Of a DNA stretch of 37,730 bases, positions 1-37,730 are shown in pieces. Numbering within the stretch: position 1 is the stretch's first letter; the number at the start of each line of letters is the position of its first letter. The translations under genes and the position numbers were made by a program. Origin of the DNA: an uncultured Elusimicrobia bacterium (GTDB lineage: Bacteria; Elusimicrobiota; Elusimicrobia; Elusimicrobiales; UBA9959); contig CAISZM010000087.1 of assembly GCA_903889965.1 (NCBI GenBank), positions 1 to 37,730 on the forward strand, in the 5' to 3' direction. The notes beneath the pieces are model-generated. The model ran no database searches and had not been told where the DNA came from. It saw only the letters and a program-made list of their open reading frames with translations.

Positions 1-320
<320 letters not shown>

Positions 321-652
321 ATCCGTAACAGCTGATAGCAGACATCGCTATAAACTATTAGCATTTACGGAGAAGTTATTATTAGCTCTTAATTACTTTG
401 TATAACCTACTTAGTTATCACACCATTAGGTAATTGCTGTTCGTTATTACACCATCAACACGTCCACCTGGTTCCTTCAAAAGTTCAGAAAGAATTGCTT
501 CCGTCCTCTTTTGAATTCCCCGGGCTTCCGCGTTCAGGGTGCCCATTCATACATAATTTTTTAGAGAACAAACCCTTTCCTGCTTTGTGGTCTCACGCCA
601 CAGGTACGGGTAATTTGTTACAGCCGCGGATTGTGTTCGCGACTGTAAGATA
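321..652 (-). other. 16S rRNA leader region
   Basis: About 330 bases lie between the predicted transcription start and the mature 16S 5' end. The stretch is AT-rich compared with the surrounding genes and has no open frame that looks coding and no tRNA. It is expected to hold the antitermination boxA and the 5' half of the processing stalk. The partner half lies beyond the window. Confidence 0.6.
558..571 (-). promoter_or_regulatory. Candidate boxA antitermination element in the rRNA leader
   Basis: On the minus strand this reads TTGTTCTCTAAAAA, close to the boxA consensus TGCTCTTTAACA/AAA bound by NusB-NusE in rRNA leaders. It lies about 80 bases downstream of the predicted start site, a normal position. 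The call rests on motif likeness only. Confidence 0.4.
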
Positions 653-682
653 ATCTTATCACAAAACCTTAAACCTTGTCAA
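653..682 (-). promoter_or_regulatory. rRNA operon sigma70-type promoter
   Basis: The minus strand shows a perfect -35 TTGACA (677-682), an 18-base spacer and a -10 TAAGAT (653-658). An A/T-rich stretch just upstream (about 690-720) could act as an UP element. The -10 sits inside a short dyad (TAAGAT-A-ATCTTA). The position and strength fit the promoter of the 16S gene downstream. Confidence 0.8.
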
Positions 683-1118
683 CTGTTTGTTTTCACGTCG
701 GAGAAAACAATTTAAAACTGTCGTTCGCTTGTTTTCCTCAAGTCTTTTTTGCGGCGCCTTGCGGCGCCACGCCTTAAAACTTTTCGGAATTTCGCGTGAT
801 GTTTTTACTTTTAGAGAGATCAGAACTTCTTTGGTTTTGCGGCCCCGCAGGGTCTTATCCGCGACAGTGGAATTAGTATAGCACAATACGGCGAGCTCTT
901 TCAACTTTTCTGAAAACCGTTTTTCCAGGGCCCCCGGTCCCTTGCCCTCCCGGGCCCCGGCCAGCGCCAGGCGCAGCCTGAACCCGCCCAGGCGCGGAGC
1001 GAAGGTTTACCTTCCGGTCCCCATTCCCGGCGCGTATATTTCGGATATAATATAGATATCTATATAGTATCATTCGCCCGCGTCGCCGAAGCCCGCAATC
1101 ACGCAAGCGCCGCTGCGA
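683..1118. other. Intergenic region upstream of the rRNA promoter
   Basis: This 430-base gap has no convincing gene. It holds the UP-like A/T tract next to the promoter, a GGCGCC hairpin pair at about 751-768, a GC-rich block at 930-1010, and an isolated AT-rich patch at 1043-1072. That patch contains the perfect 16-base palindrome ATATAGATATCTATAT (1050-1065). Short open frames here look spurious. Confidence 0.5.
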
Positions 1119-1994
1119 TCACGGATTATCCTCGCCCTCGCCTCCGGGTTTGCCCGCCCGCCCCAAAGAGTCGGATATAATGTCCATCCTCTTTGAGATA
1201 GCCTCGAAAGCCGAGTACTTACCCTCCAGCGCGCGGACCTTCAGCCTGGTAACCATCTCATATTCGTCCGACAGCCACGCGACCTTTTCACCGACGGTTT
1301 TCATCTGGCTGCCCAGAACCCGCAGCTCGGGCTCGATACTTTTTTTAAGCCTTTCCTCGGCGTCGGTGAACATTTTTTTATAGAGCACTTCGTTTACCAT
1401 CAGCCGGCTGGACACGTCCCCAAGGCCCGCGTACATGGCGGTCTCCACATCGGCCAGTTTGCCGCTAAGACGCGCGACGGACTCCCTCAGGTATTCGTCG
1501 AACCGCTCCGAAATAAGTTTTTCCCCTATATTCTTCGCGAATCCCTGCATCTCGCCCAGCGACTTGCGGCATTCGTTCTCTATCGCCGAAAATCTTCCGA
1601 GATAATCCGAAAGATGAAGTTCTTTTTTCTTTATCTCTTCCCAGGCGGCAACGCCTTCCAGGGACGCTTTGCAGCCCTCGCTCTGCGCGGCCACCTCGCG
1701 GCGCAGCTCGGCGACCATATTCTCCGAACGCTCCAAACGCGCGGTCATTTCCCGGCCCGGGCCGGCCTGAACACCGCGGAGAACTGCCACCTCCGCGCGC
1801 AAAGCTTTAACCGCTGCCTCAAGCTCCGCTATCCTGCGGCTGTTCTCCAGGGTCGCGGGGGAGGGCGCCTGCGGCTGGGCCGGGGCGCCGTGCGCGACGG
1901 GCGCGGCATGCGCCGGGGCCTCCTGCCAGGGATGGGTATTAGGCATCTTGTCGAACTTCGGGAAGATGGACTCACCGTCTTTGTTTAAGCTCAT
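1119..1994 (-). CDS. Hypothetical coiled-coil protein
   Basis: I do not recognise a family. The chain of about 291 residues has a low-complexity Pro/Ala linker near the N-terminus (a run of PAQPQAPSPA type). Long heptad-like helices follow, rich in Ala, Glu, Lys and Arg, for most of the protein, so a rod or scaffold role is possible. No signal peptide or membrane segment is visible. The start is uncertain. The ATG at 1994 (MSLNKDGES) gives a plausible N-terminus. In-frame ATGs at 2006 and 2096 would add residues that read like translated GC-rich non-coding DNA. None of the three has a clear Shine-Dalgarno sequence. It lies upstream of, and in the same direction as, the rRNA promoter. Confidence 0.6.
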   Translation of the reverse strand: MSLNKDGESIFPKFDKMPNTHPWQEAPAHAAPVAHGAPAQPQAPSPATLENSRRIAELEAAVKALRAEVAVLRGVQAGPGREMTARLERSENMVAELRREVAAQSEGCKASLEGVAAWEEIKKKELHLSDYLGRFSAIENECRKSLGEMQGFAKNIGEKLISERFDEYLRESVARLSGKLADVETAMYAGLGDVSSRLMVNEVLYKKMFTDAEERLKKSIEPELRVLGSQMKTVGEKVAWLSDEYEMVTRLKVRALEGKYSAFEAISKRMDIISDSLGRAGKPGGEGEDNP

Positions 1995-2197
1995 AAGCGC
2001 ACACATCCGGTCCGTAAGATCTGGCCGCCGCACAAGGAGAACCCGCGGCGCGGGCGGTCCGATAAAAGCCCGGCCCGCCTGTTCAATTATAGACATTGAT
2101 AGTTACGCTTTTGTTTCGCGCGCGGGGCCGCGCAACGCCCTGCCGGAGCGGCAGGGGAAATGCGGCGGTTCTTTTTTTGCCGGCCGCCTAAAAATAT

Positions 2198-2203
2198 TAT
2201 AAT
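2198..2203 (+). promoter_or_regulatory. -10 box close to the FGE-fold gene start
   Basis: A perfect TATAAT ends 17 bases before the ATG at 2221. The expected transcription start is near 2210, giving a 5' leader of about 10 bases without a Shine-Dalgarno sequence. No good -35 is visible (TTTTGC at 17-base spacing). Confidence 0.55.
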
Positions 2204-2220
2204 GAACGTGCAACTCCACC

Positions 2221-3189
2221 ATGAAAACAACCCCCATCCGCCTCATCCTGTTTTTTTCCTCCGCCGCCATTCTGCTCCCGTCCCCGGCGCACTCCCAGCG
2301 CCGGGCAGGCGCCGCAACGGACACGGAGCTGCTGGAATACATGCGGGGAAGCGGCGCGGACCCGGCCTGCGGCGTATGCCTGAACTCCGCGAACAAAAGC
2401 GCGGAAAACGCCATAAGGGAAAAACTGCTTAAAAAGGCCGCCGGCATGGCCCTCGTCCCCGCCGACACGAGAAGGCTCGGTTCCCCGGAGGGCGTGGGAG
2501 ACCCGGATGAAAAGCCTGCGGCGCCCATAACCCTTGACGCTTTTTACATCGACAAAACCGAGGTGACCCTGGGCGATTACACGAAGTTCTCCACGGCGGC
2601 CTCCGGCAACTACCCGGAGTGGATGAAGCCCGGCGGCAAGTTCAATATCTACACGGGCACCGACAAATATTACCGGCGCCTGGCAGGCCTCATAAAGACC
2701 TGCGGCGACTGCCCCGTATTCGGCGTATCGTGGGCCGACGCGAGCGCGTACTGCCGCTGGGTAAATAAGCGCCTCCCCACGGAAGCCGAGTGGGAGGCCG
2801 CGGCCCGCGCGGGTTCGGACGGGCTTTTCTCCTTCGGCAATTCCCCCGACGCCGCGGGATCTTTTTCCTGGAACGAAACGAATTCCGGAGGCGTTCCCCA
2901 CCCCGTCGCCACAAAAAAACCCAACGGTTACGGGCTAAGCGACATGAACGGCAACGTTTGGGAGTGGACATCCGATTTCTACGGCAGGAAGTACTACGGC
3001 GCGCGGCCATCCAGGAATCCGGCGGGGCCCCCGTTAGGGGATGAACACGTCATCAGGGGAGGTTCCTGGGCCGGCGACGCGGATTCCTCAAGATCGGCCA
3101 ACAGGGCCGGGACCAGCGGCCCCAACGATGACATAGGCTTCCGCTGCGCCGTATCGGAAGCGGAACTTTTAAAGGAGTCCAGGCCTTAA
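2221..3189 (+). CDS. Exported formylglycine-generating-enzyme-fold (SUMF1-like) protein
   Basis: The 322-residue protein starts with a Sec signal peptide (Lys then a hydrophobic run, cleavage near AHS-QRR). From about residue 75 it carries an FGE-sulfatase/SUMF1 domain: FYIDKTEVTLGDY, a Trp-rich FGVSWADASAYCRWVNKRLPTEAEWE block, GLSDMNGNVWEWTSDFY and IRGGSW with a final GFRC. These are hallmark positions of the fold. The paired cysteines that true formylglycine-generating enzymes carry in the GGS...RYR region are absent (the segment reads GGSWAGDADSSRSANR). A structural or binding role in the envelope is therefore more likely than sulfatase activation. The mRNA probably has a very short leader. 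A second protein of this fold is encoded at 35417-36346. Confidence 0.85.
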   Translation: MKTTPIRLILFFSSAAILLPSPAHSQRRAGAATDTELLEYMRGSGADPACGVCLNSANKSAENAIREKLLKKAAGMALVPADTRRLGSPEGVGDPDEKPAAPITLDAFYIDKTEVTLGDYTKFSTAASGNYPEWMKPGGKFNIYTGTDKYYRRLAGLIKTCGDCPVFGVSWADASAYCRWVNKRLPTEAEWEAAARAGSDGLFSFGNSPDAAGSFSWNETNSGGVPHPVATKKPNGYGLSDMNGNVWEWTSDFYGRKYYGARPSRNPAGPPLGDEHVIRGGSWAGDADSSRSANRAGTSGPNDDIGFRCAVSEAELLKESRP

Positions 3190-3304
3190 CCCGGTGCCGG
3201 GCCTCCGGCCAGGCCAGCAGCCCCGGCGCCGCGACCGTGCCTAAGGGCGACCGTGGCTCATCCCAGGGGGACCGGAAACACAAAAGAGCCAAGCCGCTAA
3301 TAAA

Positions 3305-3334
3305 TTGTTCCTTCAGCGGGATTAGGGCTATAAT
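3305..3334 (+). promoter_or_regulatory. Promoter of prfC
   Basis: A weak -35 TTGTTC (3305-3310), an 18-base spacer and a perfect -10 TATAAT (3329-3334) precede the ATG at 3349. The predicted leader is only about 7-8 bases and has no Shine-Dalgarno sequence. Confidence 0.6.
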
Positions 3335-3348
3335 ATACCCGTACTTCC

Positions 3349-4938
3349 ATGCTTAACGAAATAAACCGCAGGCGCACCTTCGCGATCATTTCCCATCCCG
3401 ACGCCGGCAAAACCACCCTAACGGAAAAACTGCTGCTTTACGGCGGGGCGCTTCACTTGGCCGGCACCGTAACCGCGCGCAAGAACCAGCGCGCCACCGC
3501 CTCCGACTGGATGGAGCTGGAAAAAAAGCGCGGGATATCGATCAGTTCCACCGTGCTTCAGTTCGACTATAACGGCTACAGGATAAACCTGCTGGACACG
3601 CCGGGCCACAGGGATTTTTCCGAGGACACCTACCGCGTTCTCACCGCCGTGGACGCCGCCATAATGGTCATAGACGCCGGGAAAGGCATAGAGAGCCAGA
3701 CCCTTAAACTTTTCGAAGTCTGCCGCCGCCGCCATATCCCCATTTTCACGTTCATGAACAAGATGGACCGCCCGTCCCGGGAGCCGCTCGAACTGATCGA
3801 CGAGCTGGAAAAAGTCCTGGGTCTCAAGCCCTTCCCGGTGAACTGGCCCATGGGCAACGGGAAGGACTTCCGCGGCGTCTACGACCGCCTGACCAAAAAA
3901 GCCCACATGTTCGAGCGCACGCCCGGCGGCGCCTACAAGGCCCCGGTGGAAGCGGCAGATTTGAGCGACCGCAGGATAAAAGAAAAGATGGAGGCGGTCA
4001 GCTACGAGAATTTTATAGAGGAAGTGGGCATGCTGGACCTAGCCGGCACGGAATACTCGGCCGAGGCGGTGCTGGCCGGCGAGACCACGCCGGTGTTCTT
4101 CGGCAGCGCCGTGAACAACTTCGGCATACAGCTTATGCTGGACGGTTTCGTGGAGCACTCGGCCCCTCCCGGGCCGCACGACACCTCCATAGGCTCCGTC
4201 AGCCCCGAGCTTCCGGCTTTCTCCGGCTTCATCTTCAAGATACAGGGCAACATGAACCCGCGCCACCGCGACAAAGTGGCCTTCGTGCGGGTCTGCTCCG
4301 GCAAGTTCACCCGCGACATGACCGTCCACCATTCCGCCACCGGCAAAAAGGTAAGGCTTTCCAACTCCAATAAGCTTTTCGGCCAGGAGCGCGAGACGGT
4401 AGACGAGGCCTGGCCCGGCGACATCGTAGGCTTGGTCGGCCACCAGGAATTCAAGATAGGGGACACCCTTACGGAGAATCCCGCCATCGTTTTCGACGAG
4501 ATCCCGCGCTTCCCCCCAGAATGCTTCACCTTCCTCTACAACCCGGTGCCCTCCAAATCGAAGCCTTTCCGCATGGGCCTCGAGCAGCTTATCCTCGAAG
4601 GCGTAGTGCAGCAGTTCACGACTAAGGACGCCCCCGGTTCAAGCCCGCTGCTTGCGGCCGTGGGCCCCCTGCAGTTCGAGGTTACGCAGTACAGGCTGGA
4701 AGCAGAATACGGAGTGCAGTCTAAGCTGGAGGCCGCGCCCTGGCAGTTCGTGCGCTGGCTGGACGCGGAGGGAGCGGAAACCCTCGCGGGCGGCGCCGTG
4801 CACCTGGCAGACAATGTCCGGCTGGGGATGGACTCCGCGCAGAACCCGGTGATATTTTTCCCCACCCCGTGGGCGCTTAAATATTTCTCGGACACCAATA
4901 AGAAAATAAAACTTTTCGAGCTCCCGCCCGGAAAATAA
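3349..4938 (+). CDS. prfC: Peptide chain release factor 3 (RF3)
   Basis: This is a translational GTPase that recycles RF1/RF2 from the ribosome after peptide release; it is cytosolic. The 529-residue length is normal for RF3. Visible G-domain motifs are the P-loop AIISHPDAGKTTL (residues 12-24), the switch region with RGISISS, DTPGHRDFSEDTYR and NKMDRPSR. The C-terminal part has the RF3-type beta-barrel and the AVGPLQFEV segment. The His after DTPG is present. The start at 3349 follows a TATAAT box by 14 bases without a ribosome-binding site. The gene is monocistronic and faces the PLD-family gene across a gap containing an inverted-repeat element. Confidence 0.97.
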   Translation: MLNEINRRRTFAIISHPDAGKTTLTEKLLLYGGALHLAGTVTARKNQRATASDWMELEKKRGISISSTVLQFDYNGYRINLLDTPGHRDFSEDTYRVLTAVDAAIMVIDAGKGIESQTLKLFEVCRRRHIPIFTFMNKMDRPSREPLELIDELEKVLGLKPFPVNWPMGNGKDFRGVYDRLTKKAHMFERTPGGAYKAPVEAADLSDRRIKEKMEAVSYENFIEEVGMLDLAGTEYSAEAVLAGETTPVFFGSAVNNFGIQLMLDGFVEHSAPPGPHDTSIGSVSPELPAFSGFIFKIQGNMNPRHRDKVAFVRVCSGKFTRDMTVHHSATGKKVRLSNSNKLFGQERETVDEAWPGDIVGLVGHQEFKIGDTLTENPAIVFDEIPRFPPECFTFLYNPVPSKSKPFRMGLEQLILEGVVQQFTTKDAPGSSPLLAAVGPLQFEVTQYRLEAEYGVQSKLEAAPWQFVRWLDAEGAETLAGGAVHLADNVRLGMDSAQNPVIFFPTPWALKYFSDTNKKIKLFELPPGK

Positions 4939-5017
4939 CCAGATCCGCCTCACCCCGCTCCAGACATAATTGGGACAAACCAGATAAATTTAATTGGTAA
5001 TTTTTATGAAGGGGCGG

Positions 5018-5153
5018 CCGGGATATATCCCTGAACACCCGTTGCGGAAGGGGGGCCCTGCCATCAAAGTCTGGCGGGGGGAAACCGACGCAAGCGTGGA
5101 CTCCGGGACACTGTAGCGTTTCCTCAGTCCGGGTGGGCAGGGATATATCCCGG
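5018..5153. repeat. Long inverted-repeat element with two GGGATATATCCC palindromes
   Basis: The arms 5018-5033 and 5138-5153 are perfect 16-base inverted copies. Pairing continues inward at CACCCG (5036-5041) and CGGGTG (5130-5135). Each arm itself contains the 12-base palindrome GGGATATATCCC. About 100 bases lie between the arms, including shorter complementary pieces (GGAAAC near 5080, GTTTCC near 5118). It sits in the convergent gap between prfC and the PLD gene, where no other terminator is obvious. It could be a structured RNA, a bidirectional terminator, a pair of protein-binding sites or a small mobile-element remnant. Confidence 0.7.
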
Positions 5154-5197
5154 GCACCACCGACTTAGCTAACCTGCGCCTATAAGACGATGGCGCG

Positions 5198-6403
5198 TCA
5201 ACTCCGCTTTACGGGGTGATATTCCTTAAGCTGGTCCACCGGCTGCACGTAGGGGCCGGTCCAGGTCCGGCTGAAGATGTCCTCAAGCACGGCCGCCCCG
5301 GCCGCGCCTTTTATTATCACCGAGGCGCCGCGCGTCGTCAGGAAATAGGCTGGCCCCCAGTTCGAGGTGGTCACATAACCGTTTTCACCGTCCATGACCA
5401 GGTATTTCAGGTGTTCTACCCGGGAGAAGGGGATAAGGCCCGAACTGTGCTGCGGCAGCGCCGAGATGCGCACCTCGATATTTTCCACCTTGCCCAGAGC
5501 TTTTATATCCTGGTCCGCCTTTCCGCCCATAGCCCAGTCGGCGAAAACCAGCTGCACCTTAACGCCGCGCGCCGCGGCATTCCTGAAAGCGGAATCCAGT
5601 TCATCCCAGCGCGGCGAGCCGTGTTCGGTAAGCGCGTAGGTCATCACCTGCCCGCGCACGGTCTTTTTGGCGGCTGCGAGCAGTTTCACCAGCTGCGTTA
5701 TTTCCGTGTCCATGCCGGCGGGGATAAATCCCTTCGGGCTGAAGGCCAGGCTGTACGAAACCTCCGCGCCGTTCAGCTCCGCCTTCTCCGGCTTGGCGGC
5801 CGTAACCGGGGCCCTGGCTTTTCCGGAAAATATCTTCCTGGCGTCTCCGCCCGCGGCCAGCGCCCAGTCGGCCTCGAAGACCCGCTTCAGGTCCGCGGCG
5901 GCCCTGGCGCTTTTTATCCTTAGGCCCAGTTCATGTATGTGCTTAAGCGAGCGCCAGTCGAAATTCTGGCTGCCGACATAAAGTTCTTTCCCGTCCGCCA
6001 CGAAAAATTTGGAGTGTTGTATGCCTCCCGCGCCGTTTTTTTTAAAATCTATCACCCGCGCGTCCACCCCCGCCTCTTTCAGCGCCGTCAGAGACTTCTC
6101 TGTTTCCTTCATCATCGCCGAATCGACCAAAAGCCGCACCTTCACACCGCGTTTTACGGCGTCCTTCACGGCCCCGAGCACCGGCTCCAGGACTTCACCC
6201 GCCTGGTCGGCTATGTAGAACTGTTCGATATCCAGCGTTTTGCCCGCGGCCCCTATCATATCCAGCCATACCGCCTGGGGCCGGGCCGTGAGGGACGAGC
6301 CGTAAACCGTTTCATCGGGAACGCTCTCCACGAACTGCAGCTCGGCCGCTTTAAGCGGCAGCGCCAAAGCCGCCAGGATCAACGCTGAAAATATTTTTTT
6401 CAT
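5198..6403 (-). CDS. Exported phospholipase D-family protein
   Basis: The 401-residue protein has a clear signal peptide (MKKIFSALILAALALPLKAA), so it acts outside the cytoplasm. It carries two HKD motifs, H130-K132-D137 (in GGIQHSKFFVADG) and H331-K333-D338 (in VEHLKYLVMDG). Both are followed by the usual GSQNFDWRS-like and TTSNWGPAYF segments. Two HKD halves in one chain is the normal active arrangement. The overall layout resembles the PLD3/PLD4 and poxvirus K4-like branch, which includes nucleases as well as lipases, so the substrate is not settled. An AAGGAG ribosome-binding site lies about 11 bases before the ATG. It is divergent from the M20 peptidase gene. Confidence 0.9.
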   Translation of the reverse strand: MKKIFSALILAALALPLKAAELQFVESVPDETVYGSSLTARPQAVWLDMIGAAGKTLDIEQFYIADQAGEVLEPVLGAVKDAVKRGVKVRLLVDSAMMKETEKSLTALKEAGVDARVIDFKKNGAGGIQHSKFFVADGKELYVGSQNFDWRSLKHIHELGLRIKSARAAADLKRVFEADWALAAGGDARKIFSGKARAPVTAAKPEKAELNGAEVSYSLAFSPKGFIPAGMDTEITQLVKLLAAAKKTVRGQVMTYALTEHGSPRWDELDSAFRNAAARGVKVQLVFADWAMGGKADQDIKALGKVENIEVRISALPQHSSGLIPFSRVEHLKYLVMDGENGYVTTSNWGPAYFLTTRGASVIIKGAAGAAVLEDIFSRTWTGPYVQPVDQLKEYHPVKRS

Positions 6404-6615
6404 GATCGCAGGATTCTCCTTCTATAACCTCTCCGCCCGGGGGGCGCTCCGGGAGCCGCCTTTGCAGCGGGACCGGGCGAGATACCGCGCTTTCCCTTAC
6501 GCGTGAATTATACATTATGGGCCGCCGCGGCTCCTCACAAATATTGTATAAATACGTTTATGCTTGGGAGAAGACCCTCAACTCCGGAAAGATCCGAGGA
6601 AACACTTAAAAACAT
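6404..6615. other. Divergent promoter region, PLD gene / M20 gene
   Basis: This 212-base gap holds AT-rich -10-like sequences (TATACATTAT near 6508 and TATAAA near 6545) facing the M20 gene. A GAGGAAAC site lies about 15 bases before the ATG at 6616. No small gene is evident. Confidence 0.4.
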
Positions 6616-7854
6616 ATGAAAAACCAGATCCTGGAAAAGATAGAGTCCTACGAAAATTACGCCGTTGAAATGCAGCGCGGCCTGACCGCCATACCGGCCC
6701 TGGACCCCTCCAGCGGAGGCGCCGGCGAGTACGACAAGGCTAAATGGCTCGAAGGCGAACTGAAGAAACTCAAATTCGATTCAATAGACTGGATAAACGC
6801 CCCCCAGAAAGAAGCCAAGAACGGCATAAGGCCGAACGTCATCGCCCGCTACAAGGGCAAAAACCACTCAAAAACCATCTGGTTCATGGCGCACATCGAC
6901 ATCGTCCCCCCCGGCGAAGCCAAGCTGTGGCATTCCGACCCGTATAAGATGGAAATTCAGGGCAGGAAACTGGTGGGCCGCGGGGTGGAAGACAACCAGC
7001 AGGCCATAGTCTCCAGCATCCTCGTGGTCAAGGCCATGATGGAGCTCGGCTACAGGCCGGAATACGACATAGCCCTGCTGTTCTGCGCCGACGAGGAAAC
7101 GGGCTCCGGCTTCGGCGCCGATTATGTTTCCGAGAAACACCCCGAAGTGTTCGGCAAGGAAGACGTTTTCTTCGTTCCCGACTCCGGCAGCGAGGACGGC
7201 TCCATGATAGAGGTAGCTGAGAAATCCATTCTCTGGATGAAGGTGATAACGCACGGCAGGCAGTGCCACGCCAGCCGCCCTTCGCTCGGCATCAACGCCT
7301 TCAAGGCCGCCAGCGAACTGGTGGTGAAATACCAGGGCTTGTACGAAAAATTCCCGCACAAGGACGAGCTCTACGAGCCTCCCATAAGCACTTTCGAACC
7401 GACCAAGAAAGAGAACAATGTGCCGAACGTCAACACCCTGCCCGGGGAGGACGTGTTCTACATGGACTGCCGCGTCATGCCAGAATACCAGCTCTCCGAG
7501 GTAAAAGCGGAAATGCGCCGGCTCGCCGACGAGGTGGAGAAAAAGCACGGCGTGAAGATCTCGTTCGAGCCGCAGCAGGAGGCGCAGGCCGCGCCCCCCA
7601 CGGACCCGAACGCGCCGATAGTGACCGCCCTGAAGGCGGCTATAAAAGAAATTCTTAAAGTGGAGCCCAAGGCCTACGGGATAGGCGGCGGCACCGTGGC
7701 GGCCTTTTTCAGGCGCCTGCGCCTGCCGGTAGTTGTCTACTCGCGGCTCAGCGAGACCGCGCACATGCCCAACGAGTACTGCGTGATAGACCACATGATG
7801 GGCGACGCCAAGGTCTTCGCCGTCACCACGCTGCTGCTTTGCGAAAAGAAGTGA
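6616..7854 (+). CDS. M20-family zinc peptidase / deacylase
   Basis: This 412-residue cytosolic metallohydrolase belongs to the M20 family (ArgE, DapE, CPG2, dipeptidases). The metal and catalytic residues of the family are all visible: H93 and D95 in MAHIDIVP, D126 in GRGVEDNQQ, the E160-E161 pair in CADEETGS, D189 in VPDSGS, and H383 in ETAHMPNEY. The dimerisation (lid) domain lies between about residues 205 and 320. No signal peptide is present. The sequence does not settle whether it cuts a peptide, an N-acyl amino acid or succinyl-diaminopimelate. There is no lysine or arginine biosynthesis gene beside it to suggest a pathway, and the following M16 genes have their own promoter. Confidence 0.9.
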   Translation: MKNQILEKIESYENYAVEMQRGLTAIPALDPSSGGAGEYDKAKWLEGELKKLKFDSIDWINAPQKEAKNGIRPNVIARYKGKNHSKTIWFMAHIDIVPPGEAKLWHSDPYKMEIQGRKLVGRGVEDNQQAIVSSILVVKAMMELGYRPEYDIALLFCADEETGSGFGADYVSEKHPEVFGKEDVFFVPDSGSEDGSMIEVAEKSILWMKVITHGRQCHASRPSLGINAFKAASELVVKYQGLYEKFPHKDELYEPPISTFEPTKKENNVPNVNTLPGEDVFYMDCRVMPEYQLSEVKAEMRRLADEVEKKHGVKISFEPQQEAQAAPPTDPNAPIVTALKAAIKEILKVEPKAYGIGGGTVAAFFRRLRLPVVVYSRLSETAHMPNEYCVIDHMMGDAKVFAVTTLLLCEKK

Positions 7855-7886
7855 CACCCCGGGGCTCTCCGAGACCGGTCCTCAAC

Positions 7887-7905
7887 ACGCGCGGAGCCGC
7901 GTTTT
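7887..7905 (+). terminator. Probable terminator after the M20 gene
   Basis: A short hairpin ACGCG-CGGAGC-CGCGT is followed by TTT. The stem is only five pairs, so it is a weak candidate. Confidence 0.4.
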
Positions 7906-7946
7906 GCCCCGCCGTCCCGGCCGGTAGCGCCGCGGACCCCATTTAG

Positions 7947-7952
7947 TATAAT
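7947..7952 (+). promoter_or_regulatory. -10 box of the M16 operon
   Basis: A perfect TATAAT lies 47 bases before the chosen start at 8000. The predicted leader is about 40 bases and carries a GGAGG ribosome-binding site. Confidence 0.5.
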
Positions 7953-7999
7953 ATCCGCTCATCCCGGTTTCCCCTCGACGGACCTTTATGGAGGAAATA

Positions 8000-9544
8000 A
8001 TGAAATCTCTCGCGCTCTTCCCTATCCTGCTGCTTTGCTGCGCGCCGCTTTACGCCGCGGGCGGCGAAAAATCCGAAGCGCTCCCCCCGGGCGCGGGGAT
8101 TGAGAAAGACCCGCAGTACCCGCAGGTAGTTTCTTATACCCTTAAGAACGGCCTGAAGCTCCTTATACTCGAAAAGACCTTCGTCCCCACGGTCTCCTTC
8201 ACCATGATGTTCAAGGTAGGCAACGTGGACGGGCAGCAGGGCAAGACCGGCCTCGCGCACCTTTTCGAGCACATGGCCTTCAAGGGCACCAAGACCATTA
8301 ATTCAGCCGGCTACGACAAGGAAAAGGTAGCCCTCGAAGCGGTGGAGAAAGCCGCGCAGGCGCTTATAGCGGCGGAGACGGAAACCTCCCCCGACCCGAA
8401 GAAGACCGAGGAACTGCGCGGGAAACTGGCGGACGAGGAAAAAGAGGCCGACAAGCTCATCGTCAAGGACGAATACTGGAAGCTCTACAGCACCCTCGGG
8501 GAGTCGGGCATGAACGCCATGACCTCCACCGACTATACCGGCTACGTGGTCTCACTGCCGTCCAACCGGCTTGAGGCCTGGATGATCATAGAATCCGACC
8601 GCTTCAAGAACGCGGTGCTCCGCGAGTTCTACCGTGAGCGAAGCGTGGTCATGGAAGAGCGCCGCATGGGAGAATCCGACCCCAACCGCCTGCTGTGGGA
8701 AACCCTGTTCTCGAACGCTTTCGTCGCACACCCCTATCACAACCCGACCATAGGCTGGATGGACGACCTCACAAGGCTGACCCGCACCGACGCCGATAAG
8801 TTCTTCAAGACCTTCTACGTGCCCAACAACGCCACCCTGGCGATAGTGGGCGACGTCAGGCCGGCCGAAGCGATAAAGCTGGCGGAAAAATATTTCGGCT
8901 CCTGGGAAAGGCGCGAGCTGCCCGAGCGGAACTATACCAAGGAGCCGCCCCAGAAGTCCGAGAAGATCATAAACGTATTCTTCAAGGCCAAGCCGGCCAT
9001 GCGCATCGGCTTCCACAACCCGGGCATGGCTAACCCCGACATCTACGCCCTCCTGATGGCCAGCGAAGTTCTTTCGAACGGGAAAACCGGGCGTTTTTAC
9101 AAGAACCTCGTGGAAGGCAAGGAACTGGCTCTCTACGCCAACTCCGCCCATTCCACCCCGGGAGACCGCTACCCCTCCCTGTTCGTGATAGCGGCCGCGC
9201 CCAAGGCGCCTCACACCCTGGAAGAACTCGACGGGGCGATAATGTCGGAAATAGATACCCTTAAAAAAGAGCCCCCCACGCAGTGGGAACTGGACAAGAT
9301 ACTCAACAACTACCAGGCCGACATGATAAAACAGCTCGAATCCAACCCGGGGCTGGGCATGAGCCTGGCCCACAACGAGGGAATACTTGGCGACTGGCGC
9401 TATGACTGGAAAACCGGCGCCGAACTGAGCAAAGTGAAGCCGGAGGACGTCTCCAGGGCGGCCGCCAAGTACCTCACGAGGGACAACCGGACCGTCGTCT
9501 TCCTGCGTGAGCCGCTGGAACAGGAACAGAGTGGAAAGCCATGA
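8000..9544 (+). CDS. M16 zinc protease, catalytic subunit (exported)
   Basis: The 514-residue insulinase-type (M16) protease has a signal peptide (MKSLALFPILLLCCAPLYAA) and the inverted zinc motif H87-L-F-E90-H91 (GLAHLFEHMAFKG). The distal ligand Glu is probably in the NRLEAWMIIESDR helix. A highly charged insertion of about 50 residues (roughly 105-155) sits between these two elements. The start at 8000 is preferred over the upstream ATG at 7988 because GGAGG (7990-7994) lies just before it and the signal peptide then begins normally. The stop overlaps the next gene's start (ATGA), so the two M16 chains are co-translated. They probably form a heterodimer that degrades peptides in the periplasm. 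Confidence 0.92.
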   Translation: MKSLALFPILLLCCAPLYAAGGEKSEALPPGAGIEKDPQYPQVVSYTLKNGLKLLILEKTFVPTVSFTMMFKVGNVDGQQGKTGLAHLFEHMAFKGTKTINSAGYDKEKVALEAVEKAAQALIAAETETSPDPKKTEELRGKLADEEKEADKLIVKDEYWKLYSTLGESGMNAMTSTDYTGYVVSLPSNRLEAWMIIESDRFKNAVLREFYRERSVVMEERRMGESDPNRLLWETLFSNAFVAHPYHNPTIGWMDDLTRLTRTDADKFFKTFYVPNNATLAIVGDVRPAEAIKLAEKYFGSWERRELPERNYTKEPPQKSEKIINVFFKAKPAMRIGFHNPGMANPDIYALLMASEVLSNGKTGRFYKNLVEGKELALYANSAHSTPGDRYPSLFVIAAAPKAPHTLEELDGAIMSEIDTLKKEPPTQWELDKILNNYQADMIKQLESNPGLGMSLAHNEGILGDWRYDWKTGAELSKVKPEDVSRAAAKYLTRDNRTVVFLREPLEQEQSGKP

Positions 9545-10944
9545 AAAAATCAACCATACCAGGAGCCGCAATAATGACACTTCTAAGCGCCGCCACGCTG
9601 TTCGCGCTGCCCCCCGTCCTGCCCAGACTCGACGCGGTAAATTTTAAGCCGCCGGCGGGGGACCGCGTAACGCTGGATAACGGCATGGTGGTCTACCTGA
9701 TGAAGGACGCCACCCTCCCCGTAGTCCACATAACGGCTTTTATCAAGACGGGGAAGATGAACGACCCCGTCGAAAAGATCGGCCTGGGGGAGATGACCGC
9801 CGGCCTGCTGAAGGACGGGGGCACGCTAAAATACAAGCCCGAAGAAATAGACAAGACCCTGGAATTCCTGGCCGCGCAGGTGGAAAGCTCCATCGGCAAT
9901 GAAGAAGCCCGCGCGGACATGACCTCCCTAAAAAAAGACCTGGATACCGTGCTGGACATCTACGCCGAGGTCCTCATGCACCCGTCCTTCGAAGAGGATA
10001 AGGTCAAGCTGAAAAGGGACGAAACCCTGGAGATGATACGCCGCCGCAACGACGATCCCGGCCGCGAGGCGGTCCGCGAAGCTATCCGCGCCTTCTACGG
10101 CCCGGCCCACCCCTACGGCTGGCGCACGGAAGAGGCCACCGTCAACGCCGTCACCATCGAGGACATGAAGGCCTACCACCAGAACTATTACAAGCCCAAC
10201 AATATCATCCTGGCGGTGGCTGGCGATTTCGGCTCCAACGACGAGATCCTGGCCAAGCTTAAAGCCAGGTTCGGCGCCTGGGCCAAGGGCGAAGTTAAAT
10301 TCCCCGTCATACCCCCGGTATCGATCAAGGGCGCGAGGCAGGTTTACTTTATCAACAAGGACATCGCGCAGGCCTTTATAGTGGTGCTGCAGAAGGGCGT
10401 GAAACGCCTGGACCCCGTGGAATACCCGCTTACGGTCGCGAACGAAATGCTTGGCGGCGGACTTTCCTCCAGGCTGGCGTCCGAAATACGCTCGCGCAAG
10501 GGCCTCGCCTATACCGTCTACAGCTACTTCGCCAAGAAACCGGACTACGGATACATTATCGGCTACTGCGGCACCAAACCCGAAACGTACTCGCAGGCCC
10601 TGTCGGAAATGCTCAAGCAGTTCTCCGTCATGGCCGCGGAACAGGCTCCCGCGGAGGAAGTGACGCGCGCCAAGGATTCGCTGGTGAACTCCTTCGTCTT
10701 CAAGTTCCCCACGCCGTTCGAGCTGATAACGGAAAGGGCCTCTTACGAATACTACGGCTACCCGGGGGACTACCTGGACAACTACGTGGAAAACATAGCC
10801 AAGGTAAACCCGGCCGAAGTGCTCGCTACCGCCGGGAAGCTCTTCAAGCCGGAGAACTCGCTCATCTTCGTGATCGGGAACTCCGCGAAGTTCGACAAAC
10901 CGCTTACGGAATTCGGGCCGGTCACGGAGCTTAAGGAAGACTAG
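9541..10944 (+). CDS. M16-family protein, non-catalytic partner subunit (exported)
   Basis: The 467-residue M16 homologue has a signal peptide. Where active members have HxxEH it reads GLGEMTAGLLKDGG, so it cannot bind zinc. It keeps the C-terminal Arg/Tyr substrate-binding segment (SSRLASEIRSRKGLAYTVYSYF region, about residues 315-335). This split matches two-chain M16 enzymes, in which one chain brings HxxEH and the other the R/Y pair. The ATG overlaps the stop of the catalytic gene by four bases, which argues for fixed stoichiometry. Confidence 0.9.
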   Translation: MKKSTIPGAAIMTLLSAATLFALPPVLPRLDAVNFKPPAGDRVTLDNGMVVYLMKDATLPVVHITAFIKTGKMNDPVEKIGLGEMTAGLLKDGGTLKYKPEEIDKTLEFLAAQVESSIGNEEARADMTSLKKDLDTVLDIYAEVLMHPSFEEDKVKLKRDETLEMIRRRNDDPGREAVREAIRAFYGPAHPYGWRTEEATVNAVTIEDMKAYHQNYYKPNNIILAVAGDFGSNDEILAKLKARFGAWAKGEVKFPVIPPVSIKGARQVYFINKDIAQAFIVVLQKGVKRLDPVEYPLTVANEMLGGGLSSRLASEIRSRKGLAYTVYSYFAKKPDYGYIIGYCGTKPETYSQALSEMLKQFSVMAAEQAPAEEVTRAKDSLVNSFVFKFPTPFELITERASYEYYGYPGDYLDNYVENIAKVNPAEVLATAGKLFKPENSLIFVIGNSAKFDKPLTEFGPVTELKED

Positions 10945-10954
10945 GCCGTACAGA

Positions 10955-10998
10955 GGCAAAAAGAAAAGGCCCCGTAAAAGGGGCCTTTTCTTTTTGCC
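10955..10998. terminator. Bidirectional terminator between the M16 operon and ybgC
   Basis: A perfect 19-pair stem (10955-10973 with 10980-10998) has a 6-base loop. A-rich and T-rich flanks within the stem let it work in both directions. It separates two convergent transcription units. Confidence 0.9.
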
Positions 10999-11007
10999 GG
11001 GCGCGCC

Positions 11008-11388
11008 CTACTTTTCAAGCAAGGCCTTAATTTCGGGCGGCAGCTCTATCAGCTTCAGGTCCGGGCCCACGCAGACCAGGTCCGTTTCCGCCTTCGCTAC
11101 AAGCCTGCCTTCCTGGTTATTCAGCCGGTAGGAGAAGATTATGCGGTAGGGGGTATATTCCTTGACCGAAACCTCCACGTCCAGCGTATCCCCGTAAAGG
11201 GCCGGGGCCTTGTATTCCATCTCCTGCCGCTTCACGGCGAAACCGACGCCTTTGGCCAGCAAACCCTTGACCGTGAGGCCCCGCGCCTCCAGGAACTCGG
11301 AGCGGGCCTCCTCCAGGTATTTAAGATAGTTGGCGTGGTAAACCGCGCCGCTCGAATCCGTGTCGTAGTAGTAGACGCGCCGCTTCAT
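11008..11388 (-). CDS. ybgC: YbgC-type acyl-CoA thioesterase
   Basis: The 126-residue single-domain hotdog-fold protein is of the 4-hydroxybenzoyl-CoA thioesterase class. The N-terminal YYDTDSSGAVYHANYLKYLE stretch holds the catalytic Asp and the GxVYHxNY signature of the YbgC/FadM group. Members hydrolyse short- or medium-chain acyl-CoAs in the cytosol; in proteobacteria YbgC sits with the Tol-Pal genes, which are absent here. AGGTG lies about five bases before the ATG, and the gene starts only 7 bases after the YjbQ-like gene, so it is the last gene of a three-gene operon. Confidence 0.9.
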   Translation of the reverse strand: MKRRVYYYDTDSSGAVYHANYLKYLEEARSEFLEARGLTVKGLLAKGVGFAVKRQEMEYKAPALYGDTLDVEVSVKEYTPYRIIFSYRLNNQEGRLVAKAETDLVCVGPDLKLIELPPEIKALLEK

Positions 11389-11395
11389 ATTTCAC

Positions 11396-11812
11396 CTACT
11401 CGCCGATTATCTTTATCAGTACGCGCTTGGAGCGCTGCCCGTCGAACTCCCCGTAGAATATACGCTCCCACGGGCCGAAATCCAGTTCGCCCTCCGTCAC
11501 GGCCACCACCACCTCGCGGCCCATGATGGTGCGCTTGAGGTGGGCGTCGCCGTTGTCCTCGCCGGTCAGGTTATGCTTATAACCGCCAGGGTCATACGGC
11601 GCAAGTTTCTCTACCCACTCGAGAAAGTCCTGATGCAGGCCCGGTTCATTATCGTTAATGAACACGCTGGAGGTAATGTGCATGGAGTTGACGAGGCAGA
11701 GCCCCTCTTTGACGCCGCTTTTTTTAAGTTCGGCCTCGACGCCGGAAGTTATGTTGACCACGGCGTAGCGCTCATCCGTCTTTATGGAAAGGTAGGCGGT
11801 ATGGGATTTCAC
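11396..11812 (-). CDS. YjbQ-family protein (UPF0047), canonical copy
   Basis: The 138-residue protein has the conserved UPF0047 positions: [17 protein letters not shown], a DF..W...LAP segment, [21 protein letters not shown] (Asn, Asp and His cluster) and [14 protein letters not shown]. The family is a small cytosolic fold annotated as a secondary thiamine-phosphate synthase from E. coli YjbQ. The physiological role is unclear. The start overlaps the stop of the upstream paralogue by 4 bases. Confidence 0.9.
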
Positions 11813-12213
11813 AGCTCCCCCGTGAACTGCGCCACCACCTGCCGGTCGCGCGCCGCGTCGAATTCAGCCACCACCACCTGCTGCCGCGCGCCCAGCATCA
11901 GCTTCGCGTCGCGGAACGGTATGGTGAGCGACTGGCCCTGCAGGGCTGAGCGCAGGTGGCCAAAGCCGTTATCGCCGCTGGAGTAAACCGCGCCCGCGGG
12001 GGCAAGGCGCTCGTAAAGGTCGCCCATGTCCTTCATAAGGCCGAGTTCGTACTCGCAAGCCGCCACCGAGAACATTGAGCCCGCCGCGAAAACCAGCAGG
12101 CTGCCCTCCCTCAGGCGGGATTCTTTCAGCAGGATGCGCAGGTCGTCCGTAATATTCACCAGGTCGCCCTGGCCCGAAGTTTTCAAGGATATTTCTTTGG
12201 TCACAATTTTCAT
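11809..12213 (-). CDS. YjbQ-family protein, divergent paralogue
   Basis: The 134-residue protein aligns with its neighbour along the whole length, for example [19 protein letters not shown] and [13 protein letters not shown]. It lacks the MHITSS motif (AAGSMFS here) and the NE..D and YKHN residues, while keeping one His and the EFD end. It may be a non-catalytic partner of the next gene, to which it is joined by a 4-base overlap. I start it at ATG 12213 because a run of G (GGGGG, acting as a Shine-Dalgarno site) lies just upstream. A longer start at 12228 would overlap that site. Confidence 0.8.
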
Positions 12214-12236
12214 CAGTCCCCCCCCCAACCGGAAAT

Positions 12237-12242
12237 ATTCTA
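12237..12242 (-). promoter_or_regulatory. -10 box of the yjbQ-yjbQ-ybgC operon
   Basis: On the minus strand TAGAAT lies 23 bases before the ATG at 12213. It is divergent from the rpmB promoter within a 71-base intergenic region. Confidence 0.4.
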
Positions 12243-12269
12243 CATAATTTGGGTTTACCGGCAGGGATT

Positions 12270-12278
12270 TGGTATAAT
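12270..12278 (+). promoter_or_regulatory. Extended -10 promoter of rpmB (leaderless)
   Basis: TGG followed by a perfect TATAAT (12273-12278) makes an extended -10. Six bases separate it from the ATG at 12285, so transcription should begin at or next to the A of the start codon. There is no Shine-Dalgarno sequence. Confidence 0.7.
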
Positions 12279-12284
12279 TGAGGC

Positions 12285-12479
12285 ATGTCCTACAAATGCG
12301 AACTTTGCGGCAAAAGGCCCGTTTCGGGAAACTCTTACAGCCATTCCAACAGAGCTACCAAGCGGATCTTCAGGCCCAACCTTCAGAAACAGAAAGTGGC
12401 TTTGGGCGGCAAGACCCAGTCCGTTTATATATGCACCGTCTGCATAAAAAGCGGCAAGGCGTCGCGCCCGCTTAAATAA
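12285..12479 (+). CDS. rpmB: Large ribosomal subunit protein bL28 (zinc-binding type)
   Basis: This 64-residue ribosomal protein has the bL28 core GKRPVSGNSYSHSNRATKR and the basic RPLK end. It is the Cys-containing form: C5-x-x-C8 and C50-x-x-C53 can hold a zinc ion. The start at 12285 is fixed by the N-terminal MSYKCELCGK and by the -10 box six bases upstream, which predicts a leaderless message. It is transcribed alone. Confidence 0.95.
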   Translation: MSYKCELCGKRPVSGNSYSHSNRATKRIFRPNLQKQKVALGGKTQSVYICTVCIKSGKASRPLK

Positions 12480-12697
12480 CCCCCCGCGGGGACTTTCCAT
12501 GTTTTACAGGTACGGCCGCTCCCTCCCGGGGGCGGCCATGTTTATTAGGGCGGGGAACGCGCGGCGCCTTCCCGGCAACAAGAATTCAATATTTTATATA
12601 CACGCCTTTTGTATAATTTCCTTGTATCTTTCGGAAAACGATTTTCAGGACCCAACGCGGTCCTATAGCGTTTTTTCGCGTTCACCGGAGGCCATAA
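12480..12697 (+). promoter_or_regulatory. Terminator of rpmB and promoter/leader of the coiled-coil operon
   Basis: A GC-rich hairpin at 12514-12537 (GGCCGCTCCC pairing with GGGGGCGGCC, one bulge) may end rpmB. A perfect TATAAT at 12612-12617 should start the next unit, giving a leader of about 75 bases. That leader contains a GGACC/GGTCC hairpin (12648-12663) overlapping a second possible hairpin, AACGC (12654-12658) with GCGTT (12668-12672), which runs into a T6 tract (12671-12676). A CCGGAGG ribosome-binding site follows before ATG 12698. The small open frame in this gap looks spurious. Confidence 0.5.
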
Positions 12698-15661
12698 ATG
12701 GAGCAGGAACCTAAACTAGACCCGTCCGCCATAACGGACGTGGAAACCGCCAAGCTGGCCCTTCGCTGGGCCGTGGAAAAGATACACGGCCTCCAGGAGG
12801 ATATCGGCCGCCTGCGGGAGGACAACAAGAACAAATCGAATATAAGCCGCGCCCTCACGGAGCAGCTGGAACAGAAAACCGAGATCCTTAAAAAATGGCA
12901 GGGCACAATCAAGACCTGGGAAGAGAACTGGAAAACCCAGACCGCGATGGAGTCCGACCTTAAATCCAAACTCCGCGAACAGATACTGAACGAGGAGACC
13001 GCCAACTGGCGGTCAGCCCGCGCGCAGCTTGAAAAAGAAATCCAGGCGCTGAAGAACGAACTTTCCTCGAGGGAGGCGGAAATAGGCCGCATCAAGCTGG
13101 CCATGATAGACGAGTCCCGCAAAACAGCGGAGATCGGCGAAGCGGAGCTTCAGGCGCTGCTCGCAAAACACCAGGACAACCTGGCCGCCAGGGAAACGGC
13201 TATGGCGGAAAAGTACGCCAACCTCGAACGCGAACTGATAAGTTCGCAGCGCCTGCGCGCCGAGCAGGAAGAGCTGGCGCTGCGGGAGCGCTACGAACTT
13301 AAACTGCGGGACCTTTCCAAGCTGCACGAGCAGAAAGAGGCCCAGTTGGACAAATTCCGCCAGGAGCTGGAGGACGAGCGAGCCGAAAAACTGAAAGATC
13401 TAAGGGCGGAAGCCTCCCGCGAACTGGAAGCCCGCGCGCATGAGCAGGAGGGCGCGCGCGCCGCTAAGCTGGCCGCGGACGAAGCCGCAATAAGGGCCTC
13501 TCTGGAAAATAGCTCCAACGAACGCCTGGCGCGAGCCGAAGAGGAAGCTAAAGCGGAAATAGCCGCACATAAAACGGCCTCGGAAAAAGAACTGGAAGCC
13601 CTGCGCGGCCGCATGAGGGCCTATGTGGAAAAACGCGAGCAGGAATACGTTAATTTGCGCCTGGAGATGGAGGGCCAGCTGGCCGAACTGGTAAAGAAAC
13701 GCGAGGAAGAAACCCGGCTGCGCTATGAAAAGGCCGTGGAAGAAGCCCGCTCACAGTGGGAGCGCGCTGCGGCTGAAAACCTGGCGCGCGCCGACAAAGC
13801 CGCAGCCGGGCGCGCCGCGGAGATGGAAGCGGAGCTGGCGAAACGCGCCCAGGAAACCGAAGCGGCCAAGGCCGCGGAATTAAAAGTTCTCCGTAGCGGA
13901 CTGGAGGCCGAAATGCGCGCCAGGGAAGAGGCGCTGCGCGCCTCCCTGCTGGAAGAGCAGGGCGCGTGGACCGTGCGCCAGCAGGCCGCGCTCGAAGCCA
14001 CGAGGCTGGCGCTGGAAAAAAGCCACTCGGACAGACTGGAAAGCCTTAAGGCCGGGCTGGAAGAGGCCTACCAGGCAAAAGAGAAAGCGCTTGAAAACCG
14101 CGCGGCAGAGGCGCAGCGCAAGCTCAGGGCCGAGTCCCTGGCCCGCGAGAACGAATGGCGGCTGGAAAAGGAAGCCGCGCTACAGGCGGAAAAAGAGAAG
14201 CTCAAAACCGAACTGGACAGCAGCCGGGAACTGCTCCGCAAGCGCCTGTCCCAGTTCGAGGACGAATTAAAACTCAAATACTCCGGCAAGGAAGCCGAGC
14301 TGGAAAAAGCCAACATAGCGGCGGCCGCGCTCCTTAAAGAGGAGCTTCGCAAGGAAGCGGAAGCGGAACGGTCGCGCCTGCGCGCCCGCACCGAGCAGGA
14401 AAAAAAGGACCTGGAGCAGCAGGCGGCCGCCCTGCGCGGCGAATTCTCAGCCCTGGAGGCCGCCCTTGAGGAAAAGTTCCGCAAGCGCGAGGAGGATCTT
14501 AAGGAAAGGCTCCGCCTGAAACAGGAGGAGACGGAAAAGTCGTTCGCGGAAAAGCTGGAAACCGAAAGGCGCCACATGGCCGCGGAATTTTCGGGCCGGC
14601 TGGCCGCCGCCGAAAGGGAACACCTGAAGGTCCTGGAGGAGAAAACGGCGGAAGAAGGCGCCCACGCCGCCAGGGTAGTGGAACTGCAGGCCGCCGCGGA
14701 AGAGCGCGGCCGCCAGGAAAGGCTGAAGGCCGAAGAGGCTTTCCATTCGCGCGAGCTGCACCTCGCCTCGAGGGAAGCGGAGCTGGACAAATCGCGCGGC
14801 ATCCTCGAACGGCAGAACAGCGAACTGAAGCTTAACCTTTACCGGGACCTGCAGGGAAAAGAGCACGAGCTCTTCGGAAAACTTGCGGCGGCCAAGGAAG
14901 AAATGTACCAGGCCCTGAACGCGCACCGCGAGGTGCTTGACCGGGAATACGAAGAGCGTCTGGCCGGGCTGCGCGGGAAAGAAGCCCAGCTGGAGGAGCG
15001 CCTTGAGGAGAAGCTTAAGGCCGCCGAAAGCGCCCACAAACAGAAGCTCGAGGACGAGCTCGATAAACTTTCCATCGAATTCGAAGGGAGGAAGGCCGAT
15101 CTCGAGAACCGCTTCAAGAACCGCGACCAGGCCGTCAACTCCTCGCTGTCTGACAGGCAGGCCAGGCTGGAGGCCGAGTTCATCGCAAGGGAACAGGCCT
15201 CGATCGCCGCGCAGGACAAGGCCCTGGACAAGCGGCGCCTGGAGCTTGAGAACGCCATAGCCCGCAGGGAAAAGGAACTGGAGAAGAAATACTCCGACAT
15301 GTCCGAAAAGTTTTCCGCGCAGTACCAGCGGGAACGCTCCGAGTGGGAATCGAAAAAACTTGAACTCTTGAACGCCGAACAGCGCGCCCTGCAGGCCGCG
15401 TTCGAGAAAAAAGAGGCCGTGCAGAGCCAGAAACTGGATGAGGAACTGGCGAAGCGCCGCGCCGAACGGCTCCGCCTGGAGGAGGAGTTCGCCGCCAGGA
15501 AGGACGCGCTCGAGAACGATTATTACGCGGAACTGGAGCGGGCCAGAAGCTCCCTCGATAAACTGCGCGCCGGCCTGGAGGCCGGGCTTGACGCCCGCGC
15601 CCGCGAACTGGAAGAACAAAGGAACAGGCTTACGGAAAAGAAAGCCAACAAGGAAGATTAA
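12698..15661 (+). CDS. Giant coiled-coil protein 1
   Basis: The 987-residue protein is almost wholly Ala, Glu, Arg, Lys, Leu and Gln in heptad-like order from about residue 30 to the end, so it should be a very long rod. I see no signal peptide, membrane segment or globular enzyme domain. The first 70 residues (KLDPSAITDVETAKLALRWA and the Trp-rich KKWQGTIKTWEENWKTQ) are the least repetitive and could be a capping or docking part. The ATG follows CCGGAGG by a good distance. It is joined to the next, similar gene by only six bases. A cytoskeletal, scaffold or cell-shape role is possible by analogy with bacterial coiled-coil filaments, but composition alone does not show it. Confidence 0.85.
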   Translation: MEQEPKLDPSAITDVETAKLALRWAVEKIHGLQEDIGRLREDNKNKSNISRALTEQLEQKTEILKKWQGTIKTWEENWKTQTAMESDLKSKLREQILNEETANWRSARAQLEKEIQALKNELSSREAEIGRIKLAMIDESRKTAEIGEAELQALLAKHQDNLAARETAMAEKYANLERELISSQRLRAEQEELALRERYELKLRDLSKLHEQKEAQLDKFRQELEDERAEKLKDLRAEASRELEARAHEQEGARAAKLAADEAAIRASLENSSNERLARAEEEAKAEIAAHKTASEKELEALRGRMRAYVEKREQEYVNLRLEMEGQLAELVKKREEETRLRYEKAVEEARSQWERAAAENLARADKAAAGRAAEMEAELAKRAQETEAAKAAELKVLRSGLEAEMRAREEALRASLLEEQGAWTVRQQAALEATRLALEKSHSDRLESLKAGLEEAYQAKEKALENRAAEAQRKLRAESLARENEWRLEKEAALQAEKEKLKTELDSSRELLRKRLSQFEDELKLKYSGKEAELEKANIAAAALLKEELRKEAEAERSRLRARTEQEKKDLEQQAAALRGEFSALEAALEEKFRKREEDLKERLRLKQEETEKSFAEKLETERRHMAAEFSGRLAAAEREHLKVLEEKTAEEGAHAARVVELQAAAEERGRQERLKAEEAFHSRELHLASREAELDKSRGILERQNSELKLNLYRDLQGKEHELFGKLAAAKEEMYQALNAHREVLDREYEERLAGLRGKEAQLEERLEEKLKAAESAHKQKLEDELDKLSIEFEGRKADLENRFKNRDQAVNSSLSDRQARLEAEFIAREQASIAAQDKALDKRRLELENAIARREKELEKKYSDMSEKFSAQYQRERSEWESKKLELLNAEQRALQAAFEKKEAVQSQKLDEELAKRRAERLRLEEEFAARKDALENDYYAELERARSSLDKLRAGLEAGLDARARELEEQRNRLTEKKANKED

Positions 15662-15667
15662 CCGCTT

Positions 15668-18301
15668 ATGCCCGGCGCGGACCGAGATTTTGAGGAGATC
15701 CTGAAAGAGACCGAGTTCGACTCGGCCAAGATGGTCCTGCGCCTTTCCTCGGAACTCCGGGAAAAGGAGCGGGAGCTCGCCGCCGCGCGCTCCCGCAGCT
15801 TTGACGAGATACAGCGCGGCAACAAGGCCAAGGAGGCGGAATTCGAGGCTCTGCTGCGCGCACAGGAAGAGCGCGTGGCCGGCCGCGAGCGGGACCTGGC
15901 CCGCCGGCTGGTGGAAAAAGAAGCGGAGCTTTGGCAGAAGCACCAGGCGGCGCTGGAAGAAGCGGTCAGCCGCCAGCGCGCCGAGTTCGAATCGGAACGC
16001 TGCCTCCTCAAAGCCGATATAGAAAAGAAGGAGGCCGAACTGGCCGTCCAGAAGAACAATTTGCGGCTGGAAATGGAAAACCTTTTCAAGCGCTGGGAAA
16101 CCGAACGCGAGGCTGATTTCAAGAACGAGCGGGAAACCTTTATAGAGGAACTCAAACTGGGAAGGGCCACGGCGCAGAAGGACGCGGAGGAGCGGGCGGT
16201 CCGGATGGAGGAGCTCTGGCGCCAGAAGCTCGGCCAGCAGGAAGCCGCGCACGCTAACAGGGAGGCCATAGCCGCCGAAGAAATACGCAGCCAGATGCGC
16301 AGCGAACACCTGGACGGGCTTAAGGCCCTGAACGAACGCCTGAACGCTGAATTTTTAAAGCGGGAACAGGAACTTCATTCCCATTACGCGGCCTGGCTTG
16401 AAGAAAACAAAAAAATGACGGAGGAAAAATCCGCGCGGCTCCTTGAAGCTGCCGGGGCGCAATACAGCGAGCGCTGCGCCCGCCTTGAAGGATCCCTGGC
16501 GGAGGCCCGGAAGGAAATTGCCGCCGCTGAAAAGGCCCGGGAAGAAAAGAACGCGGAACTTAACAGATCTTACTCGGAAAAAGAAGCCTCTCTTGAAGCG
16601 GCAGGCCGCGAAATGCAGGCCCGCCACCTGGCCCGCGAAAAGGAGCTTTCCGAAAAGCACGAACGCCTGGCCGGCGAACTGAGGGAAGACGCCGCGCGCG
16701 AGCGCGCCGCCCTGATCAAGAGGGAACACGACCTGGAGCGGCAGGCCGCCGAGCGCGCCGCCGACCTGGAAGCGGAGCACGAGCGCCGCGCCCGCATACT
16801 GGAGGGCAGGGAAGCCAGGACGGTCGCGGAACGCGCCGAGATAACCGGCATGCGCTCGCAGATAGGCGAGCTGCTGGCCCGGAAACAGAAAGAACTGGAG
16901 GGGACCCTGGAGGAACGCGCCGAACTGATGCGCCATTCCCTTGAGGAATCTTTTAAAATAAAAGGAATAAGCCTGGCAAAGAAATACGAGGAGATGGAGC
17001 GCCAGTTCGCCTCGCTCCACACGCAGCGGGACGCCGCGCAGGCCAGGATAAATTCCCTGTCCGATGAAAACTCCAGGCTTAAGGACGCCGCGGCCTCCCG
17101 CGACGCCCAGGCGCGCGGCTTAATAGAGGCGGAGCGGGCGCGCCTGTCCGAGGCGCGGGAACGCTCGGAGGCCGAACTTAAAGCCGCCTTCCTGGAAACG
17201 ATGAAGGCCGCTGAAGCCGGGGCGCGGGCCGCCGCGGACTCCGCGGCCGAACAGACGCGCGAGACCGCGGCCAGGCGCGAAGCCGAGCTGAAAACCTTAT
17301 ACGAGAAACGGGAACAGGAACTCAGGGCGGGCGCGGACGAAGCCGCCGCGGCGGCCGAACGCCACCTGACGGAGAATTTCGCCATCACCGAGCGCGGCCT
17401 GGGCGCCCGCGTAAAGGCGCTGGAGGAGTCCCTCGAAAAAGCCGAGGCCGGCAGCGCCGCCGCGGCCCGCGAAGCCTCGGAGCTGAAAGAGGACCGTGAC
17501 GCGCTCGCGGGGAAACTGGATAAAAGCGAGCGGGAACAGCGGGCGCTGACGCAGGAAAATATCTCCAAGGCCCGCGACATCCGCCAGGCGCTCGAGACTG
17601 AATTCCGGGACAAGCTGAAGGACATAGAACAGAATTACCTTGGCCAGCTGACCGGCCTGTCCAGGCAGTCCGAGGAGGCCAGGCGCGCGGACCAGGACGA
17701 ATACTTCCGCAAACTGCAGTTCGTAAAAGACGATTTTAACGCCAGCCTGACCGCGCAGGCCGCCGACATGGAGAACGCCTACCTGGAAAGAGAGAGGAAG
17801 TTCACCGCCGCTTTGACCGAAGCCTTTAAACTGAAGGAAAAGAACCTGGAGGCGCGCCAGGCCCAGCTGGAGAGCGGATACCAGAGCCTGATGCACGAGC
17901 AGGCTTCAAAGATAGAAACCGAACGCAACCTGGCTGAAAGCGTGCGGGCGCTCCAGGAAGACCTGGACCTCAAGAGCGCGCAGCTCAGGGAAACTATCGC
18001 CGCCCACAACGCCGGGTTCGGCGAACTGGAAGCGAAGCTTCGCGCCGAACACGAGGCCCGCAGGAAGGACCTTGAAGACACTCACCGCATGCGCGCGGCG
18101 CAGCTCGAAACAGAACGGGCAAAAGTAAAAGCCGTGCTCGAGCAGGAACAGCAGCTGGTGGCCGACCTGCAGAAGCGGGAAGCCGCTCTCCAGGAAAGCT
18201 ACTCCGAGCGCGAGGCCGACCTGGCGCGCCGTTTCAAGGAAGCCAGGGAACGGCTTGAAGCTGACTACAGGGACAAGCTGAAAGGATCGGACAGGCCTTA
18301 A
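15668..18301 (+). CDS. Giant coiled-coil protein 2
   Basis: The 877-residue protein has the same make-up as its neighbour (long Ala/Glu/Arg/Lys heptads, no membrane segment or signal peptide). The N-terminal FEEILKETEFDSAKMVLRLS is less repetitive. A short Trp/Phe-containing stretch (LFKRWETEREADF, near residue 140) breaks the pattern. It starts six bases after the first coiled-coil gene, with GGAAG about 12 bases upstream, so the two are one operon and probably work together as partners. It resembles its neighbour in composition, but coiled coils look alike by chance and common descent is not proved. The opposite strand has a long open frame across the gene junction, which is a composition artefact. 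Confidence 0.85.
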   Translation: MPGADRDFEEILKETEFDSAKMVLRLSSELREKERELAAARSRSFDEIQRGNKAKEAEFEALLRAQEERVAGRERDLARRLVEKEAELWQKHQAALEEAVSRQRAEFESERCLLKADIEKKEAELAVQKNNLRLEMENLFKRWETEREADFKNERETFIEELKLGRATAQKDAEERAVRMEELWRQKLGQQEAAHANREAIAAEEIRSQMRSEHLDGLKALNERLNAEFLKREQELHSHYAAWLEENKKMTEEKSARLLEAAGAQYSERCARLEGSLAEARKEIAAAEKAREEKNAELNRSYSEKEASLEAAGREMQARHLAREKELSEKHERLAGELREDAARERAALIKREHDLERQAAERAADLEAEHERRARILEGREARTVAERAEITGMRSQIGELLARKQKELEGTLEERAELMRHSLEESFKIKGISLAKKYEEMERQFASLHTQRDAAQARINSLSDENSRLKDAAASRDAQARGLIEAERARLSEARERSEAELKAAFLETMKAAEAGARAAADSAAEQTRETAARREAELKTLYEKREQELRAGADEAAAAAERHLTENFAITERGLGARVKALEESLEKAEAGSAAAAREASELKEDRDALAGKLDKSEREQRALTQENISKARDIRQALETEFRDKLKDIEQNYLGQLTGLSRQSEEARRADQDEYFRKLQFVKDDFNASLTAQAADMENAYLERERKFTAALTEAFKLKEKNLEARQAQLESGYQSLMHEQASKIETERNLAESVRALQEDLDLKSAQLRETIAAHNAGFGELEAKLRAEHEARRKDLEDTHRMRAAQLETERAKVKAVLEQEQQLVADLQKREAALQESYSEREADLARRFKEARERLEADYRDKLKGSDRP

Positions 18302-18484
18302 GTGCCCCCCTCCCCCGCGTACGCTCCGCGGGAACCGCTGAAAAACTCCCCGCGCCGCCTCCGGCGCCCCCCCGTCGTGACCTTTTTATTTTTTTAAATA
18401 TTTGTATATAATTTCAATGGCTTCGGAACGCGGCCGGCGAGGATGGAAAGCGGCCCGTATATCACAAAGGCGGTGGATACACAA
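18302..18484 (+). promoter_or_regulatory. Promoter region of the homospermidine synthase operon
   Basis: A GC-rich imperfect hairpin near 18345-18372 (GCGCCG/CGGCGC) followed by a T-rich tract may end the coiled-coil operon. A perfect TATAAT at 18407-18412 then lies in a strongly AT-rich stretch. The leader to the chosen start (18485) is about 65 bases and carries AAAGGCGGTGG, one mismatch from the ideal Shine-Dalgarno sequence, eight bases before the ATG. Confidence 0.55.
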
Positions 18485-19942
18485 ATGAAAGAATTCGATA
18501 AAAAAATACTCTTCGTGGGCTACGGCTCGGTGGCGCAATGCGCGCTGCCCGTACTTCTGAAGCTCATCAAGGTCCCGGCGAAGAACATCACGGTAATGGA
18601 CTTCGAGGACAAGCGCGGGGTTCTGAAGCCCTGGCTGGCCAAGGGCGTTAAATTCGTTCGAGAGCAGGTCACAAAAAAGAACATGGGGCCGCTGCTCGGC
18701 AAATACCTTTCCGCGGGCGACATGATGATAGACCTGGCCTGGAACATAGACGCCTGCGAGATACTTCAGTGGTGCCATGACAAGGGCGTTCTCTACATAA
18801 ACACCTCCACCGAGGTCTGGGACCCCTACACCGGGGCTACGGAAAAGCACCCGACGGAGCGCACGCTATATTTCCGGCACATGAAACTGCGCCGCATGCT
18901 GGCCGCGTGGAAAACACCCGGCCCCACGGCCGTGATAGAGCACGGCGCCAACCCCGGTCTGATCTCTCATTTCGCGAAGAAGGGCCTGATCGATATCGCC
19001 GAAAAGCTGCTCTCCGACCGGAAGGTCAAGGGAGCGAAAGCCGAGGCGCTGCGCCAGCTGGTAAAGGACCAGACCTTCAACCTGCTCTCAAAAGAGCTGG
19101 GCGTGAAAGTGATACACGTCAGCGAGCGCGACACCCAGATTTCCGACAAGCCGAAGCAGGTGGACGAATTCGTGAACACCTGGAGCGTGGAGGGCTTCCG
19201 GGAAGAGGGCGTGGCGCCCGCGGAAATGGGCTGGGGCACGCACGAGAAGGAACTCCCCCCGATGGCCGTGCAGCATAAGACCGGCCCGAAGAACCAGATC
19301 TGCCTGGCCCGCATGGGCATGAACACCACCGTCAGCACCTGGGTGCCGGGCTACTGCATACACGGCATGATAGTCCGCCACGGGGAAGCCTTCACGCTCT
19401 CCGACAAGCTGACCGTCTGGAAGAACGGCAAGGCCGTCTACCGCCCCACCGTACACTACGCTTACTGCCCCTCGGACGCGGCCATCGCCTCCCTTAACGA
19501 GCTGCGCGGCTACGACTACGCGCTGCAGCCCAAGGTGCGCATCATGAACGACGAGATAACCGAAGGCTACGACATACTCGGCGCGCTGCTGATGGGCCAC
19601 CCGTACAACTCCTGGTGGACCGGCACCATACTGGACATACACGAGTCCAGGAAGCTCGTGCCCCACCAGAACGCGACCACCGTGCAGGTGGCCATCGGCG
19701 TGATCTCGGCCGCGATGTGGATGATCGACAACCCCTCGGAGGGAGTAAAGGTCCCCGACGATCTGCCGCACGAGTACGTGCTGAAAATAGCCAAGCCCTG
19801 GCTGGGCAAGCTCGCCTCGGTTCCGTCCGACTGGACGCCGCTGATGCATTACACCAACGCCTTCAAGGGCCACAATAACCCCTACATAGACAGGAAGGAC
19901 CCCTGGCAGTTCAAGAACTTCCTGATAACCGACTGGGACTAG
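18485..19942 (+). CDS. hss: Homospermidine synthase
   Basis: The 485-residue NAD-dependent enzyme joins two putrescines (or putrescine and spermidine) to make sym-homospermidine (EC 2.5.1.44). It matches the bacterial family in length and motifs: the Rossmann start ILFVGYGSVAQCALPVLLK, EHGANPGLISHF, the NTWSVEGFREEG...GWGTHEKE segment with the Trp and Glu associated with substrate binding, RHGEAFTLSD, YRPTVHYAYCPSDAAIASL, LLMGHPYNSWW and LVPHQNAT. I prefer ATG 18485, which has a near-ideal Shine-Dalgarno site. An upstream in-frame ATG (18443) lacks good spacing and would add 14 residues. The decarboxylase gene follows after 48 bases in the same transcript. Confidence 0.92.
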   Translation: MKEFDKKILFVGYGSVAQCALPVLLKLIKVPAKNITVMDFEDKRGVLKPWLAKGVKFVREQVTKKNMGPLLGKYLSAGDMMIDLAWNIDACEILQWCHDKGVLYINTSTEVWDPYTGATEKHPTERTLYFRHMKLRRMLAAWKTPGPTAVIEHGANPGLISHFAKKGLIDIAEKLLSDRKVKGAKAEALRQLVKDQTFNLLSKELGVKVIHVSERDTQISDKPKQVDEFVNTWSVEGFREEGVAPAEMGWGTHEKELPPMAVQHKTGPKNQICLARMGMNTTVSTWVPGYCIHGMIVRHGEAFTLSDKLTVWKNGKAVYRPTVHYAYCPSDAAIASLNELRGYDYALQPKVRIMNDEITEGYDILGALLMGHPYNSWWTGTILDIHESRKLVPHQNATTVQVAIGVISAAMWMIDNPSEGVKVPDDLPHEYVLKIAKPWLGKLASVPSDWTPLMHYTNAFKGHNNPYIDRKDPWQFKNFLITDWD

Positions 19943-19990
19943 CTCAAGGTTTAGTAAAAATCATACTCGGGAAACCGGAGGACAAAGACA

Positions 19991-21136
19991 GTGATAACCA
20001 AGAAACAGATGCAGGACCTCGCCAGGAAGCACGGCACGCCCCTCTTCATCGTCGACCACGACGAGATAAGGCGCAACTACGCGCAGTTCAAGAAGCACCT
20101 GCCGCGCGTGCAGGCTTACTACGCGGTCAAGGCCGAGCCGATGCCGGAGATCGTAAAGACGCTCTACAAGGCGGGCGCCAGCTTCGACGTGGCCTCCATG
20201 CCCGAGTTCATGATAGTGCACGAGAACATCAAAGGTATGCAGAACAAGAAGCGGCTGGACTGGATCTGGGACAAGATCATCTACGCCAACCCCATAAAAC
20301 CCATCGAAACCCTCAAGGAGCTGGACCAGTACCGGCCCCTGGTGACCTACGACAACCTGGAAGAGGTCAAGAAGATAAAGAAATACGCCCCGCACGCCGG
20401 GCTGTGCCTGCGCATCAGGGTGCCGAATACCGGCGCGGTAGTGGAGCTGTCCTCCAAGTTCGGCGCGGCTCCCGGCGAAGCCGTGGACCTGATCCTCGCG
20501 GCCGCCAGGATGGGCCTCGGCGTCGAGGGCCTGAGCTTCCACGTCGGCAGCCAGACCACGAACTTCGAGAACTTCGTACAGGCCATAAATATCGCCGCCG
20601 ACATCTTCAAAGAAGCGAACGACCGCGGCTACACCAGGATGAACGTGCTCGACATAGGCGGCGGCTTCCCCGCGCCCTATGACTCGTCCGTAAAGCCTTT
20701 CGAGGTGCTCGCCAAGCGGATAAACGCCGAGCTGGACCGCCTCTTCCCGAAGAACATCGAGATACTGGCCGAACCCGGCCGCTTCATGATAGCGACCGCC
20801 GGCACCTCGGTGGTGCGCATCAACGGCAAGACGGTGCGGGACGGCAAGACCTGCTATTACGTCAACGACGGCGTGTACCACACCTATTCCGGCATCATCT
20901 TCGACCACCAGCACTGCCACCTCTTCCCCTTCCGCAAGGGCAAGAAGGAGGAGATCTGCGGCGTGTTCGGCCCCACCTGCGACGCGCTGGACGTGATCTC
21001 GATGTCGGAGAACCTGCCCGCGGACCTGGAACTGGGCGAGCTGCTCTACAGCACCAACATGGGCGCGTACAGCCACGCCTCGTCCACCTGGTTCAACGGC
21101 TTCCCGCCGGCCAAGGTGGTCCATATAAACAAGTAA
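19991..21136 (+). CDS. Type III (alanine-racemase-fold) ornithine/lysine decarboxylase
   Basis: The 381-residue PLP enzyme makes a diamine from ornithine (putrescine) or lysine (cadaverine). It has the PLP lysine K47 in YYAVKAEP, FDVASMPEF, FHVGSQ (about 183-188), the phosphate-binding GGGFP (223-227), EPGRF (261-265) and the active-site FGPTCDALDV with C330 and D331. The FGPTCD form fits ODC/LDC rather than diaminopimelate decarboxylase. Together with the upstream homospermidine synthase the likely main product is putrescine. The start codon is GTG with GGAGG ten bases upstream. A strong terminator follows. Confidence 0.9.
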   Translation: MITKKQMQDLARKHGTPLFIVDHDEIRRNYAQFKKHLPRVQAYYAVKAEPMPEIVKTLYKAGASFDVASMPEFMIVHENIKGMQNKKRLDWIWDKIIYANPIKPIETLKELDQYRPLVTYDNLEEVKKIKKYAPHAGLCLRIRVPNTGAVVELSSKFGAAPGEAVDLILAAARMGLGVEGLSFHVGSQTTNFENFVQAINIAADIFKEANDRGYTRMNVLDIGGGFPAPYDSSVKPFEVLAKRINAELDRLFPKNIEILAEPGRFMIATAGTSVVRINGKTVRDGKTCYYVNDGVYHTYSGIIFDHQHCHLFPFRKGKKEEICGVFGPTCDALDVISMSENLPADLELGELLYSTNMGAYSHASSTWFNGFPPAKVVHINK

Positions 21137-21155
21137 GACACGGGCCGGTCAGCAC

Positions 21156-21193
21156 AAAGAAATACCGCGGAAGCCATCCGCGGTATTTCTTTT
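21156..21193 (+). terminator. Terminator of the hss-decarboxylase operon
   Basis: A perfect 15-pair stem (21156-21170 with 21178-21192) with a 7-base loop ends in a T-rich tail. Confidence 0.92.
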
Positions 21194-21216
21194 GGGGAAA
21201 ACCGGCGGCGATTTAA

Positions 21217-21222
21217 TATAAT
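21217..21222 (+). promoter_or_regulatory. -10 box of the arginine decarboxylase gene (leaderless)
   Basis: A perfect TATAAT ends six bases before the ATG at 21229, in an AT-rich patch after a GC-rich stretch. Transcription should begin at the start codon. No Shine-Dalgarno sequence and no good -35 are visible. Confidence 0.65.
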
Positions 21223-21228
21223 TTACTT

Positions 21229-21780
21229 ATGTCACAACTCCTTGTCCCAAAAGAAGTTTTCCTAACGAAGGGCCTCGGCCGCCACCAGGAAAAACTGGCG
21301 AGCTTCGAGGAAGCGCTCCGGGACGCCAAGATAGCCAAATACAATCTTGTGCACGTCTCCAGCATCTTCCCGCCGTACTGCAAGGTAATACCCAGGCAGA
21401 AAGGCATAGAGAAGCTCCATGACGGCCAGATAGTGCACTGCGTGCTCAGCCGCAACGCCATAAACGAGAACCACCGGCTGATAGCCTCCTCCGTGGGCCT
21501 GGCCGTCCCGAAGGACCGCTCGCACTACGGCTATATCTCGGAGCACCACACTTTCGGCGAGACCGACGAGAAGACCGGCGACTACGCGGAAGACCTCGCC
21601 GCGCTGATGTTATCGACCATCCAGGGAGTGGAATTCGGCAGCGAGACCACCTGGGATCAGAAGGAAGAGATCTGGAAGCTGAGCGGGAAGATCGTTAAGG
21701 CCTCCAACATAACGCAATCCGCCATAGGGACGGAAGGCGTCTGGACCACCACCGTGGCCGCCGCCGTGTTCGTGTTCTAA
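21229..21780 (+). CDS. pdaD: Pyruvoyl-dependent arginine decarboxylase
   Basis: The 183-residue proenzyme decarboxylates arginine to agmatine (EC 4.1.1.19). It self-cleaves within VSSIFPP, between S44 and S45 by analogy with the archaeal PvlArgDC, turning S45 into the pyruvoyl cofactor. Other family landmarks are the SEHHTFGETDEKTGDYAEDLA region and the C-terminal GVWTTTVAAAVFVF strand. Length and motifs are normal for the archaeal/chlamydial type. It lies just before agmatinase, giving a complete arginine-agmatine-putrescine route. The message is probably leaderless. Confidence 0.93.
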   Translation: MSQLLVPKEVFLTKGLGRHQEKLASFEEALRDAKIAKYNLVHVSSIFPPYCKVIPRQKGIEKLHDGQIVHCVLSRNAINENHRLIASSVGLAVPKDRSHYGYISEHHTFGETDEKTGDYAEDLAALMLSTIQGVEFGSETTWDQKEEIWKLSGKIVKASNITQSAIGTEGVWTTTVAAAVFVF

Positions 21781-21799
21781 GCCCGGTCCGCGCCGCATG

Positions 21800-21832
21800 A
21801 GCCGGGCCGGGAAACGGGCCCGGCTTTTCTTT
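21800..21832 (+). terminator. Terminator between pdaD and agmatinase, abutting the speB ribosome-binding site
   Basis: GCCGGGCC pairs with GGGCCCGGC (21801-21824) and is followed by TTTTCTTT. The T tract runs directly into GGAAG (21833-21837), the Shine-Dalgarno sequence of the next gene. Either speB is expressed by partial read-through, or this is a regulated (attenuator-like) site. Confidence 0.75.
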
Positions 21833-21842
21833 GGAAGTTATT

Positions 21843-22709
21843 ATGGAATTCAAACCAGCCAGCAAACAATTCATTTTCGGGAAGATGCCCCGCATGCAGG
21901 GCGCGAAATTCGTCATACTGCCGGTGCCTTACGAAAAGACCACCTCCTACGGGCACGGTACGCGCCGCGGTCCGGCGGCTATTATCGACGCCTCCTGGCA
22001 GCTGGAACTGTGGGACGAAGAAACCGGGGCCGAGACGCACAAGGAAGGCATCTTCACCGCCCGCCCGGTGAACTGCGCCCTGCCGGAAAACAAGTTCTTC
22101 CCCCGCCTCGAACGCACGGTGGACGCGCTGCTTTCCTCCATGGACGCCATACCTTTTTTTATAGGCGGCGAGCACAGCGTTACGCAGGGGCTGCTGCCGC
22201 CCTTCCTCAGGCGCCATAAAGACCTTTCCATACTGCACTTCGACGCGCACGCCGACCTTCGGCCCTCTTACGAAGGCTCGCGGCACAGCCACGCCTGCGC
22301 GGTCTACCCCGCCTCGCGCACCAACAGGCTGGTGCAGATAGGCATACGCAGCGTGGGCGCGGACGAGCGGCAGTTCCACAAAGCCGGCAACGTTAAAACG
22401 CACCTGATGCACGAGAGCTGCGACTTCGGGAAGCTGGAGCGGGACATACTGCGCGAGCTTACCGGCACGGTCTACCTGACCATCGACGTGGACGGCTTCG
22501 ACCCCTCGGTGATGCCGGGCACGGGAACGCCACAGCCCGGCGGCTTCCTGTGGCAGGACGCCCTGAAACTGTTCAGCGCCGTGTGCGCGAAAAAGAAGGT
22601 GGTCGGAGTGGACGTGGTGGAAGTGGCGCCGGTCAAAGGCTCCCACATCACCGAATTCAACGCCGCAAAACTGATATACCGGCTGATGGGCTATCTAAGC
22701 CGGAAATAA
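21843..22709 (+). CDS. speB: Agmatinase
   Basis: The 288-residue ureohydrolase converts agmatine to putrescine and urea (EC 3.5.3.11). The two-manganese site is complete: H111 in IGGEHS, D134, H136 and D138 in FDAHADLR, and D215 and D217 in TIDVDGFDPS. The YEKTTSYGHGTRRGP N-terminal segment and GVDVVEVAP are also family features. The ATG at 21843 has GGAAG six bases upstream; a TTG 12 bases earlier is less likely. No promoter of its own is visible, so it probably depends on transcripts from pdaD passing the hairpin before it. Confidence 0.92.
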   Translation: MEFKPASKQFIFGKMPRMQGAKFVILPVPYEKTTSYGHGTRRGPAAIIDASWQLELWDEETGAETHKEGIFTARPVNCALPENKFFPRLERTVDALLSSMDAIPFFIGGEHSVTQGLLPPFLRRHKDLSILHFDAHADLRPSYEGSRHSHACAVYPASRTNRLVQIGIRSVGADERQFHKAGNVKTHLMHESCDFGKLERDILRELTGTVYLTIDVDGFDPSVMPGTGTPQPGGFLWQDALKLFSAVCAKKKVVGVDVVEVAPVKGSHITEFNAAKLIYRLMGYLSRK

Positions 22710-22732
22710 GCGCCGTGCGTGGAACGGCACAC

Positions 22733-22761
22733 AAAAACCGCGGGTCGCCCCCGCGGTTTTT
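22733..22761. terminator. Terminator of speB (bidirectional)
   Basis: AAAAACCGCGGG pairs perfectly with CCCGCGGTTTTT around a 5-base loop. The A and T tracts allow use from both sides; the SGNH gene on the minus strand converges on it. Confidence 0.92.
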
Positions 22762-22831
22762 AATTTCTGCCGATGCCCCCTTTTACCCGGTTTGAACGGT
22801 AGTTCAAGCGAGCATCAGCGCCCTCTGTTTT

Positions 22832-23599
22832 TTAATGACCAGGCGGAAGGACTGAAGCCGCGGCCGCTTTTTGAAGGATGGAGGCTTGTTTTACGCCCAG
22901 CCCCAGATCGGCGGCGCCGACCGGGCTTTTACCGAACAGGACGGAGTAGAAAACACAGGCGGCGAGGTAAGAGCCCTCCTTTGAAGGATGTATACCGTCG
23001 CCGGAATAGAGCTCTATCTCGGGATGGGCCGCCCTGACCCCCTTCCACGCGGTACCGACCGGGGCGAGGAGCCCTCCGGTTTTTACGGCCAGGTCCGCGT
23101 AGGTCGCGCTCAAACGGCGCTGCATCCCTTCATATGTGCAGACCTCGGGTATATTGCGGCAATTGTCCCGGTCCCCGTCCCTGCGTCCCCAAGTCTCGAA
23201 GAAAACCGTTTTTGCCGAGGCGGGCAGCGTGCGGACCAGCTTGTCCAGCTGGAGGGCGTAGGGGATCACTTCGGCCGCCACCTGGAACTCCGGCAGGGCC
23301 GGCCTTTGGCTTTGTTCCTGCAAAACAACGAAATCCCATTCCTTCGAGCCTATCAGGGTCCTGGTCGCGGCGTCCCGCGCGTGCTGCTCGAATCCATACC
23401 CGCCAGGGGCCAGCGAATCCGCTTCAATTTTATCCCCCAGCGAAGCGGCCACGCCAGCCAGCAGGGCAGGCAGGTCGTTAGCCGAGGTAAAGCTGTTGCC
23501 GATAAACAGGACCCTGACCGTTGCCCCCGGGGCCGGCCTGGCGCAGGAGCAAAAGGACAAAAGCAGCAGTATCAATACCGCCTTTCTTCTGATATTCAT
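22832..23599 (-). CDS. SGNH/GDSL-like hydrolase lipoprotein
   Basis: The 255-residue protein has a lipoprotein signal (hydrophobic run ending LSFCSC, lipobox Cys near residue 17-19), so it should be anchored to a membrane. The mature part opens with VRVLFIGNSFTSANDLP, where Ser in GNSFT is the block-I nucleophile. It ends with DGIHPSKEGSYLAA, the Asp-x-x-His block V. WDFVVLQEQSQRP matches block III. This gives the Ser-Asp-His set of an SGNH esterase, close to the DUF4886 type. The substrate is unknown. It follows the small hypothetical gene by six bases with no ribosome-binding site of its own, so translation is probably coupled. Confidence 0.85.
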   Translation of the reverse strand: MNIRRKAVLILLLLSFCSCARPAPGATVRVLFIGNSFTSANDLPALLAGVAASLGDKIEADSLAPGGYGFEQHARDAATRTLIGSKEWDFVVLQEQSQRPALPEFQVAAEVIPYALQLDKLVRTLPASAKTVFFETWGRRDGDRDNCRNIPEVCTYEGMQRRLSATYADLAVKTGGLLAPVGTAWKGVRAAHPEIELYSGDGIHPSKEGSYLAACVFYSVLFGKSPVGAADLGLGVKQASILQKAAAASVLPPGH

Positions 23600-23605
23600 G
23601 TTCCG

Positions 23606-23896
23606 TTATTCCAGGACGAATTTGAGCCAGGGCAGGGCCGCGCGGGCCGCTTCGAGGGCGGCCTCGGGGGAATCAAAGCCGGCGGCCGGACCTACCCGGC
23701 CCGGCTCCCAGCACATCTCCAGCAGCTTGTCGTTATAAACCTCTTCCTGGAAAGTATAGGTGCCGTTCACGCGGTGATAGATACCCATGCGCAGCTTGCC
23801 CCCGGTATCGTAGACGGTACGCACCACGGCGTCGACATCGATGTTCTCGACCGAACCGAACAGCGCGAACAGCCCCCGCCGGATATTTTTCAGCAT
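23606..23896 (-). CDS. Small hypothetical protein
   Basis: The 96-residue protein has no family I recognise. The N-terminus is basic and hydrophobic (MLKNIRRGLFALFG), followed by a mixed soluble part with GIYHRVNGTYTFQEEVYND and an Ala-rich C-terminal helix ending in PWLKFVLE. ATG 23896 is chosen because GAGG lies nine bases upstream; a TTG at 23911 is an alternative. It lies between the dehydrogenase (31 bases upstream) and the SGNH lipoprotein (6 bases downstream), in one operon. Confidence 0.65.
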   Translation of the reverse strand: MLKNIRRGLFALFGSVENIDVDAVVRTVYDTGGKLRMGIYHRVNGTYTFQEEVYNDKLLEMCWEPGRVGPAAGFDSPEAALEAARAALPWLKFVLE

Positions 23897-23927
23897 ACGC
23901 GCACGCCTCAACCCGTTCGCCGACCAG

Positions 23928-25037
23928 CTAATAGGTGTCCAGCTTATCGAACTCCGAAGTTTTCTTCCTCTCCAGCAGGTGCGCCATGTCCCGGCTGAAG
24001 GCGAAAGGGCCCTTGGGCCAGCCGAAGGCCAGCTTCATGGCCGTTTCTATATCGTACTCCGACGCCATTATTTCAGAGGCCAGTATTTTGGCCTCCTCCA
24101 CCACCGGGCGCATTATCTCCGCGAAGATATCTTCCTTGGGGGTTTTCTTAAGCCCCAGGTATTTCACGATGTTGGGCAATATGGGGTTCTCCCCCACTAT
24201 TAGCCCGTCCTCGTATATATAAAAGCCCCGCATGGCCTTGCGGCCCAGCTGCCCGTACTGTACCAGCCGCAATTGCGTGGCCGAAGGCGCCAGCCTTTCC
24301 GGCTTCCCGAGCGCGGCATAGATGGCCTGCGAAGCGTCATAATCCGCGTCCAGGCCGGCGGAATCCACCATTTCGAAAGGCCCGGCCGGGGCTTGCGCCA
24401 CTTCGCGGAAAGCCCCGTCTATATCGTGCGGGGAGCCCCTCCCGGATTCAAGCAGCTTGAAAGCCGCCAGCACAAAAGGCCTGGCAAGGCGCTCCACTAT
24501 CTGCCCCGGGTTGTCCTTTACGATAACCGGTGTCTTGCCTATCTTGCGCAGGAGGTCGGCCGCGGCGGTTATATATTCGTCACCGGTCTGGTCGGTCCGC
24601 ACCAGTTCCACCAGCGGGTTCGTCCGCACCGGGGTCATGAAGTGAAAACCCAGCGTACGCTCTTTGGGAAAATCGGAGTACTCCATCGCCTCCTTCAGGG
24701 GATGCACCGAACACCCGGCCGCCAGCACGCAGCGCTCCCCGAGATACTGCCTGAGCTTGGAGAAATAAATCTTGCGTTCTTCAGCCGATTTGGAATCGGC
24801 CTCTATAACTATATCGGCTCCCGCGAACTTTGACAGGTCCTGTATACCCTCTATATTGGCCAGCAGCTTGTCCGTCCCCGCCTGGCGCAGCGACCAGGAG
24901 ATCTTAGCCAGCGACACGTCCAGGCCGTCTTTGGAGTCGTTGTATACGCGCACCTGGAAGCCGTTTTTCAGGAAGACCTCGGCCATGGCGCAGCCCGCGG
25001 CATTAGCGCCCATTATCCCTATCGCCTGTATTTCCAT
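23928..25037 (-). CDS. 3-hydroxyacyl-CoA dehydrogenase-like protein
   Basis: The 369-residue protein has the layout of the FadB/PaaH dehydrogenases: a Rossmann NAD domain (about 1-180) and two helical C-terminal 3HCDH domains (about 185-280 and 290-369). These enzymes oxidise 3-hydroxyacyl-CoA to 3-ketoacyl-CoA in beta-oxidation or related routes. The catalytic His is present (H132 in GFHFMTPV), as is the partner Glu (E144 in LVELV). The usual Asn of HFFNP is Thr (T135), and the dinucleotide loop reads GIMGANAAG instead of GxGxMGxGIA. Substrate or cofactor use may therefore differ. GGAG lies seven bases before the ATG. No thiolase or hydratase is nearby. Confidence 0.85.
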   Translation of the reverse strand: MEIQAIGIMGANAAGCAMAEVFLKNGFQVRVYNDSKDGLDVSLAKISWSLRQAGTDKLLANIEGIQDLSKFAGADIVIEADSKSAEERKIYFSKLRQYLGERCVLAAGCSVHPLKEAMEYSDFPKERTLGFHFMTPVRTNPLVELVRTDQTGDEYITAAADLLRKIGKTPVIVKDNPGQIVERLARPFVLAAFKLLESGRGSPHDIDGAFREVAQAPAGPFEMVDSAGLDADYDASQAIYAALGKPERLAPSATQLRLVQYGQLGRKAMRGFYIYEDGLIVGENPILPNIVKYLGLKKTPKEDIFAEIMRPVVEEAKILASEIMASEYDIETAMKLAFGWPKGPFAFSRDMAHLLERKKTSEFDKLDTY

Positions 25038-25087
25038 TTTTCGCTCCGGATCCGGATTACCGTTAACCCCGTGACTTGTGATTTTAA

Positions 25088-26641
25088 CTACGCCACCCGC
25101 ACTTCCTCAAGCCTGACTATCCCGTCCTTGCTGAGAACGATGCGTATGCGCTCGTAGTTGACGGCGCACTGCCCGTCCCTGTTGGAATAAGTGTATTTCA
25201 GAACCAGGTTGAGGTGATAGACGCGCGAGCACTGCGCCACGCGCAGGTCGCCGGTGTCCGCGTCGACATAAGGGTAGTCCACCGCCGCGTCGTCGGCCTG
25301 GGCGATGAGCTCGCGGATGTTGAAGCGCATTATATCGTTGAGGTCGCGGCGCCGCTCGTGGCTTTTTATGATGACCTCGGGATAAAGAACGATCACTTTC
25401 TTGTACTTGAATACGCGCTCAGGCTTGCCTTCCTCGTCCACGGAGGTTATATTATCCACGCGGCGCATGCGTGCGATATCCGGCGGGATGTCGCGGTCGG
25501 ACAGGAAGGTAAAAGCCTCCTTCAGTACGCCCAGGCGCCCGCCTCCTCCCGAAAAATCCAGTATATCTATCTTGCGGTCGGAGATCCAGCGGGTAAGGCT
25601 CTTGGAGAAGAGCATCTTAAGCCAGTCCTTTATGCGGTCCTTGAAAACGTAGCTTATCACCACGGCCAGAACGAAAGGCATGCTGTTTATGGCGTAACGG
25701 CTCTGCACCAGGAGCGTGACCAGCACAGTAAAGAGCATGGCCGCGCCCGCCGCCACTCCGAAGAAGACCTGCGTAAGGGTCTCCCACTCGGAGAACTCGG
25801 CCTTCAGGTAAAGCACGCTGGAGATAAATTTCTTCAGCACCCCGCGGCGGTAGATTATCTCTTCGTTGGTGGAGCCAGGCACCAGCACAGACGGGTATTT
25901 CATGGCCTGGCGGTAGCGGCTTTGGGCCGTAGCTATGGCGGTAACCCCGGTTTCCACGTCAGCGAACCTGGCGCGCGCGCCGGGGTTCGAGCGCAGGGCC
26001 TCCAGGAGCGAGGTCAGGTACTCCTCCAGGATAAGGCTGACGTACTCGTCGAAGAAGGCGGCGGTTTCGCGTATCTTGACCGGCACGGCCGGGTCCGAGA
26101 TCTCGGCCTTAAGCGAGGAAAGGGCGGTCTCAAGGTTCTTCAGGTCGGACAAAAAGTTTTCCAGGCCCTCGCCGACGAACAGCTTCCGCTGCGCCGACGG
26201 CACCGCCGAACCGTAGGTGGCCAGCCCCTCTACGAAGATCTTGACGTAATCCCTTATCTCGCCGCGTATGATGCAGCCCAGAAGGCGCAGCTCGTTGCAG
26301 ATGTTTATGGTGAGCGCCTGATCGCCGGCGCCCGAAAGCACTTTGGAGAGGTTCTCGCGCACGCGGTTGAGCGGCGAGGTTTTAAGCGACGGGTCGCACA
26401 CCTTGCCGAGGCTCATCTTGGGGGTGCGGAACCTTATATAGCGCTGGCTGGAGTTATAGAATTTCTCCTTGTTATAGCTGTGCGGGCCCACGTTAAGCGC
26501 GCGCGGCACGAAAAAGTAAGTTTCCACCTCGTAGGAACTTTTCGCGGCGGCGTCCAGGTCTATATCCAGCTTTATCTCGAAGCGGTGCTTGTCGTGGAGT
26601 TTTATGCGGGAATCCAGAATATCGTTTTGGTCTTCGATCAT
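25088..26641 (-). CDS. Hypothetical membrane protein with two TM helices
   Basis: The 517-residue protein is not one I can assign. It has a soluble N-terminal part of about 285 residues with a beta-rich start (HRFEIKLDIDLD, YEVETYFFVPRALN) and helical middle. Two adjacent membrane helices follow (about 291-312 and 318-333), then a soluble C-terminal part of about 180 residues with VIVLYPEVIIKSHERRRDLNDIMRFNI. No signal peptide is seen, so both large parts probably face the cytoplasm with a hairpin in the membrane. The start at 26641 has no Shine-Dalgarno sequence; an AAAGGAG further up (about 26695) has no in-frame start codon near it. It lies 158 bases after xerD. Confidence 0.75.
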   Translation of the reverse strand: MIEDQNDILDSRIKLHDKHRFEIKLDIDLDAAAKSSYEVETYFFVPRALNVGPHSYNKEKFYNSSQRYIRFRTPKMSLGKVCDPSLKTSPLNRVRENLSKVLSGAGDQALTINICNELRLLGCIIRGEIRDYVKIFVEGLATYGSAVPSAQRKLFVGEGLENFLSDLKNLETALSSLKAEISDPAVPVKIRETAAFFDEYVSLILEEYLTSLLEALRSNPGARARFADVETGVTAIATAQSRYRQAMKYPSVLVPGSTNEEIIYRRGVLKKFISSVLYLKAEFSEWETLTQVFFGVAAGAAMLFTVLVTLLVQSRYAINSMPFVLAVVISYVFKDRIKDWLKMLFSKSLTRWISDRKIDILDFSGGGGRLGVLKEAFTFLSDRDIPPDIARMRRVDNITSVDEEGKPERVFKYKKVIVLYPEVIIKSHERRRDLNDIMRFNIRELIAQADDAAVDYPYVDADTGDLRVAQCSRVYHLNLVLKYTYSNRDGQCAVNYERIRIVLSKDGIVRLEEVRVA

Positions 26642-26799
26642 ACGGGTGGCGCGAAAGCGCGGGCGCTGGGACAGATCAGCCGCCGGCGATGTCTCCTTTA
26701 TATTCCGACGTAATTAAAACGCATCTCTGTAACGATACAGGCCAAATCATATAAATTTCAAATTCCCGCGGCCAGCCCCTTCCGGGCGGTTCCCCCCGC

Positions 26800-27687
26800 T
26801 TACTTGTCCGGATGGTATTTGTCGTGCGCGCGCTTTATCCCGCCCTTGTCCACGTGGGCGTATATCTGCGTGGTATTGAGGCTGGCGTGGCCCAGCATCT
26901 CCTGCACCGAACGGAGGTCGGCGCCGCCCTGCACCAGGTGGCTGGCGAAGGTGTGCCTGAACAAATGGGGATGCGGTTTTATCTCCACCCCCGCCTCCCC
27001 GCCGAAAGCCACAATATCCTTCCACATCTGCACGCGGCTGAGCTTTTTGCCCGAGCGGTTAAGGAACAGCTCGTCCGCCACGGCCCGCCCCCCGAACTTC
27101 CGCTGCCTGGAGGCCAGGTACTCCTTAAGGCGGGAAAGGGCCGCCGCGTTCACCGGCACCATACGCTCCTTCGAGCCCTTCCCGAAAACGCGCAGCCAGC
27201 CCTGCTGAAAATTTACGGACTCAAGCCGCAGGCCCAGCAGTTCCGACACCCGTATGCCGGAGGCGTAAAGCAGCTCCACCGCGGCCGAGGCCCGCACCTT
27301 GGCGAACGCATCCCCCGCCGGGTAGGCCAGGAGCTTCGCCATGTCGGACAAAGCCATATAGCGCGGCACCTTGCGCGGCAGCCTTGGGGCGCGGAAATTG
27401 GCCGTCGGGTCTTTTTGGGACTTCCCCTCAAGGCGCAGGTAGCGGTAAAAAGCCCGCAGAGCCTCGGTCTTGCGGAAGATGGAGGCCGGCCCCAGGCCCT
27501 TCTCTTTTTTCAAAGACCAAAGGTAGGCTTCCACAAAAACGGCCTCCGCCAGAGCGGGGTCCGTTTTGCGGGCCTCGCAATAAGCCAGGAAAGCCCCGAC
27601 ATCCCCGGAGTAGGCCAGGCAGGTGTTCTTAGCCAGGCCCCGCTCCATGCCGAGATGCCTTGAGAAATCCGCCGCAAGAGCGCGCAT
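26800..27687 (-). CDS. xerD: Tyrosine recombinase XerC/XerD
   Basis: The 295-residue site-specific recombinase is expected to resolve chromosome dimers at dif. It has an N-terminal SAM-like core-binding domain (about 1-90) and a catalytic domain with every active-site residue of the family: Arg in ASGIRVSELLGL, Lys in GKGSKER, His-x-x-Arg in HLFRHTFASHL, His in LGHASLNTTQIY and the nucleophile Tyr in IYAHV. Length is typical of Xer. It starts eight bases after the recA stop without its own ribosome-binding site, so it is probably translationally coupled to recA. It belongs to the core set, not to a visible mobile element. Confidence 0.92.
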   Translation of the reverse strand: MRALAADFSRHLGMERGLAKNTCLAYSGDVGAFLAYCEARKTDPALAEAVFVEAYLWSLKKEKGLGPASIFRKTEALRAFYRYLRLEGKSQKDPTANFRAPRLPRKVPRYMALSDMAKLLAYPAGDAFAKVRASAAVELLYASGIRVSELLGLRLESVNFQQGWLRVFGKGSKERMVPVNAAALSRLKEYLASRQRKFGGRAVADELFLNRSGKKLSRVQMWKDIVAFGGEAGVEIKPHPHLFRHTFASHLVQGGADLRSVQEMLGHASLNTTQIYAHVDKGGIKRAHDKYHPDK

Positions 27688-27695
27688 CGGTATGC

Positions 27696-28808
27696 CTATT
27701 TCTTCGCCGATCTTTCCTTGCGTTCAGCCTTTTGTGCGCTGAATATTTTCGCTTCGTTCAGGTCCGCAGCCTTTTCAGCCGCGGCTTTTTCGGAACCTGC
27801 CGTGGGTTTAAGCCCCGGTAGCAGGAAGCGGCTGCGCAGTTCCTTTTCTATCTCCGCGGCTTTGTCCTTATTGGCTTTTAAATAGGCCTTCGCGTTCTCG
27901 CGGCCCTGCCCCATGCGCTCGGTCTTGTAGATGAACCAGGTGCCGGATTTTTCCAGCAGGCCGGTTTCCACGCCCATGTCCAGCAGGCAGCCCTCGGACG
28001 AGATGCCCTCGCCGTTGACCATCTCGAACTCCGCCTGGCGGTAAGGGGGCGCCACCTTGTTCTTAACCACCTTAACCCGTATGCGGGCGCCGGTCACCAC
28101 GTCGGCCTGCTTTATGGTCTCTATCTTGCGTATATCCAGGCGCACGGAGGAATAGAACTTCAGCGCCAGGCCGCCGGGAGTTGTTTCCGGGTTGCCGAAC
28201 ATAACGCCTATCTTGTGGCGCAGCTGGTTGATGAACATCACCGACGTCTTGGTGGAGGACACGATGGAGGTAAGCTTCCTGAGCGCCTGGCTCATCAGCC
28301 TGGCCTGCAGCCCCACGTGCATGTCGCCCATTTCGCCTTCTATTTCAGCCTTGGGCACCAGCGCCGCAACGGAGTCTACCACGATAAGGTCCAGCGCGCC
28401 GGAGCGCACCAGTTTCTCGGTTATCTCCAGGGCCTGTTCGCCGCTGTCGGGCTGGGAAATAAGCAGGTCGTCTATATTCACGCCCAACTTCTGCGCGTAG
28501 ATGGGGTCCAGCGCGTGCTCGGCGTCTATGAAGGCCGCCATGCCGCCCATTTTCTGGGCCTCCGCTATAACATGCAGCATCAGGGTGGTTTTGCCGGAAG
28601 CTTCAGGCCCGAAAATTTCTATTACGCGGCCGCGCGGCAGCCCGCCCACGCCCAGCGCCAGGTCCAGCGACAGCGCGCCGGTGGGGATCACCTCTATCTT
28701 CATGCGGGCCGAGCGCTCGCCCAGCTTCATAATGGCTTCCTTGCCGTAGCTTTTTTCTATCTGCGAAAGGGCGGCATCCAGGGCCCTGTTTTTTTCGTCA
28801 CTCGCCAT
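27696..28808 (-). CDS. recA: Recombinase RecA
   Basis: The 370-residue ATP-dependent strand-exchange protein handles homologous recombination and SOS activation. It has the Walker A motif GPEASGKTT (67-75), [22 protein letters not shown] (Walker B and loop L1 region), [22 protein letters not shown] (loop L2) and [14 protein letters not shown]. The C-terminus is Lys/Glu/Ala-rich and somewhat longer than average. GGAGG lies eight bases before the ATG. I see no convincing LexA box in the 60 bases upstream, though the LexA motif of this lineage is not known to me. Confidence 0.98.
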
Positions 28809-29150
28809 AAATAAAACCTCCGTTCTGAAATGTTTACGCTTTTACAACAATAGTCTACAACACCAACCGGACAGCGTAGTGTCGCGTTGATACCAGCAAT
28901 TTTAACCTTTTTGGGGCTAAAATCCTACATTATGTTAACATATTTAAAAAACACGGTCCAAACCCGCCATTCTCCCGCGCTGACCGCCCGCGGGACCGGC
29001 AAAAAGGTGCGGTATATCTCAATATATTCGACTTTTCAGGGCGTTAAAATTACCCGGAAAACATTGCACAACGGAACCTGAAGGGACTTTATAGCGGCAG
29101 GGGATAATTTGTAGGATTAAACAGGGATCTCCATATTAAAGGAAATATAA
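28809..29150. other. Divergent intergenic region, recA / beta-barrel gene
   Basis: This 342-base region is AT-richer than its surroundings. It should hold the recA promoter (minus strand, about 28840-28875) and the promoter of the barrel gene. For the latter, TTGCAC (29064-29069) and TTATAG (29089-29094) are 19 bases apart, and GATAAT lies at 29103-29108; none is strong. AAAGGAAA precedes ATG 29151. A 64-codon open frame at 28887-29081 has no ribosome-binding site and looks spurious. Confidence 0.4.
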
Positions 29151-29936
29151 ATGAAATTTTTACTGTTCCTCTTTACACTGGCCGCTGTCCTGCCGGTCTC
29201 GGCCTCAGCGGCGACCATAAGGATAATAACTCCTTATATAGGCACCTTGGCCAGCGAGTATTCGGGGAACGGCATCAGCTTAAAGGATACGGGGGAGATG
29301 GACGGCCTGTACGCCCAGTGGATAAACACCGACAAATTCCAGGCCAACGGCTTCTACTACCGCGCCCCTGACGTCAGCTACAGCCTGATAAGCGGCATGC
29401 ACCTGAACTTCGACTACTACATTAAACCGTCGAAGAGCGGGAAATACGTAGTAGGCGCGGGTTTCGAGGACATAAACATAGACATGTCCGCCGGAACGCA
29501 CATAGCCGGGCTCAATTCGTTCGACATGAACAATGACGTGCGCTTCTATTTCCTGCGCGCCGGTCGGTACTTCTATTATAAAACCGGCGCACTGGACGCC
29601 TCCCTGCTGCCCTATGCCGGCTATGCGCATGAAGCGATAAGCGGCGATATCCATATGGATGTGGCCGGCCCCCCTCCGCCGATGACGGTGGATATATCCG
29701 ATACCGACAACCACCCCCTTGCCGGCATTAACCTGGAACTGACTTTCGCTCATTTTATAAGCGTGCAGGGCAAGTGGATGGGCAGGTTTAAAAAGCACGA
29801 GACACTGAACGATTACTCGCTGATGGCGAACCTGTTCCTCACCCGCCACTGGGGCCTCTCCTATCGCTACAAATACATGGAGTACGGCTCCTCCTCGGAC
29901 CGCTATAACTTGGCCGGGCTCACCTACTGTTTCTAG
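29151..29936 (+). CDS. Predicted outer-membrane beta-barrel protein
   Basis: The 261-residue protein has a signal peptide (MKFLLFLFTLAAVLPVSASA). The mature part is made of alternating polar and aromatic residues in short strands (for example YFLRAGRYFYYKTGA, SVQGKWMGRFKKHE, GLSYRYKYMEYGS) separated by Gly/Asp/Ser turns. It ends in an aromatic C-terminal residue (LTYCF), as expected for BAM-assembled barrels. About eight to ten strands would fit. No specific family is recognised. AAGGAAA lies seven bases before the ATG, and a terminator follows, so it is transcribed alone. Confidence 0.75.
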   Translation: MKFLLFLFTLAAVLPVSASAATIRIITPYIGTLASEYSGNGISLKDTGEMDGLYAQWINTDKFQANGFYYRAPDVSYSLISGMHLNFDYYIKPSKSGKYVVGAGFEDINIDMSAGTHIAGLNSFDMNNDVRFYFLRAGRYFYYKTGALDASLLPYAGYAHEAISGDIHMDVAGPPPPMTVDISDTDNHPLAGINLELTFAHFISVQGKWMGRFKKHETLNDYSLMANLFLTRHWGLSYRYKYMEYGSSSDRYNLAGLTYCF

Positions 29937-29958
29937 CCGCGCCCATTCATCAAACGGA

Positions 29959-29991
29959 AGCCGGACAGGCCGCAAGCCTTCCGGCTTTTTT
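29959..29991 (+). terminator. Terminator of the beta-barrel gene
   Basis: AGCCGGA-c-AGGC pairs with GCCT-TCCGGCT around a CGCAA loop and is followed by T6. This is a textbook intrinsic terminator. Confidence 0.92.
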
Positions 29992-30087
29992 ACGGCTTTA
30001 AAATATAGTATCCTGAAATCGGGTTAGGGGGACGGCAAAAAAGCTTTCCTTTCTAGACTCTTTGGTCAAAAAGACAAGGGGGATGTT

Positions 30088-31242
30088 ATGCTTTTAATGA
30101 AAAAAGAGGAGTTCAAAGAACTGTTAAGCGAAAAAACCGGCCCGTGCGTCTCTATCTTCATGCCGACGATAAAGAGCAGCGAGGAGACGAAGCAGAACCC
30201 GATAAGGTTCCGCAAGCTCCTGCGCGAGGCCGCCGTAAAACTGAAGGTCTACGGGCTCAAGCCGGCCGAGGCGGAAGAATTACTGGCGCCCACGCAGCAG
30301 CTGCTGGAGAACCACATATTCTGGCGGCACCAAAGCGGCGGGCTGGCAGTTTTCCTGTCGAAGAAACTCAACCGGGCCTACACGCTGCCGCTGAACTTCA
30401 ACGAAATGGCGCTGGTAGCCGGCCGTTTCTGCGTAACCCCCGTCCTGCCGCTTTTCGCCGAAGACGGGATGTTCTTCGTGCTGGAGCTCAGCCAGCGCTC
30501 GGTCAAGCTCTACCATTGCAGCAGGTACAGCGTCACCGAAGCGGACCTGAGCCAGGTGCCCAAAAGCGTGGCCGATCTGCTGGAACTTAACCCCAGGGAA
30601 AAGCAGCTGCAGTTCCACTCCAGCGGCGAGGGGCGCGCCGCCGGGCGCGGCGGGACATCCACGTTCCACGGGCGCGCCGAGGACACCGACGAGGACAAAG
30701 ATAATATCCTGGAGTATTTCCACAGCGTGAACAGGGGAATAGGCTCCATAATGGGGTCTTCCGGCTGCCCGCTGGTGCTGGCGGGGGTGGATTATCTCAC
30801 CCGCATATACGAGAAAGCCAACACCTATAAAAACCTGCGCGGCAGGATAAGCGGCGGGGCCAGCGGCCTAAGGCCGGAAGAGCTCAGGGAAATGGGCTGG
30901 GAGCTGGTAAAGCCTGTCTTCGAGGCCGGCAAGCGCGCGGCGCTGGGGCAATTCGAGCAGCTGGCCGGCACGCCCCTGGCCTCGAACCACCTCAAGACCA
31001 TACTCGCCGCGGCCGAGGAGGGCAGGGTGGCCACACTTCTGGTCTCGTCCAGAGCGCAGAGATGGGGTTTTTTCGACGAAGCCTCCGGGATCATCGACCT
31101 GCATAAAAAGCCGGAACTTTCGGACACCGAGCTGCTGGACCTGTGCGCCGTGCGCACGCTGGACCACGGCGGGCAGGTGCACGTGCTGGAGCAGGACAGT
31201 ATGCCCGGCAAGGCCCCCGCCGCTGCCGTATTCAGGTACTGA
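30088..31242 (+). CDS. baeRF family 3-like protein (bacterial archaeo-eukaryotic release-factor fold)
   Basis: The 384-residue protein resembles the bacterial proteins related to archaeal/eukaryal eRF1 (baeRF group, family 3 type). Visible parts are the N-terminal CVSIFMPT...QNPIRFRKLL, GLAVFLSKKL, the middle VLELSQRSVKLYHCSR, a Gly-rich loop with STFHGRAEDTDEDKDNILEYFHSVNRGIG, and PLVLAGVDYLTRIYEKANTY. No GGQ peptide-release motif is present at the matching loop. These proteins are thought to act in ribosome rescue or stress, but the role is not established. AAGGGGG lies about six bases before the ATG. It has a terminator on each side. Confidence 0.8.
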   Translation: MLLMKKEEFKELLSEKTGPCVSIFMPTIKSSEETKQNPIRFRKLLREAAVKLKVYGLKPAEAEELLAPTQQLLENHIFWRHQSGGLAVFLSKKLNRAYTLPLNFNEMALVAGRFCVTPVLPLFAEDGMFFVLELSQRSVKLYHCSRYSVTEADLSQVPKSVADLLELNPREKQLQFHSSGEGRAAGRGGTSTFHGRAEDTDEDKDNILEYFHSVNRGIGSIMGSSGCPLVLAGVDYLTRIYEKANTYKNLRGRISGGASGLRPEELREMGWELVKPVFEAGKRAALGQFEQLAGTPLASNHLKTILAAAEEGRVATLLVSSRAQRWGFFDEASGIIDLHKKPELSDTELLDLCAVRTLDHGGQVHVLEQDSMPGKAPAAAVFRY

Positions 31243-31247
31243 GGCCG

Positions 31248-31294
31248 TCCCCGGCGGCTGCCCGGAAAAGGCCGCCGCCGGGGGGGTTTTAAAA
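31248..31294 (+). terminator. Probable terminator after the baeRF-like gene
   Basis: CCCCGGCGGC pairs with GCCGCCG-CCGGGG around a GC-containing loop and is followed by TTTT. The stem is strong, the T tract short. Confidence 0.65.
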
Positions 31295-31388
31295 TTCAAG
31301 CGAAATCCCCCCGGGGAATTTGGTAATATTAAGGCGTACCGGCTTTCTGGAGTTAAAGCGAGCTTGGTCAATTTTAAGGAGACTCAAA

Positions 31389-31634
31389 ATGGCAAACCCC
31401 CAGTTCATGAAACCTATACAGCCTGACGCGGACCTCGCGGCGATAGTCGGCAGCACGCCCCTTCCCCGCACCGAAGTGATCAAGAAGATGTGGATATACA
31501 TAAAGGCCAACAACCTGCAGGACAAGGTGAACAAGCGCAACATCAACGCTGACGCCAAGCTTCTGAAAGTGTTCGGCAAGCCGCAGGTGACGATGTTCGA
31601 GATGGCCGGCTGCATCTCCAAGCACCTGAAATAA
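31389..31634 (+). CDS. SWIB/MDM2-domain protein
   Basis: The 81-residue protein is a single SWIB domain: MKPIQPDADLAAIVGSTPLPRTEV, then IKKMWIYIKANNLQDKVNKR, NINADAKLLKVFGK and a final helix. Stand-alone SWIB proteins are known in Chlamydia and a few other bacteria and are thought to act with DNA or chromatin-like proteins. The molecular role in bacteria is unclear. ATG 31389 is chosen because AAGGAG lies about eight bases upstream; upstream in-frame codons are not needed. A good terminator follows. Confidence 0.9.
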   Translation: MANPQFMKPIQPDADLAAIVGSTPLPRTEVIKKMWIYIKANNLQDKVNKRNINADAKLLKVFGKPQVTMFEMAGCISKHLK

Positions 31635-31653
31635 GGCGCTGAGCGGTTCTCTG

Positions 31654-31696
31654 CGGGGCCTCCTGCTTTAAAGCGGGCGGCCCCGTTTATTCTTTT
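31654..31696 (+). terminator. Terminator of the SWIB gene
   Basis: CGGGGCC pairs with GGCCCCG, and an inner GCTTTAAAGC stem extends it. The tail is TTTATTCTTTT. Confidence 0.88.
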
Positions 31697-31730
31697 GGGG
31701 CTTCCGGGTTTAGCGTGGGTTCGCGGGTCC

Positions 31731-31854
31731 TGACTGGAGGGCAGGGTTCTTCAGGCACGCGGCGGCCACACCGTGGCCGCGCTCCGCACTCGGCCACCGG
31801 GCTTATGCAACCGGCGGCCTCCGCGAGGGCCTTCAGAACCCTGCCCTCCAGTCA
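31731..31854. repeat. Perfect 20-bp inverted repeat enclosing two hairpins
   Basis: The arms 31731-31750 and 31835-31854 are perfect inverted copies. Pairing can continue outward through CGGG/CCCG after a 3-base bulge. Between them are a perfect 8-pair hairpin (31762-31769 with 31773-31780) and a 9-pair hairpin with one mismatch (31792-31800 with 31811-31819). The whole would fold as a three-way junction. There is no open frame or U-tract after it. It lies in a 434-base gap between the SWIB gene and rsmH, and may be a structured RNA, a DNA cruciform or a small non-coding mobile element. Confidence 0.7.
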
Positions 31855-32068
31855 CCCGCTCCACTTATGATTTTAACAGCGGGGCCCCCTCCCCAAAGCG
31901 GCCGTCTGATACGCATAGCGCCTGGGTGGAGCAAAGCGACACAATTCAGCGAACATTACGGCACAAGATAGCGTCTGATGACACATTGCAAGCGTAGTCC
32001 GCATGCGCAAGCATTGGCTCCAGAGCAACCCCATGTCCGCCCCTTTAAATCTTTTTCAACTTTAACTT
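31855..32068 (+). other. Upstream region of rsmH
   Basis: This is non-coding sequence of mixed composition. A short direct repeat (GTCTGAT at about 31904 and 31973) is the only other structure I see. The last 30 bases before the rsmH ATG are pyrimidine- and AT-rich (TTTAAAT near 32044), with no Shine-Dalgarno sequence and no strong -10. Confidence 0.35.
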
Positions 32069-33133
32069 ATGCCCGAAGAAGCCCCCCAGGAACCACCCCA
32101 TAAGCGGCGCGTCCGCTACAGCGGCAGGAACCCGCGCAGTTTTTCCGAAAAATACAAGGAACTGGACCCGGCCAAATACGCCGGCGAAGCGGCCCATATT
32201 ATCGCCAAGGGCGGCACGCCGGCCGGCACGCACCGCCCTATCTGCGTGGACGAGATCCTGTCCGTACTGGCCCCTAAACCCGGGGAAGTATGCTTTGACG
32301 CCACCCTTGGCTACGGCGGCCACGCGGAACAGATACTGCCGCGCCTGCTGCCCGGAGGAAAACTCTTCGCGGTCGACGTGGACACGGCCGAACTGCCGCG
32401 CACCGAGGCCCGCCTGCGGGCGCTGGGTTTTAAGGACGCCCTGGTCATCCGCCGCATGAATTTTGCCGGTATTATGGGTCTTCTGCCGGAAGCCGGAGGA
32501 GGCTTCGACTGTATCCTGGCGGACCTGGGAGTTTCATCCATGCAGCTGGACAACCCGGAGCGCGGCTTCACCCACAAGGCCGACGGCCCGCTGGACCTGC
32601 GCCTTAACCCGGCGCGCGGCGCCCCGGCCTCGGAACTGATAAAGACCGTAACCTTAGCCGGATTGACCAGGCTGCTTGAGGACAACGCGGACGAGCCGCG
32701 CGCGGCTATCATAGCCCGCGCGATAAAAGGGGCTCAACTGCCCATAAGGACAACGGCGGAACTTGCCGCTTTAGTGAGGTCGGCCATTAAAGACATAGCG
32801 CCCAAAGAGACGGAAGAGGCGGTAAAAAAGTCGCTGCAGCGGACTTTCATGGCGCTGCGCATTGAAGTGAACGGGGAGTTCAGCGCGCTCGACCGTTTCC
32901 TGGAGGCGCTGCCCTGGTGCCTTAAGCCGGGAGGGCGGGTGGCCATCCTGTCGTTCCATTCGGGCGAGGACCGCAGGGTAAAAAAAGCTTTCGCCAAAGG
33001 CGAGGCGGCCGGGATATACTCGGGAGCGGCGCCCGGCCCGCAGCGCCCCTCACCTGCCGAACGCCGTTCGAACCCGCGCTCCTGCTGCGCCAAGCTGCGC
33101 TGGGCCATACGCTCCGCGACCCCCGCGCAGTAG
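32069..33133 (+). CDS. rsmH: 16S rRNA (cytosine1402-N4)-methyltransferase
   Basis: The 354-residue SAM-dependent enzyme (formerly MraW) methylates C1402 of 16S rRNA. Family motifs are THRPICVDEIL, the SAM loop DATLGYGGHAEQIL, DCILADLGVSSMQLDNPERGFTHKADGPLDLR, LQRTFMALRIEVNGE and GGRVAILSFHSGEDRRVK. It has about 55 extra residues before the domain. RsmH normally lies in the dcw cluster with mraZ, ftsL and ftsI; here it stands alone. The ATG at 32069 has no clear ribosome-binding site. The 3' end (from 33077) is duplicated at 37480-37536. Confidence 0.95.
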   Translation: MPEEAPQEPPHKRRVRYSGRNPRSFSEKYKELDPAKYAGEAAHIIAKGGTPAGTHRPICVDEILSVLAPKPGEVCFDATLGYGGHAEQILPRLLPGGKLFAVDVDTAELPRTEARLRALGFKDALVIRRMNFAGIMGLLPEAGGGFDCILADLGVSSMQLDNPERGFTHKADGPLDLRLNPARGAPASELIKTVTLAGLTRLLEDNADEPRAAIIARAIKGAQLPIRTTAELAALVRSAIKDIAPKETEEAVKKSLQRTFMALRIEVNGEFSALDRFLEALPWCLKPGGRVAILSFHSGEDRRVKKAFAKGEAAGIYSGAAPGPQRPSPAERRSNPRSCCAKLRWAIRSATPAQ

Positions 33134-33148
33134 TCAGTCCTGCCGCAA

Positions 33149-33181
33149 AAAAAGGCCGCGGGGAAACCCCGCGGCCTTTTT
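33149..33181 (+). terminator. Terminator of rsmH (bidirectional)
   Basis: AAAAAGGCCGCGGGG pairs perfectly with CCCCGCGGCCTTTTT around an AAA loop. A degraded copy lies at about 37556-37592 in the duplicated segment. Confidence 0.93.
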
Positions 33182-33198
33182 CATCCCCGCTATCGAGG

Positions 33199-33285
33199 CT
33201 AATTTTTTCAGCGGGCACTTCCCCTCAACGCGGGCCGCCTTATCCCGGGCGGGCGGAGCAATTAGTTTGCGTCAACCCTGTTACC
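33199..33285 (-). pseudogene. Decayed tail of a Cys-rich protein gene
   Basis: On the minus strand, AGGGGAAG-TGCCCGCTGAAAAAAT-TAGCC lines up with the last codons of the intact gene at 37610-37730 (AGGGGAAGGTGTGCGCTG then ATAAAATAAGCC). Two bases are missing, giving a frameshift, and the stop codon is lost. Weaker likeness (CCCGG, CAATT) continues upstream. It looks like a non-functional relic left by the duplication at the island boundary. The match was made by eye over a short stretch. Confidence 0.4.
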
Positions 33286-33299
33286 GTCTATTTTACGGC

Positions 33300-33953
33300 T
33301 CAGTAAGGATTGTGCAGATAAGACAGAACACGCAAAATTCCATCAGCTTCCTGGGCGATCAGTATCCTGTGCGTAAACTCGCCGTCTTCCTGAGGATCAT
33401 GTGAAGCCATTTGAATACCCACAAACCGATTCGCGCCCAGAAACGCCTTCTCGGCGGCGGCGGCCACTTCATTTATATTTTTAGATATAACTGCGTTTAC
33501 GTGGCTATTATCATTGCTGACGGCTTCTTTGGCCTCGCTCCTTAAGTCTTTTGCAAATGTGCTTACAGCAGAGACTCCGGAATACATTCTGAAATAATGC
33601 GGATACTCCGAACCTATAGAGGACGGATTACTGCAATCAAGAGCGTCAGCGAATATCACATTCAATTTCGTGTTAGCCGGATAACTGGTTATTGCAAAAA
33701 AATAGCCATATCCCTGAAGTGTGCGGCTTTGAGAAGCGATAACCGCGTTGATAGGGTCCAGGATATTATCCGCGTAGGAGGCCCGCTCCACCGTGTCAGG
33801 CACGCCAGCGCTGACCGGAACCGGAATTGCTATGTCTTCAACGCTAATCAGAGATGATGCGGCGGATTCCAGGGATCCGCGCGCCGTATCCGATGCTAAC
33901 GCATTACCGGTGAACGATATCGAGGCTGCAACCAAAAACACTATTCTATTCAT
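33300..33953 (-). CDS. Exported hypothetical protein, island protein 1
   Basis: The 217-residue protein has a signal peptide (MNRIVFLVAASISFTGNALA). After it comes SLESAASSLISVEDIAIPVP, a weak match to the segment shared by the other island proteins. The rest (DPINAVIASQSRTLQGYGYF, a Ser/Tyr-rich middle, a helical Ala-rich part and GEFTHRILIAQEADGILRVL) matches no family I know. EFTH also occurs in the next gene's product. AGGAGG lies eight bases before the ATG. Codon choice is more AT-rich than in the genes left of 33 kb. Confidence 0.8.
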   Translation of the reverse strand: MNRIVFLVAASISFTGNALASDTARGSLESAASSLISVEDIAIPVPVSAGVPDTVERASYADNILDPINAVIASQSRTLQGYGYFFAITSYPANTKLNVIFADALDCSNPSSIGSEYPHYFRMYSGVSAVSTFAKDLRSEAKEAVSNDNSHVNAVISKNINEVAAAAEKAFLGANRFVGIQMASHDPQEDGEFTHRILIAQEADGILRVLSYLHNPY

Positions 33954-33989
33954 AACATATCCTCCTTAATCAGCTTATCGCCGCTTTTG

Positions 33990-33997
33990 CTTTGTCC
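33990..33997 (-). promoter_or_regulatory. Shared GGACAAAG element, copy 1
   Basis: On the minus strand GTCTCTTTACAGGACAAAGC (core GGACAAAG at 33990-33997) lies 37 bases before the start of island gene 1. An almost identical block precedes island gene 4, and a shorter one precedes island gene 3. The function is unknown; TTTACA just upstream could also serve as a -35. Confidence 0.45.
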
Positions 33998-34071
33998 TGT
34001 AAAGAGACTAGTAAGACTCACGGGCCTATTGCCGCTCAAATCATTTGTCTTTATGCGCTGCGGCACAGTCC

Positions 34072-34698
34072 TTATTGCGCGCGCTTGCAATTTAACGCTT
34101 TATACGCCTTATCGATACTGATAAAATTGGCTGATGAGTGTGAATATAGCGCCAGGCCTGAACTCTCTTGCCGGATAAGCGAGTCGCTAAGATAGACGCC
34201 GTTAGTTTCCCCCAGAACCGAAGCCTCATCAGTGTCGCCGATATGCAAGAACCTCTTGCCGGAGTAATTCACCCCGTCACTCCCGAAGCTGCCGGGGCCG
34301 GGCCTCATTGACATAAGCGGCGTGTCCCCGATACTGATATCCTTCAGGATCGACGCATCCCAGTTGCCTGCTGAGTTATGAAGGACGAATGACACCCTGT
34401 TCCCGGAGAGGAAACTATGCGTAAACTCAACCTTATACTGGATCACCGCGTTGGCGTCACCGGATACCGAAGTGCAGATATATTCCGCGTCGCCGAAAGC
34501 AGCGGAAGCTTTATCCGCCGGTTCCTTCGCGGTACCGGGCATATCCGCCTCATCAGCCCCGGAAACTCCAGGCACAACCGTTTCGCTCAGGACTGTGGGA
34601 GAAACGGAAGTGTTTAACGAGTCTACAGAGGATTCTCCGGCATAAGAAATACCAGATCCGAATAAAACCGCCGCCGCCGCGTATATTAAGCTTTTCAT
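34072..34698 (-). CDS. Exported hypothetical protein, island protein 2
   Basis: The 208-residue protein has a signal peptide (MKSLIYAAAAVLFGSGISYA) followed by SVDSLNTSVSPTVLSETVVP. That segment is nearly the same as in the FGE-fold island protein (ALDSLKTSVQPSVLSETAVP). The C-terminal 150 residues are beta-rich with many Ser/Gly (ICTSVSGDANAVIQYKVEFTH, SFVLHNSAGNW) and end in NCKRAQ. Two Cys, one near each end of this part, could form a disulfide. The ATG at 34698 has GGAGGAG upstream; a TTG further up is not needed. It starts 70 bases after island protein 3, in one operon. Confidence 0.8.
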   Translation of the reverse strand: MKSLIYAAAAVLFGSGISYAGESSVDSLNTSVSPTVLSETVVPGVSGADEADMPGTAKEPADKASAAFGDAEYICTSVSGDANAVIQYKVEFTHSFLSGNRVSFVLHNSAGNWDASILKDISIGDTPLMSMRPGPGSFGSDGVNYSGKRFLHIGDTDEASVLGETNGVYLSDSLIRQESSGLALYSHSSANFISIDKAYKALNCKRAQ

Positions 34699-34768
34699 AA
34701 GCTGATCTCCTCCAGAAGATTTAGCACACAAAACCCGGGGGGTTCACGCATTCAGCCCGGAAGCGCAA

Positions 34769-35359
34769 CTACCGTTGCTCCGTACACTTCTCGCTAAAGT
34801 CAGCGCAGGACCAGAACAGGCGTTTAATGCAGTTCCTGACCTTAACCATGGCGGTACCTGGCGCCACGCCGTCTCTTGTGATCACGATAGAACCGTCCGA
34901 TCTCTCGGCCGGGGTAAAGCCAAAACCATAACTTGCGGGAGCATAATTTGAAAACTCTCCGCGTTCCCCTTCGTTTCCGCTATAGGTGATCTTGAATGTT
35001 TGGCTGGCGGTATCATTAGTGTAAACGGCAAAAAGGTTACCGTTCTCTCCCTGTCTTACCTTATAACCGCAAGATGCGCCGTTTTCGGCAACTCCGGAAG
35101 CCTGAAAAACTATCTGGGAGTCGTAATCCTTTGCCTGGGACAGATCTTTGCCAGCATCCTTTACATCGGATCCCGTTGGCATATCTGCCGCTGCGGTAAC
35201 CTCCGGCATTGCGGCTTTCGTCCCGGCTGCTGGAACTGCCGAAACCGGTTCACTTATTTCAGGCCCAATGGATACGCCGAGCTGCTCAGCGGCGGACTGA
35301 GCGCCGGCGATCGTCACGCCTGAGATCATAAATATCGCGACAAATAAGACATCCTTCAT
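34769..35359 (-). CDS. Exported hypothetical protein, island protein 3
   Basis: The 196-residue protein has a signal peptide (MKDVLFVAIFMISGVTIAGA) and then AEQLGVSIGPEISEPVSAVP, a looser version of the shared segment, followed by an Ala/Pro/Thr linker. The C-terminal part (IVFQASGVAENGASCGYKVR, VYTNDTASQTFKITYSGNEG, a Gly/Tyr-rich strand and four Cys in all) may have the same fold as island protein 2. No family is recognised. ATG 35359 follows GGAGG at a normal distance; the ATG at 35383 lies upstream of that site. It starts 57 bases after the FGE-fold gene. Confidence 0.8.
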   Translation of the reverse strand: MKDVLFVAIFMISGVTIAGAQSAAEQLGVSIGPEISEPVSAVPAAGTKAAMPEVTAAADMPTGSDVKDAGKDLSQAKDYDSQIVFQASGVAENGASCGYKVRQGENGNLFAVYTNDTASQTFKITYSGNEGERGEFSNYAPASYGFGFTPAERSDGSIVITRDGVAPGTAMVKVRNCIKRLFWSCADFSEKCTEQR

Positions 35360-35391
35360 ATTTACAAACCTCCATTCTTTCATTGTTTTTA

Positions 35392-35399
35392 CTTTGTCC
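35392..35399 (-). promoter_or_regulatory. Shared GGACAAAG element, copy 2
   Basis: The core GGACAAAG recurs 33 bases before the start of island gene 3, in the context AACGGGACAAAGT. Only the core is shared with the other two copies. Confidence 0.35.
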
Positions 35400-35416
35400 C
35401 GTTTAACCCTTATGGA

Positions 35417-36346
35417 TCAACGGGACCTGGCAAGGCGGATCCCGTTGATGTATGTTTGTGAAAAAGCCACATTTTGTGAGCGGTGATCGGCCCGTGAATT
35501 AAGAGCGCCATCGTACATAAAGGCGCCGCCGCGCAGCACCCTGGGGCTGCCGCCTTCATCAAAGGCACTGCCATCTACAGGCGCGCCCTCATAAGAATCC
35601 CGATAGCTGTCCTGCACCCATTGCAGTACGTTTCCCGCCATATCGCACAAACCCTGCGCTGTATTTCCGGCGGGTTTCGAACACACCGGCCATGTAGACT
35701 CTTTACCGCAACCCCAGCCGCTTGCGCTGAAAAAACCGCTTTTGCCGTACATTACAGCTTTGTCGCAGGACGGCTCTTCGTTGCCCCAAGGGTATTTCTG
35801 ATCCTTACCGCCGCTCGTAGCCGCATACTCCCATTCGGCCTCGCTGGGCAATCTGCTTTCCATAAACTTTGCGTACTGATTGGCCTGATACCAACTCACG
35901 CAATTAACCGGATGGAACCGGCGGCCGGGCTGCCAATAATTGCAATATCGTTCCACCTCGGGAAACTCCGCTTTGTGCGGCGCGTCGCATTTGCCTTTGT
36001 TAACGCACTCCGCATATTGTTCGACAGTTACCGCCGTTTTTGACATTTCAAATGTTTTGACGGCGACTTCGCGGATCGGCTTGGCATCTTTAAAACTTTT
36101 TCCGGGGTCGTCAGTCCCCATCATAAACTTTCCGCCGTTGATGACCACCCACTCGACCGGGGCTTTCGGCGCAGACACAGCGGGATCATCCGCCGCGATA
36201 TGCCACTTGGAAACTTCGGGAACCGCAGTCTCACTTAGAACTGAAGGCTGAACGGAAGTTTTTAATGAATCAAGAGCGGACTCTTCCGCGTAAGAAATAT
36301 TGACGCCTAACAAAACCGCTGCTATCGCGTAGATGGAACCTTTCAC
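35417..36346 (-). CDS. Exported FGE-fold (SUMF1-like) protein, island protein 4
   Basis: The 309-residue protein starts at a GTG with GGAG six bases upstream; more upstream start codons would place the signal peptide 15 residues inside. The signal peptide (MKGSIYAIAAVLLGVNISYA) is followed by the shared segment ALDSLKTSVQPSVLSETAVP. From about residue 60 an FGE-sulfatase domain runs to the end: WVVINGGKFMMGTDDPGKSF, TAVTVEQYAECVNKGKCD, HPVNCVSWYQANQYAKFMES, RLPSEAEWEYAATSGG, MAGNVLQWVQDSY and VLRGGAF. The catalytic Cys pair of true FGE is absent near the end. Several other Cys suggest disulfides. It is the first gene of the four-gene minus-strand operon. Confidence 0.88.
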   Translation of the reverse strand: MKGSIYAIAAVLLGVNISYAEESALDSLKTSVQPSVLSETAVPEVSKWHIAADDPAVSAPKAPVEWVVINGGKFMMGTDDPGKSFKDAKPIREVAVKTFEMSKTAVTVEQYAECVNKGKCDAPHKAEFPEVERYCNYWQPGRRFHPVNCVSWYQANQYAKFMESRLPSEAEWEYAATSGGKDQKYPWGNEEPSCDKAVMYGKSGFFSASGWGCGKESTWPVCSKPAGNTAQGLCDMAGNVLQWVQDSYRDSYEGAPVDGSAFDEGGSPRVLRGGAFMYDGALNSRADHRSQNVAFSQTYINGIRLARSR

Positions 36347-36430
36347 GGTAATCTCCTTAAACTTAATATTTTTCCTCTCCGTCATGATCACTGATATACT
36401 GATTCTTTCTTACCTTGTTCTCCGCTCTCG

Positions 36431-36438
36431 CTTTGTCC
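36431..36438 (-). promoter_or_regulatory. Shared GGACAAAG element, copy 3
   Basis: The block GTCTCTTTCAGGACAAAGC lies 85 bases before the GTG of island gene 4. It differs from copy 1 by one missing base across 19-20 positions. Confidence 0.45.
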
Positions 36439-36489
36439 TGAAAGAGACCCGCAAACCCTCACATAACCTTATGAGATAGTTTACTCCTC

Positions 36490-36589
36490 CCGCCGGTTAA
36501 TCACATGAGGCCAAAGTCTTAAGCGGTCTTGTTTTTTGACTCAGGAGCGGCGGTCCAACAAAACCGCCTTTCGTTAGACCGCCGGTTGA
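36490..36589 (+). promoter_or_regulatory. Candidate operator cluster in front of the HTH gene
   Basis: Arms 36548-36559 and 36573-36584 form an inverted repeat (CGGCGGTCCAAC and GTTAGACCGCCG, one mismatch in 12). GCGGTC half-sites recur at 36523, 36550 and, inverted, 36577. CGCCGGTT occurs at 36491 and 36580. The cluster lies between the divergent island operon and the HTH gene and touches the HTH promoter, so autoregulation and control of both sides are plausible. Confidence 0.5.
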
Positions 36590-36595
36590 ACTGTT

Positions 36596-36604
36596 TGGTA
36601 TACT
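36596..36604 (+). promoter_or_regulatory. Extended -10 promoter of the HTH gene (leaderless)
   Basis: TGG followed by TATACT (36599-36604) forms an extended -10. Six bases separate it from the ATG at 36611, so the mRNA should start at the start codon. No Shine-Dalgarno sequence is present. Confidence 0.65.
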
Positions 36605-36610
36605 GGGAAC

Positions 36611-37474
36611 ATGGCCACTAAAATAAATATTTTCGGCAGTGTGCTGTCCAGGATACGCAAAGAGCAGGGCTACCCAAGCGCGTATCAGTTCTTCAAGAGC
36701 GTCGGCGGGAGTAAAACTATCGGCATCTCGTTCGGGAGCTACTGGGACCTTGAGCGCGGGAAGAAACTGCCCAAGAGCTGGCGGCTAAAGGCGATCATGT
36801 CCGCTCTGGATGTTGGCCAATACTCTCCAAAGGCCCAGGAACTTGTCCGGGCTTATTTCAAGGAACTTTCAGGCTCCGATGAACTCCTTCAGATATTGTC
36901 GGGTCCGCCCGCCGCCAGAGGCAACCTTACCAGCAGCGAACTGACTGAAACCGCTATCGAGCAGGCGCTCAAGCAGCGCCGCGTCAATATGACGCTGGAA
37001 CAATGGAAAATATTTGGCAGGGATGCGGTGACGCACATATGCCAGTACTTCCTGGTTAACACGGCCGGCTGGGTCACGGTCCGGGAATTGTCTGACACGA
37101 CCAAATTTAAGGAGGAAGAGATAAGGAAAGCGCTTGGAATCCTGGCTAACGGGGGGTTGGTCGAGTTTTCCAAAGATAAAGCGCGCAGCCTGTTTCAGAA
37201 CAAAGTGGTCCCGATGCTGGCTCTAACGCCCGAAACGGCGGCGATCCATGCCAGGCAGCGCAAATTATGGAGTATGTGGCTGGCAGATTGCAAAACTTAT
37301 GCCGCAAAAAGAACGACCGTCCGCATGACCAAAGAAAACATGGAGATATACCGCCAGCAGCTGGAGAAAACCGTTGCCATGTGCGCCGTCTATGAAAATA
37401 TGGAAGCGAACAGGCAGGACTCGGCCATCTATTGTGTTGAATCGCGTGTATATCAGATCCTTCCAAAGGAATGA
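36611..37474 (+). CDS. HTH transcriptional regulator, possibly TIGR02147/DUF4423-like
   Basis: The 287-residue protein opens with an XRE-like DNA-binding region (about 8-60: SVLSRIRKEQGYPSAYQFFK and SYWDLERGKKLPKSWRLKAI). A winged-helix-like part follows (about 125-200: VTVRELSDTTKFKEEEIRKALGI, ANGGLVEF) and then a helical C-terminal part ending in SRVYQILPKE. The general layout and the VYQI end recall the TIGR02147/DUF4423 group, but I am not sure of this. It is divergent from the four-gene operon for exported proteins and is the only regulator in the island, so it probably controls that operon. Its stop lies five bases before the duplicated rsmH tail. Confidence 0.75.
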   Translation: MATKINIFGSVLSRIRKEQGYPSAYQFFKSVGGSKTIGISFGSYWDLERGKKLPKSWRLKAIMSALDVGQYSPKAQELVRAYFKELSGSDELLQILSGPPAARGNLTSSELTETAIEQALKQRRVNMTLEQWKIFGRDAVTHICQYFLVNTAGWVTVRELSDTTKFKEEEIRKALGILANGGLVEFSKDKARSLFQNKVVPMLALTPETAAIHARQRKLWSMWLADCKTYAAKRTTVRMTKENMEIYRQQLEKTVAMCAVYENMEANRQDSAIYCVESRVYQILPKE

Positions 37475-37479
37475 ATTAA

Positions 37480-37536
37480 CGCTCCTGCTGCGCCAAGCTG
37501 CGCCGGGCCGTACGCTCCTCCGCCCCGGCCCGATAG
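37480..37536 (+). pseudogene. Fragment of rsmH 3' end (duplicated)
   Basis: The fragment encodes RSCCAKLRRAVRSSAPAR and a TAG stop. It matches the last 18 codons of rsmH (RSCCAKLRWAIRSATPAQ) with no insertions or deletions. Of the first 39 bases only two differ. It has no start and no upstream part of the gene. The in-frame, mostly conservative differences suggest it comes from another rsmH allele or decayed slowly after a duplication. It marks the right boundary of the island. Confidence 0.85.
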
Positions 37537-37609
37537 CATTCCCTCCGTCCTCCGGCAAAAAAGGCCGCGGGGATGACCCCGGCGGCCCTGTTTCGCCCCG
37601 CTGCCCGGC

Positions 37610-37730
37610 TTATTTTATCAGCGCACACCTTCCCCTGTCACAAAACACCTTCTCTTCTCCGGGAGGCCCGGGACAGTCATAAACGCACTGGGGGCAATTG
37701 GCCTTGGCGTAGTAGACCTCGATCTTATCC
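37610..37730 (-). CDS. Cys-rich protein, C-terminal end (partial)
   Basis: An open frame on the minus strand enters from the right edge and ends at the TAA at 37610-37612. The visible 39 residues contain NCPQCVYDCPGPPGEE and VFCDRGRCALIK, with five Cys in a pattern (CxxC, C, C, C) typical of small metal-binding or disulfide-rich ends. No family can be named from this fragment. The gene converges on rsmH in the presumed ancestral order. Confidence 0.6.
   Translation of the reverse strand, partial: DKIEVYYAKANCPQCVYDCPGPPGEEKVFCDRGRCALIK

Follow-up and report, generated by a model that had tools for sequence, protein, structure and literature searches.

How small accessory blocks that carry neither integrases nor transposons enter bacterial genomes is often left open. 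In the E. coli experiment described in PMC3240628, 56 of 60 Lac- recombinants gave a PCR product of a homologous gene-end duplication, and the 14 duplications that were sequenced measured 109–950 bp and were attributed to one crossover involving a plasmid circle whose homologous end had been partly lost. The same source describes homology-facilitated illegitimate recombination (HFIR), in which insertion is coupled with deletion and homology is present at one end only. Repeat-flanked segments make up 10–18% of the small variable segments of bacterial genomes considered in PMC2884548. The prophage e14, inserted in icd of E. coli K-12, has the 3′ end of its target doubled in direct order (216 bp, 87% identity), with the displaced tail annotated as the pseudogene icdC. 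Here we describe a locus of this kind in an uncultured Elusimicrobia bacterium; the kind of event is already known and its members in this genome are new. The analysed DNA of 37,730 nucleotides (the window) is an entire contig (C87) that ends within a gene for a Cys-rich protein, and its relevant features are collected in Table 1.

Table 1 Features of the rsmH locus and of the island downstream of it.
Feature	Position	Strand	Evidence
rsmH-like methyltransferase gene, whole; last 57 nt lie within the left repeat copy	32069–33133	+	PF01795, E 1.3e-62; TIGR00006
Left junction copy: rsmH tail, terminator, decayed Cys-rich tail	33077–33225	+	Alignment to 37480–37636
Left bidirectional terminator, perfect 15-bp stem, U-run on both sides	33149–33181		
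Island gene 1, 217 aa, signal-peptide-like start, no convincing family	33300–33953	-	Pfam
Island gene 2, 208 aa, signal-peptide-like start, no convincing family	34072–34698	-	Pfam
Island gene 3, 196 aa, signal-peptide-like start, no family	34769–35359	-	Pfam
Island gene 4, predicted secreted FGE-sulfatase (formylglycine-generating-enzyme fold) protein	35417–36346	-	PF03781, E 6.9e-49
Divergent promoter region resembling the regulator loci of relatives	36473–36610		Alignment with 18 regulator loci of relatives
Island gene 5, 287-aa HTH regulator, weak DUF4423 match	36611–37474	+	PF14394, E 1.3e-4, below the curated cut-off
Right junction copy: rsmH tail remnant, terminator, functional Cys-rich gene end	37480–37636	+	Alignment to the left copy
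Right terminator, bulged stem, U-run left only for the minus-strand gene (Cys-rich direction)	37558–37596		
Cys-rich secreted protein gene, 3′ end	37610–37730	-	Goes on in contig C50

The last 18 codons of rsmH (33077–33133) recur at 37480–37536 with 84% identity over 57 nt, in the identical frame, at an equal distance from the stop codon and with two mismatches within the first 39 nt, as a preliminary description of this DNA had claimed. A single gapped local alignment extends well past these first 60 bases and pairs the left and right junction copies at ~77% identity (149 and 157 bp, direct order), spanning the 18 rsmH codons and the stop codon, the bidirectional terminator and the final codons of the Cys-rich gene, which is convergent with rsmH. 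This confirms the suspicion that the terminator and the Cys-rich tail are also duplicated. The whole-junction alignment scored 80, compared with a maximum of 27 among 300 dinucleotide shuffles, and the part from the stop codon onward scored 49, compared with a maximum of 18 among 300 such shuffles. The last 40 nt, past the terminator, scored 21 against a shuffle maximum of 19 and are thus weak when taken alone. As had been proposed, each flanking gene has one good and one decayed copy: the left side completes rsmH, with a PF01795 match over residues 54–346, while the right side completes the Cys-rich gene, which runs on from the window into contig C50, the two contigs overlapping exactly over 99 bp (C50 positions 123–221). 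The tryptophan of CAKLRW is kept in the left rsmH copy and in all 24 relatives compared, and is gone from the right copy.

Two strain versions of the junction fused in one contig could give a similar picture. Consistent with such an artefact, the contig stops at the junction, C50 opens with 122 bp that are unique in the assembly and resemble part of a LuxR-type gene, and the copies at a second locus described below (C59) share a 100-nt exact run, near the apparent k of 99. However, the longest exact run common to both copies is 24 bases at the rsmH junction and 14 at a third locus (C32), too short to join at k ~99, and decay is seen in the right copy and not in the left; we consider an assembly error extremely improbable.

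The DNA between the copies has a GC content of 51–53%, compared with 59% before them, in agreement with the earlier report of five AT-richer genes. Island gene 1 has partial homologues (38–43%) in four relatives, and genes 2 and 4 have an N-terminal segment in common. The GTG start codon of gene 4 was picked by eye, and its product was compared with the rsmH and regulator stretches of relatives without its first two residues. Gene 5 stops 5 bp short of the right junction copy and has homologues in relatives; its family may be TIGR02147, a name that NCBIfam did not report for the island regulator and that the papers searched do not mention. The promoter region between genes 4 and 5 contains a degenerate palindrome (consensus ~GTTAAGCC-n3-GGCTTAAC), CCGCTCCTGRGTCAAAAAAC and a TAAACT box. 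Judged by sequence comparison, a regulator together with four putative secreted proteins forms a type of module that the genus carries at unrelated loci. No integrase or transposase was matched by Pfam in the five island genes, three of which have no convincing family match; within that scope the island lacks both, as previously noted. Rfam gave nothing above the gathering score on 33000–37730.

Within the 1.16 Mb of the genome examined, a like footprint is present at two more convergent gene ends. On contig C59, one signal-peptide-bearing gene lies between two 169-bp copies (96% identity) of an amidohydrolase 3′ end; on contig C32, two copies of a zincin-like peptidase 3′ end, 154 bp long (extending to 165–173) and 82% identical, enclose 5.2 kb of DNA that includes ABC transporter genes. 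In each case the likeness begins with the stop codon, the tail that was displaced lies directly against the convergent gene, and the far copy belongs to the intact gene. Empty-site searches for these two brackets in 36 relatives, including 22 of the 31 genus members, revealed an insert-free site in one relative each (G010 for C59 and G021 for C32), compared with 0 of 24 relatives for the rsmH locus. The intergenic gap of C59 is 3 bp, compared with ~120 in G010, and C32 shows no sequence loss relative to G021; duplication, not deletion, marks all three loci. By analogy with these two insert-free sites, the reading of the rsmH island as the footprint of an insertion is supported. The C59 cargo protein has three paralogues (36–46%) in C41 and none in the relatives' loci compared. 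The C59 and C32 cargo genes scanned matched no recombinase family, a negative that is weak for the several genes that match no family at all. Comparison of the three inserts for shared ends and for terminal inverted or direct repeats gave only low scores (12–20 for 120-nt ends, taken without a shuffle control), and a transposon was rejected on these edge scores and on the lack of a recognised transposase. A diversity-generating retroelement, with template and variable repeat, was set aside by reasoning, rsmH being an implausible target and the C59 copies being 96% alike with indels.

The set of brackets was obtained with a 3′-end filter and inspection by eye, with e14/icd as a positive control for the detection of direct-repeat brackets; owing to the sorting by eye, the three are not a full count. 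Direct repeats outnumber inverted ones in the genome by 32 to 1, an excess that comes partly from repeated gene families and hence is not specific evidence. Direct repeats were inspected singly on C9, C13, C14, C36, C41, C42, C62, C66, C70 and at the start of C32, with C1, C11, C28, C47 and C61 left out. Those on C70 and at the start of C32 were read as pilin paralogues, those on C36, C41, C42 and C66 as other paralogous or repetitive genes, those on C9 and C13 as dispersed intergenic repeats and those on C62 as promoter-like; the repeat on C14 was inspected without an assigned reading. Two weaker candidates in relatives were not counted: 103 bp of a peptidase end and terminator around 8.5 kb lying 3′ of rsmH in G023, and an 89-nt coding fragment recurring ~9 kb away on C15 of G009.

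The preliminary description had left two mechanisms open, an element using the rsmH end as its attachment site and homologous capture from a relative. A second rsmH tail 3′ of rsmH was found in none of the 24 relatives carrying rsmH, searched up to 12 kb past the gene or to the chaN-like gene (in 4 of the 24, the contig stops within 3 kb of the gene); the best scores were 20–35, compared with 22–39 for the best of 10 simple shuffles and 130 in the window under the same scoring. This result, and the presence of like scars at three gene ends that are unrelated to one another, do not support rsmH as a dedicated attachment site, and a shared attachment site at its 3′ end was rejected. The proposed insertion footprint, with one good copy left per flank, stands without that part, and homologous capture fits better. 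The expected empty site, rsmH followed directly by the Cys-rich gene, was also absent from all 24 relatives, in which the Cys-rich gene was not found; nor do relatives carry the five genes at this place. The 39-aa Cys-rich tail, searched in 61 genomes, gave strong matches only on this contig and C50 (next E 0.009), and the full-length protein was compared with the rsmH and regulator stretches of relatives. Genes resembling those for eRF1, xer and recA lie 3′ of rsmH in several relatives and 5′ of it here; the rsmH neighbourhood is rearranged in this genome.

A tyrosine recombinase could have acted in trans, site-specifically at a gene 3′ end, on an element bringing a replacement end. The architecture is the same as that of the e14/icd bracket with its icdC remnant, and a profile scan found four PF00589 genes in the genome, none placed inside the inserts. 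The PF00589 gene of the window, however, adjoins a recA-like gene, as do its 85–87% identical counterparts in the three relatives compared, and thus looks like a housekeeping Xer. The three different targets, the unshared insert ends, the lack of a recognised integrase in the inserts and the 0 of 24 relatives with a second rsmH tail likewise argue against a recombinase, which we regard as quite unlikely.

We assign a probability of about 0.5 to single-crossover integration of circularised DNA bearing a short piece of a gene end, for which the E. coli gene-end duplications in PMC3240628 are a direct precedent. We infer a circular intermediate, a single crossover and a donor as follows. The circle would consist of the cargo, here a module of regulator and secreted-protein genes such as is common in the genus, and ~150 bp of the rsmH–terminator–Cys junction from a close relative. 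One crossover between circle and chromosome would yield the gene end, the cargo and the gene end again in direct order, leaving each flanking gene once whole and one free tail of each, and the tails would then decay; a dedicated recombinase would not be required. The survivors would be events that spare both genes and both terminators, so that scars would concentrate at convergent gene ends. The Campbell-type arrangement is present at the locus, with the insert between direct repeats of a homologous segment and each flanking gene once in full. No circle, donor or population variant came to light, and the rsmH junction lacks an empty-site relative; both points count against this model.

The three duplication lengths are similar (149–173 bp), which hints at a fixed-length process that random circularisation does not predict. 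This similarity would suit a double-strand break with long staggered ends, or a replication template switch ~150 bp back; in either case the cargo would be joined in and the target itself copied, leaving a long target-site duplication for which donor homology is unneeded. The unrelated target genes and the inserts without common ends fit as well, as does the GNAT gene at the C32 insert edge, the stop codon of which lies within the displaced tail, as a random cut would leave it. Against this, the weaker candidates have other lengths (103 bp in G023 and 89 bp in G009), and such an origin seems unlikely to us. At 77–96% identity the original breakpoints are blurred, and break-repair copies, identical at birth, are therefore indistinguishable from donor-derived ones. 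An old tandem duplication of rsmH and the Cys-rich gene, the middle of which was later replaced by accessory genes with the redundancy serving as a safe landing pad, would leave the remnants in the order seen, and bacteria commonly undergo tandem duplication. This route nevertheless calls for two events per locus at all three loci, every time sparing only a ~150-bp duplicate, and the insert-free relatives of C59 and C32 have the gene pairs without a duplicate; we judge it very unlikely.

If single-crossover integration is pursued further, the loci might reflect a recombinase-free traffic of cassettes, in which circles of gene end and cargo would enter convergent junctions via that end and could exit by recombination between the copies. 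Secreted-protein modules with their own regulator would then spread with host genes unharmed, and the near-constant 150–170 bp would point to a dedicated processing step. We offer this extension as highly speculative.

Three scars in one genome, which have decayed to different degrees and of which two have an insert-free relative, share a neighbour's end that is doubled while both genes are kept whole. They provide a search signature for any genome: a 100–200 bp copy of a gene 3′ end, a few kb off, in direct order. The cargo also brings to light a module that recurs in this uncultured genus, in which secreted proteins are accompanied by a regulator and a conserved divergent promoter region.

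As in e14, the 3′ end is directly duplicated at both edges; e14, in contrast, measures 15 kb and has annotated integrase and excisionase genes, whereas no such genes were recognised in the present inserts, no integrase was found inside the island and site reuse was seen in 0 of 24 relatives. In the effector and Rhs displacement described in PMC5361080, a new module likewise arrives at a gene end and the old end is shifted and retained as an orphan fragment downstream; the arriving module there has another function and was proposed to reflect an HFIR-like event, whereas here the same tail is restored. The small variable segments of PMC2884548 are likewise small islands at fixed backbone positions, some with flanking direct repeats, but 66–94% of the repeats reported there are <30 bp, compared with ~150–170 bp here. 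In the HFIR-test duplications of PMC3240628, DNA is likewise added by a gene end without a dedicated integrase and 109–950 bp of the end are doubled; that system used a laboratory plasmid with a lacZ end, whereas the present loci are natural 1.1–5.2 kb islands at convergent gene ends, carried as old scars.

The 57-nt end of rsmH is repeated in frame beyond the island at 84% identity, and in a gapped alignment the likeness extends through the stop codon and the terminator into the tail of the Cys-rich gene that converges with rsmH; the duplicated rsmH end reported in the preliminary description is thus right, and longer than noted. The junction alignment scored 80, the highest score among 300 dinucleotide shuffles being 27, while the stretch past the terminator (21 versus 19 in shuffles) is weak by itself, yet collinear with the rest. 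A false join in the contig is unlikely because the copies share exact runs of at most 24 bases, too few for an assembly whose k-mer size appears to have been 99. Both copies carry a cysteine (RSCC) where relatives show alanine or serine, and they are 95% identical to each other over 39 nt, either copy reaching at most 90% with any of 24 relatives, so the duplication was born within this lineage or derived from a very close one. Both have changed since, as the left copy has isoleucine at a position where valine is found in the right copy and in most relatives; the CAKLRW tryptophan of the left copy and of all 24 relatives is arginine in the right copy. The left terminator is perfect and is predicted to be able to serve rsmH and island gene 1, and the right one has lost its U-run in the rsmH direction and retained it for the Cys-rich gene. 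The reading as an insertion footprint holds. Tandem duplication followed by replacement, as another source of two direct copies, is given little credence.

Coordinates of features in the window and in compared contigs
Feature	Contig or locus	Position	Strand
rsmH	window	32069-33133	+
rsmH end, left	window	33077-33133	
rsmH end, right	window	37480-37536	
Junction, left copy	window	33077-33225	
Junction, right copy	window	37480-37636	
Island of five genes	window	33300-37474	
Regulator gene	window	36611-37474	+
Divergent promoter region	window	36473-36610	
Cys-rich gene end	window	37610-37730	-
AGGACAAAGCnARAGC copies	window	33978-34002; 35380-35404; 36419-36443	
recA-, xer- and eRF1-like genes	window	23624-31239	
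Long palindromic intergenic stretch	window	31731-31854	
Neighbouring repeat-like stretch	window	~31860-32035	
Canonical rsmH	this genome (G000) C11	34308-35165	
Identity with window end	C50	123-221	
Start of C50	C50 (L085)	1-122	
Peptidase gene end copies	G023 C9 (L044, reverse complement)	5774-5876; 14362-14462	
In-frame fragment copies	G009 C15 (L170)	184-272; 9415-9503	
Paralogues of C59 cargo	G000 C41 (L216)	6119-10856	

The window is the whole of one contig (37,730 bases) in a draft genome of 2.24 Mb, 87 contigs and 90% completeness. We take a second contig, C50, as its chromosomal continuation because the final 99 bases of the window are identical to part of it; in support, homologues of C50 genes come after rsmH in the same order in several relatives. 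C50 carries the Cys-rich gene, a TPR protein gene, a gene that we presume to be chaN-like, and others. Its first bases occur nowhere else in the assembly, resemble by eye a piece of a LuxR-type regulator (LuxR-HTH-like fragment), and are probably a chimeric contig end.

Relatives were searched in 60 genomes, 31 of them in the same genus. The genome has two RsmH homologues, and that of the window is a genus-level paralogue with an additional N-terminal part, ~50% identical to RsmH on Agathobacter and Acetoanaerobium records in a plasmid collection. It is 36% identical to the canonical RsmH of this genome, and its kind occurs, at 69-76% identity, in 24 of the 31 genus members in addition to canonical RsmH. 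All 24 loci were compared. The suggestion that the rsmH end serves as an attachment site found no support there, a second rsmH tail occurring in none of the 24 stretches. At E 1e-4 neither the island genes nor the Cys-rich gene were detected in them; rsmH directly before the Cys-rich gene, as anticipated for relatives, was therefore seen in 0 of 24, and the expected absence of the five island genes was borne out. A chaN-like gene lies downstream in 9 of 24, 2.6 to 9.2 kb away, with variable intervening genes. The rsmH-Cys junction is apparently confined to this lineage, and that would account for the lack of an empty site.

Genes that we take to be eRF1-like and recA, together with xer (PF00589), lie downstream of rsmH in several relatives and upstream of SWIB-rsmH in the window, a local rearrangement. 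The repeat-like stretch beside the palindrome before rsmH resembles dispersed C9 and C13 repeats by eye, and the two stretches may represent a REP or MITE-like family. Downstream of rsmH in a relative of another species (G023), a peptidase gene end with its terminator is duplicated (103 bp); the copies enclose 8.5 kb, the first 4 kb of which are AT-richer.

The cargo module is recurrent. The island regulator has a weak DUF4423 match, below the cut-off, and full-length homologues of up to 61% identity (for example on CAIXBR010000099.1, uncultured Elusimicrobia bacterium); a cut-off of E 1e-60 finds them in 12 of the 60 other genomes, every one a member of this genus, with several copies in some. 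The nearest called gene upstream is divergent in 17 of 20 loci (exceptions L157, L161 and L162), and many such genes start with a signal-peptide-like sequence by eye; in one relative (G003 C99) an FGE-domain gene is divergent from the regulator, as in the window. Alignment of 18 of the 20 loci (minus L156 and L162; poor fit for L161, L166 and L170) revealed in most a conserved upstream region that combines a degenerate palindrome with two further elements, a CCGCTCCTGGGTCAAAAAAC-like block and a TAAACT-like box; we infer that this region may be where the regulator controls the secreted genes. Island genes 2 and 4 have a signal peptide and N-terminal segment in common (61%), and six relatives have similar segments (32-60%), some of which lie at the head of, or within, much longer open frames. 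A literature search under one family name for the module found no paper.

In the genus (L151-L170), the divergent promoter region is found ahead of many modules made up of a regulator and secreted proteins, and it is touched by direct repeats that recur elsewhere within some of these loci. Three of the four secreted genes are preceded by the motif AGGACAAAGCnARAGC, of which two copies are exact and one is degenerate; among 171 loci its exact matches are confined to those of the window contig. In G009, an 89-nt in-frame fragment of a neighbouring gene is duplicated ~9 kb off (89%), the copies flanking a regulator and secreted-gene module.

Self-comparison of 1.16 Mb of this genome, drawn from 82 of its 87 contigs (the window and C50, plus at most the first 20 kb of each of 80 others), yielded repeat pairs 60-400 nt in length, 32 of them direct and 1 inverted, many direct pairs coming from repeated gene families. 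Filtering for copies at gene 3' ends, then inspection, left three brackets: the window and contigs C59 and C32. In C59, 169 bp of an amidohydrolase gene (PF01979) 3' end are duplicated at 96%, with an exact run of 100 nt in common that is a caveat on assembly there. The displaced copy, its frame broken by indels, lies 3 bp past the convergent gene's end; the other copy belongs to the intact gene. The 1.1-kb insert holds a single gene, whose product has a signal-peptide-like start and no Pfam match; three clustered paralogues (36-46%) lie on another contig. In C32, the end of a zincin-like peptidase gene (PF06262) is duplicated over 154 bp at 82%, or 165-173 bp when extended, around 5.2 kb with GNAT, LolA-like, FtsX and ABC genes. 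Both inserts are richer in AT than the sequence around them (57 vs 60% and 56 vs 60%). Insert-free searches took in 22 of the 31 genus members. The C59 pair is convergent and insert-free with ~120 bp between in one (G010) of five loci with both genes (21 looked at), the other four having 0.86-1.15 kb between; the C32 pair is insert-free with overlapping ends in G021, the sole close orthologue found.

The same repeat scan of 600 kb of E. coli K-12 found three direct pairs and four inverted ones; as a single distant genome, it offers a point of comparison and no rate. By annotated coordinates the direct pairs are the argQ-argV tRNA cluster, adjacent yhiJ and yhiL, and intergenic sequence after yhhI and after pitA; inspection of the pairs, without the 3'-end filter, showed no gene-tail bracket in the 600 kb. 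As a positive control, the icd bracket was recovered in the e14 region (216 bp, 87%).

No evident common ends and no recognisable recombinase were found among the three inserts. Insertion by a staggered break or template switch is unlikely as their origin, and an integrase, which would have to act in trans, is quite improbable. Homologous capture, one of two options raised in the preliminary description, is the best reading of mechanism, and we put single-crossover capture as the origin of the insert at roughly even odds (about 0.5). The island is a known kind of event. The best precedent comes from an E. coli study: 56 of 60 recombinants yielded the PCR amplicon diagnostic of a gene-end duplication, and 14 sequenced duplications measured 109-950 bp; its authors invoke a single crossover by a circle without part of the homologous end, probably through degradation and re-circularisation (PMC3240628). 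The classic HFIR product, as described there, is an insertion with a deletion (PMC3240628), whereas the three brackets each have a duplication, with no empty site from which to judge a deletion at the rsmH locus. The e14/icd architecture is similar to that of the brackets, but e14 brings an integrase.
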